Positions 1 to 64,000 of a stretch of DNA of 64,000 bases are shown one piece after another. Numbering within the stretch: the first letter of the stretch is position 1; every line of letters begins with the position of its first letter. Source of the stretch: Mycolicibacterium aichiense. Its GTDB lineage: Bacteria; Actinomycetota; Actinomycetes; Mycobacteriales; Mycobacteriaceae. The notes below the pieces were generated by a model. That model searched no databases. It was not told the origin of the DNA and saw only the letters and a program-made list of their open reading frames with translations. The stretch spans positions 4,836,001-4,900,000 of the forward strand of contig NZ_AP022561.1 in NCBI RefSeq assembly GCF_010726245.1, written 5' to 3'. The position numbers and the translations under genes are program-made.

Positions 1-572
1 AAGCGCGAAGGAATGCGGCCACCAAGCGCCATCGATGTCACCGCCGAGGGTGGGTTTCAGTGTGACGCGCACCGGACTGGCCAGGCGCCGACTCCCGGAC
101 ATGCCGTTCACGAGGACGCCGATGTCGGCGAGTGGGACTCGGTGAGTCCAGAGAAAATCGGGTGCGGGACGGGCACATTGGCCGTCTCATACGCAGCATC
201 CGTCGTCTCGACAGGATGAGAGAAAAGGTCGGAGCTTTCCATCTGGGAAATTCCTCACGCGTTAGCAGAGTCGACCTGCGGGCAGAGCCCAGGCCTAACG
301 GTCCCCGCCAATGCAGAACGGATCTGCCTTCGACACTACACCCCGGGGTTCCCCGAGCGTCGGTCGATTCCGGATTCGCGGTCCGGCTGGCGTCGGCGGT
401 ATCGAGCGGTGATCGCGTCGGCCGCTCACCGAGCACGTGAAATATCCTGCGGGACAGCAAATTTGCCGGGCGAGAACGCACGAACTCGCCTTGCCGGGCC
501 CCGTTTCCGGGATTCGGGCGTAGAGTCCAAGGGACCGGGACCGCCATCAGGCCCCCTATTGAAGGGCCAACA
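1..572. other. Left-edge region without a convincing gene
   Basis: No reading frame here looks like a real protein. The longest open frames (for instance a 205-codon frame on the minus strand) are arginine- and proline-rich translations typical of antisense frames in GC-rich DNA. The only functional element I can support is the ribosome site just before the small gene that begins at 573. The stretch may hold the upstream control region of that gene or the far end of a gene outside the window. Confidence 0.4.
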
Positions 573-704
573 ATGTCCGACAAGTCCCCGCGACAGGGTA
601 TGTCGAAGAAATCCGGCAAGTCCCTGAAAGAGAAACGGGCCGACAAGCGCTCCAAGTCCGACGGCCCGCAGGATCAAACCGTGGCCAACGCCAGAACCCG
701 CTGA
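573..704 (+). CDS. Small basic conserved mycobacterial protein (43 aa)
   Basis: A 43-residue lysine/serine-rich protein beginning MSDKSPRQGMSKKSGKSL and ending ANARTR. A purine-rich site (GAAGGG) lies a few bases before the ATG. As I recall, short proteins with this serine/lysine N-terminus recur as conserved hypothetical genes in mycobacteria; no function is known to me. There is no membrane segment or signal peptide, and about a third of the residues are K or R, so a nucleic-acid or ribosome association is possible but not shown. It converges with the NuoF-like gene downstream. Confidence 0.7.
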   Translation: MSDKSPRQGMSKKSGKSLKEKRADKRSKSDGPQDQTVANARTR

Positions 705-802
705 GTCCCATGTCGACGATGCGCGGCACTAGCATCGGGTAGTCCTTGCCGACAACACTTTTCGCGACTGTCGGTTAACCTGCTCAGGCAGCGGTCGCCC
801 GA

Positions 803-2017
803 TTACGCGATCGGCATCTTCGACACCGGTGCCGCGGGCACCACGCTGTTGCACCGGCCCAGGCGGTGCTGCTCGATATCGGCCGCGAACGCGCGCAACG
901 CGCTGCGGACCATCCGCGCGGTCCCGTCAGGGTGCCGACACGCCCCTCGGCCGTCCACAAGCCGGGTGATACGCCGAATCTCTTTGACCAGATGGTCACT
1001 GGCGCGCCCGTAGGCCAATTCGTCGATCAATTCGGACAGCCGGGGCAAGCCGTTGCGGCACGGACCGCACTGGCGTGCACTCTCGTCGGCGAGATAACCG
1101 GCGATCTCGGCGGTGCGGACCAACCCGCACTCGGTCACACCCAGGGCGTGGACGATTCCGGCGCCGGGCGATGCGCCCAGCGATTGCAGACCCGAGCGGG
1201 AGAGCCGGATTCCGGCGAAAGTCTCAGCGGGCAGCCAACTCCCGTGGTAGCCGCCGACCAGTACCGCCGACACCGCCCGGGTGTCGATCAGATCCATGAG
1301 CGGCACACCCGTCGGAACCTCGACAACGCCCTCACCGTCCAGCGCACCCGAGAGGGTGACGAGCATGGTGCCCGGGTCCGTCGAGTCGCCGATCGAGCGG
1401 AACCACTCGGCTCCGTGGCGGGCGATCAAGGCCAGGTGCGCCAACGTCTCGACGTTGTTGACCAGGGTCGGGCGTTTACGCACCCCCGAGATCGCGACGG
1501 GGACAGTGCGGTCGCGTGGCAGCGCGGGTCCGCCCTCGATGTGCCGGATCGCAGCGGATTCCTCGCCCGCGACGAAGGTGTCGGGTGCCTCCACCACCGT
1601 CAGCTCGACATCGAGCCCGGCCGACCGTCGCTCGTCGAGCGCCGCGCGTACCGACGCCACGGCGTCGGAGTGGACGTACAGGTAGCCGGTGTGGGCGCCG
1701 ATCGCGGCGGCGGCGATATCCAGACCGTCGATCACCAGGTGCGGCGCGCGCGTCAGCAGCAGCGCGTCCTTGCGGCTCAGCGGTTCTCCCTCGGCACCGT
1801 TGGCGACCACCACGGGATCCGCGCCGGCTACCGCGGCGAGTTTGCGGCCGGTCGGGAAGCCGGCGCCGCCGCGCCCGGAAAGTCCGGCGTCGGTGAGACG
1901 TGAAATGAGTTGGCTGCCTGAAATTTTCGGTGCAGCGCCGAAGCAGTCGAGGTGTTCGGCCAGAGTCGGCCCGGCGGCGGCCAGCAGCCGCGGTGCGCTA
2001 CGCATCGGCATACTCAC
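803..2017 (-). CDS. NuoF-like NADH:acceptor oxidoreductase (FMN / 4Fe-4S) subunit
   Basis: A 404-aa homologue of the NADH-binding, FMN- and iron-sulphur-containing NuoF subunit of complex I, shorter than a true NuoF. The N-terminal third carries the FMN/NADH glycine-rich motif GRGGAGFPTGRK and the later EGEP segment. A VNNVETLAHL motif follows near residue 190, then an SLBB-like region. A C-terminal cluster domain has QCGPCRNG plus a GACRHPDG segment, which can supply the four cysteines for a 4Fe-4S centre. No NuoE or NuoG neighbour is present, so this is not respiratory complex I. It begins (GTG 2017, or ATG 2011) inside the end of the preceding haem-protein gene, which implies translational coupling. 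The likely role is passing electrons from NAD(P)H to the membrane haem protein; that is inference. Confidence 0.85.
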   Translation of the reverse strand: MSMPMRSAPRLLAAAGPTLAEHLDCFGAAPKISGSQLISRLTDAGLSGRGGAGFPTGRKLAAVAGADPVVVANGAEGEPLSRKDALLLTRAPHLVIDGLDIAAAAIGAHTGYLYVHSDAVASVRAALDERRSAGLDVELTVVEAPDTFVAGEESAAIRHIEGGPALPRDRTVPVAISGVRKRPTLVNNVETLAHLALIARHGAEWFRSIGDSTDPGTMLVTLSGALDGEGVVEVPTGVPLMDLIDTRAVSAVLVGGYHGSWLPAETFAGIRLSRSGLQSLGASPGAGIVHALGVTECGLVRTAEIAGYLADESARQCGPCRNGLPRLSELIDELAYGRASDHLVKEIRRITRLVDGRGACRHPDGTARMVRSALRAFAADIEQHRLGRCNSVVPAAPVSKMPIA

Positions 2018-2540
2018 TGAAGTTGGCGCGCAACCGCCACGTCAGCGCGGCAGCCACGACGACCGCGCAGGCGCCGGCGATCGCGAGGAACCACACACGT
2101 CCGGTGTCGGTGCCGTTGCCCAGCGCATGCGCCATCGAGACCGGCCACAACGAGTAGGTCGACCAGTGCACCAACCGGAATGCTCGCGGCCCGATGCGGT
2201 GCCGGAGCAGACCGGTGATCACGACGACGGCGAGCACGTCGACGGCGACGGTGCCCAGCCCCTGCCACAGCGGCCGGTAGGTGCCGAGGAAGGGCACGAC
2301 GATGTCGATGAGTTTCAGCTTGGCGTACGGGTCGAGGAACAGCAGCCCGATGTGCAGCGCGACCAGCAGCGTCGACGACAGGGCGGCGAAGCGATGGACA
2401 TCAGAGACCGCGAATCTGGGCAGCACCAGCAGCGGGCGCCCGGACCGCGCGGCGATGCCCAACGCCACCGAGACGGTCATGAACACCAACGCGACGACGC
2501 CGTTGCCGCGGCCCAGCGCCCACAGTGCCTCGTTCGTCAT
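1998..2540 (-). CDS. Ferric-reductase-like / YedZ-like membrane haem protein
   Basis: A 180-aa integral membrane protein with about five to six hydrophobic helices. Four histidines sit as two pairs, H49/H63 and H125/H138, spaced like the bis-haem ligands of ferric reductase-like (YedZ/NOX) transmembrane domains. The first Met overlaps the stop of the Pro-rich gene by four bases (ATGA at 2537-2540), and its own 3' end overlaps the NuoF-like gene. The three genes therefore form one translationally coupled unit. It would be the membrane electron carrier between the cytoplasmic flavoprotein and an outside acceptor. A longer upstream extension in the same frame is low-complexity and is not the real start. 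Confidence 0.8.
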   Translation of the reverse strand: MTNEALWALGRGNGVVALVFMTVSVALGIAARSGRPLLVLPRFAVSDVHRFAALSSTLLVALHIGLLFLDPYAKLKLIDIVVPFLGTYRPLWQGLGTVAVDVLAVVVITGLLRHRIGPRAFRLVHWSTYSLWPVSMAHALGNGTDTGRVWFLAIAGACAVVVAAALTWRLRANFSEYADA

Positions 2541-3034
2541 GACCCGCGTGACACGGTGACGTGCGGGGAGAAGCTGTTGCCGCCCGAGGTGCCGCCGCCG
2601 CCGGCCGGGACGTGGCTCTGCCGGATCGGGAACGCGGGTTGCGACTTGGTGCTCGGTGCCGGTGCCTGCTCCTGGACGGTCGCCTTTGGCGTGTAGGCCG
2701 GTTTCTGGGTGTAGGTCGGCTGCGGGGTGTAAGTCTGCTGCGGGGTGGAGGCCTCCGCGGGGGCCGGTGCGACCGTCGGCTCCGGGCTCGGGGGCGCCGG
2801 AGTGTCCGCCGCGGGCGCCGGCGCTGGGGCTGGTTCCACGACAGGAGGCGCGGGGGGCAGGTCCGCGGCGGGGTCGGTCGCCACCGGGTCGACCGGCGGA
2901 AGCTCGGCAACGACGGGCTTGACGGTGTCGCCGTAGGCCAACGCCGATGCGCCCGCCACTCCGGCGATGCCGATGCCGGCCAACGCCCACGAGGTCACGG
3001 CGGCCCGGCGGAATCCGGAACGAGGTGAGTCCAT
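2537..3034 (-). CDS. Membrane-anchored Pro/Ala-rich exported protein
   Basis: A 165-aa protein with one N-terminal hydrophobic segment (about residues 12-34, after RSGFRRAAV) that acts as an uncleaved anchor or signal peptide. A long extracytoplasmic part is rich in Pro, Ala, Thr and Val. Between about residues 95 and 120 there are irregular Tyr-Thr-Pro repeats (QQTYTPQPTYTQKPAYTPK). The C-terminus has a GGGGTSGG linker and a short tail. No enzyme domain is visible. It is the first gene of the redox cassette and overlaps the haem-protein gene by four bases, so it may be a wall-spanning spacer or acceptor for that system. Confidence 0.7.
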   Translation of the reverse strand: MDSPRSGFRRAAVTSWALAGIGIAGVAGASALAYGDTVKPVVAELPPVDPVATDPAADLPPAPPVVEPAPAPAPAADTPAPPSPEPTVAPAPAEASTPQQTYTPQPTYTQKPAYTPKATVQEQAPAPSTKSQPAFPIRQSHVPAGGGGTSGGNSFSPHVTVSRGS

Positions 3035-3127
3035 GCAGTGATGGTGGCAATGGATTCTTTACGGCCTCTAAGAACTGGTGACGAAAGTCCCCGTGGCCCT
3101 GATCCGGCGTCGTGACATTCTGGAGCG

Positions 3128-3574
3128 GTGAGCACTTGGGACGACAGCACCGATACCGGCGAATACAGCGTCGAGGACGACAACCAGCTCCAGCCCGAGG
3201 ACACGTTGGTCGACCGCGGCGTCGACGACATCCTCGACGAGGGCATTTCCCCTCCGGAGCGGCCGATCGCCCGCACGAACCTCGACCACCCCGGCCCGGA
3301 GACGCTCGACGAATTACTCGCCGAGGAGGAACCCGATCCGGTGTCCCGGCTGAACAATGTGCTTGACGAGCTGAATGGCTCCGCCGCGGACGACTCCGAC
3401 TATCCGGAGGACGACGAGGTCGGCCGGGTTCGGTCGGGTCGTCTGGTGGCCCCCGATGCGGGCTTCGGTGAGGACGACGAGTCCGAGCTCGTGGCCGAAG
3501 ACGTCGGTATCGACGGCGGGGCGGCCTCCGCGGAGGAGGCCGCCATGCATGTCATCGACGATGAGGACGACTAG
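3128..3574 (+). CDS. DUF5709 family acidic protein
   Basis: A 148-aa very acidic soluble protein with a GTG start at 3128. The N-terminal block contains YSVEDDNQLQPEDTLVDRG followed by a DDILDEG-SPPERP stretch, which is the signature of the actinobacterial DUF5709 family. The family's function is unknown. There is no signal peptide or membrane helix. It is transcribed divergently from the Pro-rich redox gene, with 93 bp between them, and converges on the kinase gene with only a short hairpin-containing gap. Confidence 0.85.
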   Translation: MSTWDDSTDTGEYSVEDDNQLQPEDTLVDRGVDDILDEGISPPERPIARTNLDHPGPETLDELLAEEEPDPVSRLNNVLDELNGSAADDSDYPEDDEVGRVRSGRLVAPDAGFGEDDESELVAEDVGIDGGAASAEEAAMHVIDDEDD

Positions 3575-3592
3575 GCGGGTCGAACCCGCTAG
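3571..3592. terminator. Hairpin between convergent genes
   Basis: A compact inverted repeat occupies the 15-bp gap between the DUF5709 gene and the kinase gene and overlaps the stop codon of the former. Five pairs (CGGGT with ACCCG) and an outer CTAG/CTAG enclose a CGA loop, with one bulged G at 3575. There is no T-run, as is common for mycobacterial terminators. It could end transcription from both sides. Confidence 0.5.
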
Positions 3593-5391
3593 CGCACGGC
3601 AGCATTGATCGAGGGTTTGTCGATCATCCCCTTCTCGACGCCCCAGATCGTGGCGATCGTGCGGTACTCCCCGGTCTCGATCAAATGCTGCAGCGCCTGG
3701 CGCAGCGGCTCGGCGAGACCGGAGTCCTTGGCCACCGGCCATCCGTACGGTGCGGAGTCGAACACCGCACCGGCGGCCTCGAGTTGTCCGCCGCTGGTTT
3801 TGATGGTGAACCCGGTGACGGGCGAATCGGCCGACATGGCATCGACTTCCCCGGCCATCAGTGCGGCGTTGAGATCGTCCTGCCGGGTGTAGATGACCTT
3901 CTTGATGGGGGGCTTGCCGGCCACCACACAGTTGTTGCTCTTGGCAGGCAGCTCCTCGGACTCCTGCAGAGAGGGGTAGGCCACCCCGACCCGCAGGCCG
4001 CACGCGTTGTCCGGGTCGATCGCGGCGCCGGGCCGCTGCGCCCATAGCGTGCCGGCCCGGAAGTAGGTCACGAAGTCGGCCGCGGCTTCGCGTTCTTTGG
4101 TGTCGGTGAACGACGACATGCCGAGGTTGAAATCGCCCGCGCGCACCGACGGAATGATGGCCTCGAACGCGGTCTGGCGGTACTCCGGTGTCAGACCGAG
4201 AGTACGGGCGACCGCATTCATCAGGTCGACGTCGAACCCGACCACTTGGCCGTCGGCGTCGATGAATTCGTTTGGCGCATAAGGGATGTTCACGCCGACG
4301 ACAAGCCGGCCCGACTCCCGGATCTTGGCAGGTACCAGGGCCGCGATGGACGGCACCGCGCCGTCGGCCTGCGGTAGCGGTTCCGAGCTGGATGCGGTGC
4401 CCGCCAGGCTCGTTGCGCTGCTGGACCGAGTGTCCGATCCCTGCCATTGCCAGGCACCGATACCCGCGGCGGCCACCAACAGGAGGGCCGCGCCGGCGGC
4501 GGCGAATGCGCGCCGGCGGTGTGGCCGCGGCTCGGCCAACACGTGCCGACCGGAACTTCCGGTCTTGCGACTCCGCGCGGTCAGGGCCTGGCGTGCGGCG
4601 GCGGCCAGTTCTCCGGCGCTGGCGTAGCGCTGGGCCGCCTTCTTGGCCATGCCTTTGGCGATGACCTCGTCGAAGGCGGCCAGCTTGGGGTTCTTCTCGG
4701 ACGGTCGCGGGGCGGGCGTGGTCATGTGCCCGGCGATCTGCTGTTCGAGGCTGTCGTCCGGGTAGGGCCGGTCGCCGGTGAGGCATTCGTAGAGGACGCA
4801 CGTCAGTGCGTAGACATCGGATCGGTGATCGGCCTGGCTGCCGCTGAACCGCTCCGGGGCCATGTACGCCAGCGTGCCCAGCGTGCTGCCGGCCGTCGTC
4901 AGCCCCGCCTCACTCGCGGTGCGGGCCAGTCCGAAGTCGATCAGGTAGGCGAAGTCGCGACCGGTGATCAGAATGTTGGACGGCTTGACGTCGCGGTGGA
5001 TCAGGCCGGTCGCGTGGGCGGCGTCCAAGGCGGCGGCGACCTGCTCGACGATGCTGACCGCACGCGCAGGGTCCAACGGCTTGCCGGTGTCGGACAGGAT
5101 CGAGCCCAGCGTGTGGCCTTCGATGAGCCGCATGTCGAGGTAGAGCCGACCGTCGATCTCGCCGTATCCGTGGATCGGGACGACATGCGGTTCGTTGAGG
5201 GCGGCTGCGGCTTGCGCCTCACGCCTGAATCGTTGCTGGAACGTCTCGTCCTCGGCCAGCCGGTGCGGCAGAACCTTGAGGGCGACCACGCGATCGGTCT
5301 TGGTGTCGAAGGCCCGGTAGACCTCGCCCATCCCGCCACGACCTATCAGCTCCTGCAGCTGATAGTGCCCAAATGGTGTCGCCTCCACCAT
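3589..5391 (-). CDS. Receptor Ser/Thr protein kinase with extracytoplasmic solute-binding domain
   Basis: A 600-aa Pkn-type kinase. Residues about 9-270 form the Hanks kinase domain: glycine loop IGRGGMGEVYRA, lysine in VALKVLP, catalytic loop HRDVKPSN, IDFG and APER. A basic juxtamembrane stretch (residues about 272-295) precedes a single membrane helix (about 296-315). The outside part (about 345-600) is a family 3 solute-binding domain (SBP_bac_3), with the typical LVVGVNIPYAPNEF start and a GFDVDLMNAVA segment; such domains bind polar amino acids or similar ligands. Most mycobacterial receptor kinases instead carry PASTA or beta-propeller sensors. The fusion suggests direct sensing of an external nutrient and phosphorylation inside. 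The ligand is unknown. Confidence 0.9.
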   Translation of the reverse strand: MVEATPFGHYQLQELIGRGGMGEVYRAFDTKTDRVVALKVLPHRLAEDETFQQRFRREAQAAAALNEPHVVPIHGYGEIDGRLYLDMRLIEGHTLGSILSDTGKPLDPARAVSIVEQVAAALDAAHATGLIHRDVKPSNILITGRDFAYLIDFGLARTASEAGLTTAGSTLGTLAYMAPERFSGSQADHRSDVYALTCVLYECLTGDRPYPDDSLEQQIAGHMTTPAPRPSEKNPKLAAFDEVIAKGMAKKAAQRYASAGELAAAARQALTARSRKTGSSGRHVLAEPRPHRRRAFAAAGAALLLVAAAGIGAWQWQGSDTRSSSATSLAGTASSSEPLPQADGAVPSIAALVPAKIRESGRLVVGVNIPYAPNEFIDADGQVVGFDVDLMNAVARTLGLTPEYRQTAFEAIIPSVRAGDFNLGMSSFTDTKEREAAADFVTYFRAGTLWAQRPGAAIDPDNACGLRVGVAYPSLQESEELPAKSNNCVVAGKPPIKKVIYTRQDDLNAALMAGEVDAMSADSPVTGFTIKTSGGQLEAAGAVFDSAPYGWPVAKDSGLAEPLRQALQHLIETGEYRTIATIWGVEKGMIDKPSINAAVR

Positions 5392-5766
5392 CTACTCCTT
5401 GGCAGCTCCCCCGACCGTCGATTGAAGCTACATCACCTTTGCCAGGGACGCCGCCGGTCGGCGAGACGAAACAGAGAGGTCTCTTTTGCCTGCGAGCCTT
5501 CGACCACCTGCGCCTTGGCACGGTACGGTCATAGGGGCTGACCCACCAGCCTCGCGGGAAACGTCACGGCGGCGATCTGAATGCCCCGCCGCACCGGTGC
5601 CCTCCGGCCCGACGTAAACCGACCGCAGTTCTGGCGCCAAACCATTGGCGCGTGGCCGATCACTCAGCGTCGAACGAGCGCTGCGTCACCCCACTCTCGC
5701 GGCAGTACACCTGCGGCCACAACATCGCACGTCGCACGCTGCGCGGCGCGCAGAAGGAAGGCTCCG
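5392..5766. other. Divergent intergenic region between kinase and acyl-AMP ligase genes
   Basis: 375 bp separate the start of the kinase gene (minus strand) from the ligase gene (plus strand), so promoters for both should lie here. An open frame in phase with the ligase gene extends back to 5581, but it is arginine-rich and lacks family similarity. A good ribosome site (GAAGGAAGG, about 5754-5762) lies just before the TTG at 5767. No clear operator repeat or RNA gene was recognised. Confidence 0.5.
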
Positions 5767-7401
5767 TTGAGCCAGTTCACCGAAACCATGGTCAGTAACG
5801 CCCGGTGGAGCATGAAGGGCATGGTCACGGGCGAGCCCGACGCTCCCGTGCGCCACAGCTGGGCCGAGGTGCATGCGCGCGCCTGCCGGATCGCCGGCGG
5901 CCTCGCAGCAGCCGGTGTCGGTCACGGCGATGCTGTCGCCGTGCTCGCCGGCAATCCTGTCGACATCGCGCCGACCGCGCAGGGCATCTGGATTCGAGGC
6001 GCCTGCGTCACCATGCTGCACCAGCCGACGCCGCGCACCGACCTGCTGCGCTGGGCTGAGGAGACAATGTCGGTACTCGCGACGATCGACGCCAAAGTCG
6101 TCGTTGTCGGCGAGCCGTTCCTACCGGCCGCGCCGCTGCTCACCGAGCGGGGAATCCGAGTGGCCATCGCCGGAGAACTGCTACAAGCAGCCCCGGTACG
6201 CCCCGTGCACTCCCGCGACGAAGACCTCGCCCTGATGCAGCTGACCTCGGGCTCGACCGGCTCCCCTAAGGCGGTCCAGATCACGCACGCCAACGTTGTC
6301 GCGAACGCCGAGGCGATGTTTGTCGGCGCCGAGGTCGACGTCGAGTCCGATGTGATCGTCAGCTGGTTGCCCTGCTTCCACGACATGGGCATGACCGGCT
6401 TCCTGACCGTGCCGATGTACTTCGGTGTCGAGCTCATCAAGGTCACCCCGATGGACTTTCTCCGAGATAATTTGTTGTGGGTCAAGCTGATTGACAAGTA
6501 CAAGGGCACAATGACCGCTGCCCCCAACTTTGCCTACAACCTCCTGGCGAAGCGGCTGCACAGCTTGGCATCACCCGGCCAGTTCGACCTGTCGTCGCTG
6601 CGCTGGGCCTTGTCCGGTGCCGAGCAGGTCGATCCGGCCGACGTGGAGGCTCTCTGCGCCGCGGGCGCACCGCATGGGCTGCGACCCGAGGCGATCCTGC
6701 CCGCCTACGGAATGGCCGAGACAACCGTCGCCGCCTCGTTCTCGACGTGCGGCGCAGGCATGACCGTCGACGAGATCGACGCCGATCTGCTGGCTGTCCT
6801 TCATCGCGCGGTACCCGCAACCCGAGGAAACACCAGACGTCTGGTGACATTGGGTTCGCTGCTGGACGGACTGGAGGCCCGCATCCTCGACGAGGACGGC
6901 GCCGTGATGGGCACCCGCGGGGTCGGCGTGATCCAACTCCGCGGTGCCCCCGTCACGCCCGGGTACACCACGGTTGCCGGCTTCATTTCGGCGCAGGACG
7001 ATCAGGGCTGGTACGACACCGGCGACCTGGGCTATATCACCGAGAATGACGAGATCGTCGTCTGCGGCCGGCTCAAGGACGTCATCATCATGGCCGGGCG
7101 CAACATCTATCCGACCGATATCGAACGCGCCGCCGCCCGCGTCGACGGCGTGCGGCCCGGGTGTGCGGTCGCCGTCCGGCTCGATGCTGGGCATTCACGC
7201 GAATCATTCGCTGTCGCAGTAGAATCCAAGGGTTTCGATGACCACGACGAGGTGCGTCGCATTGAGCACGAGGTGATCCACGAGGTGGTGGTGGAGGTCA
7301 ACGCCCGGCCCCGCAATGTCGTGGTGCTGGCCCCGGGAGTCATCCCCAAGACCCCATCCGGCAAGTTACGCCGCGCTCACGCTTTGGCGTTGGTCACCTG
7401 A
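5767..7401 (+). CDS. Fatty-acyl-AMP ligase / acyl-CoA ligase (FadD type)
   Basis: A 544-aa member of the ANL adenylating superfamily, the FadD group that activates fatty acids as acyl-AMP for transfer to CoA or a carrier protein. Visible motifs are the P-loop [13 protein letters not shown] (about residue 160), [11 protein letters not shown], the YGMAET motif, the YDTGDLG ATP motif, the hinge [16 protein letters not shown] and the C-terminal lysine in [10 protein letters not shown]. The HDMGM and GRNIYP signatures fit the fatty-acyl-AMP ligase branch used with polyketide or lipid assembly. The TTG start is chosen for its strong GAAGGAAGG site and the expected family N-terminus (SQFTETM). No PKS or acyl carrier gene is adjacent. 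Which mycobacterial fadD number it corresponds to cannot be decided here. Confidence 0.9.
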
Positions 7402-7469
7402 CGGCAGCGGTACATTTATCGAGCGGGGATCCCGCTGTCTCCGCCCAGTGACACCCGGGGAGGGGGTCG

Positions 7470-8285
7470 ATGGACGACTACGACGCGCAGCCGGGCCGCA
7501 AAACGCCCCTGGAGCCGGAGCTCTCCCCGGCCCAGCTTCATTCTGACGAACTTGACCTGAACGCTGGGCTCAGCGGTTTGGCGGGGATCGTCGCGGACGC
7601 CGCCAGCGTCGACGAAATACTGTGCCAGGTAGCGCAATTCGCGGTTCAGGCGATACCGGGCGCCGACGGAGCCGGGGTCACCCTGATCCAACCCCGTGGC
7701 CCGGACCCAGGTGAGAACCTTCACATTCAGGCGTGGTCGGTGACTGCGGACTTCATCAAGGCCATTGACACCCTGCAATACGACAAGCTCGGCGAGGGGC
7801 CGTGCATCACCTGCATCCGGTCCGGACGACCGGCGGTGAGCGGTTCGCTGGGCAGCGACCGCCGCTGGCCTCATTTTGGCGGTGCGGTGGCGCGATTGGG
7901 CGTGCATTCCGTACTGGCTCTGCCGCTGACCGTTGGTGAGCGGGTCATCGGCGCGATCAACTCCTATGCCCACGGCCGCGATGCATTCACCGAACACGCC
8001 GTCCATCTGGGGACCCAATTCGCCGGTCCCGCAGCGGTATCGGTGTACAACACGCAGCTGCTGGCCAGCACCCGACTGCGCACGTTGCAACTGCAACAGG
8101 CGTTGCGCAGCCGGGCAGTGATCGACCAGGCGATCGGCATCATCCGCAGCCGCTCCGGCGGCACCGCGCAGGAGGCCTTCGACCGGCTCACCCGCATCAG
8201 CCAGCGTGAGCACATCAAATTGGCTGACGTCGCCGAGCAACTCGTCGAGGAGGCGGTGCGGCGGGCCCGGGCACGTCAGCAATAG
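7470..8285 (+). CDS. GAF-ANTAR regulator
   Basis: A 271-aa protein. A GAF sensor domain fills about residues 30-185. A C-terminal ANTAR domain (about 198-265) has the three-helix pattern LQQALRSRAVIDQAIGII and later AFDRLTRISQ. ANTAR domains bind paired hexaloop RNA hairpins and act as antiterminators or translation regulators; in mycobacteria targets have been reported near lipid genes. No histidine kinase or response-regulator receiver is fused, so the GAF domain is the probable signal input. It is the first of three GAF-ANTAR genes clustered here and converges on the second with only a few bases between them. Confidence 0.85.
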   Translation: MDDYDAQPGRKTPLEPELSPAQLHSDELDLNAGLSGLAGIVADAASVDEILCQVAQFAVQAIPGADGAGVTLIQPRGPDPGENLHIQAWSVTADFIKAIDTLQYDKLGEGPCITCIRSGRPAVSGSLGSDRRWPHFGGAVARLGVHSVLALPLTVGERVIGAINSYAHGRDAFTEHAVHLGTQFAGPAAVSVYNTQLLASTRLRTLQLQQALRSRAVIDQAIGIIRSRSGGTAQEAFDRLTRISQREHIKLADVAEQLVEEAVRRARARQQ

Positions 8286-8289
8286 GTGC

Positions 8290-9048
8290 TCAATGCCGAC
8301 CGCGGGCTAATTCGGTCAGAGCCCTGATCAACTCTGGCCGGGTGTGCCGGTCTCTCATCAGCCGCCGCGCGACATCCGTCAGATGCTCGCCGCGCGCGCG
8401 GCTGTGGGTGCGCAGCAGCCGGAATGCCTCATCCATCGAGATACCGAGCACCTCGCTGACAAATCCCTTGGCCTGCTCCACGACTGTGCGGCTGGTGACA
8501 GCGGATCTCAGCGGCGATACCACAGTATCGAGAGTGGGCGAATGTTCCTGCAGCACAGCCACACACGCGATGTGGGCAAGGGTCTGAGCAACCAGTCCAT
8601 CCGCTTCGCTGAGTCCACCGGTCCGGGTATCGAACAAGTTCAGCGCACCCAGCACCGTCCCGGCCGCGCGCATCGGTAGGGCGTGCACTGCCACGAAGCC
8701 GGCCTCCGCCGCGGCCGGGGCAAACCGCGGCCACCGGTCGACCTGAGTGGCGATGTCAGGCACCACGACCGGCTCGCCGATCCGGTAGCAGTCGATGCAG
8801 GGCCCCTGCTCGGCCTGCAGCTGGAACAGCTCGAGATCCCGCGTCTGCTCCGAGGTGGCGGCCACCAGATGAAGCCGCCGAAGTGGATCGGCGAGCAGGA
8901 ATCCTGCCGACGCGATGTCGAGCAGTTCGGCACAGCGTTCAGTCAGTTCGGTCAGCAGGTCCACAACGTCGAAATCGTCGAGCAGACTGTCGACCAGTGA
9001 TACCACCGCGCCGAGTACGCGGGTTTCGCGAAGGTCATCGCTCGCCAT
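8290..9048 (-). CDS. GAF-ANTAR regulator
   Basis: A 252-aa protein with a GAF domain (about residues 10-160, including EQGPCIDCYRIGEPVVVPD) and a C-terminal ANTAR domain (about 170-240, SRTVVEQAKGFVSEVLGISMDEAFRLL in part). The frame is open back to 9081, but ATG 9048 has an excellent ribosome site (GGGAGG) seven bases upstream and gives the usual family N-terminus. It lies downstream of, and on the same strand as, the third GAF-ANTAR gene with a 42-bp gap, so the two may be co-transcribed. The two cysteines in GPCIDC could be redox- or metal-responsive; that is speculation. Confidence 0.85.
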   Translation of the reverse strand: MASDDLRETRVLGAVVSLVDSLLDDFDVVDLLTELTERCAELLDIASAGFLLADPLRRLHLVAATSEQTRDLELFQLQAEQGPCIDCYRIGEPVVVPDIATQVDRWPRFAPAAAEAGFVAVHALPMRAAGTVLGALNLFDTRTGGLSEADGLVAQTLAHIACVAVLQEHSPTLDTVVSPLRSAVTSRTVVEQAKGFVSEVLGISMDEAFRLLRTHSRARGEHLTDVARRLMRDRHTRPELIRALTELARGRH

Positions 9049-9090
9049 GGCTTGCCTCCCGCCTGTATGTGCGATGCACATCTTCGAGGT

Positions 9091-9837
9091 TCATCGGTCC
9101 GCCTCCAGTCTGAGCCGCCGGTCGATGATGTCGCGAGCGACGTCGGTGGCGCTTCGACCGGTGGCGTAGGCGTGCGCACGCAGCCGCACCAGGGCCTCGG
9201 TCGGGTCCACGTCCAGTTGCGCCACCAACATTCCGGTTGCCTGGCTGACCTCGGCACGGCTCAACGCGCACAGCTCCGCCCACGCGCTACTGCTCGGATC
9301 ATCGACAGCCGCCTGCAAGTCGCCGACGAGCAGATCCAGAACCGGAATGCCGGCCAGATCGGCCGCGGCCGCAGCGCCCACGAGTTGTTCACCCGCCAAC
9401 GCACCCGGTTGCGCCCGGAAGAGATCGAGCGCGCCGACGTACTCACCGGCTACCAGCACCGGCATGGCAAATACTCCCCGGATCCGATGTTCCAGCATCG
9501 CGCGACCGTAACTGGGCCAGCGGGCTTCACCGGGGTGGGCCAGATCGACCACCACCACCGGGGCCTGCTGGAGGACCGCGTCCAGGCACGGCCCCTCGCC
9601 GTAGGTGAACTGCAATTCGTCGTACGCGCGGGCTGAAGCACCGCTGGAGCCGAGCGTGCCAGCGTTCGCGCCGTCGAAAACGAGCGAGATCGCGGCCGCG
9701 TCGATGTCGAGCAGGAGCACGCATGCTTCACAGAGCCGGTCGGCGGCTTTCACTCCGCGCTGTCCGTCGACGGCCGCAACAAGCTCGTCCTGGATCGTCA
9801 AGCTAGCCGCACCAAGCTTGTGGTGCCTGCTCGGCAA
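9091..9837 (-). CDS. GAF-ANTAR regulator, 5' end uncertain
   Basis: A 248-aa protein with a GAF domain (about residues 20-165, with FTYGEGPCLDAVLQ) and an ANTAR domain (about 185-245, ALSRAEVSQATGMLVAQLDV in part). The only start that opens this frame fully is a TTG at 9837 with no ribosome site. Nineteen bases upstream, an ATG at 9856 has a strong GGGAGGGTGGAG site but opens a different frame that stops after 17 codons (MAAERSLAEQ...). Removing one base of the pair at 9826-9827 would join that start to the HHKLGAAS segment of this protein. Either the gene carries a frameshift, an assembly error exists, or initiation is weak. Confidence 0.75.
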   Translation of the reverse strand: MPSRHHKLGAASLTIQDELVAAVDGQRGVKAADRLCEACVLLLDIDAAAISLVFDGANAGTLGSSGASARAYDELQFTYGEGPCLDAVLQQAPVVVVDLAHPGEARWPSYGRAMLEHRIRGVFAMPVLVAGEYVGALDLFRAQPGALAGEQLVGAAAAADLAGIPVLDLLVGDLQAAVDDPSSSAWAELCALSRAEVSQATGMLVAQLDVDPTEALVRLRAHAYATGRSATDVARDIIDRRLRLEADR

Positions 9838-10041
9838 GTGATCGTTCCGCGGCCATCACTCCACCCTCCCCTACTGGGGTCACTATTGGTCGGATTTGCC
9901 GAAGCCGCGCGCCGACGGCCCCAGCCGGCAACACTGCCCAACACGGGTAGGCTGTAGTGGCTGGCACATTCAGCCGGCCCGAATCGGCTCCCCACCTCTG
10001 CGGCGCCGCGAGCATCCGCTCACAGCCGGGCGCTTTCTCCA

Positions 10042-11160
10042 ATGCCGTTGTCGCTCAACACAACGGTCGATTTGTCGAGGACTCCCATCGCCATCACAGA
10101 CGTCGCCGACTATGCGCATCTGAGCCAGCAGGACATCGATACCTTGGCGGCCGCACTCGATGCGATCCGCAGCGATATCGAGGATTCCCGTGGCGCGCGC
10201 GATGCCGCCTACATCCGCCGAACGATCGCGTTCCAGAGGGCGCTGGATGCGGGCGCCCGCCTGTTGATCTTCGGCAGCCGATCGCGGCGCGGGTGGCTAC
10301 TGGGGGTGGCGTCCCTGGCCGTGGCCAAGAGCATCGAGAACATGGAAATCAGCCACAACGTTGTTCACGGCCAATGGGATTGGATGAACGATCCCGAAAT
10401 ACACTCCACCACCTGGGAGTGGGATATGGCCGGGCTCTCGTCGCAATGGCAGTACTCGCACAACTACCGACACCACGTCTTCGCCAATGTCGTCGGCGTC
10501 GACGACGACCTCGGCTTCGGCATCATGCGGGTGACCCGCGACGTCGCATGGCGCCCACGTAACCTGATGCAGCCTTTCCGCAACGCGCTGCTGGCCGTCA
10601 TCTTCGAATGGGGCATCGCCCTCCACGGTTTGCACTCAGAACATGAACGCGCAACAAACGCTGAACAACGCCAAGGCCACACGCGCGCACTCAAGTCCAA
10701 GATCCGGCGTCAGGTCATCAAGGATTACGTTGCGATCCCGGCTCTCAACGGATCTCGTTGGCGACGGGCGCTGTCGGCCAATGTTGCGGCCAACATCGTG
10801 CGAAATCTGTGGGCCTACACCGTGATCTTCTGCGGACATTTCCCCGACGGCGTCGCGACATTCACGCCCGACGTCATCAAGGACGAAAGCAAGGGCGAGT
10901 GGTACCTGCGCCAGATGCTGGGCAGCGCCAACTTCACAGCCGGGCGGGTGCTCGCCTTCCTCAGCGGAAACCTGTGCTACCAGATCGAGCACCATCTGTT
11001 TCCCGATCTGCCGAGCAATCGCTACGCCCAGATCGCCCGACAGGTTCGCCCGCTGTGCGATGAGTACGGGCTGCCGTACACCACCGGCTCGCTGCTGGGC
11101 CAGTTCTTCCAGGTCCAGCGCAGCATCCTGAAGTTGGCACTGCCCGACCGCGTCGCGTAA
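10042..11160 (+). CDS. Membrane fatty-acid (acyl-CoA type) desaturase
   Basis: A 372-aa di-iron membrane desaturase of the FA_desaturase family, similar in layout to mycobacterial DesA3 but somewhat shorter. Three histidine boxes are visible: SHNVVH near residue 106, HNYRHH near 140 and QIEHHLFP near 314, the last with the Q-x-x-HH form of front-end/linoleoyl-type enzymes. Hydrophobic stretches around residues 85-100, 185-200 and 245-265 provide the membrane anchor. It introduces a double bond in acyl chains using O2 and an electron donor; no ferredoxin or reductase partner is adjacent. No strong ribosome site precedes the ATG, so a slightly different start is possible. Confidence 0.88.
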   Translation: MPLSLNTTVDLSRTPIAITDVADYAHLSQQDIDTLAAALDAIRSDIEDSRGARDAAYIRRTIAFQRALDAGARLLIFGSRSRRGWLLGVASLAVAKSIENMEISHNVVHGQWDWMNDPEIHSTTWEWDMAGLSSQWQYSHNYRHHVFANVVGVDDDLGFGIMRVTRDVAWRPRNLMQPFRNALLAVIFEWGIALHGLHSEHERATNAEQRQGHTRALKSKIRRQVIKDYVAIPALNGSRWRRALSANVAANIVRNLWAYTVIFCGHFPDGVATFTPDVIKDESKGEWYLRQMLGSANFTAGRVLAFLSGNLCYQIEHHLFPDLPSNRYAQIARQVRPLCDEYGLPYTTGSLLGQFFQVQRSILKLALPDRVA

Positions 11161-11424
11161 GCCTCGCACTCCCTGGCGTCACTGCGACCGTAGGTTCACT
11201 TGTCGGCACCATAGGTCCGATTATGTTAATGAATATTCTCCGTTTCCTTGACGCCACCGCTGGCGGGGTCCTACCGTGACGACAGGTTGGGGAGGTTGAC
11301 GTCGCGGACTTCGGGCTTCGCGGGGTGATGGATCGAGGTGCGTGAACATCACTCGTGAATTCGTTTCTGATCGTCAAAGTGTAACTAGGTCAGCATATTT
11401 GGGATTGGCGATGATGCGGGCACG
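11161..11424 (+). promoter_or_regulatory. Upstream control region of the mce operon
   Basis: 264 bp between the desaturase and the first permease gene contain no open frame of note. Two AT-rich islands stand out in otherwise GC-rich DNA: about 11219-11240, with an 8-bp palindrome GAATATTC at 11231-11238, and about 11380-11402. Such patches are plausible sites for a promoter and for the operon-linked TetR regulator, but no convincing -35/-10 pair could be assigned. Confidence 0.35.
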
Positions 11425-12297
11425 ATGGTGACGGCCGAGAGTTTTCCCTCTGCGGGCGCTGCGGCCAACCCCGAAGCCGTGAACGTTGTCGGCGAATGGA
11501 CTGTCGGCTATGTGAAGCGACATCCCCTCGCATCACTGACAACCGTGGGTGACCAGTTCGTCCTTGGCGTGAGAACCTTGCAGTACTTATTTGTCGACCT
11601 CGTCACCGGCCGCTTTCCGCTGCAGGAATTTGTCCGCCAGGGCGCTTTCATGGCAGGGACAGCTGTGGTTCCGACCGTGCTGGTGGCCTTGCCGGTCGGC
11701 GTGACGCTGTCGATCCAGTTCGCCCTGCTCGCCGGGCAGGTCGGCGCCACCTCGCTGGCGGGTGCGGCCAGCGGCCTGGCGGTGATCCGGCAGGCCGCGT
11801 CGCTGGTTGCAGCGATCCTGATGGCCGCCGCCGTCGGCTCGGCCATCACCGCCGACCTGGGCTCGCGAACCATGCGCGAAGAGATCGACGCCATGGAAGT
11901 GATGGGTGTCTCGGTGATCCGCCGCCTGGTTGTGCCGCGATTCGCCGCCGCGATCATGATCGGCGTCGCCCTCACCGGAGTGGTGTGCTTCGTCGGGTTC
12001 CTGGCGAGCTACCTGTTCAACGTCTACTTCCAGAATGGGGCACCCGGCAGCTTCGTGGCCACCTTCGCCTCGTTCACCACCCCGGGCGACATGGTGCTCG
12101 CGCTGCTCAAAGCCGTGGTGTTCGGCGCGATCGTCGCCATCGTGTCCAGCCAGAAGGGGCTGTCCACCAAAGGCGGCCCGACCGGGGTGGCCAACTCGGT
12201 GAATGCCGCTGTCGTCGAATCGATTCTGATCCTGATGGTCGTCAACGTCGTCATCAGCCAGCTCTACAACATGCTGTTCCCCCGGGTGGGGCTGTGA
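11425..12297 (+). CDS. YrbE-A permease of the Mce transporter (MlaE family)
   Basis: A 290-aa polytopic membrane protein of the MlaE/YrbE family, the inner-membrane permease of Mce lipid-import systems. It has an N-terminal cytoplasmic region, five or so hydrophobic helices from about residue 70, and the conserved cytoplasmic loop GSRTMREEIDAMEVMGV that is thought to contact the ATPase (MceG/Mkl type). No ATPase gene is present here, as is usual, because one ATPase serves several mce loci. It is the first gene of a tightly packed operon; the next gene starts one base after its stop. Confidence 0.92.
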   Translation: MVTAESFPSAGAAANPEAVNVVGEWTVGYVKRHPLASLTTVGDQFVLGVRTLQYLFVDLVTGRFPLQEFVRQGAFMAGTAVVPTVLVALPVGVTLSIQFALLAGQVGATSLAGAASGLAVIRQAASLVAAILMAAAVGSAITADLGSRTMREEIDAMEVMGVSVIRRLVVPRFAAAIMIGVALTGVVCFVGFLASYLFNVYFQNGAPGSFVATFASFTTPGDMVLALLKAVVFGAIVAIVSSQKGLSTKGGPTGVANSVNAAVVESILILMVVNVVISQLYNMLFPRVGL

Positions 12298-12298
12298 C

Positions 12299-13153
12299 GT
12301 GACGGTATCCACCTACAGTCCGTTCCGGGTCCCGTGGTCCCGATTCTCCCGCATGCTCACCTCGCCGATCCTCCGGCTCGGCCACATGCTGGTGTTCTTT
12401 ATCCGCGCGGTAGCCGCGGTGCCGATCGTGTTGCGCCACTATCGCGCCGAGTTCGCCCGGCTGCTGTCGGACATCGCGTGGGGCAACGGGTCATTGGTGG
12501 TGGGCGGTGGTACCGCGGGAGTCGCGCTGGTTCTCGGCGTGACGGTCGGCGCGATCGTCGGCATCGAGGGCTACAACTTTCTGAACCTGCTGGGGCTGGG
12601 ACCCGCGACCGGGATCATCTCGTCGTTGGTGAACACCCGCGAGCTCGCGCCGATCGCGGCATCGTTGGCGTTCGCGACCCAGGGTGGTTGCCGCTTCACC
12701 GCGCAACTGGGGTCCATGAGGATCGCCGAGGAGATCGACGCCCTGGACTCGCTGGCCATCCGGCCGATCCCCTATCTGGTCACCACCCGACTGATGGCGT
12801 CGGTGGTCGCCGTGATCCCGCTCTACGTCTTGTGTTTGGCGGTGAGCTACCTGACCACCCAGATCGTGGTCGAGGTGATCAGCGGCGGATCGAACGGCGC
12901 ATACATGCATTACTTCACTCTGATGCTGTCCGGCACCGACATCCTGTACTCACTGCTCAAAGCGGTCGTGTTCGTCTGGATCGCCTCGACGATCCAGTGT
13001 TACTACGGCTTCTACGCCAGTGGCGGACCCGAGGGTGTCGGCATCGCGGCGGGCCACGCGATGCGCGCAGCCATCACGGTGACGATCGTGGTGAACATGC
13101 TGATGACCATGGCGTTGTGGAGCGTCGACGCCGGGGCCAGGTTCGGCGGATAG
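12299..13153 (+). CDS. YrbE-B permease of the Mce transporter (MlaE family)
   Basis: A 284-aa partner permease, also of the MlaE family, starting with GTG one base after the stop of the first permease. The conserved loop here reads SMRIAEEIDALDSLAIRPI, followed by helices carrying the conserved small-residue motifs. Together the two permeases form the membrane channel through which lipid or sterol substrates delivered by the Mce tunnel enter the cytoplasm. The next gene, mceA, begins immediately after its stop codon. Confidence 0.92.
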   Translation: MTVSTYSPFRVPWSRFSRMLTSPILRLGHMLVFFIRAVAAVPIVLRHYRAEFARLLSDIAWGNGSLVVGGGTAGVALVLGVTVGAIVGIEGYNFLNLLGLGPATGIISSLVNTRELAPIAASLAFATQGGCRFTAQLGSMRIAEEIDALDSLAIRPIPYLVTTRLMASVVAVIPLYVLCLAVSYLTTQIVVEVISGGSNGAYMHYFTLMLSGTDILYSLLKAVVFVWIASTIQCYYGFYASGGPEGVGIAAGHAMRAAITVTIVVNMLMTMALWSVDAGARFGG

Positions 13154-14518
13154 ATGGCGAATTCCTTTGACACCGACGGGCGCGGCCCCACGGACCGTCA
13201 GCTGCTCGGCTGCGGTGTCGCTGTCGTGGTGGTCGCCGCGTTAGTGACGACACTGCTGCTGGCGAAGTCGAACGGCAAGCTCGACAACTACGTGCGGGTG
13301 GTCGCCGATCTGCTCAACGTCGGTGACGGGCTGCCGCAGAAGTCGGATGTGAAGTATCACGGTGTTCTCGTCGGCGCGGTCGACAGTGTGATCCCAGCGG
13401 CCGACGGTCACCCCAACTACGTCCACATTGACCTCAAACCCGAATACGCGGGCTCGATTCCGGCATCGGTGACCGCGCGGGTGGTGCCGTCCAACGTGTT
13501 CGCGGTGTCGTCGGTGCAACTGGTCGCCGACGGTGCGGGCCCCGCGATCCGCGCCGGCGAGCACATCCCCGAGGACACCGCGCTGCCGACCGTGCTGTTC
13601 CAGACCACGATCAGCAAGCTGCGTGACGTGCTGGCCGCCACCGGCCGCGGACGCGAGGACCGCAGCGTCGGCATCCTGGCTGCCGTCAACGCCGCCACCG
13701 AGAACCGGCGAGGCAAGCTGCTCACCGGCGGCGCCCAATTGAATCGGCTTCTGGATCAGCTGAACTCGGTGGTCAGCACCGACGACGGACCCTCGACGAT
13801 CTCGGCGCTGATCGACGCCACGCACGGGTTGGCCCAGACCGCACCCGACCTTGTCGATGCCCTGCACCAGGCCGTGCAACCCATGCAGGTGCTGGCCGAA
13901 AAGCGTTCGGCACTGACCGCGTTGGTGACCGGCGGCACCCACACGCTGGGCACCACGCGCACCGCCCTCGACAATCACATCGACCAGCTGACCGGTATCA
14001 GCCACGACCTGACGCCGGTGATGGGCAGCCTCGCGATCAATGCCGGCAAGTTCGTCCCGGCGTTCACCAAGCTGAACGGGTTGTCGCGCAAGTTCTTCGA
14101 CGAAGTGTGGATGCCGGCGCTGGACACCGGGAACATGCGCGTCAACCTGTCACTGACTCCGAGCTATGACTACACCCGCGCCGATTGCCCCCGATACGGC
14201 CAACTGCTGGGCAACAGCTGCTACACCGCGCCGAAGATCGTGGTGCGGCCCGATCTACCCGAAATGCTGCTGCCGCAGAACTACCAGCCGCCCAAGGATC
14301 TGGCGCCGCCACCGGGCACCGTCGTCGGGGCAGGTGGCAACCTCGTCGCCGTCGGTCCGCCGCTGATCAATCCGACCCCCAACCTGACCGACCCGAATCC
14401 CCCGACGCCGTGGTGGGCGCCGCCGTTTCCGCCGGTGCCCGGCACCGCCGACCCGGACAACGCGCCCCCGCCACCGGCTGCACCTGCGCCGCTACCCGCC
14501 GAAGCCGGAGGGTCCTGA
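13154..14518 (+). CDS. MceA-type protein
   Basis: A 454-aa MCE (MlaD) family protein. An N-terminal membrane helix (about residues 18-38) is followed by the MCE domain (about 42-125, including VKYHGVLVGAVDSV), a long helical needle region (about 150-300) and a Pro-rich C-terminal tail of about 70 residues with PPP runs. MceA-F assemble as a hexamer with a central hydrophobic tunnel spanning the periplasm. The gene starts immediately after yrbE-B and its stop overlaps the mceB start (TGATG). The ligand cannot be told from the sequence. Confidence 0.92.
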   Translation: MANSFDTDGRGPTDRQLLGCGVAVVVVAALVTTLLLAKSNGKLDNYVRVVADLLNVGDGLPQKSDVKYHGVLVGAVDSVIPAADGHPNYVHIDLKPEYAGSIPASVTARVVPSNVFAVSSVQLVADGAGPAIRAGEHIPEDTALPTVLFQTTISKLRDVLAATGRGREDRSVGILAAVNAATENRRGKLLTGGAQLNRLLDQLNSVVSTDDGPSTISALIDATHGLAQTAPDLVDALHQAVQPMQVLAEKRSALTALVTGGTHTLGTTRTALDNHIDQLTGISHDLTPVMGSLAINAGKFVPAFTKLNGLSRKFFDEVWMPALDTGNMRVNLSLTPSYDYTRADCPRYGQLLGNSCYTAPKIVVRPDLPEMLLPQNYQPPKDLAPPPGTVVGAGGNLVAVGPPLINPTPNLTDPNPPTPWWAPPFPPVPGTADPDNAPPPPAAPAPLPAEAGGS

Positions 14519-15573
14519 TGAGATTCCGTGCCCCGCTGATCGGGCTGTCGCTGTTCATGATCGTCGCGGTGACGCTGACCTGGCTGGTGTACGTCACGCT
14601 GCGCCGAGACGTGGCCGGCCCCACCACCTCCTACGCCGCGATGTTCACCGACGTGTACGGCCTGCGGGAAGGTGACGACGTCCGAATGGCGGGCGTGCGG
14701 GTCGGGCGGGTCCAAAAGATCGAGCTGGCAGGCAAACTAGCCAAGGTGTCGTTCGTCGTGCAGAACGACCAGCCGTTGTTCGGCAACACGGTCGCTTCGG
14801 TGACCTACCAGAACATCGTCGGCCAGCGGTACCTCGGGCTGTCACTCGGCACGATCGGCAGCCCCGGACCACTCGCACCGGACGCCACCATTCCGGTCGA
14901 ACGCACCGACCCGTCGTTCGACGTCGGCACCCTGCTCAACGGTTACGAGCCGCTGTTCAGCGTGCTGAACCCCCGCGACGCCGACAACTTGACGAAGGGC
15001 GTGATCCAGTCGCTGCAGGGCGACAACGCCTCGATCGTCAACCTGGTGAACCAAACATCCACGCTGACCGACACATTCGCCGGACGCGATCAGACATTGG
15101 GTGACGTCATCACCCAGCTGAACACGGTGATGAGCAACCTCGCCGGGCAGAACACGAGCCTGGACCAGGTGCTGTCCCAGACCAGCAAGGTGGTGTCCGA
15201 CTTCAACGCGCGACGCCCCGAGCTGATCGACTCGACCGGCGCGCTGGCGCGGGTGATCCGCCAGCTGTCCGCCGTCTCCACTTCAGTAAACCCGGCGCTG
15301 AACGAGATGATCACCCGCCAGCCCGGTTTCACCGGCCATCTGGTCGACATCGAACCGCAGCTGGCGTTCACCGGAGCCAACCTGCCGCTGTTGCTCAAGG
15401 GCCTGGCTCGCATCACGAACGAGGGCGCCTATGCCAACGCCTACGCGTGCGACCTGAACGGCACCGGCTTCTTCCCCGGCCTCAACGACATCACCCCGAT
15501 CATCGTCAACGCCGCGACCCCCGGAAACAAGGCGATGTACACCCCGCGGTGCAGGAACATGGCCAATGGCTAG
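14518..15573 (+). CDS. MceB-type protein
   Basis: A 351-aa Mce subunit. An N-terminal helix (about residues 7-27) is followed by the MCE domain (about 35-115, with FTDVYGLREGDDVRMAGV) and a helical region to about 290. Two cysteines sit in the C-terminal part (the segment around YACDLNGTGFF and the terminal PRCRNMA), suggesting a disulphide. The ATG at 14518 shares one base with the mceA stop; the longer open frame upstream lies inside mceA and is rejected. Its end overlaps mceC by eight bases, typical of this operon. Confidence 0.92.
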   Translation: MRFRAPLIGLSLFMIVAVTLTWLVYVTLRRDVAGPTTSYAAMFTDVYGLREGDDVRMAGVRVGRVQKIELAGKLAKVSFVVQNDQPLFGNTVASVTYQNIVGQRYLGLSLGTIGSPGPLAPDATIPVERTDPSFDVGTLLNGYEPLFSVLNPRDADNLTKGVIQSLQGDNASIVNLVNQTSTLTDTFAGRDQTLGDVITQLNTVMSNLAGQNTSLDQVLSQTSKVVSDFNARRPELIDSTGALARVIRQLSAVSTSVNPALNEMITRQPGFTGHLVDIEPQLAFTGANLPLLLKGLARITNEGAYANAYACDLNGTGFFPGLNDITPIIVNAATPGNKAMYTPRCRNMANG

Positions 15574-16585
15574 GCGCACGTTGGAAAGCTACAACAAGAC
15601 CTGGCTCGGTCTGATCGCCGTGGCCGTGGTCACCGTGGTCGTCGGTGCGATGCTGATTGCCAACGCGGCCAACATTTCTCACCGGCATTACACGGCCATG
15701 TTTCTCCAGGCTGCCGCGCTGCAGGTGGGCAACCCGATCACGATCGGCGGCATCCAGGTGGGCAAGGTCACCAGCATGAAGCTGGCCGGTGATCACGTGG
15801 AGGCCGGCTTGGAGGTGCGCGACGACATCGCGCTCGGCAAGGATTCGAAAGCGGTCATCAAAGTCGCCACCATCCTTGGTTCGCGTTATCTCGCGTTGGA
15901 ACCCGAGGACGGTGGAAGCCTGCCCGACAACACCTTTGACCTGGCGCACACCGAGGTGCCCTACGATCTGCAGGCCGCCCTGGCCGACGTGACGACCACC
16001 TACGAGCAGGTCGACACCGATGCGTTCGCGACGTCACTCGGGGTGCTCGGCAAGCAGATGCAGGGCCTGCCTGCCGTGGTGCCACAGGCCATGCAGAACA
16101 TCCAGACCTTGTCGACAGTGATCGCCGACCGTCGGGACCAGTTGGGCGCCTTGCTGAAAAGCACCGACATGATCAGCAGCACGCTGGAACGTCAGCACGC
16201 CAACATTGCCGCGATGATCACTCAGGGCCAGGAGCTGATCGGCCGGTTCGTGGATCGCAGTGCGACGTTCCACGCGATGATCGCGGCACTGACCGATCTG
16301 GTCAACACGATGAGTACCACCGTGGTGGCCAACCGCGGCGAGCTGGACCAGACCATCACGAATCTGCGCCGGCTGTCCGACCTGTTGGCGCAGCATGACG
16401 ATCTGCTCCGCAGCACCCTGCAGGCCGGGCCGGTGGCGCTACGTGGCTTCGCCAACGCCAGCGGCACCGGCAACGCCGTCGACTTCAACACGCCCAACGG
16501 AATCGCCGTCGACTCGTGGATGTGTGCCATCAGCGGGCGCGCCAAGCAGTTCGGCATGATCTCGTACTACAAGGACTGCAAATGA
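15566..16585 (+). CDS. MceC-type protein
   Basis: A 339-aa Mce subunit, shorter than many MceC proteins because it lacks a long Pro-rich tail. The membrane helix is at about residues 13-34, the MCE domain at about 40-125 (ALQVGNPITIGGIQVGKV), and the helical needle continues to about 290. The ATG at 15566 lies within the last codons of mceB, and the stop overlaps the mceD start as ATGA. Two C-terminal cysteines (SWMCAIS and the penultimate CK) match the pattern in MceB. Confidence 0.9.
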   Translation: MARRTLESYNKTWLGLIAVAVVTVVVGAMLIANAANISHRHYTAMFLQAAALQVGNPITIGGIQVGKVTSMKLAGDHVEAGLEVRDDIALGKDSKAVIKVATILGSRYLALEPEDGGSLPDNTFDLAHTEVPYDLQAALADVTTTYEQVDTDAFATSLGVLGKQMQGLPAVVPQAMQNIQTLSTVIADRRDQLGALLKSTDMISSTLERQHANIAAMITQGQELIGRFVDRSATFHAMIAALTDLVNTMSTTVVANRGELDQTITNLRRLSDLLAQHDDLLRSTLQAGPVALRGFANASGTGNAVDFNTPNGIAVDSWMCAISGRAKQFGMISYYKDCK

Positions 16586-17697
16586 GCGCGCGGTCCAGGC
16601 TGCTGGCTCTCGTGACGGTAGCCGTGGTGGTCGTCGCGTCCGCGGTCACCGTGGCGTGGGTGTACTTCCGCTCCACCACCGACCACATCACGCTGAAGGC
16701 CCAATTCGACAGCGCCGCCGGGCTTTATATCGACAACACGGTCGCGGTGCTCGGCATGCCGGTCGGCAAGGTCACTGCGATCACGCCGAAGAGCGGCTAC
16801 GTCGAGGTGCAGTTCACCGTCGACCGCGACGTGCAGATTCCGGCCGATGCGCAGGCGGTGACGATCTCGACGTCGATCCTCACCGACCGGCAGATCGAGC
16901 TCACCCCGCCGTACCGCGGCGGTCCGGTGCTCAAGAACAACGACACCATCGGCCTGCCGCGCACGAAGACACCGGTCGAGTTCGCCCGCGTGCTCGGCGT
17001 GCTGGACAAGATCTCGACGTCACTCAAGGGCGACGGGAACGGCAACGGTCCGGTGGCCGACGTCGTCAACTCGGGCGCGGCGATCGCCGACGGCAATGGG
17101 CAGAAGATCAAGGACGCGCTGGGCCAGCTGTCGAATGCGTTGCGGCTGTCCGCCGACGGGGGCGAACAGACTCGCGATCAGCTGACCACGATCGTACGCA
17201 ACCTGAGCTCACTGTTGCAGGCCGCCGCCGACAACGACGCCACGCTGCGCGACTTCGGCACCACGGTGCGCCAGCTGAGCCAGATCGTCAACGACGAGAA
17301 CTTCGGCAGCGGCACCACCGGAAAGACGATGAACACTCTGCTCACCCAGGTCGGGGATTTCCTGGAGAAGAACAGGGACAACATCAAAGCTGTTGTCAAC
17401 AATGGCAACACGACAGCGAACACCCTCGTCGAACGGCAGCGCGATCTCAAGGAGTTCATCGACGTCGCCCCGCTGACGCTGGACAACATGTACAACGTCG
17501 TCGACCAGAACAACGGCGCCGCCCGCGCCCGGGTGCTCACCGACCGGGTGCTGTTCGACACTCAGTACACCAAGGAGATCTGCAACCTGATGGGCCTGCG
17601 CCAGTTGGGCTGCAGCACCGGCACATTGCAGGACTTCGGACCGGACTTCGGGCTCTCCTATGTGCTGGACGGCATGGCTGCGATGGGCCAGAAATGA
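16582..17697 (+). CDS. MceD-type protein
   Basis: A 371-aa Mce subunit. The membrane helix is at about residues 6-27; the MCE domain at about 35-115 carries GLYIDNTVAVLGMPVGKV. A helical region extends to about 310, and a C-terminal segment has two cysteines (EICNLM and GCSTGT). The ATG at 16582 overlaps the mceC stop by four bases, which fixes the start; the upstream extension of the frame lies inside mceC. Its own stop overlaps the start of the lipoprotein subunit by four bases. Confidence 0.92.
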   Translation: MSARSRLLALVTVAVVVVASAVTVAWVYFRSTTDHITLKAQFDSAAGLYIDNTVAVLGMPVGKVTAITPKSGYVEVQFTVDRDVQIPADAQAVTISTSILTDRQIELTPPYRGGPVLKNNDTIGLPRTKTPVEFARVLGVLDKISTSLKGDGNGNGPVADVVNSGAAIADGNGQKIKDALGQLSNALRLSADGGEQTRDQLTTIVRNLSSLLQAAADNDATLRDFGTTVRQLSQIVNDENFGSGTTGKTMNTLLTQVGDFLEKNRDNIKAVVNNGNTTANTLVERQRDLKEFIDVAPLTLDNMYNVVDQNNGAARARVLTDRVLFDTQYTKEICNLMGLRQLGCSTGTLQDFGPDFGLSYVLDGMAAMGQK

Positions 17698-18896
17698 AAC
17701 GCTGCGTCGCGATTCTGGTGGTGGCGGTCGGTGCCACCGCATGCTCGTCGAACGGCCTGTCCAGCCTCCCGCTGCCTGCGCCGACGGTCGGCAGCGGCGG
17801 CTACCGGATCACCGCAGTGTTCTCCAACGCACTGAACCTGCCCGCCAGCGCGAAGGTGAAGCTCGCCGGTGCAGATGTGGGCCAGATGGAATCGATGGTG
17901 GCACGCAACTACACCGCGGTCACCACCATCCGGATCATGGACGGAGTGCGGCTACCGCAGGGCAGCACAGCCGAATTGCGCTCGGCCACCCCGCTGGGTG
18001 ATGTGTTCATCGCGCTCAAGCCCCCACCAGGAGCCTCCCCGGCGACGCCGCTGTTGAAGGACGGCGACACCATCGGCCTGGACAACACCGCGGCCGCGGC
18101 CACAGTCGAATCGGTGCTCAGCTCGGCGGCGGTGATGGTCAACGGCGGCGCGGTGCGCAACCTCACCAACATCATCAACGGCATGGGCAAGGCGACCGGA
18201 GATCAAGGCCAGGCGTTCGGCGACATCATCGCCAAGACCAACGGCACGCTGGCCAAGCTGACGGCACGTTCCGACCAGATCTCGGATGCGTTGACCGAAA
18301 CCTCGCGACTGGCCCACGAACTCGACGCCAAGAATCAGGCTTTGACCGAGGTGATGGTGGCTGCCGGCCCGGCGACCGACACGCTGGCCGCCAACGCCGA
18401 CGCCGTCGCCGACGTCGTCCGGCAGGCCGGTGATACCAGCAAGCAGCTGGAGAAGTTCCCGTCGGTCGCGGGTACCGACACCAGCGGGCGCAGCGTGATC
18501 GGCGACGCCAATACCATCGCCCGCTCGTGGAACGACCTGGTGCTGGCACCGGATGCCAATCTGGCTGCCTTGAACCGGCTGATGCCGCCGATCATCAAAG
18601 CGACTGCCAGCAATGCGTTTTCGGTGCGGGCCAGCATCGACCGGCTGGTACTCGGATCGATGCCCGATGCCGGCTTCCTCGGCGACCCCGGCTTCCACGG
18701 GCCCAAGCGTTATGACTGGGCGCAGATGGTCGGCTCGTTCAAGTACACGCTGTGGCGCTTGCAGCAGCGGGTGGTCGGGTCTGGTCCCGGCGTGCCCCAG
18801 GTACCGGTGCTGCCGAGTCCGACCGATCCAGGCCAGGTGATCGTCGCACCCCCTGGTCCTGCCCCGGGACCGCCGCCGTCGGAGCCGCCGCCATGA
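17694..18896 (+). CDS. MceE-type lipoprotein subunit
   Basis: A 400-aa Mce subunit with a lipoprotein signal peptide: a short hydrophobic stretch and a lipobox-like ATAC with the modifiable cysteine at residue 17. The MCE domain occupies about residues 38-120 (LPASAKVKLAGADVGQM), followed by the helical needle and a Pro-rich C-terminal tail (PAPGPPPSEPPP). In Mce complexes the E subunit is typically the lipoprotein (LprK-like), so the order A-B-C-D-E-F is fully conserved here. It is linked by ATGA overlaps to both neighbours. Confidence 0.92.
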   Translation: MKRCVAILVVAVGATACSSNGLSSLPLPAPTVGSGGYRITAVFSNALNLPASAKVKLAGADVGQMESMVARNYTAVTTIRIMDGVRLPQGSTAELRSATPLGDVFIALKPPPGASPATPLLKDGDTIGLDNTAAAATVESVLSSAAVMVNGGAVRNLTNIINGMGKATGDQGQAFGDIIAKTNGTLAKLTARSDQISDALTETSRLAHELDAKNQALTEVMVAAGPATDTLAANADAVADVVRQAGDTSKQLEKFPSVAGTDTSGRSVIGDANTIARSWNDLVLAPDANLAALNRLMPPIIKATASNAFSVRASIDRLVLGSMPDAGFLGDPGFHGPKRYDWAQMVGSFKYTLWRLQQRVVGSGPGVPQVPVLPSPTDPGQVIVAPPGPAPGPPPSEPPP

Positions 18897-20143
18897 TCTC
18901 TTACGCAGCCGACCGGGTCGTACGGGTGGTCGGATTCGGTTATCGGCATCGATTGTGGCTGTCGACAGCGGGTTTGGTGATGACGCTGGTGGTCGGTGCC
19001 GCGTACGTGATGCTCGGTGCGTTGCGGGTGTCGCCGTTCGACTCGGCGTACCGGGTGACCATTCAATTGCCGGAATCCGGCGGGCTGCTGCCCAATCAGG
19101 ACGTCACGCTGCGGGGGGTGGCGATCGGGCGGGTGCAGTCGCTGGCGATCACACCGAACGGGGTCAACGCGGTGGCCACGGTCCGCTCGGACGTACAGAT
19201 CCCCGCCACGAGCCCGGTTCGGGTGTCGGGGTTGTCCCCGGCCGGTGAGCAATACATCGAATTCGCACCGGATTCCGACGCAGGCCCCTACCTGCACGAC
19301 GGCAGCGTGATCGCGCAGAGCAACACATCGGTGCCGGTCAGTCTGGCTGACGTCCTTGCCCACGCCGACGGCATGCTGAAGCAGGTCGACCCGGCCAAGC
19401 TCGAGCTGATCAAGAAGGAGCTCAGCCTTACCAATCAAGGCCCGCAGAAGCTGGCCGACATCATCGACGGCGGCACGTTCCTGCTCTCCACACTGGATTC
19501 GGTTCTGCCGCAGACCACGAGCATTCTGCGCACCAGCCGGATCGTGCTGACGACGGCGGCCGACAAGAACGCCGGGATCGCGACGGCCACCGGCAACCTC
19601 GGGCGCACCTTCGTCGGGGTGAACAAGATGGTCGACGGGTATCGGCGGTTGGTCGACCAGACGCCCCAGACTCTGTCGGCCACCGACGCTCTGTTCACCG
19701 ACAATTCCGACACCATGGTGGGGCTGTTGACCAGCATGGCCACCGCGTCGCAATTGCTGTACGTACGGGTGCCGGCCCTCAACGCACTGTTCCCCGACTA
19801 CCGCGGGTCCCTGCTCGACGCGTGGAGCACCGTCATGCACGACCATGGCCTGTGGGCGACCGCCGACATCTACCCGCGCTACGCATGTGACTACGGCACG
19901 CCGCGGCGCCCCGCATCGTCGGCCGACTACCCCGAGCCGTACCTGTACACCTACTGCCGCGATGACGATCCCGCGGTGCTGATCCGGGGCGCCAAGAACG
20001 CGCCGCGACCGGCCGGCGACGACACCGCCGGCCCCCCGCCGGGTGCCGACCTGGGCGCCACCACGGACCCGACACCGAAGGGCCGCTACACCATTCCGAC
20101 CCCGTACGGCGGCCCGGTGCTGCCGATCGAACCACCGAGTTGA
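18893..20143 (+). CDS. MceF-type protein
   Basis: A 416-aa last core Mce subunit. The N-terminal membrane helix is at about residues 24-45, the MCE domain at about 50-130 (GGLLPNQDVTLRGVAIGRV), a helical region follows to about 310, and a C-terminal extension has two cysteines (YACDYG and YTYCRDD) and a Pro-rich end. The ATG overlaps the preceding stop by four bases. Ten bases and a clear GAGGAG ribosome site separate it from the Mce-associated gene. Confidence 0.92.
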   Translation: MISYAADRVVRVVGFGYRHRLWLSTAGLVMTLVVGAAYVMLGALRVSPFDSAYRVTIQLPESGGLLPNQDVTLRGVAIGRVQSLAITPNGVNAVATVRSDVQIPATSPVRVSGLSPAGEQYIEFAPDSDAGPYLHDGSVIAQSNTSVPVSLADVLAHADGMLKQVDPAKLELIKKELSLTNQGPQKLADIIDGGTFLLSTLDSVLPQTTSILRTSRIVLTTAADKNAGIATATGNLGRTFVGVNKMVDGYRRLVDQTPQTLSATDALFTDNSDTMVGLLTSMATASQLLYVRVPALNALFPDYRGSLLDAWSTVMHDHGLWATADIYPRYACDYGTPRRPASSADYPEPYLYTYCRDDDPAVLIRGAKNAPRPAGDDTAGPPPGADLGATTDPTPKGRYTIPTPYGGPVLPIEPPS

Positions 20144-20153
20144 GGAGATTGCT

Positions 20154-20738
20154 ATGACCGCCACCACTGACATCGAACCCGACGTCGATTCCGACGTAGA
20201 GGCCACGGTGGCCGAGGATGCCGTAGACGAGGTTGCCTCCGACGAACCTGCCAAGCAGCAGCGCTGGCCGCTGATCCGGCGAGTGTTGCTGGGCGCGTTG
20301 ATCGTTGCGCTGCTCGGCGGATCCGGCTTCCTGGGCTGGCAGGCGTGGCAGGAACACCGGGTCGAGGTGGCCTCGCGCGACGGGCAAGCGGCGGCCGTGC
20401 GGTATGCGCAGGTGTTGACGAGCATCGACTCCAACAACGTCGACCAGAACTTCGCCGACGTCCTCAACGGGGCGACGGGCGAATTCAAGGACATGTACTC
20501 GCAATCCAGCGCGCAGTTGCGTCAGCTGCTGCTGGACAACAAGGCCACCGCGCACGGCGTGGTGATCGACTCGGCGGTCAAGTCGGCGACCCCCGACAAG
20601 GTGGTCGTATTGATGTTCGTCGACCAGACGGTGGCCAACAAGGCGGCGCCGGATCCGCGGATCGATCGCAGCCGGGTCAAGATGACGATGGAGAAGGTCG
20701 ACGGAGCCTGGCGGGCAAGCAAAGTCGAACTCCCCTGA
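20154..20738 (+). CDS. Mce-associated membrane protein (Mam type)
   Basis: A 194-aa protein with an acidic N-terminal cytoplasmic tail (about 35 residues), one membrane helix (about residues 43-63) and an extracytoplasmic domain of about 130 residues that resembles the NTF2/VirB8-like fold of Mce-associated (Mam) proteins. Such proteins stabilise Mce complexes (for example OmamA with Mce1); that role is inferred from family and position. ATG 20154 follows a TGAGGAG site. Its stop shares a base with the next start (TGATG). Confidence 0.88.
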   Translation: MTATTDIEPDVDSDVEATVAEDAVDEVASDEPAKQQRWPLIRRVLLGALIVALLGGSGFLGWQAWQEHRVEVASRDGQAAAVRYAQVLTSIDSNNVDQNFADVLNGATGEFKDMYSQSSAQLRQLLLDNKATAHGVVIDSAVKSATPDKVVVLMFVDQTVANKAAPDPRIDRSRVKMTMEKVDGAWRASKVELP

Positions 20739-21514
20739 TGCTGGTTCGGTTGTTCGGCGTTCTCGCTGCGGCCGCGGTTGCGGCGGCTCCGGTGGCCGGT
20801 GCGTCGGCACCGGACTTCTGCTCGCGCCTCGGGGCCGACTGGGACGGCGCGTACTGCCACACGTCGGTGTTGTCAGAACGCAAGGCCGTTCGCGATATCA
20901 AGGTGGCGGTGCCCGGCGATCTGGTCGACAACCCGGTGACCGGCCCGACCATCCGGGACTACCTCACCCAGTTGGTCAGCAACTGGCGCAACGTCGGTGT
21001 GCACATGGTGGCCGATAGCTTCGGTGAGGAGAACTTCCAGATCCTGCAGCGCGGCGACGTGCTCAGCGTGGTGTTCCACGAGGACTACCACGCCGATGGA
21101 CCCAGATTCAACAACGCTTTTCGCACGTTCACCTGGGACATGGGCCGCGGGGTTCGGCTGGGGCTGGTCGACGTGCTCAAGCCCGGAGTCGACCTTGGGG
21201 CGATCGCCACGCTCGGCGCACCCTTCATCCAGGATGCGCTGGACGCGGCACCGCCGCCGCATCAGCCGGGTACGTATCCGCTCGTGGCGGACCGCTGGGG
21301 ACCGGACAAGGTGTACTCCGGCGGGTACAAGGCGTGGGCTTTGAGCGGTGACGAGCTGATCCTGTACATGCCGGACTATCCGGTCGCCCATGACACACCG
21401 CTCGACTACACCCCGGGCACCATGCAGTGGTCGATGGACGGCGGCGCCGTGCAGGCGCACATTCCGTTGTCGGCGCTCAGTTCGGTGCTGCGGCCAGAGT
21501 TCGGCGGGGCGTGA
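20738..21514 (+). CDS. Secreted MPT64/RsiV-like (DUF3298-type) protein
   Basis: A 258-aa exported protein. The signal peptide covers about residues 1-24 (cleavage near AGASA), followed by a mature domain with an early cysteine pair (FCSRL and AYCHTS). The pattern of a ring-shaped beta region with FNNAFRTFTWDMGRG and a C-terminal half starting near VDVLKPGVDLG resembles the MPT64 / RsiV (DUF3298) group. MPT64-type proteins are secreted mycobacterial proteins of unclear biochemical role. Its position at the end of the mce operon, coupled to the Mam gene, suggests a function at the cell surface together with Mce. Confidence 0.75.
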   Translation: MLVRLFGVLAAAAVAAAPVAGASAPDFCSRLGADWDGAYCHTSVLSERKAVRDIKVAVPGDLVDNPVTGPTIRDYLTQLVSNWRNVGVHMVADSFGEENFQILQRGDVLSVVFHEDYHADGPRFNNAFRTFTWDMGRGVRLGLVDVLKPGVDLGAIATLGAPFIQDALDAAPPPHQPGTYPLVADRWGPDKVYSGGYKAWALSGDELILYMPDYPVAHDTPLDYTPGTMQWSMDGGAVQAHIPLSALSSVLRPEFGGA

Positions 21515-21520
21515 TCTAGC

Positions 21521-22747
21521 GTGGAATCCGTGTCAGAAGGCGAACCCGCAGTTCGGCGGCGCCCCAAGGATCGCAAGGCGCAGATAGCGCGGGCGTCGGC
21601 CGATGCCTTCGGGTCGCAGGGGTATCACGCCGTCAGCATGGAGGACATCGCCGCGCGGGTCGGGATCACGCCGGCCGCGCTATATCGGCACTCCCCCAGC
21701 AAGTACGACCTGTTCCGCGACGCGGTCCTGGGGCTGAGTCAGATGCTCGTCGACGTCACAGCGTTCGCCGACGACACCGCCGACGACAATCCCGCAGAGA
21801 CGTTGCAGGCGTTGACGTCTGCCCTGGTCGACGCCACGATCGCCAACCGGGCCGCAGGTGGTCTGTACCGCTGGGAAGCGCGGTATCTCAAGGATCCCGA
21901 CCGCGCGATCCTGGTTCACCAACTCAAGGTGGTGAATGAACGCCTGCAGCTTCCGTTGCTCGCGCTGAGGCCCAAACTGCGCGCGAATCAGGCCTGGACG
22001 CTGTCGTCGGCGGCCCTCACGGTGATCGGCAGCATCACGGATCACTCCAATCCGCTTGCCATAGGCGAGATCCGGTCCGTGTTGAACACAATGACGGCCG
22101 ACGTGCTGGCCGCTGAGCTACCCGCGGGGCGGCGCCGCGCGGTTTCACGGCCGCAGCCTCTGACCGTCGGCGCCGAGGCCGGCTTGTACGAGCATGTGCT
22201 GTTCGAATCGGTGCGGTTGTTCTACGAGAACGGGTATCGCAACACGAGCATGGAAGACATCGCGTCGGCGGTGGGCATACAGGCGTCGGGGTTGTACCGG
22301 TCGTTCCCGGGCAAGGCGGACATCCTGGCGCTGGCGTATCGGCGTGCGGCCGACCAGCATTCCAGTGACACCGCCGCTGCGCTGTCCCGCACCTCCGATC
22401 CGGAGGAGGCGCTGGACGAGGTGATCGACGAGTACCTCGGCCGGGTGATGGAGTGGCCGGATCTGCCGTACGTGTATTACACGGAGCGGCATAATGTTCC
22501 GCCTGTGGATCTTCGCGTGCTGGAGACCATTGAGTCGTCCATGATGGACGCGTGGGCACGGTTGGTCACGGTGGCGCGGCCGGAGATGAAGATCGGCGCC
22601 GCGCGGTATGCGGTGGGCGCGGCATTGGCGCTGACGGTGGACTTCCGGCGGCTGTTCGCCCGTGAGTCCGGCCCGGAGTCGGTGGCGACGATCCGGCGGC
22701 TGATGGAGGTCACGCTGCTGGGCCGGCCGGTTCGGCGGCGGCGCTAG
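21521..22747 (+). CDS. Tandem-domain TetR regulator, Mce3R-like
   Basis: A 408-aa protein made of two complete TetR-family units in one chain. The first DNA-binding helix-turn-helix is at about residues 30-62 (SMEDIAARVGITPAALYRH), the second at about 238-270 (SMEDIASAVGIQASGLYRS), each followed by its own helical ligand domain. A double TetR of this size is the known architecture of Mce3R, the repressor of the mce3 locus in M. tuberculosis. There the gene is divergent and upstream; here it lies six bases after the last mce-operon gene on the same strand, which predicts autoregulation. The start may be GTG 21521 or GTG 21530. Confidence 0.88.
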   Translation: MESVSEGEPAVRRRPKDRKAQIARASADAFGSQGYHAVSMEDIAARVGITPAALYRHSPSKYDLFRDAVLGLSQMLVDVTAFADDTADDNPAETLQALTSALVDATIANRAAGGLYRWEARYLKDPDRAILVHQLKVVNERLQLPLLALRPKLRANQAWTLSSAALTVIGSITDHSNPLAIGEIRSVLNTMTADVLAAELPAGRRRAVSRPQPLTVGAEAGLYEHVLFESVRLFYENGYRNTSMEDIASAVGIQASGLYRSFPGKADILALAYRRAADQHSSDTAAALSRTSDPEEALDEVIDEYLGRVMEWPDLPYVYYTERHNVPPVDLRVLETIESSMMDAWARLVTVARPEMKIGAARYAVGAALALTVDFRRLFARESGPESVATIRRLMEVTLLGRPVRRRR

Positions 22748-22882
22748 CGGGTGGCGACTGTGGATGGACGTCGTGCTCGAGGCGTGTCGCGCAGGTTTGG
22801 CACTCAAAATCGAGACCGACATCTCCCGTTGTCATATCGTCGTCAGCAAACGTAGAGACACCGTGACGGAATATGGGGATCG

Positions 22883-24481
22883 ATGACGGTACGAACGCAG
22901 CGCAGCGCCAGCCAGGGGAAGCGGACAGCGTCCCGCTGCGGCCTGGCCACGCTTGCGGTGGGCATCGGGTTGGGCATCGGAACCGTCGGCGGACAAGCTG
23001 CGGCCTGGGCTGATACCGGCCACGCCGGACCGTCGTCGACCTCGTCAAGTCAGTCGCAGGCGAGCGGCCCGACGAAGGCGGCCGACGGTCGCGACAGTCA
23101 TCGTGGCAGTGGCGTTGCGACGGCTCGCCGCTCGGCGATTCAGAAGCCGGATTCTGCTGCAGCGCAACCAAAGTCGACGAAACACTTAAGCGCTTCCGCG
23201 GTCACCATTCCGATCAGCGCGCCCACACCGGACCCGGAAGCGTCAGCCAAGCCCACCCGTGCCGTGGCGACCACGGCGAGGAAGACCACGGCGAGCGCTG
23301 CGCTCGCGGCGGCGGTCAGCTCGCCGACGACCCCGACTCCGCCGGCACCGCTGTCCCCGATCGCCAAGCTGATCGCACTGCCCGGCCACATCGTCAACAC
23401 CGTGCTGCAGTCGCTCGACCTCACCGCCGCGGTCGGCGGCCCGCAAAGCCCGCTCGACTTCGCGCCCTTCGACAACCTGATTTTCGCGGTGTTCCGGAGG
23501 ATCGAGCACGCGGTGGGACTGGACGCGACCCCGACCACGCAACCGATCCCGCCGACGATGACCTACACCGGACCGACGACCGCGCTGACGCCGACCGTCG
23601 CGCAATTCCTGAACGCCGCCGCGGCGGAATACGTGCTGGGCGGTGTCCCGGGCGGATTGCGGCCGTTCACCGTCAACGGAGTACCGGTCACGTCCACCAA
23701 CGTCCTGTCGGGCGAGCGAGCGCAGGTGTGGGTGACCCCGCAGAATCAGATCATCATCGCCTATCAAGGCACCACCGGCGGGACCAACCTGTTGTTCAAC
23801 CCGCTGATCGCGATCTCGCAGATCGTCACCGACCTGCAGGTCCTCTACACCCACACCACTCCGCGGGCGTTCACCGATGCGCTGGCCTTCGCGCAACGGG
23901 TACAGGCCGATGCTGCCCTGCAGGGTTACAGCGCGTCTGACATCTTCGTCACCGGCCACTCGCTGGGCGGCTGGGAGGCCGAATACGTTGCGCAGCAGAC
24001 GGGTTTGGACGGCATCGGCTTCGAGAGTCCCGGGATCAACACCATCGTCGCGGGTAACGGCGCCGACTCCGGGTTCGTCAACATCGAGACCTATGGTGAC
24101 CCGGCGGCGTACTTCGCGACCGATCTCCCGGGTCTGCAGCCGTTCATGCCGAGCTATGTGCCCGCCGGCGGGAGCAAGCCGCACTACGGCGCGATCGTGA
24201 TGATCGGCGACCCGAATGCCGTTGCGCCGCTGTTCAATGCGTCGGCGTTGTATGGCTACGGCCCGATAGGCGATCTGATCTTCATGGTCGACACGCTGGG
24301 TAATTTCTTCGAGCATCATCTGCCGGGCATGCAGGCGTACAACCTCGACGTCGACCCGGATCCGACGGTGGTGCCGTGGCTGGGGTTGCCGATGGGTCCC
24401 GTGGAGACGGGCTACGGCGCGCTGACCATTTCCCAACTGCTGCAGGCGGCTTCGGATGCCGGGCAGCTGATTGCGCCATAG
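22883..24481 (+). CDS. Secreted lipase/esterase of the alpha/beta-hydrolase fold
   Basis: A 532-aa exported protein. The signal peptide spans about residues 1-44 (hydrophobic core LATLAVGIGLGIGTV, cleavage near AWADT). A low-complexity Ser/Thr/Ala/Pro region reaches about residue 155. The hydrolase domain contains the nucleophile elbow VTGHSLGGWEAEY (Ser near residue 359) and IIAYQGTTGG, which resembles the class 3 lipase entry motif. The catalytic Asp and His are not assigned with certainty; HYGAIVM near residue 434 is a candidate His region. Substrate could be acylglycerols or cell-wall lipids. It is followed 15 bases later by a small membrane protein gene. Confidence 0.8.
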   Translation: MTVRTQRSASQGKRTASRCGLATLAVGIGLGIGTVGGQAAAWADTGHAGPSSTSSSQSQASGPTKAADGRDSHRGSGVATARRSAIQKPDSAAAQPKSTKHLSASAVTIPISAPTPDPEASAKPTRAVATTARKTTASAALAAAVSSPTTPTPPAPLSPIAKLIALPGHIVNTVLQSLDLTAAVGGPQSPLDFAPFDNLIFAVFRRIEHAVGLDATPTTQPIPPTMTYTGPTTALTPTVAQFLNAAAAEYVLGGVPGGLRPFTVNGVPVTSTNVLSGERAQVWVTPQNQIIIAYQGTTGGTNLLFNPLIAISQIVTDLQVLYTHTTPRAFTDALAFAQRVQADAALQGYSASDIFVTGHSLGGWEAEYVAQQTGLDGIGFESPGINTIVAGNGADSGFVNIETYGDPAAYFATDLPGLQPFMPSYVPAGGSKPHYGAIVMIGDPNAVAPLFNASALYGYGPIGDLIFMVDTLGNFFEHHLPGMQAYNLDVDPDPTVVPWLGLPMGPVETGYGALTISQLLQAASDAGQLIAP

Positions 24482-24496
24482 CGCGAAGGGGGGCCG

Positions 24497-24682
24497 ATGA
24501 AGGAGATCATCGCGGCCGTCGTCGGGGTGGTACTGATCGCACTCTTCATCTATCTGTCGCTCAGATACTTCCGGAAAATTGGACGCGGCGAGGCGGACCC
24601 CGTGATCAACCCGGGCTGGACCACCGATATGCGGCCGACGACCGGAACCGAATTGCCCCGGCGTGAGGACGACGCCCACTGA
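24497..24682 (+). CDS. Small single-pass membrane protein (61 aa)
   Basis: A 61-aa protein with one N-terminal hydrophobic helix (about residues 4-22, IIAAVVGVVLIALFIYLSL) and a polar C-terminal tail rich in charged residues. A purine-rich GAAGGGGGG ribosome site precedes the ATG. No family is recognised. Its closeness to the lipase gene suggests co-transcription. Confidence 0.65.
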   Translation: MKEIIAAVVGVVLIALFIYLSLRYFRKIGRGEADPVINPGWTTDMRPTTGTELPRREDDAH

Positions 24683-24713
24683 CTCACCGCGATCCCCGCA
24701 CGCTCGCCGCTGA

Positions 24714-25523
24714 TTACCAGACGCGGATGTAGTCGATCAGCATGTTGGCCGGGTAGCTGCCGCCGGTGGGATCACCGCCGCCGGAGCCGGCGACCGCGAG
24801 GTCGAACACCGGCATCATCGAGTAGCCGGGATCGTTGAACTGCCAGTCCGGAAGTGACCGGGCCGGCACGGTGAAGTAGGGCGCCGCGCCGTCTTTGGAG
24901 AAGCTCATACCGGCGTCGTCCCAGACCACGCGCCAGGTGTGCCAGGCGCTATCGACGGAGATCGTCTGGCTGACGTGTTCGCCGCCGTTGAGCTTGGCGT
25001 GCACGGCGGTGCCGGGTGCCCACTTGCCGTTGCCGTACCACTCCATGACGTCGACTTCACCGCCGTTGACGGGGCTCTCGTTGGACAGGTAGAAGGCGGG
25101 CCAGCAGCCGGGGGTCAGGCAGTCCAGCTTCATCCGGGCTTCCCAGGTGTGGCCGATGCCGCCCTGCCATTTCCCGAAGATCTTGCCGCTGTAGTAGGTG
25201 GGGCCGTCCTTGGCCGCGTGGAAAACGAGGTTGGAGTTGCCGTCGAGGTAGACGTTGCGGCGGTCGTCGCGGTACTGGCCGACGTTCTGCGGCAGCTCCC
25301 AGAAGGTGGGGTCTTCCATCGATTCGCGGGCCAGGGCGGTGGTCCACTTCGACGGGTCGGGAGCCGAGCCGGCGGGACCGTCGAACTCGTCGTGGAAGAT
25401 GTAGCTCTGCGGGGCCGGGGCTTGTGGGGCGGATGGGGTCGGTGCGGCGTTGGCCTGTGGGATCTTGGTGGCGGCGACCAGGAGTCCGAGGCCTGTGGTC
25501 ATGAGCATCTGACGACGATCCAT
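24714..25523 (-). CDS. Secreted glycoside hydrolase family 16 protein
   Basis: A 269-aa exported GH16 beta-glucanase-type enzyme. The N-terminus DRRQMLMTTGLGLLVAA looks like a Tat-type signal peptide (twin Arg), with cleavage near QANAAP. The catalytic signature E-x-D-x-x-E is present as GGEVDVMEWYG (about residue 165), with the two Glu as nucleophile and acid/base. The fold ends with the usual YIRVW strand. Length and motif fit actinobacterial single-domain GH16 proteins; the glycan substrate (laminarin-like or other beta-glucan) is not determinable. The open frame continues far upstream but only as low-sense sequence. Confidence 0.88.
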   Translation of the reverse strand: MDRRQMLMTTGLGLLVAATKIPQANAAPTPSAPQAPAPQSYIFHDEFDGPAGSAPDPSKWTTALARESMEDPTFWELPQNVGQYRDDRRNVYLDGNSNLVFHAAKDGPTYYSGKIFGKWQGGIGHTWEARMKLDCLTPGCWPAFYLSNESPVNGGEVDVMEWYGNGKWAPGTAVHAKLNGGEHVSQTISVDSAWHTWRVVWDDAGMSFSKDGAAPYFTVPARSLPDWQFNDPGYSMMPVFDLAVAGSGGGDPTGGSYPANMLIDYIRVW

Positions 25524-25623
25524 CACCCCATGAAAGCCGTTGCGTGTGGCGAGGTGCAACCTTGCCGTCGGCTGTGTAGCGAACGACCTGCGGTTATGCG
25601 GGTCGCGGTCGTACCGTTGGCCC

Positions 25624-26103
25624 GTGGATAAGTCAGCGGCGATCACGACGGCGCCCCCGCCGGACGCGGTCATGCGGGCCGTCAACCCGCTCATGCGGTA
25701 TCTGTTGCGCACCCCGCTTGCCGGCGGGCTGCGCAAGCAATTCATGGTGCTCTCGTTCACGGGGCGTAAGACCGGTCGGGAGTTCGTGGTGCCGGTCTCT
25801 GCGCATTGGATCGATGGCGATCTGTACGCGTTGATCGGGAGCGTGTGGAAGCTGAACTTCCGCGGCGGCGCAGCGGCGACGGTGCTGTACGACGGGCGCG
25901 AGAGGCCGATGCGGGGCGAGCTGATCGAGGATCGGGCGTTGACGGCTGATCTGTTCCATCGGTGCGCGGCCTCGTACGGAGTGAAACGGGCGCAACGAAT
26001 GATGGGGCTGCAGTTCCGCGATGACCGGATGCCGTCCTTGGCGGAGTTCGCCGAGGCGGTCGAAGTGAATAAATTGGCGGCGATCCGGTTCACAGCCGCT
26101 TAG
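25624..26103 (+). CDS. Nitroreductase/F420-dependent-type (DUF385) protein
   Basis: A 159-aa protein of the deazaflavin-dependent nitroreductase family (Ddn-like split beta-barrel). The family pattern appears as SFTGRKTGREFVVPVSAHW, then LYALIGSVWKLNFRGG. In this family the barrel binds F420 or FMN and reduces small molecules. GTG 25624 is chosen because the sequence before it is not family-like; an upstream in-frame start at 25540 is unlikely. Its last four bases overlap, tail to tail, the end of the transporter gene on the other strand. Confidence 0.75.
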   Translation: MDKSAAITTAPPPDAVMRAVNPLMRYLLRTPLAGGLRKQFMVLSFTGRKTGREFVVPVSAHWIDGDLYALIGSVWKLNFRGGAAATVLYDGRERPMRGELIEDRALTADLFHRCAASYGVKRAQRMMGLQFRDDRMPSLAEFAEAVEVNKLAAIRFTAA

Positions 26104-27008
26104 TCGGGTTGCGGGACTTCGGTTTCGGGCGCGGCCTGATGCCCGATCGCGCCGAAGACCGCGACCGCCACGGCGCCGGCGACCGCTCCGACGAATCCGC
26201 CGGCGACCACCCAGCCGAGCCCGGGACGGGAGCTGTCGCCGAGGAACGCGACGCCGACGATTCCGGGCACCACCGTCTCGCCGACGACGAGGGCCGCGGT
26301 GGCACCGTTCACCGAGCCGAGTTGCAGCGCCACGGTGTGCAGGTAGAAGCCGCCGACTCCGGCAATCGCGACCGTCCACGCGGCAGGGTCGGCCAGCACG
26401 ACTCCAGGTTGAAACGGCTCAACGCCATCGAGCACCCGCACGCCGATCGCAAGCATGCCGAACAACACGCCGGCGATCAGTCCGGCCATGACGGCGCTGC
26501 GTGATCCGAGGATGCGGGTGAGTGCGATCCCGCCGAGCAGGATCAGCACCGACACCGCCAGCACGATCCAGTGGACAAGCCGCTCGGGGTCCACTTCGCC
26601 ACGCTCCCCGGAGCCGAGACCGAGGACGAACAGCGAGGCGATCACCGCGACGATGGCGATCCAGTCGCGGCTCCGTAACCCGATGCCGAGGACGGCGATT
26701 CCGAGTACCGCGGTGACGACGAGGTTGGCGCTGATGATGGTCTGCGACAGGAACAGTGGAATCAGCCGCGCCGAGACCGCGCTGCCGGCGAAACCGACGA
26801 CGTCCAGGACGATTCCGACGATGAACGCTGCCGTGACGGCGGCGTGCAGGGTGGAGAGCAGGGTCGGCCCGCCGGTGGCGGTGACGTGTCCGGTGGCGCC
26901 GCGGTCGCGTGCTGCGGCTGCCGATCGGCGTGCGCCGTAGGCCTGCAGGACTGAGGAGACCCCGTAGCCGAAGCACGCCAGCAGTGCTGCGGCTACACCG
27001 ATCATCAT
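26100..27008 (-). CDS. DMT-superfamily (EamA-like) membrane transporter
   Basis: A 302-aa integral membrane protein with nine to ten hydrophobic helices arranged as two halves, in the style of drug/metabolite (EamA) transporters. Most helices are rich in Gly, Ala, Val and Ile, and a charged loop around residues 130-145 separates the halves. Substrate unknown. The neighbouring genes (a flavin/F420-type enzyme and a secreted protein) do not point to a particular compound. Confidence 0.78.
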   Translation of the reverse strand: MMIGVAAALLACFGYGVSSVLQAYGARRSAAAARDRGATGHVTATGGPTLLSTLHAAVTAAFIVGIVLDVVGFAGSAVSARLIPLFLSQTIISANLVVTAVLGIAVLGIGLRSRDWIAIVAVIASLFVLGLGSGERGEVDPERLVHWIVLAVSVLILLGGIALTRILGSRSAVMAGLIAGVLFGMLAIGVRVLDGVEPFQPGVVLADPAAWTVAIAGVGGFYLHTVALQLGSVNGATAALVVGETVVPGIVGVAFLGDSSRPGLGWVVAGGFVGAVAGAVAVAVFGAIGHQAAPETEVPQPD

Positions 27009-27030
27009 TGGTCGAGGTTACGGCCTGGCG

Positions 27031-27609
27031 TCAGGCTCCGGCGCACACTCCGGAGCCGCGGATGGTGGTGCCGTAGACGTTGGCGGTGGCGATGTGGGCG
27101 TTGAGCTGACCGGAGGGCAGCTGGTGCTTCATGTTGTCGCTGATCTGGGTGAGCTGATACCAGAGGTGGTACATCGAATCCCCGTTGTAGACAGGCGAAT
27201 ACTCGCTCTGGTCGGGGTAGTTGACGATGAAGAGGGTATGGGCGCGCGGATCGAGGAAGGCCGCGGACTGGTCGAGGTTGGCTTCGATGGTGTTCGCGGC
27301 GTGTGGGACACCGGGTGCCTGCCAGTTGTCGTGTTGGCTGTCGAGGAGCTTTTGGAAGCCGAGCGTTTGGCTCATCAACTGGTCGTACTGGGCGTTGAAC
27401 CACTGGCAGGAGTCGCGCATGGCGGCGACTTGTTCCGGGGTGACGCGGTTCTGCCAGAGGTTGTAGGGATAGACGGTTGTGTCGGGCTGCCAGTCAGAGG
27501 CATGCGGGACGAACTGCGGGAGTGAAGGAGTTGGGTTGTCGGCGTTGGCGATTGGCGCGGTGAGTGCTGCCGCTATGAGTGCCGCTGCGAGCGTGAACCC
27601 CTTGTGCAT
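27031..27609 (-). CDS. Exported protein of unknown function
   Basis: A 192-aa protein with a clean signal peptide (MHKGFTLAAALIAAALTAPIA, cleavage near ANADN). The mature part is polar, with many Gln, Asn, Tyr and Trp residues and two cysteines (DSCQWF and GVCAGA) that may pair. No enzymatic motif is recognised. A larger open frame extends upstream into the next gene but is not coding. It lies 22 bp downstream of the transporter start, so it is separate from that gene. Confidence 0.7.
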   Translation of the reverse strand: MHKGFTLAAALIAAALTAPIANADNPTPSLPQFVPHASDWQPDTTVYPYNLWQNRVTPEQVAAMRDSCQWFNAQYDQLMSQTLGFQKLLDSQHDNWQAPGVPHAANTIEANLDQSAAFLDPRAHTLFIVNYPDQSEYSPVYNGDSMYHLWYQLTQISDNMKHQLPSGQLNAHIATANVYGTTIRGSGVCAGA

Positions 27610-27668
27610 AACCAAGTTTCCCGTGTGACAACTGACGTTGTCTAGGGGGTCGGGCGACCTAACGTGGG

Positions 27669-28094
27669 TTATGCAGGCGGCGGTGTGCCGATGAGAACAG
27701 CGGCCATGCGGTAGCCGTCGGGCCCGGCTTTCCAGGCGTGGTCGACGCCGGTCATGAGGACCATGTCGCCGGCTTCGATGCGGTGGGCTCCGTCGTCGAG
27801 GATGAGGTCGACGCTGCCACTGAGGACGAGCTCGAGGTCGAGGGTGTCGGTGTGATGCTTGGGGGTCTCGGTGTTGGCGCCTTGGTCGACGACCATCCAG
27901 CGGACGTGGCCGGGCTCGAGGTATTGATCGATGAGATCGGCGCTGCCTTGCGGTCGAGCGGGTGGTGGAGTCTGGGCCGTGCTGTAGGGAATGGCGATGC
28001 CGAAACCGGGTGCGACTGAGTTGATTTCGACCTCGTCGCTGCTGACGATGCAGGACTTGCCATCGGCGTCGACTCCGGTGATGAACAGTCGCAT
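27669..28094 (-). CDS. Cupin-domain protein
   Basis: A 141-aa single-domain cupin. The central barrel motifs are visible: HHTDTLDLELVLSGSVDLILD in part (a histidine pair plus Glu as metal ligands) and EAGDMVLMTGVDHAWKAG, the second motif with His. Proteins of this size are either metal enzymes (dioxygenase or isomerase type) or small-molecule sensors; the sequence does not tell which. ATG 28094 has a GAAAGG site and is preferred over the longer open frame to 28199. Confidence 0.78.
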   Translation of the reverse strand: MRLFITGVDADGKSCIVSSDEVEINSVAPGFGIAIPYSTAQTPPPARPQGSADLIDQYLEPGHVRWMVVDQGANTETPKHHTDTLDLELVLSGSVDLILDDGAHRIEAGDMVLMTGVDHAWKAGPDGYRMAAVLIGTPPPA

Positions 28095-28218
28095 TGATGT
28101 CTGCCTTTCGTCGCTGCCGAGACAGCGTAGCTGGCACCGGTTCACCGGACGCCGATTGCGCAGTAGACCCTTTGAATGATGCGTAGCGCTATGTAGCACA
28201 TCTCGCTACACTGCTCGT

Positions 28219-28467
28219 ATGGCCAGGACGATCCCGCAGCGAGAACTCCGCAACGAGAACGCGAAGCTCATGGATGCGGTGGCAGCGGGTGAGACGTTCG
28301 TCGTCACCCGGCACGGGGAGCCGGTCGCGGAGCTTCGCCCTATTCAGTCCGCCCGCAAGACGTTTATCAGCCGCGACGACTTGGCACGCATCGCCAGCGC
28401 GGGTGTTCGAATCGACCCTGAACAGTTTCGTCAGGATCTCGACGCGGCCATCGATCAGAGCGTGTAG
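28219..28467 (+). CDS. Type II antitoxin (Phd/VapB family)
   Basis: An 82-aa Phd/YefM-fold antitoxin. The N-terminal DNA-binding part includes IPQRELRNENAKLMDAV and the hallmark TFVVTRHGEPVAELRP; the C-terminal part (about residues 50-82) is the flexible toxin-neutralising arm. It is followed directly by the toxin gene, whose ATG comes immediately after this stop codon. Such antitoxins normally autorepress the pair, so an operator should lie within the 120 bp upstream. Confidence 0.88.
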   Translation: MARTIPQRELRNENAKLMDAVAAGETFVVTRHGEPVAELRPIQSARKTFISRDDLARIASAGVRIDPEQFRQDLDAAIDQSV

Positions 28468-28863
28468 ATGGCGCCCGGGCTGCTGGACACCTCGGTGGTG
28501 ATCGACTGGCACGATCCGGCCGTCGTCGACAAGCTACCGGACGAGATGGCAATTTCGGCCATCACTGTTGCTGAGCTGGCAGCCGGTCCCCTCCTGGCGA
28601 GTACGGCGATAGAGGCTGCCAGACGCCAGTCAAGGCTGCAGGAGGTCGAATCTCTGATGGAGCCAATCGCTTTCGACGACAGAGCGGCTCGCAGCTACGG
28701 CCTCGTCGTTGCGGCGATCATCAGCGAAGGTCGCAAACCTCGCAGCCGATTCGCGGACCTGCTGATTGCGGCTACCGCACACGCCCATGGCTTGGACCTC
28801 TACACCCGCAATGCCGACGACTTCACGGGGCTTGGGGATCTGGTTCGCGTGGTGGCGGTGTGA
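28468..28863 (+). CDS. VapC-type PIN-domain toxin
   Basis: A 131-aa PIN-domain ribonuclease. The four acidic residues that bind metal are present: D7 in LLDTS, E36 in TVAELAAG, D97 in RFADLL and D118 in RNADDF. VapC toxins cleave tRNA or rRNA when free of antitoxin. The gene abuts the antitoxin gene with no spacing, the standard VapBC arrangement. The pair sits at the boundary between ordinary accessory genes and the NAD locus. Confidence 0.9.
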   Translation: MAPGLLDTSVVIDWHDPAVVDKLPDEMAISAITVAELAAGPLLASTAIEAARRQSRLQEVESLMEPIAFDDRAARSYGLVVAAIISEGRKPRSRFADLLIAATAHAHGLDLYTRNADDFTGLGDLVRVVAV

Positions 28864-28908
28864 TGGTGAAGTGTTGCGCTGCAGGGACTTCAGACCGGCA
28901 GTTTCACT

Positions 28909-29553
28909 TCACCGCCTCCGGCGGAACAACTCCGCCGGACGACCGCGAGCGCCGGTGTTCTCTTCCATCGCGCCAGTTCCTACGAGGCGCGCCTCCATGG
29001 TGCGACGAAACCTGTCGCGCTGGAGTTTTCGACCGGCGACGGCCTCATGCACCTGCCGGAGGTCCCGCATGGTGAACCGGTTGCCCAGCAGCCGTTCCGG
29101 GTCGGGCTCGGCCTCGTAGCGCTGCCGGATGTCGATTTTGGCCAGCCGCACAATTTCTGGGTGGTCCCACGCGAGATCGCCGGGCCGGTCCACCGGGGCA
29201 AGGCGGGTATCACCCGCCGAGCCGGACCCCAGCGAGGCGAGCTGGTCGGGTCGCACCACCGCGACGTGAGCGACAGACACCACCCAGTCCCGGTCGTCAC
29301 GGTCCGGAGCGTCGAATACTTGCAACTGACGAGGCCGCGTCCCCCGCACGCCGAGCTTGTCCCGCAGGGAACGGTCGACCGCTGCAGCCAGAGTCTCACC
29401 CTTGCGCACGAAGGCTCCCGGCAGCGCCCACTTCCCGACGTCATCGCGAGCCATCTCGACAACGAGTAGCCCCTGATCGGGATCCCACGTCAACAGCGCG
29501 GTGTCGACAGCGAGTGTCGGCCGCGGATAGTTGTGCAGGGGTGTCTCGCCCAT
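28909..29553 (-). CDS. nrtR: NrtR-like Nudix-domain transcriptional regulator
   Basis: A 214-aa protein with an N-terminal Nudix-fold domain (about residues 10-140) and a C-terminal winged-helix region (about 150-200, LLGNRFTMRDLRQVHEAVAG). The Nudix box reads GAFVRKGETLAAAVDRSLRDKLGV: the glycines and first Glu remain, but the catalytic R-E-x-x-E-E is replaced by R-S-L-R-D-K. Loss of the hydrolase residues with retention of the fold is typical of NrtR, which senses ADP-ribose and represses NAD genes. It faces the NAD salvage genes across a region with repeated palindromic sites. ATG 29553 is preferred; ATG 29571 falls inside the putative operator. Confidence 0.82.
   Translation of the reverse strand: MGETPLHNYPRPTLAVDTALLTWDPDQGLLVVEMARDDVGKWALPGAFVRKGETLAAAVDRSLRDKLGVRGTRPRQLQVFDAPDRDDRDWVVSVAHVAVVRPDQLASLGSGSAGDTRLAPVDRPGDLAWDHPEIVRLAKIDIRQRYEAEPDPERLLGNRFTMRDLRQVHEAVAGRKLQRDRFRRTMEARLVGTGAMEENTGARGRPAELFRRRR
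28917..28939. terminator. Inverted repeat near convergent gene ends
   Basis: A perfect 9-bp inverted repeat (TCCGGCGGA, a 5-base ACAAC loop, TCCGCCGGA) lies in the last codons of the NrtR-like gene, about 55 bp after the VapC stop. It could stop transcription coming from the toxin gene. It has no T-run and overlaps coding sequence, so this is tentative. Confidence 0.35.
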
Positions 29554-29568
29554 AGATCGACAACCTAG

Positions 29569-29622
29569 CATTAAGCGCGACTATTGCGCTAAATTTGATT
29601 TTGTGTGATTGTTGCGCTAAAT
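29569..29622. promoter_or_regulatory. Candidate NrtR operator with repeated TTGCGCTAAAT sites
   Basis: The element TTGCGCTAAAT occurs twice on the plus strand, at 29584-29594 and 29612-29622, 28 bp apart centre to centre. The first copy also pairs with an imperfect inverted copy at 29570-29580 (ATTAAGCGCGA), making a palindrome. The region sits between the divergent regulator gene and the NAD salvage operon, where an autoregulatory operator is expected. A purine-rich ribosome site (GGGGAGGA) follows before the ATG at 29646. Confidence 0.6.
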
Positions 29623-29645
29623 CGACGCAGCGGGGAGGACGACGA

Positions 29646-30680
29646 ATGAGCGACTGGTTTCAACGCATGACCGGGTTTACTGAGGATGGCTACGACTCCA
29701 CCCAGCGGCGACTCACCATCGATGGCGACGAGCTGGTGTCCACCGTGAACGGCAAGCGCTTCAGTATTGGGGAGCTGACAGTGCCGACCCTGGCCGATCT
29801 TCGCAACCGGGTGACTGTGGCTCGGGGCGAGCGCAGTTCGGTGAGCGCGCTAGTCGGCGACGCCCGGAAGTTGCATGCCGATCCCCGGTTTGTGGGCGCA
29901 CTCTTCCAAGTGGCATCACAGTTCAATCTATTGGAGATGGTCTCTGAGAACGTGACGCCAGAGCAGGGAGTGACGCGCTACGCATCCGACCCGACTCAGG
30001 GACCGGCCTGCGCGATCGCTGCGGGTGCGGCGACGATCTACCGCAACTACTTCGTCCCGTTCGAAGATGGAATTGGCCAGACCGCGGATCGCCAGGTCGA
30101 CGCCTTGGCCGGCGTTGGCGCGGCGCTGTCGCAACTCACCGCTCTACCGATGAGCGCGCTCTGGACGATGCGGAACGGCTATGCGCTCTGTAGTCATGAG
30201 GGGTTGGCGGCGATCAACGGTGCTTTGACGAGCGCTTCGGACGACGTAATAGACGCGCTTCGCGGCCAGCTCGCCATCGGGCTGCACCGGGACGTCCAAG
30301 TCACCGATGTCCAGGAGCCGGGGCGACGGCTGGTGTCGCAGGCGTTCTGTTCGGCTCTGCCCCTTGGGTACTCGCGGCTGCCGCGCCAGGAGTGGGAGTT
30401 GTTCGCCCGACTAGTGCTCGAGGCGACCTATGAAGCGACGCTGCTGGCCGCAGTCGAGCGTGCCGCGGGCGGTGGCTCCAACATTGTGTTGTTGACACGC
30501 GTGGGCGGTGGTGTGTTCGGCAATGAGGGCAGCTGGATCGACCATGCCATCGAGCGGGCGCTGAATGTTGTTAAGGATGCCGGGCTGGATGTACGCATCG
30601 TCGGCTACCGTGGCGTCGATCCAGGGGTTGAGGACATCATCGATCGGTGGAACGCGTGGTTCCGGGAGGTGAGGCGATGA
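29646..30680 (+). CDS. Unknown protein of the NAD salvage operon (344 aa)
   Basis: I do not recognise this family with certainty. It is soluble, with conserved-looking blocks YASDPTQGPACAIAAGAATIYR in part (about residue 120), a GQTADRQVDALAG segment, an ALCSHEGLAAINGAL segment and, near the C-terminus, VGGGVFGNEGSWIDHAIERAL followed by a beta strand. The last block recalls Gly-rich loops of ADP-ribose-binding (macro/PARG-like) proteins, which would suit the NAD context, but this is a weak impression. The ATG at 29646 has a strong GGGGAGGA site. The stop overlaps the pnuC start (ATGA), and the whole operon lies opposite the NrtR-like gene. Likely role: NAD(+) or ADP-ribose metabolism or turnover. 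Confidence 0.75.
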   Translation: MSDWFQRMTGFTEDGYDSTQRRLTIDGDELVSTVNGKRFSIGELTVPTLADLRNRVTVARGERSSVSALVGDARKLHADPRFVGALFQVASQFNLLEMVSENVTPEQGVTRYASDPTQGPACAIAAGAATIYRNYFVPFEDGIGQTADRQVDALAGVGAALSQLTALPMSALWTMRNGYALCSHEGLAAINGALTSASDDVIDALRGQLAIGLHRDVQVTDVQEPGRRLVSQAFCSALPLGYSRLPRQEWELFARLVLEATYEATLLAAVERAAGGGSNIVLLTRVGGGVFGNEGSWIDHAIERALNVVKDAGLDVRIVGYRGVDPGVEDIIDRWNAWFREVRR

Positions 30681-31327
30681 TCGAGTGGCTGGCCGCCTTG
30701 GTGGCTCCGCTCAACACGGTCACCTTCACACTGTGGGGCGACCCCGTGAGCTGGGCGGAACTGCTCGGCTTCGTCACCGGCGGGGCTTGTGTGGCGCTAA
30801 CGGTTCGGCGCAGTGTCGCGAACTTCCCTGTCGGGATTGCGAACTCGGCCTTCTTCTTGGTGTTGTTCGCCTCGGCGCAGCTGTGGGCTGACTCCGGGCT
30901 TCAAGCTATCTACATCATCCTGGGCTTCATCGGATGGTGGCAGTGGTTGTACGGCAACACCGACCGCACTCCCTTGCCGGTGCGCGGGGTGAGCCGGCGA
31001 CACTTCATCTGGTGCGTGGTCGCGGTCGCGGTCGGTACTGCGGCCCTGTATCCGCTGCTGATGTCGATGCACGATTCGGCGCCTTTTCTGGATGCGCTGA
31101 CCACCAGCCTGTCGTTGGTCGCGCAATGGCTACTCAACGGGAAGTGGATTGAGTCCTGGTACTTCTGGGTTGCCGCCGACTGCATCTATGTCCCGCTGTA
31201 CTTCAGTCGCGGACTCAACCTGACGGCGGTCGTGTACATGCTGTTCCTCGCATTGTGTGTTACGGGCTGGCGGGCATGGCGCCGGGAGCTTGCTCTCGAA
31301 CGTGAAACCGTGGGAAGTGCAGGGTGA
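30677..31327 (+). CDS. pnuC: PnuC-family nicotinamide riboside transporter
   Basis: A 216-aa integral membrane protein with about seven hydrophobic helices. The PnuC signature GWWQWLYG (about residue 90) and a later NGKWIESWYFWVAAD block are present; these form the substrate-binding helices of NR facilitators. It imports nicotinamide riboside by facilitated diffusion, trapped by phosphorylation through the downstream NadR. It overlaps both neighbours by four bases, so the operon order unknown-pnuC-nadR is translationally coupled. Confidence 0.9.
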   Translation: MIEWLAALVAPLNTVTFTLWGDPVSWAELLGFVTGGACVALTVRRSVANFPVGIANSAFFLVLFASAQLWADSGLQAIYIILGFIGWWQWLYGNTDRTPLPVRGVSRRHFIWCVVAVAVGTAALYPLLMSMHDSAPFLDALTTSLSLVAQWLLNGKWIESWYFWVAADCIYVPLYFSRGLNLTAVVYMLFLALCVTGWRAWRRELALERETVGSAG

Positions 31328-32409
31328 CTCGCTACGGTCACGGCTTGCTGATTGGCAAGTTCTACCCACCTCATCTCGGGCACCATGCGGCGATCCGCGC
31401 TGCTGCCGAACAGTGCGAGCGGTTCACGGTGCTGGTGATGGCATCGGCAGTGGAGACGATCCCGTTGAAGGATCGTGTCGGGTGGCTTCGGGTCGCGCAC
31501 AAGGGTGAGTCGGATATTCGGGTCATCGGTATTCGTTGCGACGCTCCGCTGGATGTTGGCAGTCAACAGATCTGGGCGGCACAGGTGGCGTTGATGCAAG
31601 CCGCGCTGCAGCAGGCAGGCGAGCCTGTGGGCGTTGATGTGCTGTTCTCGGGTGAAGATTATGGGGCTGAGCTGGCGCGCTGGTTTGGTGCCGCAAGCAG
31701 GCGGATTCCGCGTACCGGTCTGAGCGCTTCAGCGGTGCGACGCGACCTTGCCGGGAGGTGGACCGATCTCGCGCCGGCTACCCGCGCCGGGCTGGTCACT
31801 CGCGTTGTGGTCGTGGGTGCTGAATCCACGGGCACAACAACACTTTCCCGGATGCTGGCTGAGCACTACGGCACGCAGTATGTCGAGGAGTACGGACGCG
31901 AGTACACCGCACTTAAATGGGCGTCTGAGCCGTCGATGGACTTAGTGGACCTGGTTTGGACCGCGGCCGACTTTGACGTCATCGGTGTAGAACAGACGCG
32001 ACGTGAAGAGGGAGCAGCTGCGGCGTCGAGCTCCCCAATGCTGATCTGCGACACCGATGCTTTCGCGACGGCCATCTGGGAGCGCCGCTATCTCGGGGCG
32101 GCAGCACGGACCGGCCAGCCGTGGACGCAGGTGCCGCCGAGAGCGGTCTACCTGGTCACGGACCACGAGGGGGTGCCCTGGCAGGACGATGGCATGCGAG
32201 AGGGCGACTTGCAGATTCGCGAGGCGATGACGGCGTGGTTCATCGAGGCACTCACTTCAGCTGGGCACTCTTGGGTGTTGTTGACCGGCAGTCTGTCTGA
32301 ACGGCTGGACATCGCGATTCGGACGATCGACGCGTTGGTTGAGCTCCGTGCGCGGTTTGGTGAGCCGCTGCATGGGCCGGGGTTTGAAGGAACGACCAAA
32401 GAGAGATGA
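31324..32409 (+). CDS. nadR: NadR-like NMN adenylyltransferase / ribosylnicotinamide kinase
   Basis: A 361-aa bifunctional protein without the N-terminal repressor domain of enterobacterial NadR. Residues about 1-155 form the nucleotidyltransferase: GKFYPPHLGHH (the T/HxGH motif) and SASAVRR. Residues about 160-345 form the NR kinase with P-loop VVGAESTGTTTLS and later DTDAFATAIW. The P-loop position normally occupied by Lys (G-K-S/T) is Thr here, which could weaken the kinase half or reflect a family variant. Products are NMN and then NAD from imported NR. The GTG start overlaps the pnuC stop. It ends about 100 bp before the defence island on the opposite strand. Confidence 0.88.
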   Translation: MTRYGHGLLIGKFYPPHLGHHAAIRAAAEQCERFTVLVMASAVETIPLKDRVGWLRVAHKGESDIRVIGIRCDAPLDVGSQQIWAAQVALMQAALQQAGEPVGVDVLFSGEDYGAELARWFGAASRRIPRTGLSASAVRRDLAGRWTDLAPATRAGLVTRVVVVGAESTGTTTLSRMLAEHYGTQYVEEYGREYTALKWASEPSMDLVDLVWTAADFDVIGVEQTRREEGAAAASSSPMLICDTDAFATAIWERRYLGAAARTGQPWTQVPPRAVYLVTDHEGVPWQDDGMREGDLQIREAMTAWFIEALTSAGHSWVLLTGSLSERLDIAIRTIDALVELRARFGEPLHGPGFEGTTKER

Positions 32410-32510
32410 GTCTCGTCGTCCAGCTCAGGACCCCGATCAGGAGGACGCTGCATACTGCAGGTAACGCTGCTTCTTCCACAGCACATAGTGTGCCGAGTCC
32501 GCGCTCGCGT

Positions 32511-35500
32511 TCATGCTGCCCCCGCAACAACAACTCCCGTCGGAAGCACACGCAACTTCCCCACAGCCACAGCGCGTTCCAGCGCCGAGTCGAGACGCGC
32601 TGCGACGCCCGCGCCCATTCGCTTGACGCCGAACAATGCCATCGCCTGACGCTTGAGGTCGTCCTTCAGAGCGCCGCCCGACTGCTCGGCCACTACGACC
32701 ATCGCGTTCCCAAGTTCGACCAGACTCACCTCGTCGATTGGACGGCTCTCGCCTGATTCGGGGACGCGCACGGTGCGCCACATCTGCGGCTCAGTGCCCG
32801 TCGACCAATAGAAGTCGGCATCGTCGGCGCGGGCGTATTCCTGCGGCACCACCCGCTGAATGGCGCGCTTCCGGTCTTCGCTGACCCGCGACAGCCCGAA
32901 TGCGCCACCCACCAGTCTCGCTAACCGATCCTTGTGCACCGGCGCTTCGGTCTCGATGATCGACTCGGCGATCTTGACGACGTGCGACCGGTTGTAGCTG
33001 GTATGAATTTCGTCCAACACACTGACTCCGCCGATAACGACCGGCATCCACGGGCTGTAGTCGGCCAGGTCAGCGTGTCGCCGCACGCTCACCGGGGCGC
33101 TCGCCGCCGACGGAGCCGACTTGAACGCCACGAACTCCGCCGGCTCGGGCGTTGTGGAAATCGTCACCGGCTCCACCGAAGGTGCCGGTGGCTCCAGGCG
33201 CCGTTGCTTGGCCGCCGCCACCGCGTCCCGAATACGCCCGATCGTGGCTTCGCGCTGACTGAGCCACTCCGGCAACCAGATTCGCTCCACTCCGGGCCAA
33301 TGCAGCAGATTCGAGAGCACATCGATCGGTAGACCGTCACGGTCGGCCACTGTGCGCCGGGTGTACCACTCGGTGCCGTCGAGCAGGATCGCCACCAATG
33401 GCTGATCGGGTTCGTCCGGGTCGGACACCACGAGATCGACGCGGAAGTCAGACAGTCCGACATCCGATCGGACGACCAGGTCCTCACGGCGTAGGGCGTC
33501 CGCGATGTCATCGCGATGCCGGTCGATTACGGCATTGCGTCGGCCACCCTGGGTGATCATCTCGACGCCGCGCTGAGCCATCTCCAGATAGGCACGCAGG
33601 TGCTTGGTGCCGACCTGAGTGGTCTCCTCGGCCCGCAGATCTGACGGGTCGAAGCTCGAGTACAGCACCACTTCGCAGCGCGCACGGGTGATCGCGACGT
33701 TCAGCCGACGCTCGCCGCCCGGCCGAGACAACGGACCGAAGTTCAGCGGAACGAACCCCTTGTCGTTCTTGCTGAAGGCCACCGAGAACAAGATGGTGTC
33801 GCGTTCGTCGCCCTGAACATTCTCCAGGTTCTTCACGAACAGCCCATCCGGATGGTCCAGCGCCTGCAGTAGCCGTTCGTCGCCGGTGTCGCGCAACAAG
33901 TTCTCGATCAGGTCACGCTGTTGGGAATTGAAGGTGATGACACCGATCGATGGGGCCTTGTCGGGAGACTCGGCAAAGCGACGCCTGATGTCGGCCAGAA
34001 TCCGCTCGGCCTCAACCTGGTTCGTACGCAGGGTCTTGCCCTTGCCGGACCGCTGGAACTGACCGTCGACTCGAACCAGCGAGATGCCGTGGCCGGTCGC
34101 CGGTGTCAGCGGCGCCGGGAACGAGGCCAGCCGGCCGTTGTAATAGTGGATGTTGCTGAATGCGATCAGTGCCTCGTCCTGGCTGCGGTAGTGCCACGAC
34201 AGCCACTGCTGCGGGACGAGCGATTGCACGCATTCGCTGAGGATCGACTCCTCGTCGGCGACGACCTCGGGGCTGTCCGTGGCTTCGTCGTCCAGCGATG
34301 CGCTGGCTTCGGCGAAGCTGGTCGGCGGCATCTGCTTGCTGTCCCCCACGACCACAACGGCTTTCGCGCGTCCCATCGCACCGATGGCGTCGGCCACACG
34401 AATCTGCGAGGCCTCGTCGAACACGACGATGTCGAAGATGTCCGGGCGGGCAGGGAAGAACCGTGCCACCGAGTCCGGACTCATCAACGTGCACGGCAAG
34501 ATCTGGGTGATCAGCTCACCGAAGTTGTCCATCAGACCGCGCACGCTCATCCCGCCACGCTTGCGGTCCAACTGGCGCTTGAGCAGGCCGACTTGCCCGC
34601 TCTCTGTGTACGCATCGAACTTGCGGTCGGCGAGCAGCCCGGCGGGAATGGCACGGCGCAGCTCTTCGCGGATCGCAGAGGAGCTGCTGGTGAAGCGCTG
34701 GATCGCTTTGCCGTGTGCGGTCACGTCAAACTCGCTGAGCCCGCTGGCTTCTAGACGCTCGGCAATCGACGCAGCGGCCACCCCACTGTCGAAGGCGAGG
34801 CTGGCGTCTTCGGCCACGACATTGCCGGCAAGAATCTGCGCCCGCGCGTGCGGCATATCGGCCAAGGTGAGGGGCTCGACGTGCTGCAGCAACGCAACCC
34901 ATCGCTCGATGGTCGCCGCAGACTCCAGCTTGCGGGCAGCTCGACCGGCCCACCATTGCGAGATGAAGCCGTCCCGGACGATGTCGGCGCCGGTCACTTG
35001 CGCCAGCTGCGTCCACGCGGTGGACCAAGCCTGCAGCGCCGGCCCGAACGCACCTGCGGGATGCGAGGCATAGAACATACGCAGATCCGCAACACGTGGC
35101 TGCGTAGGCTGCGCCGACAGAACCTGCCCGATACGCCGCACCGCCGCCACCGTCGCAGAGAGATGCCCCGCATCCGCGTCGGTGAACGGATTCCAGGTGC
35201 GGTCGAACACCAGAATCGGCAGAGCCGAAACCCGTTGGCGGAGGTCGGCAACGATGGCGTGACTCTGTTGAAGTTGCTCGGTGAGCTTCGACAAAGTCTT
35301 GAGGTCTACCGCCGCCTGATCCACGGCCAGCACATCAGTCAGCTGAGCGAGGACTGCCCGGCGGCGCTTCTTGCGACCAAAGAACCCGGATTCATCAGCG
35401 GCCACCGCCGCCGCGTGGATGGCTGGAACGTCCAGATCCACGACTGCCGGTGTGACGGTGGACAACCATTCTGGTCTTGATTGATGCAGATGCGCGAGCA

Positions 35501-38500
35501 CCTGCTCGATACCGGCGAGATGCGCCTGCCCCTGCGGGCTGTGCAGCCCATCCACGGCAGCCAGCGGATACCGTGGTTCCGAAGTCAGCCGCGACCACGC
35601 GTCGACGTCACCAGGACTGTCGTACTTGGTGAGCACATCCAACGCAATCCCGCCGGCTTGCAACTCAGTCAGCGCGTTGTCGAATGCCACGGCCGCAGCG
35701 TGAATCCTGGCCGGATCAAGGCCAGCTGGCGGCACCCGGTCAAGGAATGCCCAGGGATGGTCGGGCCGTGGACGAGCGTCATCGACCTTTTCGGGCAGGG
35801 TGCGCAACGCCTGCGCGACGCTGTCGAAGACAGTGGGATCAGGATTGGTCACAAGGCTTCTCGGTACTGCGAGAGGTGTGACGTCTTGATCTGCCGCCAG
35901 CTCCGAAGACCGTGCGGTGTACAGCGACTGGCCGACCGCGTTCTGCTCGTGGAGCCGATCGGCGTAGCGGGCCAGGCTGTGCCGGCTCGATTCGGCGACT
36001 TGTAGCTTGGTCTTCAGCAAGTCGGCGTCGTGGCTGAGCCGCAGCTCGAGCGCATGCTTGATCTGGGCCCGCACTGCCGCCGGGCGAGCGGACTTGTCGT
36101 GGATGTCCAGCGAAAGCTCGCCCAGCCCAACACTTTCCAGACGCTTCTTCACCACGTCTAGTGCCGCGCGCTTCTCGGCGACGAACAAGACTCGACGACC
36201 CGTTGCCATCGCATGTGCGAGCAGGTTCGTGATGGTCTGCGACTTGCCTGTTCCCGGAGGTCCCTCCAGGACAAAAGTGCGGCCGCCGACGGCGTCGGCG
36301 ACGGCGCGCAGCTGCGACGCGTCGGCCGGTACCGGCACGGTCGTACTGAGTTCATCGAGATTCGGTTCGGCGAGGTCGGAGATGGGGTCGACGAACGGGT
36401 TTTGCGGACTCTCGATGAGATGACGGACCAAACTGTTGCGGGACAGCTCTTTCCACGATTCGTCGAGATCCTTCCACAGCGGGAACTTCGCGAACTGCAG
36501 GATCGACAGGTGCACGGTGTCTTCGACGCGGAACGGGAGCTTGGCGTCCGCGATGGCTTGGCGGACCCCGTTGAACGTGCCCGTCAGGTCGATGCCCGAG
36601 GCGTCTTCGTCCGGCTGGGCCAGCGCCGGGATCTCCAGACCAAGTGATGTGCGTAGCTTCTCGACGAGGCAGTAATTCGGCGTCGACATGCCCGCCTCGT
36701 CCATGGTGAGGACATAGCGTTCACCACGGTTGGTCGTACTGAGGGTCACCGGAACCAACACAAGTGGCGATTTCAGCTGTCGGTCGGCCAGCTCCCAGCT
36801 GAGCATCCCGAAAGCCAGGTAAAGATTGTTGGCTCCGGTCTCTTCGACAATGGTCTTCGCCTTGTTGGCGAGGTAACGCAGCTTGCTCTTGTAAGACGCC
36901 ACGGTGATGTCGATGTAGGCGCCATGCTTGTCGGCAAGCAGCAATTCGCGGTCAGGCTCGGGCAGGTCGCGGCCGAAGCGGATCCCTCGGGCGATGTCGA
37001 CGTTTTGCACTTCATCCGAGCCGAGCAGCGAGATCTGGGCACCGGCGTTGATGGCATCTTCGAAGCGGCTCAACGCCGCCCCGGGGACGTCGAGCCGGTA
37101 GCCGGCGCGGTCGGTGTAGTTGATCAGCTTGTTGCGCAAACTCAGGTCCAGCAGCGCGTTCTTCCACTGCCTGATGCGGGCAGGCACCCCGCCGGCTTGC
37201 GCGGCAGGCTTCGACTCACTGGCAGTGTACGGCGCGATGACCGGACCGGCTCCCGGCTTGTACTCCGAGACAACAACATTGCCGTCGGAATCGACGCTAC
37301 GGCTGGGCAACGGGTAGATACGTGCGCGCCGGGCCTGCTGCACATCGGTGACGCCGAGAATGTTTGTCAGGTCGTCACCGAGATGCCGGTTGTGCGGCGA
37401 GCGTCTGGCGTCGTCGAACGTCGCGTCGACAGCGGACTGCGTCAGCATCGTGGTCTCTATGAGTCCGATATTGGTCAGGTCGACTTGGTTGACGACCTCG
37501 ACGGGCTCAGTGGTGGACACGTTCGGAAGGGCTCCGTCGATGCGCCAGTAACCCAGGAACGCATGCCCACGCAGCAGCCAGATCGTCGAGTTGATGCCGC
37601 ACTGCTCCAGCACGGCGGCCATCACGAGGGTGGTGTCCAGGCACGTACCCAGGCGTCCTTCGAGCACCTCTGCGGGCGTGCGTACCTTCTGGCCAATATC
37701 GCCCCAGCTGGCGGGCGGCTCGGCATAGCGGATGTCGCGCGCTTTCATGGCGTCGAAGATTGCTCGCACGATCGCGTCGACCCGTTCGGGGCTCTCGCTC
37801 TGGTACCCATCGAGCGACGAGTTTCCGGTTGAGGCCTGCAACCGGTCCGAAACGTCGAGCATCAGACCGGAGATAACCGCCGCATTGGGCTGGACGTACG
37901 CCGCCAGCATCTCCAGCGCGAGTTGCGGCGGGGTGGCCTTCCACTGGTTGGCGGCCAGGATGTTGACCTCTTTGGCCGCGTCCGCGAGCACCGCGCCGGT
38001 GCTGTCGCGCAGCACGACGCGGATGTCGCCGGGCCGCTGCTCGTCGACGCGCAGCATTGATCCCGGATCGAGCTTGAGGTCCACGTTGCGCAACACAGTG
38101 GGTTGGTGTGCGAACAAGTCGAGGTGGATCTCTGCGGGTCCGCCGTGTGAACCGTCGGCGCTGACCACGTCGATTTCGATGACCGCGCCCTGCCGGTCAC
38201 CGCCGGTGTTGTCGACGGTGATGTGGTCGACAACCGGGATACGGCAGTGAGCCATCGCGTAGCTGAGGTCGGAGATGGCTGCGATATCAATACGAGGCGC
38301 GTCTTCCGCCGCCGGAGGCGCCGTGGACACGGAAACGACGGGCGGGGCCAACGAGTGCTTTCCTGCTGGTGCGGCAGGCGCGACCGCAGACTTCAGCTTG
38401 TGCACCCGTTCCGCGACGTCGGTGGCTCCGACGGCGCGCAGCAGCAGTTCGGCCGAGTCGATGGCACGGTAGGTCTCGGCATCGCTGAAGTCTCCGGTGT

Positions 38501-38810
38501 GCGCCCACTTGTTGCGGACCTCGCGCAGCTCCTTGGCGTAGATCTCGGCCTGCCTGGGCATGGCCTTGTTGAAGGGATAGCCGAGTTCACCGAGTCGCTC
38601 GGTCATCGCGCGCAGCATGAGGGCGAGGTCGCGGCTCTGGTATTCGCCGCCTCGGCGACCGTTCGCACCATCCTTTGCCCGCAGCAGTTCCGCCCAATCG
38701 GTGCCCGGGGGGAGCAACTGGTTGAGCACCTGACTGACAAACGGCGACAGGCCACCGGCGAGTGTGGTCAGCGTTTGCCCCACAAGGGCATGATGATCGA
38801 CGGCGTTCAT
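32511..38810 (-). CDS. Giant HEPN - transglutaminase-like - DUF4011 - SF1 helicase - nuclease protein
   Basis: A 2099-aa multidomain protein. The N-terminus (about 1-140) resembles the Swt1-type HEPN domain, with an R-x4-H motif RNKWAH (residues 99-104), a possible RNase site. A transglutaminase-like region follows with C390, H416 and D425 (GTCLDTTLVMA, WLLRGHAF, YWRID). The DUF4011 region is about 530-800. The COG1112-type SF1 helicase has Walker A EGPPGTGKSQT (about 848) and Walker B VVFDEASQ (about 1462), with GDSKQMPP. A C-terminal endonuclease-like region is near 1780-1820 (VRSDVGLSDFRVDLVVSDP) and a DUF3320-like end near 1950. Large proteins of this type recur in phage-defence islands, and COG1112 helicases are used by Mokosh. 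The start overlaps a 61-codon ORF (ATGA). Confidence 0.88.
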   Translation of the reverse strand: MNAVDHHALVGQTLTTLAGGLSPFVSQVLNQLLPPGTDWAELLRAKDGANGRRGGEYQSRDLALMLRAMTERLGELGYPFNKAMPRQAEIYAKELREVRNKWAHTGDFSDAETYRAIDSAELLLRAVGATDVAERVHKLKSAVAPAAPAGKHSLAPPVVSVSTAPPAAEDAPRIDIAAISDLSYAMAHCRIPVVDHITVDNTGGDRQGAVIEIDVVSADGSHGGPAEIHLDLFAHQPTVLRNVDLKLDPGSMLRVDEQRPGDIRVVLRDSTGAVLADAAKEVNILAANQWKATPPQLALEMLAAYVQPNAAVISGLMLDVSDRLQASTGNSSLDGYQSESPERVDAIVRAIFDAMKARDIRYAEPPASWGDIGQKVRTPAEVLEGRLGTCLDTTLVMAAVLEQCGINSTIWLLRGHAFLGYWRIDGALPNVSTTEPVEVVNQVDLTNIGLIETTMLTQSAVDATFDDARRSPHNRHLGDDLTNILGVTDVQQARRARIYPLPSRSVDSDGNVVVSEYKPGAGPVIAPYTASESKPAAQAGGVPARIRQWKNALLDLSLRNKLINYTDRAGYRLDVPGAALSRFEDAINAGAQISLLGSDEVQNVDIARGIRFGRDLPEPDRELLLADKHGAYIDITVASYKSKLRYLANKAKTIVEETGANNLYLAFGMLSWELADRQLKSPLVLVPVTLSTTNRGERYVLTMDEAGMSTPNYCLVEKLRTSLGLEIPALAQPDEDASGIDLTGTFNGVRQAIADAKLPFRVEDTVHLSILQFAKFPLWKDLDESWKELSRNSLVRHLIESPQNPFVDPISDLAEPNLDELSTTVPVPADASQLRAVADAVGGRTFVLEGPPGTGKSQTITNLLAHAMATGRRVLFVAEKRAALDVVKKRLESVGLGELSLDIHDKSARPAAVRAQIKHALELRLSHDADLLKTKLQVAESSRHSLARYADRLHEQNAVGQSLYTARSSELAADQDVTPLAVPRSLVTNPDPTVFDSVAQALRTLPEKVDDARPRPDHPWAFLDRVPPAGLDPARIHAAAVAFDNALTELQAGGIALDVLTKYDSPGDVDAWSRLTSEPRYPLAAVDGLHSPQGQAHLAGIEQVLAHLHQSRPEWLSTVTPAVVDLDVPAIHAAAVAADESGFFGRKKRRRAVLAQLTDVLAVDQAAVDLKTLSKLTEQLQQSHAIVADLRQRVSALPILVFDRTWNPFTDADAGHLSATVAAVRRIGQVLSAQPTQPRVADLRMFYASHPAGAFGPALQAWSTAWTQLAQVTGADIVRDGFISQWWAGRAARKLESAATIERWVALLQHVEPLTLADMPHARAQILAGNVVAEDASLAFDSGVAAASIAERLEASGLSEFDVTAHGKAIQRFTSSSSAIREELRRAIPAGLLADRKFDAYTESGQVGLLKRQLDRKRGGMSVRGLMDNFGELITQILPCTLMSPDSVARFFPARPDIFDIVVFDEASQIRVADAIGAMGRAKAVVVVGDSKQMPPTSFAEASASLDDEATDSPEVVADEESILSECVQSLVPQQWLSWHYRSQDEALIAFSNIHYYNGRLASFPAPLTPATGHGISLVRVDGQFQRSGKGKTLRTNQVEAERILADIRRRFAESPDKAPSIGVITFNSQQRDLIENLLRDTGDERLLQALDHPDGLFVKNLENVQGDERDTILFSVAFSKNDKGFVPLNFGPLSRPGGERRLNVAITRARCEVVLYSSFDPSDLRAEETTQVGTKHLRAYLEMAQRGVEMITQGGRRNAVIDRHRDDIADALRREDLVVRSDVGLSDFRVDLVVSDPDEPDQPLVAILLDGTEWYTRRTVADRDGLPIDVLSNLLHWPGVERIWLPEWLSQREATIGRIRDAVAAAKQRRLEPPAPSVEPVTISTTPEPAEFVAFKSAPSAASAPVSVRRHADLADYSPWMPVVIGGVSVLDEIHTSYNRSHVVKIAESIIETEAPVHKDRLARLVGGAFGLSRVSEDRKRAIQRVVPQEYARADDADFYWSTGTEPQMWRTVRVPESGESRPIDEVSLVELGNAMVVVAEQSGGALKDDLKRQAMALFGVKRMGAGVAARLDSALERAVAVGKLRVLPTGVVVAGAA

Positions 38811-38992
38811 TGCTTTTCCCCTTTAGCTTTCGAGACGTCCCACAGCGACCGCGGCGCTGCAAACGAATGCCCTTGCGGCATAGTCGGTCGCAAAGGCTTG
38901 ATCATGTAATCACGGACGCCGATGTCGACGGGCAGCCTTAGCAACTCCAATTTGCGAACGTCCCGACTGGAGGTCAAGCGAACATGGGTCAT
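38807..38992 (-). CDS. Small coupled ORF upstream of the giant helicase (61 aa)
   Basis: A 61-aa basic protein (MTHVRLTSSRDVRKLELLRL at its start). A good ribosome site (CGGAGA) sits six bases before the ATG, and its TGA overlaps the start of the 2099-aa gene in an ATGA, so it is probably translated and couples expression of the giant protein. No known domain is visible. It could be a small partner or antitoxin of the HEPN-containing protein, or merely a leader; nothing in the sequence decides. Confidence 0.6.
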   Translation of the reverse strand: MTHVRLTSSRDVRKLELLRLPVDIGVRDYMIKPLRPTMPQGHSFAAPRSLWDVSKAKGEKQ

Positions 38993-39686
38993 CGAAGTCT
39001 CCGTTCATCTGGCTCGGCGGCCCGCCTCAAGCGAGCCGCACAGATTCGCACAGGGCACCGACAAGTTGGAGCAGCGTCGTGGAAGCTAGAGCCAAGGAAC
39101 TAAAGCTGCAGCCCGGCGCTCACTGCGGCTGCGGGGTGTCCAGCCAACAGGCCGCGACTCGCATTCCGCCAGAGGATCTGTGCCACCTGCCCTACCGTCG
39201 GTTCTTATGGACAGTGGGGGCCCAGGAAGGCGGACATCCGGGCAGCGGCCTCCTAAGCTCTGTCCGTGCTTGTGTGTGTTCGCTATCCGCTCGAGCACAG
39301 AAGGATGGTCCTGCCGCACGACTGCGTCAGCGCTCCGGTGCACACTAACGCCGTACGTGCGGCTGCTCCGGTCTCACCGAATCCAGCCGCATACAAATTG
39401 TTCGGCGCACACAGTCACCTGTGTCGGTGACCGCGCTATGTCGACGCCTGGGCTGCTGAGCGACACCCGCGACCCAAAGGAGGTCTGAAAGCCGAAGGCG
39501 TTTCGTTCGGTACCGGAGTGACCGACCCAGACGCCAAACTCGTGGCCGATGACCTCCTCGCGCTTGTGGAACCTGAGGCGTAACACACGCAAATTGTGAG
39601 TACGGGACGACACAGCGAGTTCTGACGTGATTCCCCCACTTCATATTTCGTAAGATTGACAGCTGCGAAACGGCTGCCCACCGTCG
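38993..39686. other. Gene-poor region inside the defence island
   Basis: 694 bp between the 61-aa ORF and the end of the 169-aa gene. Open frames on both strands are short and rich in Arg, Ser and Cys. The only protein-like piece is a plus-strand frame at about 39431-39583, listed separately. The promoter for the giant-protein operon should be close to 39000-39060. No tRNA, integrase or repeat was recognised. Confidence 0.4.
39431..39583 (+). pseudogene. Possible gene remnant (C-terminal tail)
   Basis: A frame bounded by a TGA at 39428 and a TAA at 39581 reads like the natural end of a protein: about 50 residues ending in SFGTGVTDPDAKLVADDLL and then ALVEPEA. It has no ATG or TTG start; the only GTG, at 39518, would give 21 residues. 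A perfect AAAGGAGGT ribosome-binding sequence lies at 39476-39484, but no start codon follows at the right distance. It may be the remaining end of a gene removed by recombination. The parent family is not recognised. Confidence 0.3.
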
Positions 39687-40193
39687 TTACGTAGGCCACC
39701 AGAGCAGATCATCGGGGTAGCCGTTATGCGCGAGGTTGTTTAAGGTGCGGAGGCCGAGTGTTTTGCGACGCGTCGCGGTATCGAACGAATCGTATTCGTC
39801 GAGGCTTAACATCAATTCGAATTCTTTATCGCCGTCCCGGCAGAAAATCCGGCGTTGTTGGTCGACGCGAACCAGCGGCCGATCATCATCATCGGTCCAC
39901 TCCCCGACCGCACCGAAGAACAGCTCTCCCACCTCCCGGTAGCGTTCGCGACGCGACGCTTCGACTGCGGCCACCGCCGCAGCTCTGGAGCGTTCAGCTG
40001 GAATCCCTCCGATGTCCTCAGATCCGAGGTCCTCGCGCATCCCGTCCTCGCTCCAGGACACGTAATAGCCCACGACTGCGTCATTGTCGTCATAAGCCGC
40101 TTCGATCGTATAGTCGCCATATTGCACGTAGTCCCCGTCGTCATCGGACCAGTCCAACGGCTGGTATCCGATTGGCCATTCATCAGTGCTCAT
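39687..40193 (-). CDS. Acidic protein of unknown function
   Basis: A 168-aa very acidic protein (many Asp and Glu, e.g. LDWSDDDGDYVQYGDYTIE at its start) with aromatic residues spaced through it. There is no signal peptide or membrane helix, and no domain is recognised. The ATG at 40193 lies at the end of a three-gene run on the same strand downstream of the SMC-like ATPase. Acidic proteins in such places can be DNA mimics or immunity-type partners, but there is no direct evidence. The first codon could also be the GTG at 40196. Confidence 0.6.
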   Translation of the reverse strand: MSTDEWPIGYQPLDWSDDDGDYVQYGDYTIEAAYDDNDAVVGYYVSWSEDGMREDLGSEDIGGIPAERSRAAAVAAVEASRRERYREVGELFFGAVGEWTDDDDRPLVRVDQQRRIFCRDGDKEFELMLSLDEYDSFDTATRRKTLGLRTLNNLAHNGYPDDLLWWPT

Positions 40194-40458
40194 CACTCAC
40201 CAGCCTTTTGTCGAAACCTCTCTTGGCCATTGGTTGGACGGCGTCGCCCCGTCCGCGCCGGCGACACCTTGACGACCCGCGTGCGAACACACCACTTGGC
40301 TCGCCTGTCTGGCAGGACCTTGATCGTCGGTGTCTGCGCAAGACGCGCTTGCCAGTATGTGAGTGTTCGCCGCCAACTTCCATCCGCTCATCGTCGACCC
40401 AGAGGCAGTTGTGCGCGTAGTCCTCAAGCCACGCAAGACCATTGGCTTCCGGACTCAT
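40183..40458 (-). CDS. Small ORF of uncertain frame (91 aa)
   Basis: ATG 40458 has an excellent ribosome site (GGAGGGAAGC). The first 30 residues (MSPEANGLAWLEDYAHNCLW and on) look like a real protein; after about residue 32 the frame becomes Arg/Ser-rich. An alternative minus-strand frame entered near 40360 reads TYWQARLAQTPTIKVLPDRR and ends in a TGA that shares a base with the ATG of the acidic gene at 40193, as coupled genes do. A single frameshift near 40350-40370 would join the good start to this better end. I list the intact frame but doubt its C-terminal half. Confidence 0.4.
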   Translation of the reverse strand: MSPEANGLAWLEDYAHNCLWVDDERMEVGGEHSHTGKRVLRRHRRSRSCQTGEPSGVFARGSSRCRRRGRGDAVQPMAKRGFDKRLVSDEH

Positions 40459-40519
40459 GCTTCCCTCCGTCTCGAGATGCGTGCAACTAGACCCGCCGTT
40501 GTGCAACAGCGCTATTGAC

Positions 40520-40861
40520 CTACGCCTCGCTCACGAGACCCGCCACAACCCCACACAACTGCTGAACTTCGGCTACTGACGGCTGTAGCTCATAGGCATG
40601 GAGATGGCAGGCATTGCTCAGGCGATGCCACGCGACCGCCGCGCGGCTAGCGACCTCGGCATCGTCGAGAACCCGCAGGATGAGCAACTGGCTGCGTGTG
40701 TTGGCGCTCGGTGCTCGGGCATCGACCTCGGTACAGCGCGCATCGATAATCTCCTCCAGTGCGCGGCGAGCCAGGAACGCGGCCATCCTTGCGGAAAGGC
40801 CGCCGGACGCACGCGTCGTCAAGATCGACTGTGCCTGTGCCACCAGGTCGACGGCCTTCAT
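40520..40861 (-). CDS. Small helical partner of the SMC-like ATPase (113 aa)
   Basis: A 113-aa all-helical-looking protein. Two blocks appear conserved-like: AAFLARRALEEIIDARCTEV (about residues 27-46) and RLSNACHLHAYELQPSVAEV (about 80-99). The layout of a helix with RALEEII and a later NACHLHAYE recalls HEPN-type small helical domains, but a strict R-x4-6-H motif is not evident, so this is tentative. The ATG overlaps the stop of the ATPase gene by four bases (ATGA), so the two are a coupled pair. Confidence 0.65.
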   Translation of the reverse strand: MKAVDLVAQAQSILTTRASGGLSARMAAFLARRALEEIIDARCTEVDARAPSANTRSQLLILRVLDDAEVASRAAVAWHRLSNACHLHAYELQPSVAEVQQLCGVVAGLVSEA

Positions 40862-43161
40862 CGCAGCGCCAACAACGCATGGACCGTGTGTTCGAGTTCC
40901 TCCGCCTCCGGCTTGGTGATGTCAACGCCGTCGCCGTGCACGGCATTGCATACCCGAAGGGTGTAGCGCCGCTCAGGCCTCGCGTCGAGCCACTTGGTGA
41001 GATCAGCTTTCGAGTCGCCGTGTACCGCCAACGCCATCCGCTGGCCGGTCTTCATCGCCGCCGTCCAGGCCTTCTCGGATTCGGCACGGCTGCCGCCCGC
41101 AAGCGCCCGCTTCGTGTAAAACGCCTGCTTCGCCGCGGCTTCCACCGCGAGCCGGAAGAGCCCGGGCATCACCCGCATTCGGATCTCTTTCGGCAGACCC
41201 TCGTCCTTCAGTAAGGCGAAGACGTCGTTGACCTGACGCTGCGCGGGATTGAGGTTGTCGCGGATGGTCACTTTGGAGCCCGCCTCACGGACTACCTCGA
41301 TGAGCCTCGCGTCCGTTCCGGTGTCCCTGATTGTCGACGCCAGCCGGTCGTCATGTGAGAACACGATCACTTGATGCGTCTGAGCGATCTCCGACAACAC
41401 TTGGACGAAGCCGTCGATCTTCGCGGGGTCCATCGCCTGAATCGGGTCGTCGAGCACGATGAACCGGAACGGGCTGCTGGTTGCGGTCGCTCGCGGCAGG
41501 AACAACGCCAACGCCAACGCGTGCAGCTCGCCCTGACTCATCACCGGCAACGCCTTGGTCGGTTCGCCGTCGACGGAACCCTCGAGCACGGCCTTGCGTT
41601 TGGTGGCGGTACCTTCCAGGGTGACGTTGCCTAGGTCGACATTGCTCTCTTGGCGGAGCTCACCCCAAATCTTGCGAGCTTGTGCCGCAATGGTTCCCAG
41701 TCGCTTGTTGCGGAAGGGTACAGCACGTTCGTTGAGCCACTTCTTCGCGGCGGTCATGGTCTTGACGGTGCCGTCGTTCTCTCGCGCATCTCGCTCCAGC
41801 GAGACCCAGCTAGCGATCTGTGCTGCAACTGGCGCCCATGCGTACTCCTTAAGCTCAAGTGCCTCTTGGGCTTGCGCACGCAGTACTTCGGCACAGCCCG
41901 CGACACTCAGCAGAGCCGAGTCCAGGTGGTTGGCGAGGTCAACGTCGCCATCGGGCCTGTCGGCGGTGGCTGCAACGGCCTCGTTGTAGCTCCTGAGTGC
42001 AGAGAGCTCCACTCCGGGCACCTCGCCGATCTGCTCGACACTGCCGACCAGCCTGAGCGCCGCGGTTCGGGCGCTAACGAGCTCGGCTGTCGCGGCCTGA
42101 TACTCGCTGAGGACCTGTTCTGTGCTGGCCACCGACTCCCTTGCAGCGCTGGACCATTCACCGTCGAGTCTGCCCTGGCCACACACGGGGCAGTCGATGT
42201 CGCCTTCATGGTCATGCAGACGAAGCGCCGACTGGAGAAGTTGGACCCGCTGGCGGGTGCCGTCGGCCAACGACGCGGCGACCGTCGTCAGGTTCTGAGT
42301 AGCGGCTCGCAGTCGGGCTGCCGCAGAATCGATCTCGTCGATCGTGGGCGCTTCGAGCGCCGCGGCGCGCCGCAGCGCCAACAGCTCCGTGTGGCCCTGA
42401 GCATCTGATCCAGTGACCAAGGCCAGCACCTCATCCAGCGGTGCACCGCCCCGCTTCTTCAGTAGCGTCGTGGCCAGCTCCGCGCGTTCGTCAGCGTTGT
42501 CGGCAAGTACACCGAGCAGCCTCTTGCGCTCGTCATCGGCGCGATCACGTCCGGCCTTCGATGACTTGAGCTCTGCTACAAGCCATTTCTCAGCATCGGC
42601 GAGCACCTCGAGTCCGAGCAATTTGGCCAACGCGTCGTAGAGCGCCGACGGGCCGCCATCGAACAAACGGCCCAACTCGTCGTAGGACAGCACGGGGCGG
42701 GTCAGCTCGAGTGGACGTCCCCACCCCAGACTGCCGGTGCCCTCCGTGCGGTCGCCACCGGCCACCTGCGTGTACGACGTCCGGGCGTTGAGCTCGGCGC
42801 CCTTATCCCAGCTGACCCCGACCGTGAACGGCCCTAGATCTTCAGCGGTGAACCCAACCCGGATTGCGCAGGGGTGCGGGCGATGCAAATTGCGCCAAGA
42901 CTCCGCCCATAACGTTTCCTTCTTGAGCCAGCGGTAACTGGTGCCGGTGAGAGCGAGTTCGAGCGCTTCGGCGAAGCTCGACTTTCCGGAGCCGTTGCGT
43001 CCGCTGACCACAGTTAGGCCAGGCGCGGGGTAAAGATCGAGTTGGGCCTGGCCCCCAATGCCGCGGAAACCTACCACCGAGATGCTGGTCAGGAAGGTTG
43101 GTGAAGGTTGGGTGCCGGCGGCCGTATCTTCGTCGGCAACCTCAGCAAGCGCGTTGAGCAC
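40858..43161 (-). CDS. SMC/RecF-like AAA ATPase (zinc-hook type)
   Basis: A 767-aa ATPase of the SMC/Rad50/RecF type. A short N-terminal region precedes Walker A SGRNGSGKSSF (residues about 53-63). A long coiled-coil-like middle contains a zinc-hook-like CPVC (about residue 320). Walker B FIVLDDPIQAMD is near residue 565, with a following SHDDRLA segment. The last 150 residues are helical and may be a separate effector or partner-binding domain. The annotated GTG at 43161 has no ribosome site, and protein-like sequence in the same frame continues about 30 codons upstream (EESVQDVILQLLDDDAALHS) without a normal start codon. SMC-like ATPases paired with small proteins are common in defence systems. 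Confidence 0.85.
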   Translation of the reverse strand: MLNALAEVADEDTAAGTQPSPTFLTSISVVGFRGIGGQAQLDLYPAPGLTVVSGRNGSGKSSFAEALELALTGTSYRWLKKETLWAESWRNLHRPHPCAIRVGFTAEDLGPFTVGVSWDKGAELNARTSYTQVAGGDRTEGTGSLGWGRPLELTRPVLSYDELGRLFDGGPSALYDALAKLLGLEVLADAEKWLVAELKSSKAGRDRADDERKRLLGVLADNADERAELATTLLKKRGGAPLDEVLALVTGSDAQGHTELLALRRAAALEAPTIDEIDSAAARLRAATQNLTTVAASLADGTRQRVQLLQSALRLHDHEGDIDCPVCGQGRLDGEWSSAARESVASTEQVLSEYQAATAELVSARTAALRLVGSVEQIGEVPGVELSALRSYNEAVAATADRPDGDVDLANHLDSALLSVAGCAEVLRAQAQEALELKEYAWAPVAAQIASWVSLERDARENDGTVKTMTAAKKWLNERAVPFRNKRLGTIAAQARKIWGELRQESNVDLGNVTLEGTATKRKAVLEGSVDGEPTKALPVMSQGELHALALALFLPRATATSSPFRFIVLDDPIQAMDPAKIDGFVQVLSEIAQTHQVIVFSHDDRLASTIRDTGTDARLIEVVREAGSKVTIRDNLNPAQRQVNDVFALLKDEGLPKEIRMRVMPGLFRLAVEAAAKQAFYTKRALAGGSRAESEKAWTAAMKTGQRMALAVHGDSKADLTKWLDARPERRYTLRVCNAVHGDGVDITKPEAEELEHTVHALLALR

Positions 43162-43511
43162 CGCGTTCTTGATGTCCGAGTGCAGCGCTGCGTCGTCGTC
43201 GAGCAGCTGCAGTATGACGTCTTGGACCGATTCCTCGCTCGTTTCCCCACCGCCCTATTGAACTACGGCGGACCGACACGGCGGGTGTTCTAACCAAAGG
43301 CGTTCGCGTGTGACCAACCAGCTGGGTCACTTGGCTGCTTGGCCACCGAGAATCGCGATGCAACGCGATGGCTTTAATGTCTAGAATGCACTGGCTTGTA
43401 CGGGGTGGTCCGGCCGCATGCTGACGAATCTAAATTAAGCAATCAAGATTGGACTACCTGAGTGCGATGGCCGCATGCTTATCGTCAATGATAGGAGAGC
43501 ATACGAGCACG
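43162..43511. other. Region upstream of the SMC-like ATPase, possible missing N-terminus
   Basis: From 43162 to about 43251 the minus-strand frame of the ATPase stays open and protein-like, then meets a TAG at 43255-43257. A GTG directly before the run of four G (minus strand; 43245-43248 on plus) would become the start if one more G were present. The remaining sequence to 43511 is AT-richer than its surroundings, holds the promoters for the ATPase operon and for the small plus-strand gene, and shows no other gene. Confidence 0.4.
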
Positions 43512-43709
43512 ATGCCTAACTACGACTGCACGTTTATCCTCACCAACCCATACAGCACAGACGCCGTCCCGGACGTGGAAAATCTCGCGGTTCGCGCCTA
43601 TAACCACATGTACGACAAGTCTGAGGAAGGATGGCGTCTTGTTTCCACGTCGACACCGCCGGATGCAAACGCCTTGATGTTCTTCTGGGAGCAGGTGGAA
43701 CCAGATTGA
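43512..43709 (+). CDS. Small protein resembling DUF4177 (65 aa)
   Basis: A 65-aa protein (MPNYDCTFILTNPY at the start) with the pattern of a short strand, a helix with VRAYNHMYDKSEEGWRLVS, and a final strand ALMFFWEQ. The EGWRLV motif recalls the small DUF4177 fold. An AGGAGA sequence lies 14 bases before this ATG; an in-frame ATG at 43491 and an earlier start at 43449 are alternatives. It stands alone between two minus-strand units. Confidence 0.5.
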   Translation: MPNYDCTFILTNPYSTDAVPDVENLAVRAYNHMYDKSEEGWRLVSTSTPPDANALMFFWEQVEPD

Positions 43710-43843
43710 TCGCTGCTGCCGGCGGACAGAGGGCTAAGCAAAGCAAGTGAATTCCGACGGCTGTGGCGCAGGGTTGTGGAAGGGTGGAAGTTGGACCTAC
43801 AGCGCGAGTCAGGCGGGGTTTAGCCGGATCGGCCCGGCCCTGG

Positions 43844-44752
43844 TCATTCGAAGTAATCCTCGTCGACTTCGACGACAGTGAACACCTGGCGTTTTTGGAC
43901 GCCAACGCCGTATTTGATCATCAACTCGCTGAGCCGCTGTCCATCGATCAGCACAACCCTGGTGCCGATGCCCTTCACATACTCAATCGCACCCGCCGAA
44001 AAGCGACTGGTCGTGATAAACACGCCTCGATTTGCGCCCACCCCGTGGAGTGCGCCGACGAATCCTTGGACGTCAGGTCGTTGGACGCTGTTGTCCTTGC
44101 CGTAGCGCTTCGCTTGCACGTAAACCCGCTCCAGTCCGAGCGGATCCTGATCGATGACTCCGTCAACACCGCCGTCTCCCGATCCGCCTAGGACAGTCGC
44201 GCGCTGTTCAGCACCTCCGTACCCCATCGCGACGAGCACGTCGAGCACTGACTGCTCAAGGAAGCTGGGGTCCTGCTCGCGCAGGCGTTTGAGCAGATCC
44301 GCCGCAACCTCTCCGTGCAGCGCGGCAACCCCGTTCTCAATCATTTCCAGCGGGTCGGCCGACTCCCCTGTTATGACTTCGACTGCGGCGCTATTGGCCG
44401 CGGCCTGGCCGCTCCCGAGTCACGCGACGTAGGCCTGGTAGACGGGCAGAGTCTTTAGAGTTTTTTCGGAAATCCCATTCGGGTGCTGATCAAGGAATTG
44501 TCTGCCGGCGTCATTCAACCGGTATGCCGCCCGCTGTGGCTTTTCAACGAGCTCTGCCTTATACAACGCGCTCACCGCCCAACCGACACGATTCTCGGCT
44601 CTCGACTCGCCAGACGACAAAGGCTCGAGACGTTGCTCGTCCGTGAGCCCGACATGGTTACAGACAGCTTCGAGGAGCTCGCGTCTTTTCCATACTTTGC
44701 CGTCGGCCAGCACTTCTAGTACGGGTTTGAGAAAGCCCGACCACACAGGCAT
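43844..44752 (-). pseudogene. mrr: mrr-type restriction endonuclease interrupted by one in-frame TGA
   Basis: Two open frames, 44420-44752 (110 aa) and 43844-44344 (166 aa), lie in the same phase and are separated only by a TGA at 44420-44422. The first is the Mrr N-terminal winged-helix domain (FLKPVLEVLADG, WAVSALYKAELV). The second is the Mrr nuclease domain with GDGGVDGVI and VYVQAKRYG, the D...QxK catalytic core, then VFITTSRFS and LIDG. The 26 codons between them continue family-like sequence (AVEVITGESADPLEMIENGV), so nothing is missing except one sense codon. Total length would be about 302 codons, close to E. coli Mrr (304 aa). Mrr enzymes cut methylated DNA. The TGA is followed by C, a leaky context, so readthrough is possible. 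Confidence 0.85.
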
Positions 44753-44877
44753 CGCCACGGGTCCACTCGAGGTCACCAGGCCACTATTGCATTCACAGGG
44801 CAGCACAAGCCGAGCTTGCCTCGATTCTCGGGCGGATTCGGCTGCGAGTGTTGCAGTCGCGGACCACAATCGGGTCC

Positions 44878-46074
44878 GTGGTCTCTTCGTTCGGGTGGTT
44901 GGACACGGATAACGAGCAACGTCGGAAGATGTTGGAGGTCGTCGATCTGTTTAAGGAAGAAGGCACGGTCGACGAGCTGGGCATCGGTTCGATCAGGGAC
45001 GCCTTCGCGGACGCACTCTTCCCCGGCACATCGGTCCTACAGACCCGGCTGCGGTACGTCCTATTCATTCCGTGGCTGATGCAAGAGGCCACGAAGGGCA
45101 ACCGCACTTCCAACGAGATGAGCGCGCGGTTCCGCGACAACGAGCTGCAGCTGATCTACGCACTCGACCAGGGTGAGGAGAAGCTCGGCGTCATCGGCAA
45201 CACCGCACGCGCCAAGTTGAAGCGAATGCCCAGCAGCATGTACTGGGCCGCCATGGGCACGTGGGGCATACGCAATACCGACCTGTCGCCTAATGCGTAC
45301 TTTCGTCGACAATACGACTACCGCCGGCTCGCCGACCGCACTGCGCGCGCTGACGACCCCGAAGCCCGAGACCTGTTGCTGAACAACGATCTTGATCCTC
45401 ACCTTCCTGCGGCGCCCGCCGGATTGCTGGGAAAAACATCTTTCGAGCTTCGGCCCGAGGAGGAGCAGTACCTGTCGGACCGCATATCGGCGTCCAAGGC
45501 GGACTCGATGCTCGCGTGGCTCATCCGCAACGAACCAGGCAATCTGCCGGACTACGTCTGGCAGGTCGACAACGTGGGCGAGGCGCCAGAACAGCTTCAG
45601 GATTTAATCGATCATGCGCGCCGCTTCCACACCGTCATCTACGGCGCGGCAGCGCTCTACAACCTGTTGCTTGCACGAAAGAGCCACCGAGACGATCTGG
45701 TCGCGGAATACGAGAAAGCGATTGAAAATTGGCGCGGCGAAGTCCATGCGACTAACGCGCTCGACGGCTGGAATCGATCAGATTGGTGGGCGAAGGTGCA
45801 ACAATGCAACCCGCGCCTGCGCCAGGCGACAAAGACCTTCGTCAACAGCTGGATCGACCTCACAATCTCCGATATTGACCTTGCCAACGATCCGACCGCG
45901 ATCGCCCTCATCAACAATCGCGAACGGCAGATCAAGGGTGGCCGTGCGCGATTAATCAACCAGGCAGCACTCGACCGGTGGTCGGGCCAAAGTGGACTGA
46001 GCCGGCTGGACTACCGCTGGTCGGTTGCCCGCCGTCACCTCCGCGACCTCTACGCCGCGAGGCACGCCGCGTGA
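44878..46074 (+). CDS. DUF6361 family protein
   Basis: A 398-aa soluble, mostly helical protein. The N-terminus VVSSFGWLDTDNEQRRKMLE and the segment TVDELGIGSIRDAFADALFPG match the DUF6361 family as I know it, whose biochemical role is unknown. A block TRLRYVLFIPWLMQ follows. No nuclease, methylase or helicase motif is visible. GTG 44878 is preferred because it gives the expected short N-terminus; GTG 44848 would add ten residues. The gene is first of three that overlap by four bases each (DUF6361, PLD nuclease, SNF2-like helicase), so its product is probably an obligate component, perhaps the specificity or structural subunit. It diverges from the broken mrr gene. Confidence 0.82.
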   Translation: MVSSFGWLDTDNEQRRKMLEVVDLFKEEGTVDELGIGSIRDAFADALFPGTSVLQTRLRYVLFIPWLMQEATKGNRTSNEMSARFRDNELQLIYALDQGEEKLGVIGNTARAKLKRMPSSMYWAAMGTWGIRNTDLSPNAYFRRQYDYRRLADRTARADDPEARDLLLNNDLDPHLPAAPAGLLGKTSFELRPEEEQYLSDRISASKADSMLAWLIRNEPGNLPDYVWQVDNVGEAPEQLQDLIDHARRFHTVIYGAAALYNLLLARKSHRDDLVAEYEKAIENWRGEVHATNALDGWNRSDWWAKVQQCNPRLRQATKTFVNSWIDLTISDIDLANDPTAIALINNRERQIKGGRARLINQAALDRWSGQSGLSRLDYRWSVARRHLRDLYAARHAA

Positions 46075-47927
46075 CGCTGACCCCCGAGACGCGCGTGCTG
46101 CTCACAGACGCCATCCGTCCGCCAGCGGGCTACCGAATGGAAGTCGCTGTTGGAACGACGTATTCGCTCACTCTCACCGCGCTGCTGCTGGCGCCGTTGT
46201 CGTTCGCGTTGTTCGACTGTCAGGACAGCGAAGCAGTCGAGCGCGACGACAGTCAGGACATCAGATCATCGGATCCCATCCGACTTCTCGAGGCCGTGCG
46301 CCGGTACGCCGACCACACCACGGTCTTCTGCCAGGCCGGCGGGATCCACGTGCCGACGCAGTACCGAAGCATCCTCACTTTTGTCGAGGACAGCGTGCGC
46401 GAGGCCTCGCCATCCCAAGAAGACTCGTTGTTCCATCCGAAGATGTGGGCGCTGCGCTTCGTCACCGAGAACGGGGAGCGGCTCCACCGCGTGGTCGTGC
46501 TGAGCCGCAACCTGACGTTCGACCGGTCGTGGGACACCGCCTTGGTTCTCGACGAAGAAGCCGGCGGAAACGTCGACGCTGGTCCAGCTGCTGAGTTCGT
46601 CCGCCATCTTCCGAGTCTTGCTCTTCGTCCGCTGCAGAAGAGTCGATCCGATGAGCTTCTCGACCTTGCAACGACTCTCGAACACGTGACGCTCGGTGCG
46701 CCTCCCCCGTTTACCGGCGGCGAGCTCATTCCGATGGGGCTCCACGGGGAGACAACGTGGCCGTTCCCCCATCGAGGCCGACGCCTTCTGGCCATCAGCC
46801 CGTTCCTGACCAAGGGGGCGATAGACCAGTTGGCAAAAGTGTCCGACGATCGCACGGTGGTATCTCGGGCCGAGTCGCTCGAACAGACGGGATCCGACGC
46901 ACTGCACGGATGGGATGTGAACGTGCTGCAGCGCCTGGCCGAAGTCGATCCGAGTGAGGACGTCGAGGACGTCACCAAGACGGTGACCGACGGATTCTTC
47001 GAAGCTCACGACGGCCTGCACGCGAAGACCTTCGTCGTCGATGTCGATCAGAACCAGTCGATGGTCGTCACGGGCAGCGCCAACCTCACCACCGCATCCT
47101 GGAACCGCAATGTCGAGTTCGACGCTCTCTTAACGGGTCCCACAGCGTCGTGCGGGGTGTCAGCCGTCCTCAATGGTTCGCCCGAAGCGCCGGGCCTCAG
47201 GCAGATCCTCGAGGAGTACGCCATCTCGACACCGCAAGGCATCACCGACGAAGCGGCCGAGACAGCATTTGCGCTCGAAGCACTTCATCGCCGCCTGGCC
47301 GCGGGCCACGTCTCCCTACACATCGAGCCTGTCGATGATGAGCGCGTCGAAGGACTTCTGACGCTCGAGACTCCTCCGAATGCGCCTGGAACGACGACTG
47401 TGCGATTGGCGTCACTCAATGACGTCCAGGCGAAACCCTTGGCGGCACAGATCGACTGGACCATCTCGCCGATCAACGTCACGCCATTCATCGTCGTCGA
47501 GACCACGGCTGGATCTGGCGCCGCGAAGGTCACTCGCCGATGTGCCCTGAAGGCCGAGTTGACCGGTGCCGTCGACGGACGGCGCCAGGACGCCGTTTTC
47601 TCGATCCTCAGAAGCAAGGAGGACGTCTTGCGCTATCTGGTCTTCCTCCTTGGAGATCCCAGCTATGATGCGCTATTCGCCGAGGTGGCCGGGCTAACCG
47701 CAGACCGGCTCGCCGACGCCGACAAATCTGCTCAGACGAACAACGATGTGGCGCTCTTCGAGCCATTAGTGCGCGCGGCGGGACGGGATCAAGACGCGCT
47801 GGCACGTGTCGCGAGCCTCGTCGAGGAGATCCGCGAGCTCCCCAACGGCTCCGAGCTCGTCCCTGATGGATTCGACGAGCTGTGGGACGTCGTGTGGCAG
47901 GTACATCAGGAGCAACATCGCGCATGA
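46071..47927 (+). CDS. Phospholipase D-superfamily nuclease-like protein
   Basis: A 618-aa protein with two PLD-type half-sites. The first has FHPKMWALRF (about residue 121), then LSRNLTFDRSWD. The second has LHAKTFVVD (about 315), then VTGSANLTTASWNRN; these are the H-x-K and following S/N-x-N motifs of a full two-site PLD active centre. In prokaryotic defence loci PLD proteins are usually nucleases rather than lipases. The last 250 residues lack recognised motifs and may bind DNA or the helicase. The GTG start overlaps the DUF6361 stop (GTGA) and its TGA overlaps the helicase ATG, so the trio is translationally coupled. It is much longer than DISARM DrmC. Confidence 0.88.
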   Translation: MTLTPETRVLLTDAIRPPAGYRMEVAVGTTYSLTLTALLLAPLSFALFDCQDSEAVERDDSQDIRSSDPIRLLEAVRRYADHTTVFCQAGGIHVPTQYRSILTFVEDSVREASPSQEDSLFHPKMWALRFVTENGERLHRVVVLSRNLTFDRSWDTALVLDEEAGGNVDAGPAAEFVRHLPSLALRPLQKSRSDELLDLATTLEHVTLGAPPPFTGGELIPMGLHGETTWPFPHRGRRLLAISPFLTKGAIDQLAKVSDDRTVVSRAESLEQTGSDALHGWDVNVLQRLAEVDPSEDVEDVTKTVTDGFFEAHDGLHAKTFVVDVDQNQSMVVTGSANLTTASWNRNVEFDALLTGPTASCGVSAVLNGSPEAPGLRQILEEYAISTPQGITDEAAETAFALEALHRRLAAGHVSLHIEPVDDERVEGLLTLETPPNAPGTTTVRLASLNDVQAKPLAAQIDWTISPINVTPFIVVETTAGSGAAKVTRRCALKAELTGAVDGRRQDAVFSILRSKEDVLRYLVFLLGDPSYDALFAEVAGLTADRLADADKSAQTNNDVALFEPLVRAAGRDQDALARVASLVEEIRELPNGSELVPDGFDELWDVVWQVHQEQHRA

Positions 47928-50900
47928 AGCCCGATCCCGAACAGATCCTGGCCAGTCTCAAGGACTTCCAGCGCAACACTGTCGAGTATGCTTTTCAACG
48001 ACTGTGGGGCGACGAAGACCCGGTCAAGCGCTTCCTCGTCGCCGACGAGGTCGGCCTCGGCAAGACGATGGTGGCCAAGGGGCTGGTAGCCAAGACGGTC
48101 GAACACCTTTGGGACACCGACAAAAGAATCGACATCGTCTACATCTGTTCGAACAGCCAGATCGCCCGGCAGAACCTGAGCCGACTCAAGGTGGTCGACG
48201 GGAACACCGTCCGCCATGCCGACCGGCTTACGTTGTTGCCGAACGTCATTCGTAACCTGCGTGATAACAAGGTCAACTTCGTGTCGTTCACGCCAGGAAC
48301 GTCTTTCAAGGTCGGCACGTCCGGGGGTGCTGCACCGGAGCGAGTGCTGCTGTACTGGCTGCTGACGCAGTGCTGGGGGCGAGACGCGGTGGCAGCGACC
48401 CGCTGGAAGCGGTTCTTCGAAGGCAACGTCGAGCGGTCGAGATTCGAGTGGTATCTGAAGACCTTCGACCGCTCGTCGTTGGACGACGAACTGTGCCAAT
48501 CGTTCGGCGAAGCCATCGAGACCGCCATAGGGCCAGGAGGCGGCCGGCTGCGGGATGAGTTGGAAGCGTGCGTCGATGACTTCAACTACCTGCGGGACAA
48601 GCCGTCAAACCAACTGAGCAGTAGGCGGAATCGTTTGATCGGCAGGCTGCGACAACTCGTTTCCCGCGCCGCCGTCCACCACCTCGAGCCGGATCTGGTG
48701 ATCCTCGACGAGTTTCAGAGATTCAAGGACCTACTCGACGCCGATGATGAGGGCGCCGAACTCGCTCACGCGATCTTCGATCACCCCGACGCGAAAGTTC
48801 TCTTGTTGTCGGCGACGCCGTACAAGATGTACACGCTGCCGGATGAGCCTGAAGGCGACGACCACTACCGCGATTTCATCCGTACCGTGCGATTCCTCGC
48901 GGATGACGAGCGAGCACACATCGTCGAGCGTGAGTTGCGAAAGATGCGTGAGAGTTTGTTCTCTGGCGGCGATCACGCACCTGCGGTAGAAGCCAAGGGG
49001 GTCGTGGAGCGAGAGCTTCGCCGCGTCATGTGCCGAACGGAACGTCTGTCGGCGACTCAGGACCGGGACGGGATGCTGGAATCGCGGGAGATGCCGGGAG
49101 CGCGGCTGGCAGCGGAGGACCTGCGGTCCTGGCAGACGTTCGACGACGTCGCACGGCACGTCGATCGGCACGATGTCTTCGAGTACTGGCGCTCGACGCC
49201 ATATCCGTTAAACCTCATGGATCGCAATTCCTATCAGGTGCGAACGAAGTTCCAAGAGGCAGCCGAACAGCACGACGCGACGCTGGTCAAGCTGCTTGAG
49301 CACGGCCGCGGGCTGCTGGACTGGAACGACATCCACCGGTACCGCCAGGTCGATCCGGGTAACGCGAAACTCCGGGGCCTTGTTGAGGACGTATTAGATC
49401 GTGGCGTATGGCAATTGGCGTGGCTGCCGCCATCTCTGCCCTATTACGAGATGGCCGGCGCCTACGCCGAACCCCAGCTGGCAACCTTCACCAAACGGCT
49501 CATTTTCTCGGCGTGGTCGGTGGTCCCCAAGGCCATCGCAGTCATGGTGAGCTACGAGGCGGAGCGACGCGCGATCGAAGCGGCGAAGCTGACGAACCGC
49601 CTATACGACGATCGCCCGATAACCCCACCACTCCAATTCCGCATGAGCGCGGGCCGTCACGCGAGCATGCCGGCGCTAGCGCTGCTGTACCCCAGCTTGA
49701 CGCTGGCCCGGCTCGGCGACCCGCTCGAGGTAGCCGGAACGCTCGGTACATCGCTGCCGGCGTCGCGCGAGGCGGTCCTCGGTGCAGTGCGGGGGCGAGT
49801 ATCAGCGGCGCTGTCTGAACTGACGGCGGGGTCGGATGCATCGGGTCCGGTAGACCAAAGTTGGTACTGGGCAGCGCCGTTCCTTCTCGACCGGCACTTC
49901 GCAGCAGCCGAGAGTGACGAGTATGCGCCGCGCATGCGGAGGTGGAGCGGTGACGAAGACAACGAATCTAGTCTTGCCTCGCACCTGGACTATGCGGAGA
50001 ACTTCGATGATTCGCAGCTCGGTTCGCGACCCGCGGATCTCGACGAAGTGCTCGCACGAATGGCGATCGCTGGACCCGGAGTATGCGCCCTGCGCGCACT
50101 GTCGAGGGTCACCGGCGGCCCTGACGCACTGCAGGACATTGAAGTTCGCGATGCAGCGTATCAAATCGCCCAGGGATTGAGGTCGCTGTTCAACAAGCCT
50201 GAGATCATTGCCCTGATGCGATCGGGTGATGACGCGTCGTACTGGCGAGCTGTCCTGGACCACTCGTTCAGCGGGTGCCTACAGGCAGTACTCGACGAGT
50301 ACGCACACGTGCTGATCGAGTCCGAAGGCCTTCAGGACGCGGATGCATACGTGCGCGCCGATACCCTCAGCGCCGTCATGTCCGAGGCTTTGTCGATTCG
50401 CACAGCGACGAACGCTGTCGAGCAGGTCACCGTCAGCGGCTCCGAGATAAATCTCGAGGAGCACCGCATCAACAGTCACCTGGCCGCCAGGTACGGACGC
50501 GTGCAGTCGAATGAGCAAGCAGCACAGCGTGAATCCACAATCCGAACTGGATTCAATTCGCCGTTTAGACCCTTCGTGCTCGCGTCGACGTCGGTAGGCC
50601 AGGAGGGGCTGGACTTTCATACCTACAGCCATGCCATCGTTCACTGGAACCTTCCGAACAATCCGGTTGACCTAGAGCAGCGTGAAGGACGCGTTCACCG
50701 CTACAAAGGCCACGCGGTCAGGAAGAACGTCGCCGACGTGTACGGTGCCGCGGCCCTTTGGTCGCAAACTGCGGACCCATGGAGAGCGATGTTTGAAGCT
50801 GCAGTTCACGCACGCGAGGCTGACGACTCAGACATCAAACCGTTCTGGATTTTCACTCGCCCAGGAGGCGCGGTAATCGAGCGATACGTGCCTGCGCTTC

Positions 50901-51064
50901 CGCTGAGCAGGGAGGCGCAGCAGTACCGACGATTACTTCGGACTGTCGGCGCCTACCGTGCCTTGATCGGGCAGCCTCGCCAGGATGACTTGATCCGATA
51001 CGTCGGTGACGACGTGGAGTGGCTGAGAATCGATCTCACGCCAACAGTGACGGGACAGTATTGA
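47924..51064 (+). CDS. SNF2-like SF2 helicase/translocase
   Basis: A 1046-aa helicase. Motif I VADEVGLGKTMVAKG (about residues 38-52); motif II ILDEFQRF (DEFQ in place of DEAH, about 260); motif III LLSATPYKMY (about 296). The C-terminal RecA-like lobe has STSVGQEGLDFHTYSHAIVH and the arginine-finger region QREGRVHRYKGH (about 895-925). A long insertion of about 500 residues between lobes lacks known domains. The DEVGLGKT motif marks SNF2/RapA-like translocases that move along duplex DNA, so it may drive or license the PLD nuclease. The ATG at 47924 overlaps the PLD stop by four bases; the frame upstream belongs to the PLD gene. Confidence 0.9.
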   Translation: MKPDPEQILASLKDFQRNTVEYAFQRLWGDEDPVKRFLVADEVGLGKTMVAKGLVAKTVEHLWDTDKRIDIVYICSNSQIARQNLSRLKVVDGNTVRHADRLTLLPNVIRNLRDNKVNFVSFTPGTSFKVGTSGGAAPERVLLYWLLTQCWGRDAVAATRWKRFFEGNVERSRFEWYLKTFDRSSLDDELCQSFGEAIETAIGPGGGRLRDELEACVDDFNYLRDKPSNQLSSRRNRLIGRLRQLVSRAAVHHLEPDLVILDEFQRFKDLLDADDEGAELAHAIFDHPDAKVLLLSATPYKMYTLPDEPEGDDHYRDFIRTVRFLADDERAHIVERELRKMRESLFSGGDHAPAVEAKGVVERELRRVMCRTERLSATQDRDGMLESREMPGARLAAEDLRSWQTFDDVARHVDRHDVFEYWRSTPYPLNLMDRNSYQVRTKFQEAAEQHDATLVKLLEHGRGLLDWNDIHRYRQVDPGNAKLRGLVEDVLDRGVWQLAWLPPSLPYYEMAGAYAEPQLATFTKRLIFSAWSVVPKAIAVMVSYEAERRAIEAAKLTNRLYDDRPITPPLQFRMSAGRHASMPALALLYPSLTLARLGDPLEVAGTLGTSLPASREAVLGAVRGRVSAALSELTAGSDASGPVDQSWYWAAPFLLDRHFAAAESDEYAPRMRRWSGDEDNESSLASHLDYAENFDDSQLGSRPADLDEVLARMAIAGPGVCALRALSRVTGGPDALQDIEVRDAAYQIAQGLRSLFNKPEIIALMRSGDDASYWRAVLDHSFSGCLQAVLDEYAHVLIESEGLQDADAYVRADTLSAVMSEALSIRTATNAVEQVTVSGSEINLEEHRINSHLAARYGRVQSNEQAAQRESTIRTGFNSPFRPFVLASTSVGQEGLDFHTYSHAIVHWNLPNNPVDLEQREGRVHRYKGHAVRKNVADVYGAAALWSQTADPWRAMFEAAVHAREADDSDIKPFWIFTRPGGAVIERYVPALPLSREAQQYRRLLRTVGAYRALIGQPRQDDLIRYVGDDVEWLRIDLTPTVTGQY

Positions 51065-51526
51065 GCGGGTCGATGCGTCAATCGGCCTGACACTGCAGCA
51101 TCGGGCCTGCGTCATTTCGCGTGTTTCGGCCACTCGTCGATCCATACTCGTCGGCGCTCATCGACGTGAGATGAAATCCCTCGCACTTGGCGCAGGCGTA
51201 TAGCCGATCCTCAAGTTTTCCGAGATGCCCCCCCTGCACGCCTGAGCCGGGTTTGCTGGGCGCTATGCAGCGCTACGCCTGCCGCATGCTCGGGTCTGCT
51301 GCACGGATAGGTCACATCTTGACCTGATCGTGCAGCAGACACTCCGAGCCGATGCGGTTCAACCACGACGAAACTGCAAGCCCTCATTGGGAACCTATCG
51401 AATCCGGGTCAACTACCAAAGTCGGGAGATTCCCCCAGGGAGGTTGAAGCCTCGTCCGACGACCGCCGCAACCCTCAAGGTCTCGGCGTTTGGTCGGACT
51501 GGTACTGCGTGGCTTTAACGGTGCCG
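51065..51526. other. Gap between two convergent defence operons
   Basis: 462 bp with no convincing gene; the short open frames are arginine-rich. A long imperfect hairpin lies at 51294-51340 (listed separately) and a smaller palindrome (GGCGCTATGCAGCGC) around 51259-51273. The region probably serves as the terminator zone for the helicase operon and for the operon on the other strand. Confidence 0.5.
51294..51340. terminator. Long inverted repeat between convergent operons
   Basis: Two 21-base arms at 51294-51314 and 51320-51340 flank a 5-base loop. The outer 12 bases pair perfectly (GTCTGCTGCACG with its complement), three bases mismatch, then six more pair (AGGTCA with TGACCT). No T-run follows. 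With convergent genes on both sides it is most likely a bidirectional terminator; a protein-binding palindrome or recombination site is less likely but possible. Confidence 0.55.
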
Positions 51527-52798
51527 TCAGCCACCGCGGGCCTGCGAATCCTCAAGCAAATCAGCAATCGCGATTGCTTCGGGCATCGTCCAAGTTGCCG
51601 CTTCGTCCTCAAGGATTTGCATCCAAGAGGGCGCCTCATTCGTCGCACGATCAGCAGCATCCGTGCGGACTTTGAGCGCTAACATCCCGACCCGCATCAA
51701 GACGGGAACATTGAGATGCCTGACCGCAACAAGTGCTTCGCCCGCAATTGCCGCGATTACTGTCTTAGACAGACTAGCTCCACCGGCCGCGGCATGAGCC
51801 GCCAGCAGCATTTCGGTGCGCTTGGCCGCACCCGCAGCGGTCAGACGCGGACTGCCTGTGTCGCGATATGCCGCCAGATGCACGTGGGTTCGGATGACGA
51901 GCTCAGTCGCGATCATGCCGATACCAGGAGTGAGCATTCCCGAGCGGAGGTTCAATCCGTCACCCGAATTCGTTCCTGCATAGGCGTTGTGGGCGAATTT
52001 TCGTAGCTCTCGATCCGGCATCTCGTAGAGCAACGACCAACCGGGGAGCGGAAGGCTCATTGGGGTGACGAAATCTGCAGCCCAGTGTTTGAGTAATAGC
52101 GCGACGGCCAGGTGCGGCTCGGTTATTTGAACGAACGGCAGACCGGAACGAGTCGTGGTCACGGATTCGACAAAGCGCTGACCATCTTCCCACACAGTGC
52201 CCCTGAAGGTGCCGGACCTGATTTGGTTGAGGGCTTCGAAAAAGCGTCCAATATCGTGGCCGGCTGATCGCACGCGATGGGCGGGCCCACCGAAGTTCGG
52301 GCCCGTGTAGTCGATGGGCAGGCGTGCCGCATCCCTCTCCCACCTCTGCAGAAAGTCGGTCTTCTTCAGCCACGACAGACCACCGAGAACCGCTGTGTCG
52401 ACTTGGCTGTCGTAAAGATTCGCGAGGGCGCCGACAAAGCCTGCGGTGCCGACGGCAGCCAAATCGCCAGGCTCCCAGGGAATTCGCTCGGACTGCCGCC
52501 ACTTTTCGAGTTGTACGGCTGCGACGGGGTCGATGAGGTCGTTCAAGTCGGGCTCACCCCACGCTTCAGCCACGCGGCGCTCGCGATTGTGTTCGGTGAT
52601 CGCGTCGTAGGTGAGGCCAGTTGGCGCCTGCGATAGGCGCCTCGCCATTTCGTGGTCGAGAGGTTTCTCAGCGAGAGCTGCCCTCGCAAGCGCCTCAACG
52701 TGGTCAATGTCGCGCCCTAGGGCGTCAAGGTTCTCGATGAAGTCGGCGTCAACTACAAACCCTTGATCGGTATCCTTGCCTTGGTTGTCTGCAGTCAC
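51527..52798 (-). CDS. Unknown partner of the coiled-coil membrane protein (423 aa)
   Basis: I do not recognise the family. It is a soluble or weakly membrane-associated protein with no signal peptide. Visible blocks are a hydrophobic WEPGDLAAVGTAGFVGALANL stretch (in part, about residue 110), GGPAHRVRSAGHDIGRFFEAL (about 170) with two histidines, WAADFVTPMSLPLPGW (about 240), and a C-terminal half of helices with Ala, Gly and Leu. The GTG start overlaps the preceding stop (GTGA), so it is translated together with the membrane/coiled-coil protein. A two-gene unit like this inside a defence island may be an abortive-infection module, but this is inference. Confidence 0.65.
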   Translation of the reverse strand: MTADNQGKDTDQGFVVDADFIENLDALGRDIDHVEALARAALAEKPLDHEMARRLSQAPTGLTYDAITEHNRERRVAEAWGEPDLNDLIDPVAAVQLEKWRQSERIPWEPGDLAAVGTAGFVGALANLYDSQVDTAVLGGLSWLKKTDFLQRWERDAARLPIDYTGPNFGGPAHRVRSAGHDIGRFFEALNQIRSGTFRGTVWEDGQRFVESVTTTRSGLPFVQITEPHLAVALLLKHWAADFVTPMSLPLPGWSLLYEMPDRELRKFAHNAYAGTNSGDGLNLRSGMLTPGIGMIATELVIRTHVHLAAYRDTGSPRLTAAGAAKRTEMLLAAHAAAGGASLSKTVIAAIAGEALVAVRHLNVPVLMRVGMLALKVRTDAADRATNEAPSWMQILEDEAATWTMPEAIAIADLLEDSQARGG

Positions 52799-54015
52799 GC
52801 AGCTTCCTCAAGGTCATCGGCAAGCGCAGCGACACCCTCGGCAAGCGTCTCCGCGTCCTTCTTTTCGCCTTCGAGTTCATTCATTTCTGCCAACAGCGCT
52901 TGAAGCTCGGGGGCTTCAGGGCCGGTGACACGCTCGATTAGTTTGTCAGCAATAGCGCGAAAACGCGCGATGCGCTCCTCGGCCTCCAACCGCTTCGCCC
53001 GCTCTGCATCGACCTCCGCCTGCTTGGTTTCGAGCTGAACACGAAGCTTTTCAATCCGCTCGCTAAGAGCCGCCACGATCTTGCCTAGGTTTTCGACACG
53101 CTCGCGAAAGCTGACGATGACCGCCTTGGCAGCCTCCTCGTTACCATCGACGTCACGCAACACAAGCTGCGTGACGACGTGCAGCCGCACCGCATCAGCG
53201 GCAACGCGGGCGACTGTGTAACCCGATGCTCGCCCACCGAGCGTTGCCGCGCCAACACCAGCCACACCAGTGAGCCCCGTGATCAGAGCCGCGCCACCAG
53301 CCATACCTAGCCCTCCCGCTGCGATCGACCCGCCGCCGAGCGCCGCCATTCCCGCGGTCGTCGCAACCGCGCCCGAGTAGCCAAGGACAAGTGAACCGAA
53401 AACGCCCGCGATCGCGGGCGCTGCGAGCCCGCCAGTCAGCAGGCCCACGCCGAGCCCCGCCCCAGCAAGGAGCGCGTACTTTGACCACGAGCCTGTCGCC
53501 GACAGCTTCTTGATGGCATCTTTGTAGGCGGTTTCCACGGCGTCGAGATCCTCGGGATGCAGCTGGTTCATCGCGCAATGGGCATCTGACAGGGTTTTGG
53601 CGCGGACGTTTCGGTCCCACTTGCCCTCGACCCACGGTTCGAAGCCGTACAAGTCAATGAGGACCAGCAGTGCTCGAGACCGCTTGGCGACCAGTCCCGA
53701 GATCTCCGGACCTGCGTCCTCCAGCGCCTCGAGATCGGTGGACTCGGTGGCTGTAATTTGGTAGACGACTTCGGCCAGCGGAGACGACCAGTCGCTAATG
53801 CTTCGGCTCTCGATGGCCTGGACCGCGGCAAGGCGAAACGCGTTTCGAACAGCGCGCTTGGAGGCGAGGCTCTTCCCAGCCGACGCTGCGATGTCACGCT
53901 GCATCATTCGGTACTGCCAAGCGGTGAGGATGAAATCCTCGTCTGCTGAAAGCTCAAGCTTCTTCTGCACGTGTTGGCCGTCCACCGTCAACACGCTAGC
54001 GGCATCCCCCGACAA
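52795..54015 (-). CDS. Glycine-rich membrane / coiled-coil protein
   Basis: A 406-aa protein in three parts. Residues about 1-165 are soluble and helical. Residues about 175-265 are strongly hydrophobic and Gly/Ala-rich (LLAGAGLGVGLLTGG, AALGGGSIAAGGLGMAGG), resembling the membrane-inserting stretch of DUF726 (TMCO4)-like proteins. Residues about 295-380 form a charged coiled coil (FRERVENLGKIVAALSERI, then LETKQAEVDAERAKRLEAEE in part). An effector that inserts into the inner membrane on a signal sensed by the coiled coil or partner is a reasonable guess. The TTG start at 54015 is uncertain. It overlaps its downstream partner by four bases. Confidence 0.7.
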   Translation of the reverse strand: MSGDAASVLTVDGQHVQKKLELSADEDFILTAWQYRMMQRDIAASAGKSLASKRAVRNAFRLAAVQAIESRSISDWSSPLAEVVYQITATESTDLEALEDAGPEISGLVAKRSRALLVLIDLYGFEPWVEGKWDRNVRAKTLSDAHCAMNQLHPEDLDAVETAYKDAIKKLSATGSWSKYALLAGAGLGVGLLTGGLAAPAIAGVFGSLVLGYSGAVATTAGMAALGGGSIAAGGLGMAGGAALITGLTGVAGVGAATLGGRASGYTVARVAADAVRLHVVTQLVLRDVDGNEEAAKAVIVSFRERVENLGKIVAALSERIEKLRVQLETKQAEVDAERAKRLEAEERIARFRAIADKLIERVTGPEAPELQALLAEMNELEGEKKDAETLAEGVAALADDLEEAA

Positions 54016-54356
54016 GACGAGCGTTTCTCAGCATCGATCGCGCCGCGGTTGAACATTTCGTGCAAGCGATTCCTGTCCATTGGTCGGCGCAGCGAGCCAC
54101 CGACGGGGGTGCCCGAAAGACGCGTGACGCACATCCGCCAGCACGGCCCAATCGACGATGGCGCAAATGTAGGAATCGACTCGCAAGTATTCGCGAACTT
54201 TGTCGGTGTGCTCAGGCCGACATCGGCACCGGGCACGGGCGTGGGCGCGATCAGGTCGTGGTGCCCCACCAAATAGCGGATCCTCGGTCCGACCTATTTC
54301 GTATACACATGATTGATGCGCTGCCTAGATTCTTCGGTGGGAGGTAGCAGTCGGAA
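54016..54356. other. Divergent intergenic region with promoter-like sequence
   Basis: 341 bp between the membrane-protein gene (minus) and the helicase-nuclease gene (plus), so both promoters should be here. A TATACA at 54302-54307 is a possible -10 box for the plus gene; no good -35 pairs with it. A GGGAGGT ribosome site at about 54339-54345 lies about 11 bases before the ATG at 54357. No gene or RNA was recognised. Confidence 0.4.
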
Positions 54357-57299
54357 ATGAAGTTTAAGTGGGTTTCACCGGCGAACGGCACTTCGCGGCC
54401 CGTCCCCAAGCCGTTCAGTGCTGCGCCGACTTCGCCGAATGCGGTGCCCAACCGCCCGAACGCACAGACGGAACGTCCTGCTGTTATTCCCCCTCCAGCT
54501 CCAGTCACTTCCGGCCCGCGTATCGCGCCCGTTACGCGCGGCCCGATCGCAACAGACGCCGCAGATATTCCGACTCTCGACGGTGACGCTGCGAGAGCAG
54601 TCACGCACCGCGGCAGTCACATTCAGATCATCGCAGCCGCCGGCTCGGGGAAGACGGAAGTCGTTTCTCAGCGGGTGGCGTCGTTGCTCTCCGACGGAGA
54701 GCCGCCGGAGTCGATCGTCGCATTCACATTTACCGAGAAGGCCGCCGCTGAGCTCAAGGAGCGCATTCGTGAGCGGGTAACCGCACTCATGGGACCGAAG
54801 GCCACTGATCAGCTCGGCCGGTTGTTCGTCGGGACAATCCACGCGTATTGCTTCCGGATGCTCCAGATGTACGTGCCGCGGTATGAGACCTACACTCCGC
54901 TCGACGCAAATCAGCTGACGAACTTCCTTTACCAGCAGAGCAGGCTGATCGGTATCACCGCACTCGTACCTACCGACGGCACGTTCAAGAACATCGCTAC
55001 TTTCCAGCGTGGCATCGACGTGATCGAGAACGAGCTGATCGAAATCGAGACCTTGCCCGCCGGCGACTTCAAGGCTGCGGTGGAGTCCTACTACGCAGCG
55101 CTCGATCGCCATCAGTTCATGTCGTTCGGCACGCAGATCGTCCGCGCCGTTGAGGCACTTGCCGACCCCGAAGTCCACGCCGCGGTGGTCGCTCCACTAC
55201 GGCACCTCATCGTCGACGAGTACCAGGACGTCAACCCAGCGCAGGAGCGACTGGTCGAACTGCTCGCAAAGCCCCACGGCAATGCGGACGTCGTGGTGGT
55301 CGGTGACGACGACCAAGCGATCTACCAGTGGCGTGGCTCGTCAGTCACAAACATCGTTACTTTCGCCGATCGTTACCCCGCAGTCACTCAATTCACACTC
55401 CTGACCAATCGTCGCTCACGACCTGGAATCATCGAGGTTGCAAACCTTTTCGCCGAAACGATCCCCGGACGCATCCAAAAGCAGATGCTGCCATTTCGCG
55501 ACGCTGACGGTCCGAGTGTCGCGATCGTCCGGGATCCGGGAAACGAGGGCGACGCGGCAGACGAGATAGCGCGGCAGATCCTCGACTTCCATTCGAAGGG
55601 GCTCCCCTACCGGGACATCGCGGTCCTCGTCCGCGGCCGGGCTGCCTATCCGGCGCTCATTGACGCCTTTGCCAAGGCGGCCATACCCGTACAAGCAGGC
55701 GGGCGGTCGGGGTTGTTTGCGCAATCCGAACCGCAGGTGTTCGGAGCCACGTACGCATGGATCGCCGACATCGATTGGGCGAATGCGAAATTCGCTCAAC
55801 GGCAGAAGGTCACCCTCGACCTTCTGCTCAACGACTATTGCGCTGTATTCAATCTCGCGCACTCAATGCGCGCGAAACTGTCCACATATCTCGAGGAGTG
55901 GAAAGCGCGGGCGCTCGCGAGCGATTTCAATGAGAGCCTTGTCCGCGACTTCTACTCGTTGATGGCGTTGATTGAAGTCAACAAGTGGGATCTGTCGGAT
56001 GCATTAATACGCAACCGTCTTGGGACCATCGCGCGGTTCACTGCCGTTCTAGCCGATTATGAGGGCGTCAGCTGGCGCGCACGCAAAGACCCGAATAACC
56101 CGACTGAACAGGTCGGCGGCCGCAGCGGTGGAGTGTGGTTCTACAAGAACCTCGCCATATTGCTCACTAATTTTGCCGTGGGTAGCTACGATGACTTCGC
56201 AGGCGAGGAAGGTCACCTCGACGACGCCGTAGCGCTGGGAACGATTCACGGCTCGAAAGGCCTGGAGTGGCCGGTAGTGTTCCTTCCGTCGCTAGTGAAG
56301 CAGCGATTCCCGTCGAATATGACCGGACGTGCGCAGGTGTTTCCCGGCGATCTCATCGGCCGTTTCGACCGGCAAAGGTACGAAGGTAGCGACGCCGACG
56401 AGCGGCGGCTGTTTTACGTCGCAATCACACGCGCCCGCGACGCAGTACTGCTGTCGAGCTTCTCCCTGCGAGACAACGGAAAGAGCCGCGGCGCATCGCC
56501 GTACTTCGATGAGGTCGTAAACGCCTACACAAAATCCGGCACGCCCACGTCCGCAACGAGTAAGGGTGCGTCGGCCGAGGCTGACATCGCGATCACCTAC
56601 AGTGAACTGGCTGCATTCGAGTCTTGCCCGCGGAGCTACCTGCTGAAGAACGAGCTCGGATTCATGCCGGCAATTCAGCAAGAACTCGGGTACGGCAACG
56701 CGGTCCACCACACGATGCGGGTGCTCGCTGAGCGCACGCAGGCGACGGGCGCTATACCCACAGCGCTACAAGTGGATCAGCTGCTTAACTCCGAGTTCTT
56801 CTTGCCGTTCGCGAACAAGGCGGGCCACAGGGAGATGCGAGAGAAGGCGCGGCGTCTCGTCATGCGATACGTTAACGAACATTCTTCAGATCTGTTGCGC
56901 ACCTGGGCAACTGAACGCCCATTCGAGCTCTATCTCGATGGCGCCGTAATCTCAGGTCGCGCCGACGTCATCTACGACAGCCACGACGGGCAGATTGGAC
57001 GAGTCGCAATCGTGGACTACAAGACGTCAACCGGCGGGCAGATCGACCCGCTGCAACTGCAGATCTATACAGAAGCCGGACGACGCGAAGGACTCGATGT
57101 CGGCGGCGCCTTCATTCAGGACCTCGGCGCTGAGACTCGGTACGACGTAGCCATCGATACAAAATCGATCTCGGATGCCGAGACTCAGATTATCACCACC
57201 GTAGACGCGTTGCGACGCCGTGAATTCGAGCCGAAACCGGACCGCAGAAAGTGCCGTCAGTGTGACGTGCGGCAGATCTGCTCGGCCTCAGCGACCTAG
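54357..57299 (+). CDS. UvrD/RecB-type SF1 helicase fused to Cas4-like PD-(D/E)xK nuclease
   Basis: A 980-aa helicase-nuclease. A Pro-rich N-terminal tail (about 1-70) is followed by Walker A AAAGSGKTEVVSQR (about 98), Walker B VDEYQDVN (about 287), GDDDQAIYQWRG (about 316), GTIHGSKGLEWPVV (about 628) and FYVAITRARD (about 685), all of the UvrD/PcrA family. The C-terminal 230 residues form a Cas4/RecB-like nuclease: a cysteine in ESCPRSY (about 755), GRADVIYD plus IVDYKTS as the D...DxK site (about 867-893), and three cysteines in CRQCDVRQIC, which can hold a 4Fe-4S cluster. It resembles AddB/RecB-type enzymes but lacks a partner subunit nearby. It runs convergently with the type III restriction genes. 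Confidence 0.9.
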   Translation: MKFKWVSPANGTSRPVPKPFSAAPTSPNAVPNRPNAQTERPAVIPPPAPVTSGPRIAPVTRGPIATDAADIPTLDGDAARAVTHRGSHIQIIAAAGSGKTEVVSQRVASLLSDGEPPESIVAFTFTEKAAAELKERIRERVTALMGPKATDQLGRLFVGTIHAYCFRMLQMYVPRYETYTPLDANQLTNFLYQQSRLIGITALVPTDGTFKNIATFQRGIDVIENELIEIETLPAGDFKAAVESYYAALDRHQFMSFGTQIVRAVEALADPEVHAAVVAPLRHLIVDEYQDVNPAQERLVELLAKPHGNADVVVVGDDDQAIYQWRGSSVTNIVTFADRYPAVTQFTLLTNRRSRPGIIEVANLFAETIPGRIQKQMLPFRDADGPSVAIVRDPGNEGDAADEIARQILDFHSKGLPYRDIAVLVRGRAAYPALIDAFAKAAIPVQAGGRSGLFAQSEPQVFGATYAWIADIDWANAKFAQRQKVTLDLLLNDYCAVFNLAHSMRAKLSTYLEEWKARALASDFNESLVRDFYSLMALIEVNKWDLSDALIRNRLGTIARFTAVLADYEGVSWRARKDPNNPTEQVGGRSGGVWFYKNLAILLTNFAVGSYDDFAGEEGHLDDAVALGTIHGSKGLEWPVVFLPSLVKQRFPSNMTGRAQVFPGDLIGRFDRQRYEGSDADERRLFYVAITRARDAVLLSSFSLRDNGKSRGASPYFDEVVNAYTKSGTPTSATSKGASAEADIAITYSELAAFESCPRSYLLKNELGFMPAIQQELGYGNAVHHTMRVLAERTQATGAIPTALQVDQLLNSEFFLPFANKAGHREMREKARRLVMRYVNEHSSDLLRTWATERPFELYLDGAVISGRADVIYDSHDGQIGRVAIVDYKTSTGGQIDPLQLQIYTEAGRREGLDVGGAFIQDLGAETRYDVAIDTKSISDAETQIITTVDALRRREFEPKPDRRKCRQCDVRQICSASAT

Positions 57300-57334
57300 T
57301 GGCGCCTCGGCGCAACCCATGACGCACCTCGAAC

Positions 57335-59911
57335 TCAAGCGCTGTATTCCTCCGCGAGGTCAGATTCGTAGAAAGCGTCCGCCCGCTTGTCCTCATGTAA
57401 AACAGCTTCTCGCACAGCAGGTTTCGTCATATCGAGCACTTTCATCTTGCTCCCGACCTGAGCGACCGCTTCGATGCGGTGGAACTCATCGCCGAACTCT
57501 TGCGCAAATCCTGCGAGTGCCTTCAGTTTGGTCACAGCGTCATCGAGGTGCGTCCCATGTGGGTCGACGATCGACGCTTTCACCTCTCCTCCGACATCAT
57601 GGAAGAACACGAAATCGGGATGCATCGTTCGCCAATTTCCTTGACCGTCGCGATAGGCGATGCCGATAGAATCTACCGCCGAACGCGGCGGGTTGCGATA
57701 CCAACCGACCGCGCCTTCGGCGAGTTCGGCGTTCACCACCTTCTGTTCCCACTTGTTCAGCGACGACAGAGGAAACAGTCCGTCTTCGTCCGACATTAAG
57801 TGCCGTCCGACAAGGGGCGCATCAATTTCGGTGTCATCTTCGAGGACCTTGTAATCCTCCATGCGGGATCTCGGCTGACCGAGTTCTCCGCGCTGGGGTT
57901 CGGTGGTCATCGCGCGAATGTCCTCATAGTCCTGTTGGCGTACATCGGGGAGCGACTTGATGGCGACGCGGTGCTGCGCGAACCAACTGTCCACTAGTTC
58001 AGTCGCCTCCTGGTCAACCTTCTCGCGCACCTCTTTGATCATCGAGAGCGCGGAGGCGCGCACGTAGGCGTCACGCAGTCCGTCATCGTCATCATCATCC
58101 GCGCCAGCGAGATGGTTAACGTACGACTGCGCGACGTCCGCGCCGAAGGCCTTCTTGGCGTCCTCGAAAGCCGACCTGATCGCGCGGTCGTCTGCACGCA
58201 TCGAGAACTCTCGATATGTGAGCTTCTTCGACTCTGATGTCCCCGAGATCTCCTGTATGTCGACGCGCCAAACCTCGTCGATTTGCTCGTCAAGCAGGCC
58301 GCTGTACCGGGTCGCATACGTGTCGAGTATCAGGTGCATTTCGCGCTCCGCATCGGACAATGCACCGGGGCGAACACCATCCATCGCAAGCGACTGAGCC
58401 AGGGCGACAAGCCTTCTAACTGGTCGCGCGCCCCGTTTGGGCAATGTCTGTGTCGGAAGCCTGCTCCAGACCGACCACACTGACTCTGGAATGGACGGGT
58501 TGTCGCGAAGAACGCGGCCGTCGAGCAGAATCTTCTTCGTTGTCCCGGTCCCGGGCATTTCTTCAAGTTGGCCGGTGAGATAACGCACGACATTCCCCGC
58601 CGTCGTGCGGTCGAAGAACGGCAAGATGCACTCGACGGCGTTGAGCGCCTCGTCGCCCGGCACACGGCGCGCCAACGGACTGCGGACCATACGACCCAAC
58701 AGCTGAGTGATGTGCGTCGTGTCCTTCGCAGGACGGAAGGACACCATCACCTCCGCGCGCGGGCAGTCCCAGCCCGTCGAGATCGCATCCTTCGCAACAA
58801 GTACACGCACTTCAGGCGTCTCCTGGACGCGTTGCGGCTCGATCCAGCCAACATCCCAACGGCCGAAATGCTGACGGGCGTGGTCGCCCAATACGTGAGC
58901 GACACTACCGCCGTACAACTCAGGGACCACCTCGGCGATGGTGTCGAGGGCACGACCGATTTCGTCGGGTTCCGGCGTGTTCGGTGTCTGCAGAACAAGC
59001 AGAGGCACGACTGTGACGGCGAGCCCTTGCTCATTCGAGTAAGAGGCCCACCGCTCAGTCGAGGCGGCGAGTTTCTGCGCAGCGAGCTTCACCAGCGTCG
59101 TGTCGAAGTTTCCTGCTTCGTTCGGAATATCAAGGCTCACGACGTCCTTGACGAGTCCGGACTCCTGCACTCGGTTCGGGTCGACCATCACTGCGGGATA
59201 CTCGCGGCGATGCCCGGACTCGTCCGCTTCCTTCATCGCGGACTCGAAGCGCTCGATCGTTGCCGAGATACCCCAGACAATCGGGATCGCCGGATAACCG
59301 GCATGGCCCTGAACGAGCCTTCGGACAATCGTCGTCTTGTCCGTGCTGGCTTTGGTGTTGAAGCCGCGATGCGCCTCATCAAGAACGAGGTAAAGCGTCA
59401 GGTCCTCGTCCGCGATCGTATTTGCGATCGTCTCCCAAATCGTGTAGCCCTGTAGATCCGGTGTACCGGGCAGCACCTGCTGATTCTCATCCTCCACGTG
59501 TCCGCGCGTCAGTTTTGAGCTCTTCGAAAGTTTCTGGGTGTTAAGGAAATACACTTTGCCGGGGTCCAGCTTGGCCTTAGCGAACGGGGGTTCGATCGTT
59601 ACGAGATCCGACGATGTGAACTTCTCGGACGCGTCCATTAACCGCATGCGCGTTTGATCATTGAGATTTGGATCGTCCGAGAACCAGAGCACGACAGCTC
59701 CCTCGTCCGGCTCGAAGTCGAACGTCTCCGACCCGTAGAAGAGTGCCTCGATAACTGCGGCCGCCATGACCGTCTTACCCGCGCCCGTTGGCGCGGTGAG
59801 GGCTACAGAAGATTCCTTCCCGTCGCGCTCCCAAGCCGTTTGGGCGCGGTCGAGCGTCCGAAGAATGTCGTCCACGGCATCTTCTTGGTAATCCTTTAGA
59901 GTGAACTTCAC
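57335..59911 (-). CDS. Type III restriction endonuclease subunit R-like helicase (Res)
   Basis: An 858-aa Res-type protein. The SF2 ATPase core contains APTGAGKTVMA (about residue 42), LVLDEAHRGFN (about 177), and QLLGRMVRSPLARR (about 405). The C-terminal region includes TMHPDFVFFHDVGG and ASIVDPHGTHLDD (about 765-795): the acidic PD is present, but where classical Res nucleases have E-x-K the sequence is D-P-H. The DPH form may be a family variant of the nuclease or a lost active site. The GTG start overlaps the methylase stop by four bases. Cleavage by type III enzymes needs the Mod partner for DNA recognition. Confidence 0.87.
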   Translation of the reverse strand: MKFTLKDYQEDAVDDILRTLDRAQTAWERDGKESSVALTAPTGAGKTVMAAAVIEALFYGSETFDFEPDEGAVVLWFSDDPNLNDQTRMRLMDASEKFTSSDLVTIEPPFAKAKLDPGKVYFLNTQKLSKSSKLTRGHVEDENQQVLPGTPDLQGYTIWETIANTIADEDLTLYLVLDEAHRGFNTKASTDKTTIVRRLVQGHAGYPAIPIVWGISATIERFESAMKEADESGHRREYPAVMVDPNRVQESGLVKDVVSLDIPNEAGNFDTTLVKLAAQKLAASTERWASYSNEQGLAVTVVPLLVLQTPNTPEPDEIGRALDTIAEVVPELYGGSVAHVLGDHARQHFGRWDVGWIEPQRVQETPEVRVLVAKDAISTGWDCPRAEVMVSFRPAKDTTHITQLLGRMVRSPLARRVPGDEALNAVECILPFFDRTTAGNVVRYLTGQLEEMPGTGTTKKILLDGRVLRDNPSIPESVWSVWSRLPTQTLPKRGARPVRRLVALAQSLAMDGVRPGALSDAEREMHLILDTYATRYSGLLDEQIDEVWRVDIQEISGTSESKKLTYREFSMRADDRAIRSAFEDAKKAFGADVAQSYVNHLAGADDDDDDGLRDAYVRASALSMIKEVREKVDQEATELVDSWFAQHRVAIKSLPDVRQQDYEDIRAMTTEPQRGELGQPRSRMEDYKVLEDDTEIDAPLVGRHLMSDEDGLFPLSSLNKWEQKVVNAELAEGAVGWYRNPPRSAVDSIGIAYRDGQGNWRTMHPDFVFFHDVGGEVKASIVDPHGTHLDDAVTKLKALAGFAQEFGDEFHRIEAVAQVGSKMKVLDMTKPAVREAVLHEDKRADAFYESDLAEEYSA

Positions 59912-62040
59912 AGTGTGCTACGCCCCGTCTCAATCTCGAAGTTCTGAAGGTACGCCTCGTACAACCGAACCGGCTCCACCTGATCGGGCAATTCGCGCAC
60001 CACCGATTCGAACAGGCGATCCTCGTCTGTGACGATGAATGCGACTCGAATACTGTCCATCGCAGCAACAGCCTTAAGGAATCTCTCGGACTGATTCAGG
60101 TCCGCCAGAACGCCGTAGGTGTCGGCAGCGTTCCAGCCCGCCGACATATCCTCGATGCGGCGGCCTTGCGAACCAGCTCGCAACCACAAAAGCGGTGCGA
60201 CTTTCTCGAACTCGCGGTTCGACGAAACCCGGAGTGGGGCCTCATATGTCAGGGCGAAGAACTCAACATTTTCATCGAATCCGTCAGCGATCGGAAATTC
60301 ATCAGTGAACTTGTAGTCACCCCTTACAGGGTCGCCATTGGGAGTGTTGCCCGTGATCGCCGCAGCGAGCCGAGGCTGTGTAATGTGCCGGCAGATTCCC
60401 CGCTGCTCCCATTCCGGATCCCCGGGGCGGTAGCTTTGATCAACGAGCTCTTTCTGCTCGTCGGCTCCGACCTCATTGTTGGTGACGCTGATCGAACGGC
60501 GTCGACCACCGTCCTGCTTGTTTAAGCGCATAACGGCGTGCGCCGTGGTGCCGGAACCAGCAAAGAAATCAACGATCGTGGCATTCGGCTTGTTCACAAC
60601 CGCGAAGCGGAGCGCATCCTCCACCGCATAAAGGGATTTCGGAAAAGGAAACTTGCGCCCAGGGATCAATGTGGCCAGCAATGACGAACCGAACAAGCCC
60701 GCGTCGTGAGCAGGGGCGGTCCACACCGTCCTTGGTGCGGTCGTGCGAATTGCGCCCTCGCGATGTCGCAAGATGAGCGCACCTCGGTCATCTTTGCCAA
60801 GTTGCTCGATCTCGCCGGCTGCAATGCGTTTCTTCTCGGCCGTGCGTAGATAGTTTACTTTATGACCTGAGGAAGAAGAATTGATCCTGGCGGTCCCATC
60901 GAGGAATGCTTTCCTAATCGCTACAGCGCCAAGTTGCCATGTATTCTCGTCGCCATTCGGGCGTATAGGCCATATCGCAGTCAATCCTGGCGCAGGCGCA
61001 GCCACCGCATTTCTATCCGACTGCAGAGGTATTGTCTCGCCGACCGAGTGCAAACGGCCGTCTGCGTGAACCCAAATTGGATAGAATAGATTTGGACGGG
61101 CAGTTCGAGAGCTGTTGGATCCCGTTCGCATTAGTGAAAACCAGATGGGAGCCTTCACCGCCGTGGCATCACCCTCAGCACTACTGAGGGGCGCTGGTAC
61201 AACGCCGGAGCCTTCTCCAAGAACAACGTAGAACAGATACTCTTCGGTCCGAGTGAACGCTCCTGGCCGCGCAACGCCCGCGCGAGGGTTCGTTACGTCT
61301 GTAACCATCTGAACCCGCGCTTCGGGGAACACTTGCTCGAGCAGTAGCCCTAACCGCAGATACTCTTTCTCGTCAATCGTCACAATGAGCACTGAATCAT
61401 CCGGGTTGAGTAACTGCTTCGCCAACTTCAATCGTCGCTCCATAAAAGCGAGCCACTTCGAGTGGCGGTATAAGTCCTCGCCCTCGACGTAATCGTTGTT
61501 GTATTTCCAGTCCCTTGCGCCAGTGTTATAAGGCGGGTCGATATAGATAACATCGACTTGCGCGCGGTGTGTGAACAGAAGTGTTTGGAGCGCGTGATAG
61601 TTCTCGGCATTGATGACCGAGTGGTAGGGCTTGTCGCCGCCGCGTTCGATTTTTCCGGTAGAGACGAGACCGGGATAGATCGGATCCCGGAACTCGGCTA
61701 CAACGACGAGGTCGTCGACGAGCGCCTCCGCGGTCTCGTCGTCGCCGATCAATTCCAGCGATGCCGTTCGGATGCCGGATGCATCTCTAGTGAACTCCAC
61801 GACACGCCAGAGTCGGGCATCACGCGCACTCGATTTCGATCCGCGCGGTGGGAGAATTCGCACCTTGTCACCCCGCCGCACTGGGCGACCGGGCAGCTCG
61901 ACTGCCTCGGGCACGTGACGTTCGAAGTTCAAGCCAAAGGCCCGCCGGTTTGAGAGGGCATCGACCTCTCGCCTCAGATCCTTTGCAAGCGCAGGATCCT
62001 TGGTCTCGAGTTGCCGAAGCAGGTCATTCAGCCGGGACAC
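59908..62040 (-). CDS. Type III DNA methyltransferase (Mod, N6-adenine)
   Basis: A 710-aa methylase of the beta arrangement: motif IV DPPYNTG (about residue 168) precedes motif I DFFAGSGTTAHA (about 492). The order and length fit Mod subunits of type III systems. The target recognition region should lie between, around residues 230-470, where sequence is variable and contains AT-rich codons unlike the mce genes. The GTG at 62040 has a GGAGAG site. It is the third gene of the operon that begins beyond the window and ends with the Res gene. Confidence 0.92.
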   Translation of the reverse strand: MSRLNDLLRQLETKDPALAKDLRREVDALSNRRAFGLNFERHVPEAVELPGRPVRRGDKVRILPPRGSKSSARDARLWRVVEFTRDASGIRTASLELIGDDETAEALVDDLVVVAEFRDPIYPGLVSTGKIERGGDKPYHSVINAENYHALQTLLFTHRAQVDVIYIDPPYNTGARDWKYNNDYVEGEDLYRHSKWLAFMERRLKLAKQLLNPDDSVLIVTIDEKEYLRLGLLLEQVFPEARVQMVTDVTNPRAGVARPGAFTRTEEYLFYVVLGEGSGVVPAPLSSAEGDATAVKAPIWFSLMRTGSNSSRTARPNLFYPIWVHADGRLHSVGETIPLQSDRNAVAAPAPGLTAIWPIRPNGDENTWQLGAVAIRKAFLDGTARINSSSSGHKVNYLRTAEKKRIAAGEIEQLGKDDRGALILRHREGAIRTTAPRTVWTAPAHDAGLFGSSLLATLIPGRKFPFPKSLYAVEDALRFAVVNKPNATIVDFFAGSGTTAHAVMRLNKQDGGRRRSISVTNNEVGADEQKELVDQSYRPGDPEWEQRGICRHITQPRLAAAITGNTPNGDPVRGDYKFTDEFPIADGFDENVEFFALTYEAPLRVSSNREFEKVAPLLWLRAGSQGRRIEDMSAGWNAADTYGVLADLNQSERFLKAVAAMDSIRVAFIVTDEDRLFESVVRELPDQVEPVRLYEAYLQNFEIETGRSTL

Positions 62041-62092
62041 AGCTCTCCTTTGTTACGTCGGGATCGGACGGCAAATGCTCGCCATATTAGGT

Positions 62093-63619
62093 TCATTCGT
62101 CATCTGACACGTCAATGACGCTGCGCGCGAACGTCGCCAGGATCCGCACGTGCGTTTGCCGAGGCAACTGACGCGTGCCGGGCTCACCGAAGGGCGTTCC
62201 GGGCCGGGCAGGGGCTTCAGCCAGCAGATCGTCGAGCCCGGGACGCGCGAGCATAAGGAGTCCGTGTGTCGCGCGCGTGCACGCGACCGCGAGTCGCCCG
62301 AACGACGAGTTGAATGTGTCGAGTTCGGCGGCGCCGTTCAAGGGGTGCACCGCGATCGTGACGCCGTTCGTGTTGCCCTGCCACGAATCAACCGTCGAAG
62401 CGACGATGTCGCGATCCGTTAGGTTGTGCTTTTTCTGCAGCCGGTCGACGATCTCCTTCGCGTCATCAACCGACTGATTGCGCGTCGCAAGGATCGCGAT
62501 CAGTGGATACTGATGATCGCCTCGAGGACTAATCCTGTCCCAGTTGCCTGTTGGCCGCCCCGGCACGTCGATGTCGTACGTCGCTGAAATGAGCGACACT
62601 TCAGCCGTGAAGAACTCGTCTACAACGTATTCGACGAACTCCATGAGCGGCATATCGATGTCAGCAGCTTCAGGCTCCGGCAGACCAGCAACTTCGAGCA
62701 AGGTTGGTACGCCCGTACCAACCTGTCGCCAAATCTCGGCCACGCCATCGTCCATGGAACCGAGGTCGATCTCACGATCACCGGGTGCTGCGACGCAGTC
62801 AAGCGATTCCCATTCCGGGTAGAAGGCACGCCATAGAGCAAGGTGGCCAGCGCACGGCCGCCACACCGTCGGGAGCTCGCGCGACCACGTCCGCGGATCA
62901 TCGTCATACTCGGTGGGCCACGCACGATACGGGTTGTAGCCCGGGTCTCCGCGCCACGGATTTTCGCCAATCTCCAGCGGTGGCAATTGGCCTACGTCGC
63001 CCACGCCGACCCATAGCGGTGCAATCTTCGTGATCCGGTCGAACAAGTGGTGTGCGATCTGCCAGGCTTCGTCGACGAACAGCACGTCGAACGGAGCAAC
63101 CCCGTTCGCAGCGTCGCCGAGGTGGTTGCGCAACCGTCCCACTTCGCCGATGGCACCGAACCGGGCGGCAGTCGCGATTACGACCTTCACATCTGTCGGA
63201 AGTTGACTCGTCGATGTGACTACGCTGGCAGCGGCGAGCACTTCACTTGGGATGGCGTTGTACGCCTCATGACTCGCCAGCAGCGCGACGGCGTCCTTGC
63301 CGAGGGAATCCGCCACAGATACCGCGAGTGGTCGTACCTGTTTGTTGGTAAACGCGGTGATGGCGACGCGTCGTCCTTCCGCATGCTGTGTCGCCTCGAC
63401 TACGAGGCGCTTCAGTGCGTACGACTTCCCCGCGCCCGCTGATGCTTTCAGCAGGATCCGCTCCATGGGAGAGGTGCCCGCTAGCATGTCCGCCAGTTCG
63501 GCGCTGGCCTCGTCGGAAACGCAATCGTTCAACGCCGCAGCGTCCTCATGATGCTTGTCGCCGATCGCGACGTCGAGCGGCCCTTGGAAATGACCGGTCT
63601 CGCCGTGTTCCGTCGTCAC
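62093..63619 (-). CDS. SF1-type AAA helicase linked to the type III system
   Basis: A 508-aa helicase/ATPase of the Upf1/UvrD superfamily. Walker A LKASAGAGKSYALK (about residue 57), Walker B VLFVDEAWQ (about 180), GVGDVGQLPP and, near the end, ACTRATHGLLMLARPG as motif VI. This is not one of the classical type III subunits, so its presence between the upstream unknown gene and mod suggests an accessory role, such as unwinding or translocation during restriction. The GTG start overlaps the preceding stop (GTGA). The gap to mod is 52 bp. Confidence 0.85.
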   Translation of the reverse strand: MTTEHGETGHFQGPLDVAIGDKHHEDAAALNDCVSDEASAELADMLAGTSPMERILLKASAGAGKSYALKRLVVEATQHAEGRRVAITAFTNKQVRPLAVSVADSLGKDAVALLASHEAYNAIPSEVLAAASVVTSTSQLPTDVKVVIATAARFGAIGEVGRLRNHLGDAANGVAPFDVLFVDEAWQIAHHLFDRITKIAPLWVGVGDVGQLPPLEIGENPWRGDPGYNPYRAWPTEYDDDPRTWSRELPTVWRPCAGHLALWRAFYPEWESLDCVAAPGDREIDLGSMDDGVAEIWRQVGTGVPTLLEVAGLPEPEAADIDMPLMEFVEYVVDEFFTAEVSLISATYDIDVPGRPTGNWDRISPRGDHQYPLIAILATRNQSVDDAKEIVDRLQKKHNLTDRDIVASTVDSWQGNTNGVTIAVHPLNGAAELDTFNSSFGRLAVACTRATHGLLMLARPGLDDLLAEAPARPGTPFGEPGTRQLPRQTHVRILATFARSVIDVSDDE

Positions 63620-64000
63620 TCCAGGTCGTCCATCGTCTCGTCGTCGGGCACCGGTTCTGGCGCAACCGCAAACGCGTTGCCCGCCGCTGCTTGGGCCGCC
63701 GACACTTCGAACGCGTCATCGTCGCGTACTGGTGGCCATTTCTCCGGATTCAATTCGCCGCGGGCGCGCCGGGACGCGATGAGGTCGGAGAATTCGGCCT
63801 CGCTGCGCTCATGCGAACGGCAGCACCACCGGTGCGTCTGAGGGTCAGCGTCGTACGACGCGAAGGTGCAATCGGCTTTGGGCGCCGATGTCGTGTCGGG
63901 CTTCGGTTTTGCAACGGACAGAACGCTATTCCCCGAAAGTTTTGAGAACCAAGCGAAGTCGGCGATCACGAGGTGGTCGCCGACTTCGACTGCGGGGACC
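63616..64000 (-). CDS. Unknown protein, N-terminus beyond window edge
   Basis: The frame is open to the window end, so only the C-terminal 127 residues are visible. They contain an aromatic VIADFAWFSKLSG block, two cysteine sites (ADCTFAS and HRWCCRSH) that could bind metal together with the histidines, and an acidic Pro-rich C-terminus. No family is recognised. Its stop overlaps the SF1 helicase start by four bases, so it belongs to the same operon as the type III restriction genes and may be an associated subunit. Confidence 0.7.
   Translation of the reverse strand, partial: VPAVEVGDHLVIADFAWFSKLSGNSVLSVAKPKPDTTSAPKADCTFASYDADPQTHRWCCRSHERSEAEFSDLIASRRARGELNPEKWPPVRDDDAFEVSAAQAAAGNAFAVAPEPVPDDETMDDLE

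Follow-up and report, generated by a model that had tools for sequence, protein, structure and literature searches.

Operon structure and gene content

Three adjacent, co-directional genes with intact reading frames occupy positions 44878 to 51064 on the forward strand of a 64,000-nucleotide stretch of Mycolicibacterium aichiense DNA (contig NZ_AP022561.1, positions 4,836,001 to 4,900,000; hereafter the window). The first, zacA (44878–46074), encodes a 398-aa DUF6361 protein (PF19888, E = 4.9e-74, above the Pfam cut-off) from a GTG start that was placed by the conserved N-terminus of the family. The second, zacB (46071–47927, GTG start), encodes a 618-aa protein of the PLD superfamily with a PF13091 (PLDc_2) match at residues 314–358, also above the cut-off. 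The third, zacC (47924–51064, ATG start), codes for a 1046-aa SF2/SNF2-type helicase with matches to DEAD at residues 240–300 and to Helicase_C at 852–927, both above their cut-offs. Gene order is A-B-C, and each junction is a 4-base overlap, reading GTGA between zacA and zacB and ATGA between zacB and zacC. A previous description made from the DNA letters and their translations (the sequence-only reading) had reported these overlaps, two PLD half-sites in the second gene, and an SNF2-type motor with a DEFQ motif and a large inter-lobe insertion in the third. The open reading frames, the junction sequences, and the residues described below bear out all three observations.

Assignment to the Azaca system

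All three proteins match models in PADLOC-DB 2.0.0 nearly end to end. ZacA covers positions 1–393 of the 396 in its model (E = 3.1e-135), ZacB positions 2–584 of 586 (E = 5.9e-165), and ZacC positions 5–1016 of 1019 (E = 0, 1174.5 bits). Azaca and the window trio thus have the same three proteins at nearly full length in the order A-B-C, and no difference between them was found. Judged by these profile matches, the operon is almost certainly a canonical Azaca system, a mycobacterial copy and an ordinary member. The nearest named homologue of ZacA is from Mycolicibacterium septicum (84% identical). Azaca is a catalogued antiphage system whose mechanism two papers give as unknown. A table crediting Millman et al. 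2022 lists it with a PLD-like domain, the methods section of one publication names "Azaca (ZacC)" among defence helicases, and Azaca has been reported among the systems enriched in Actinobacteria.

The sequence-only reading had recognized a defence-type operon of a DUF6361 protein, a PLD protein, and an SF2 motor that is distinct from DISARM and Mokosh, and this was right. Its further claim, that the operon is a separate and undescribed system, fails, as a defence-system HMM set (PADLOC) already contains the exact trio. A separate system that only resembles Azaca was considered and rejected; we regard it as extremely improbable, given adjacent genes that match all three Azaca models over almost their entire lengths, and nothing in its favor was found. 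The trio is Azaca, and therefore no new system need be claimed.

Azaca has features in common with several other systems. DISARM (DrmA, DrmB, DrmC, DrmD, and a methylase) shares a PLD protein and an SNF2-like helicase with it; ZacB is locally similar to DrmC, and ZacC to DrmD and, more weakly, to DrmA (E = 2e-9). However, the best match of each window gene is by far its Zac model, and there is no methylase among the three genes. Scores fall short of the curated NCBI cut-offs for DrmC (27.8 versus 133 bits) and DrmD (54.7 versus 610 bits), and the top-ranked profile is never DrmA, DrmB, or a methylase, either for the three genes or, among the matches listed, for the scanned neighbors. The helicase C lobe of ZacC resembles that of DpdE from the Dpd system, but its score of 71.3 bits falls well short of the 500 bits set as the DpdE cut-off. 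Matches to the PADLOC candidate system PDC-M27 (ZacC residues 866–930 to PDC-M27C, E = 2.4e-18; ZacB residues 313–349 to PDC-M27B, E = 5.2e-5) are only local and far weaker than those to the Zac models. Mokosh has a helicase partner. A PLD domain, as described for Mokosh, is shared with Azaca, and no match to MkoA or MkoC was found in ZacA, ZacB, or ZacC at E = 0.01 with the PADLOC profiles. Hachiman (HamAB) combines a helicase and a nuclease as Azaca does but, as described, differs in having two genes, a DUF1837 effector, and a Ski2-like helicase.

Conserved residues and predicted structures

ZacB contains two PLD half-sites on the forward strand, identified in alignments of relatives. The first (46434–46511, residues 122–147) reads H122-P-K124...S145-R-N147, and the second (47019–47084, residues 317–338) reads H317-A-K319...G335-S336-x-N338; Pfam detects only the second, as PF13091. 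Conservation was assessed in 16 aligned rows, the window copy and 15 other loci, one of which (L031) is annotated with a late ZacB start and misses H122 and K124. Residues H317, K319, G335, S336, N338, and E349 are invariant, as is N147 (16 of 16 rows each), and H122 and K124 are kept in each of the 15 rows that extend to these positions. Neither half-site has a conserved counterpart of the Asp typical of HKD motifs: the first lacks it, and in the second D324 of the window copy is replaced in 9 of 16 rows, by Glu in seven of them. The AF2 model of ZacB has a PLD fold with both HxK...N half-sites in one chain, followed by C-terminal beta strands and helices. The fold and the motifs together suggest that ZacB is a phosphodiesterase with one composite active site, and DNA is its likely substrate.

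A Foldseek search with the ZacB model returned five matches at E = 0.001 or better, all of them chains of Tdp1, a tyrosyl-DNA phosphodiesterase (E = 5e-7 to 5e-6). In VIA-align, enzymes with the PLD fold rank first, and the matches include lipid enzymes and a polyphosphate kinase. Tdp1 has HKN motifs. ZacB might be read as a Tdp1-like end-processing enzyme instead of a general endonuclease. It would then attack or strip off protein or blocked ends that ZacC uncovers on phage DNA. The exclusively Tdp1 set of Foldseek matches favors this, together with half-sites that both keep His, Lys, and Asn with no conserved Asp. We nevertheless consider such a role improbable.

ZacC carries the motifs GLGKT (44–48), DEFQ (262–265), SAT (296–298), and QREGRVHR (919–926), and about 550 residues separate SAT from the start of the Helicase_C match at 852. 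Residues G46, K47, D262–Q265, S296–P299, and R920–R923 are invariant in the 16-row alignment, and a motif check against relatives found the catalytic residues of both ZacB and ZacC intact in the window copy. The C lobe locally resembles those of DpdE and DrmD in PADLOC and NCBI profiles, which suggests that ZacC may be a dsDNA translocase. The AF2 model of ZacA (pLDDT 83.5) is all-helical; the structure search yielded no confident match for it and no functional hint. A part in guiding the nuclease, as the sequence-only reading proposed for the DUF6361 subunit, is hypothetical.

Distribution and gene order

DUF6361 has one match in the genome that contains the window. ZacA matches occur in 3 of 61 related genomes (2 of 37 within the genus, this genome included) and in 8 of 296 genomes of the same class. 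ZacC was found at E = 1e-60 in six of the 296, and the same six carry ZacB and a near-complete ZacA alongside, with the ZacB search covering the eight genomes that have ZacA. The other two of these eight contain partial ZacA remnants only, one of which (G221) adjoins a transposase-like ORF. The ZacA of G320 is split into two adjacent matches, and its ZacC has an internal stop. Sixteen related loci were found in genome contigs, and the full trio is present in order in 12. Contig ends truncate three of the remaining loci (L011, L013, and L014), while the fourth (L017) is a ZacA fragment near a contig end.

Among 72,556 plasmid records, ZacA was found in 45 and ZacC in 47 (E = 1e-30). From the 45 ZacA records, 17 regions were picked for diversity, including one of 19 from Cronobacter, and the order is A-B-C in all 17. 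For three of these the assignment rests on a single source: ZacB of L032 on annotation, being below the tblastn limit, and L019 as a whole and ZacC of L028 on tblastn, being unannotated. The annotation splits ZacA in L033 and ZacB in L027 into pieces. Plasmid hosts include alpha-, beta-, and gammaproteobacteria, a Bacteroidota, and a haloarchaeon. In 8 of 10 annotated plasmid loci, both junctions are overlaps of 1 to 11 bases, and annotated gaps occur in L031 (both junctions) and L032 (A-B); these lengths come from annotated loci only, and in other aligned rows the boundaries were set by judgement (the ZacC start of L050, for example, is an in-frame guess). The three genes were found together in the intact cases examined, so the trio is not a rare association peculiar to one genome. 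Patchy occurrence, frequent carriage on plasmids, and an unvarying gene order are consistent with a mobile defence operon.

Genomic surroundings

The stretch around the trio has a GC content of 0.60–0.63, compared to 0.63–0.69 in the first 24 kb of the window. Nearby are Mrr_N and Mrr_cat ORFs and genes for an SMC/RecF-like ATPase, a UvrD-PD-(D/E)XK protein, a type III restriction-modification pair, and a 2099-aa HEPN-DUF4011-AAA-REase protein (PDC-S37). Two other genomes share parts of this arrangement. In G004, the 2099-aa gene is 94% identical and the ATPase 45%. Beside the 2099-aa gene lies a divergent Azaca, with identities of 34% for A, 31% for B, and 38% for C, which is transcribed toward that gene, whereas the window copy is transcribed away. 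In G024, the 2099-aa gene is 94% and the ATPase 95% identical, and there is no ZacA in the genome. The pattern in this small set of three genomes suggests a defence hotspot, which Azaca may have entered on more than one occasion.

Nine of the 17 plasmid regions have zacA immediately preceded by genes for an AddB-like PD-(D/E)XK protein together with an AddA-like UvrD helicase, and alphaproteobacterial Azaca copies often have an AddAB-like pair as neighbor. A pair of this kind lies downstream of Azaca in L030, after one small ORF, and in the actinobacterial L006 an AddA-like relative stands alone upstream. AddAB-like pairs also occur without Azaca, with no ZacA match in 11 of 21 close plasmid relatives. 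Shared defence islands account for this neighborhood as well as a functional link would.

Proposed mechanism

The likeliest mechanism, to which we give roughly even chances, is that ZacA, ZacB, and ZacC act together in translocase-driven cleavage of DNA. The three proteins would form one complex in which ZacC moves along double-stranded DNA using ATP. ZacB, a predicted PLD-fold phosphodiesterase with two half-sites in one chain forming a single active site, would cut the DNA. The all-helical ZacA might serve as a scaffold, a loader, or a gate by which ZacB is prevented from acting on host DNA. Against DNA as the substrate of ZacB, proteins with PLD folds are also active on lipids and other substrates.

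Because the three-gene operon has no methylase, discrimination of self from non-self probably rests on the state of the DNA. The trigger would then be free ends, gaps, or replication intermediates instead of a mark made by the operon. Two precedents are described: DISARM, whose DrmAB is autoinhibited until 5'-overhang DNA activates it, and Hachiman, whose nuclease is switched on by a helicase that detects damaged DNA. Activation of either kind would account for the lack of a methylase in Azaca itself. Modification genes do occur next to Azaca in three of the 17 plasmid regions. In L020 and L029, zacC is followed after about 30 bases by the start of a DNA methyltransferase gene, and in L031 the operon has type I methylase/specificity genes on one side and a restriction gene on the other. 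These neighbors make a self mark borrowed from an adjacent system possible, which counts against a trigger set by DNA state. The G004 copy is likewise near type I restriction-modification genes, and in the window itself a type III Mod gene lies some 9 kb away from zacC.

The likeness to Hachiman also allows a different outcome, in which ZacC monitors genome integrity and sets ZacB loose on all DNA, killing the infected cell together with the phage (abortive infection). Hachiman is described as a helicase-nuclease pair that acts in this way, and the Azaca trio resembles it in lacking a methylase. The nearest known relatives of ZacC are DpdE/DrmD-like motors, whereas HamB is described as Ski2-like, and we consider abortive infection of this kind unlikely, though a better candidate than a Tdp1-like end-processing role. 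Far more speculative is an Azaca that performs translocase-driven surveillance of DNA ends with a Tdp1-like ZacB and that, in some lineages, joins the upstream AddAB-like pair in a five-gene end-resection module.

Taken as a whole, a canonical Azaca system with a ZacABC complex that carries out translocase-driven DNA cleavage is the best explanation for this locus, and we hold it with moderate confidence. The Azaca system was already known, and the additions made here are modest: a PLD model with two half-sites for ZacB, a list of conserved residues, an all-helical ZacA, and the AddAB-like neighbors. The first three of these offer concrete targets for the study of the Azaca mechanism.

Genes around Azaca in the window

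Several other genes lie around Azaca in the window. Mrr_N and Mrr_cat domains were identified on two successive ORFs (43844–44869, minus strand), and the Mrr-type gene is therefore split or broken. Two overlapping genes (51527–54015, minus strand) code for products for which no family scored above the Pfam cut-off; one of these products, with 406 aa, contains a stretch rich in Gly and Ala and weakly matches the PADLOC candidate PDC-M09A (E = 5e-5). A UvrD helicase–PD-(D/E)XK nuclease fusion is encoded at 54357–57299 (plus strand), for which PADLOC ranked RTasHel best and GajB next. Positions 57335–62040 (minus strand) hold a type III restriction-modification pair, with the Mod protein matching MTase_III (E = 5e-262) and the Res protein matching REase_III (E = 7e-10).

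Genes adjoining Azaca in other replicons

Methyltransferase and restriction genes also occur near other copies of Azaca. DNA methyltransferase genes are located ~30 bases past zacC in two plasmid regions (L020:13180–15155 and L029:15180–17876), and in a third (L031:2215–15839) Azaca is flanked by type I modification and specificity genes on one side and a restriction gene on the other. Type I restriction-modification genes, coding for a methyltransferase, a specificity subunit, PDC-S14, and a restriction endonuclease, adjoin the copy in genome G004 (L050:1136–8461).

On alphaproteobacterial plasmids, Azaca is often adjoined by an AddB-like PD-(D/E)XK protein and an AddA-like UvrD helicase. This pair is upstream of zacA in nine of the 17 plasmid regions read (L019–L022 and L025–L029) and downstream of Azaca in one (L030:12772–18539). 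The pair is also found where ZacA has no match (11 of 21 close plasmid relatives). Matches to ZacA are only partial in genomes G050 (L037) and G221 (L041), and the partial copy in G221 adjoins a transposase-like ORF.

A possible defense hotspot

A 2099-aa protein with Swt1-like HEPN, DUF4011, AAA helicase, and MTES_1575 restriction endonuclease domains is encoded at 32511–38810 (minus strand) and matches the PADLOC candidate PDC-S37 (E = 7e-276). Within the genus, seven of 118 genomes have a match, and in two of these it is in pieces. An SMC/RecF-like ATPase (767 aa) has weak similarity to LmuB/mad3 and is followed by a small ORF (40520–43161 for the two, minus strand); relatives of both are adjacent to each other in G004 and G024. 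The 2099-aa gene and the ATPase recur together in both genomes, with a divergent Azaca in a different orientation in G004 and without Azaca in G024. The region at 32511–51064, along with the loci L050, L052, and L054, is possibly a defense hotspot.
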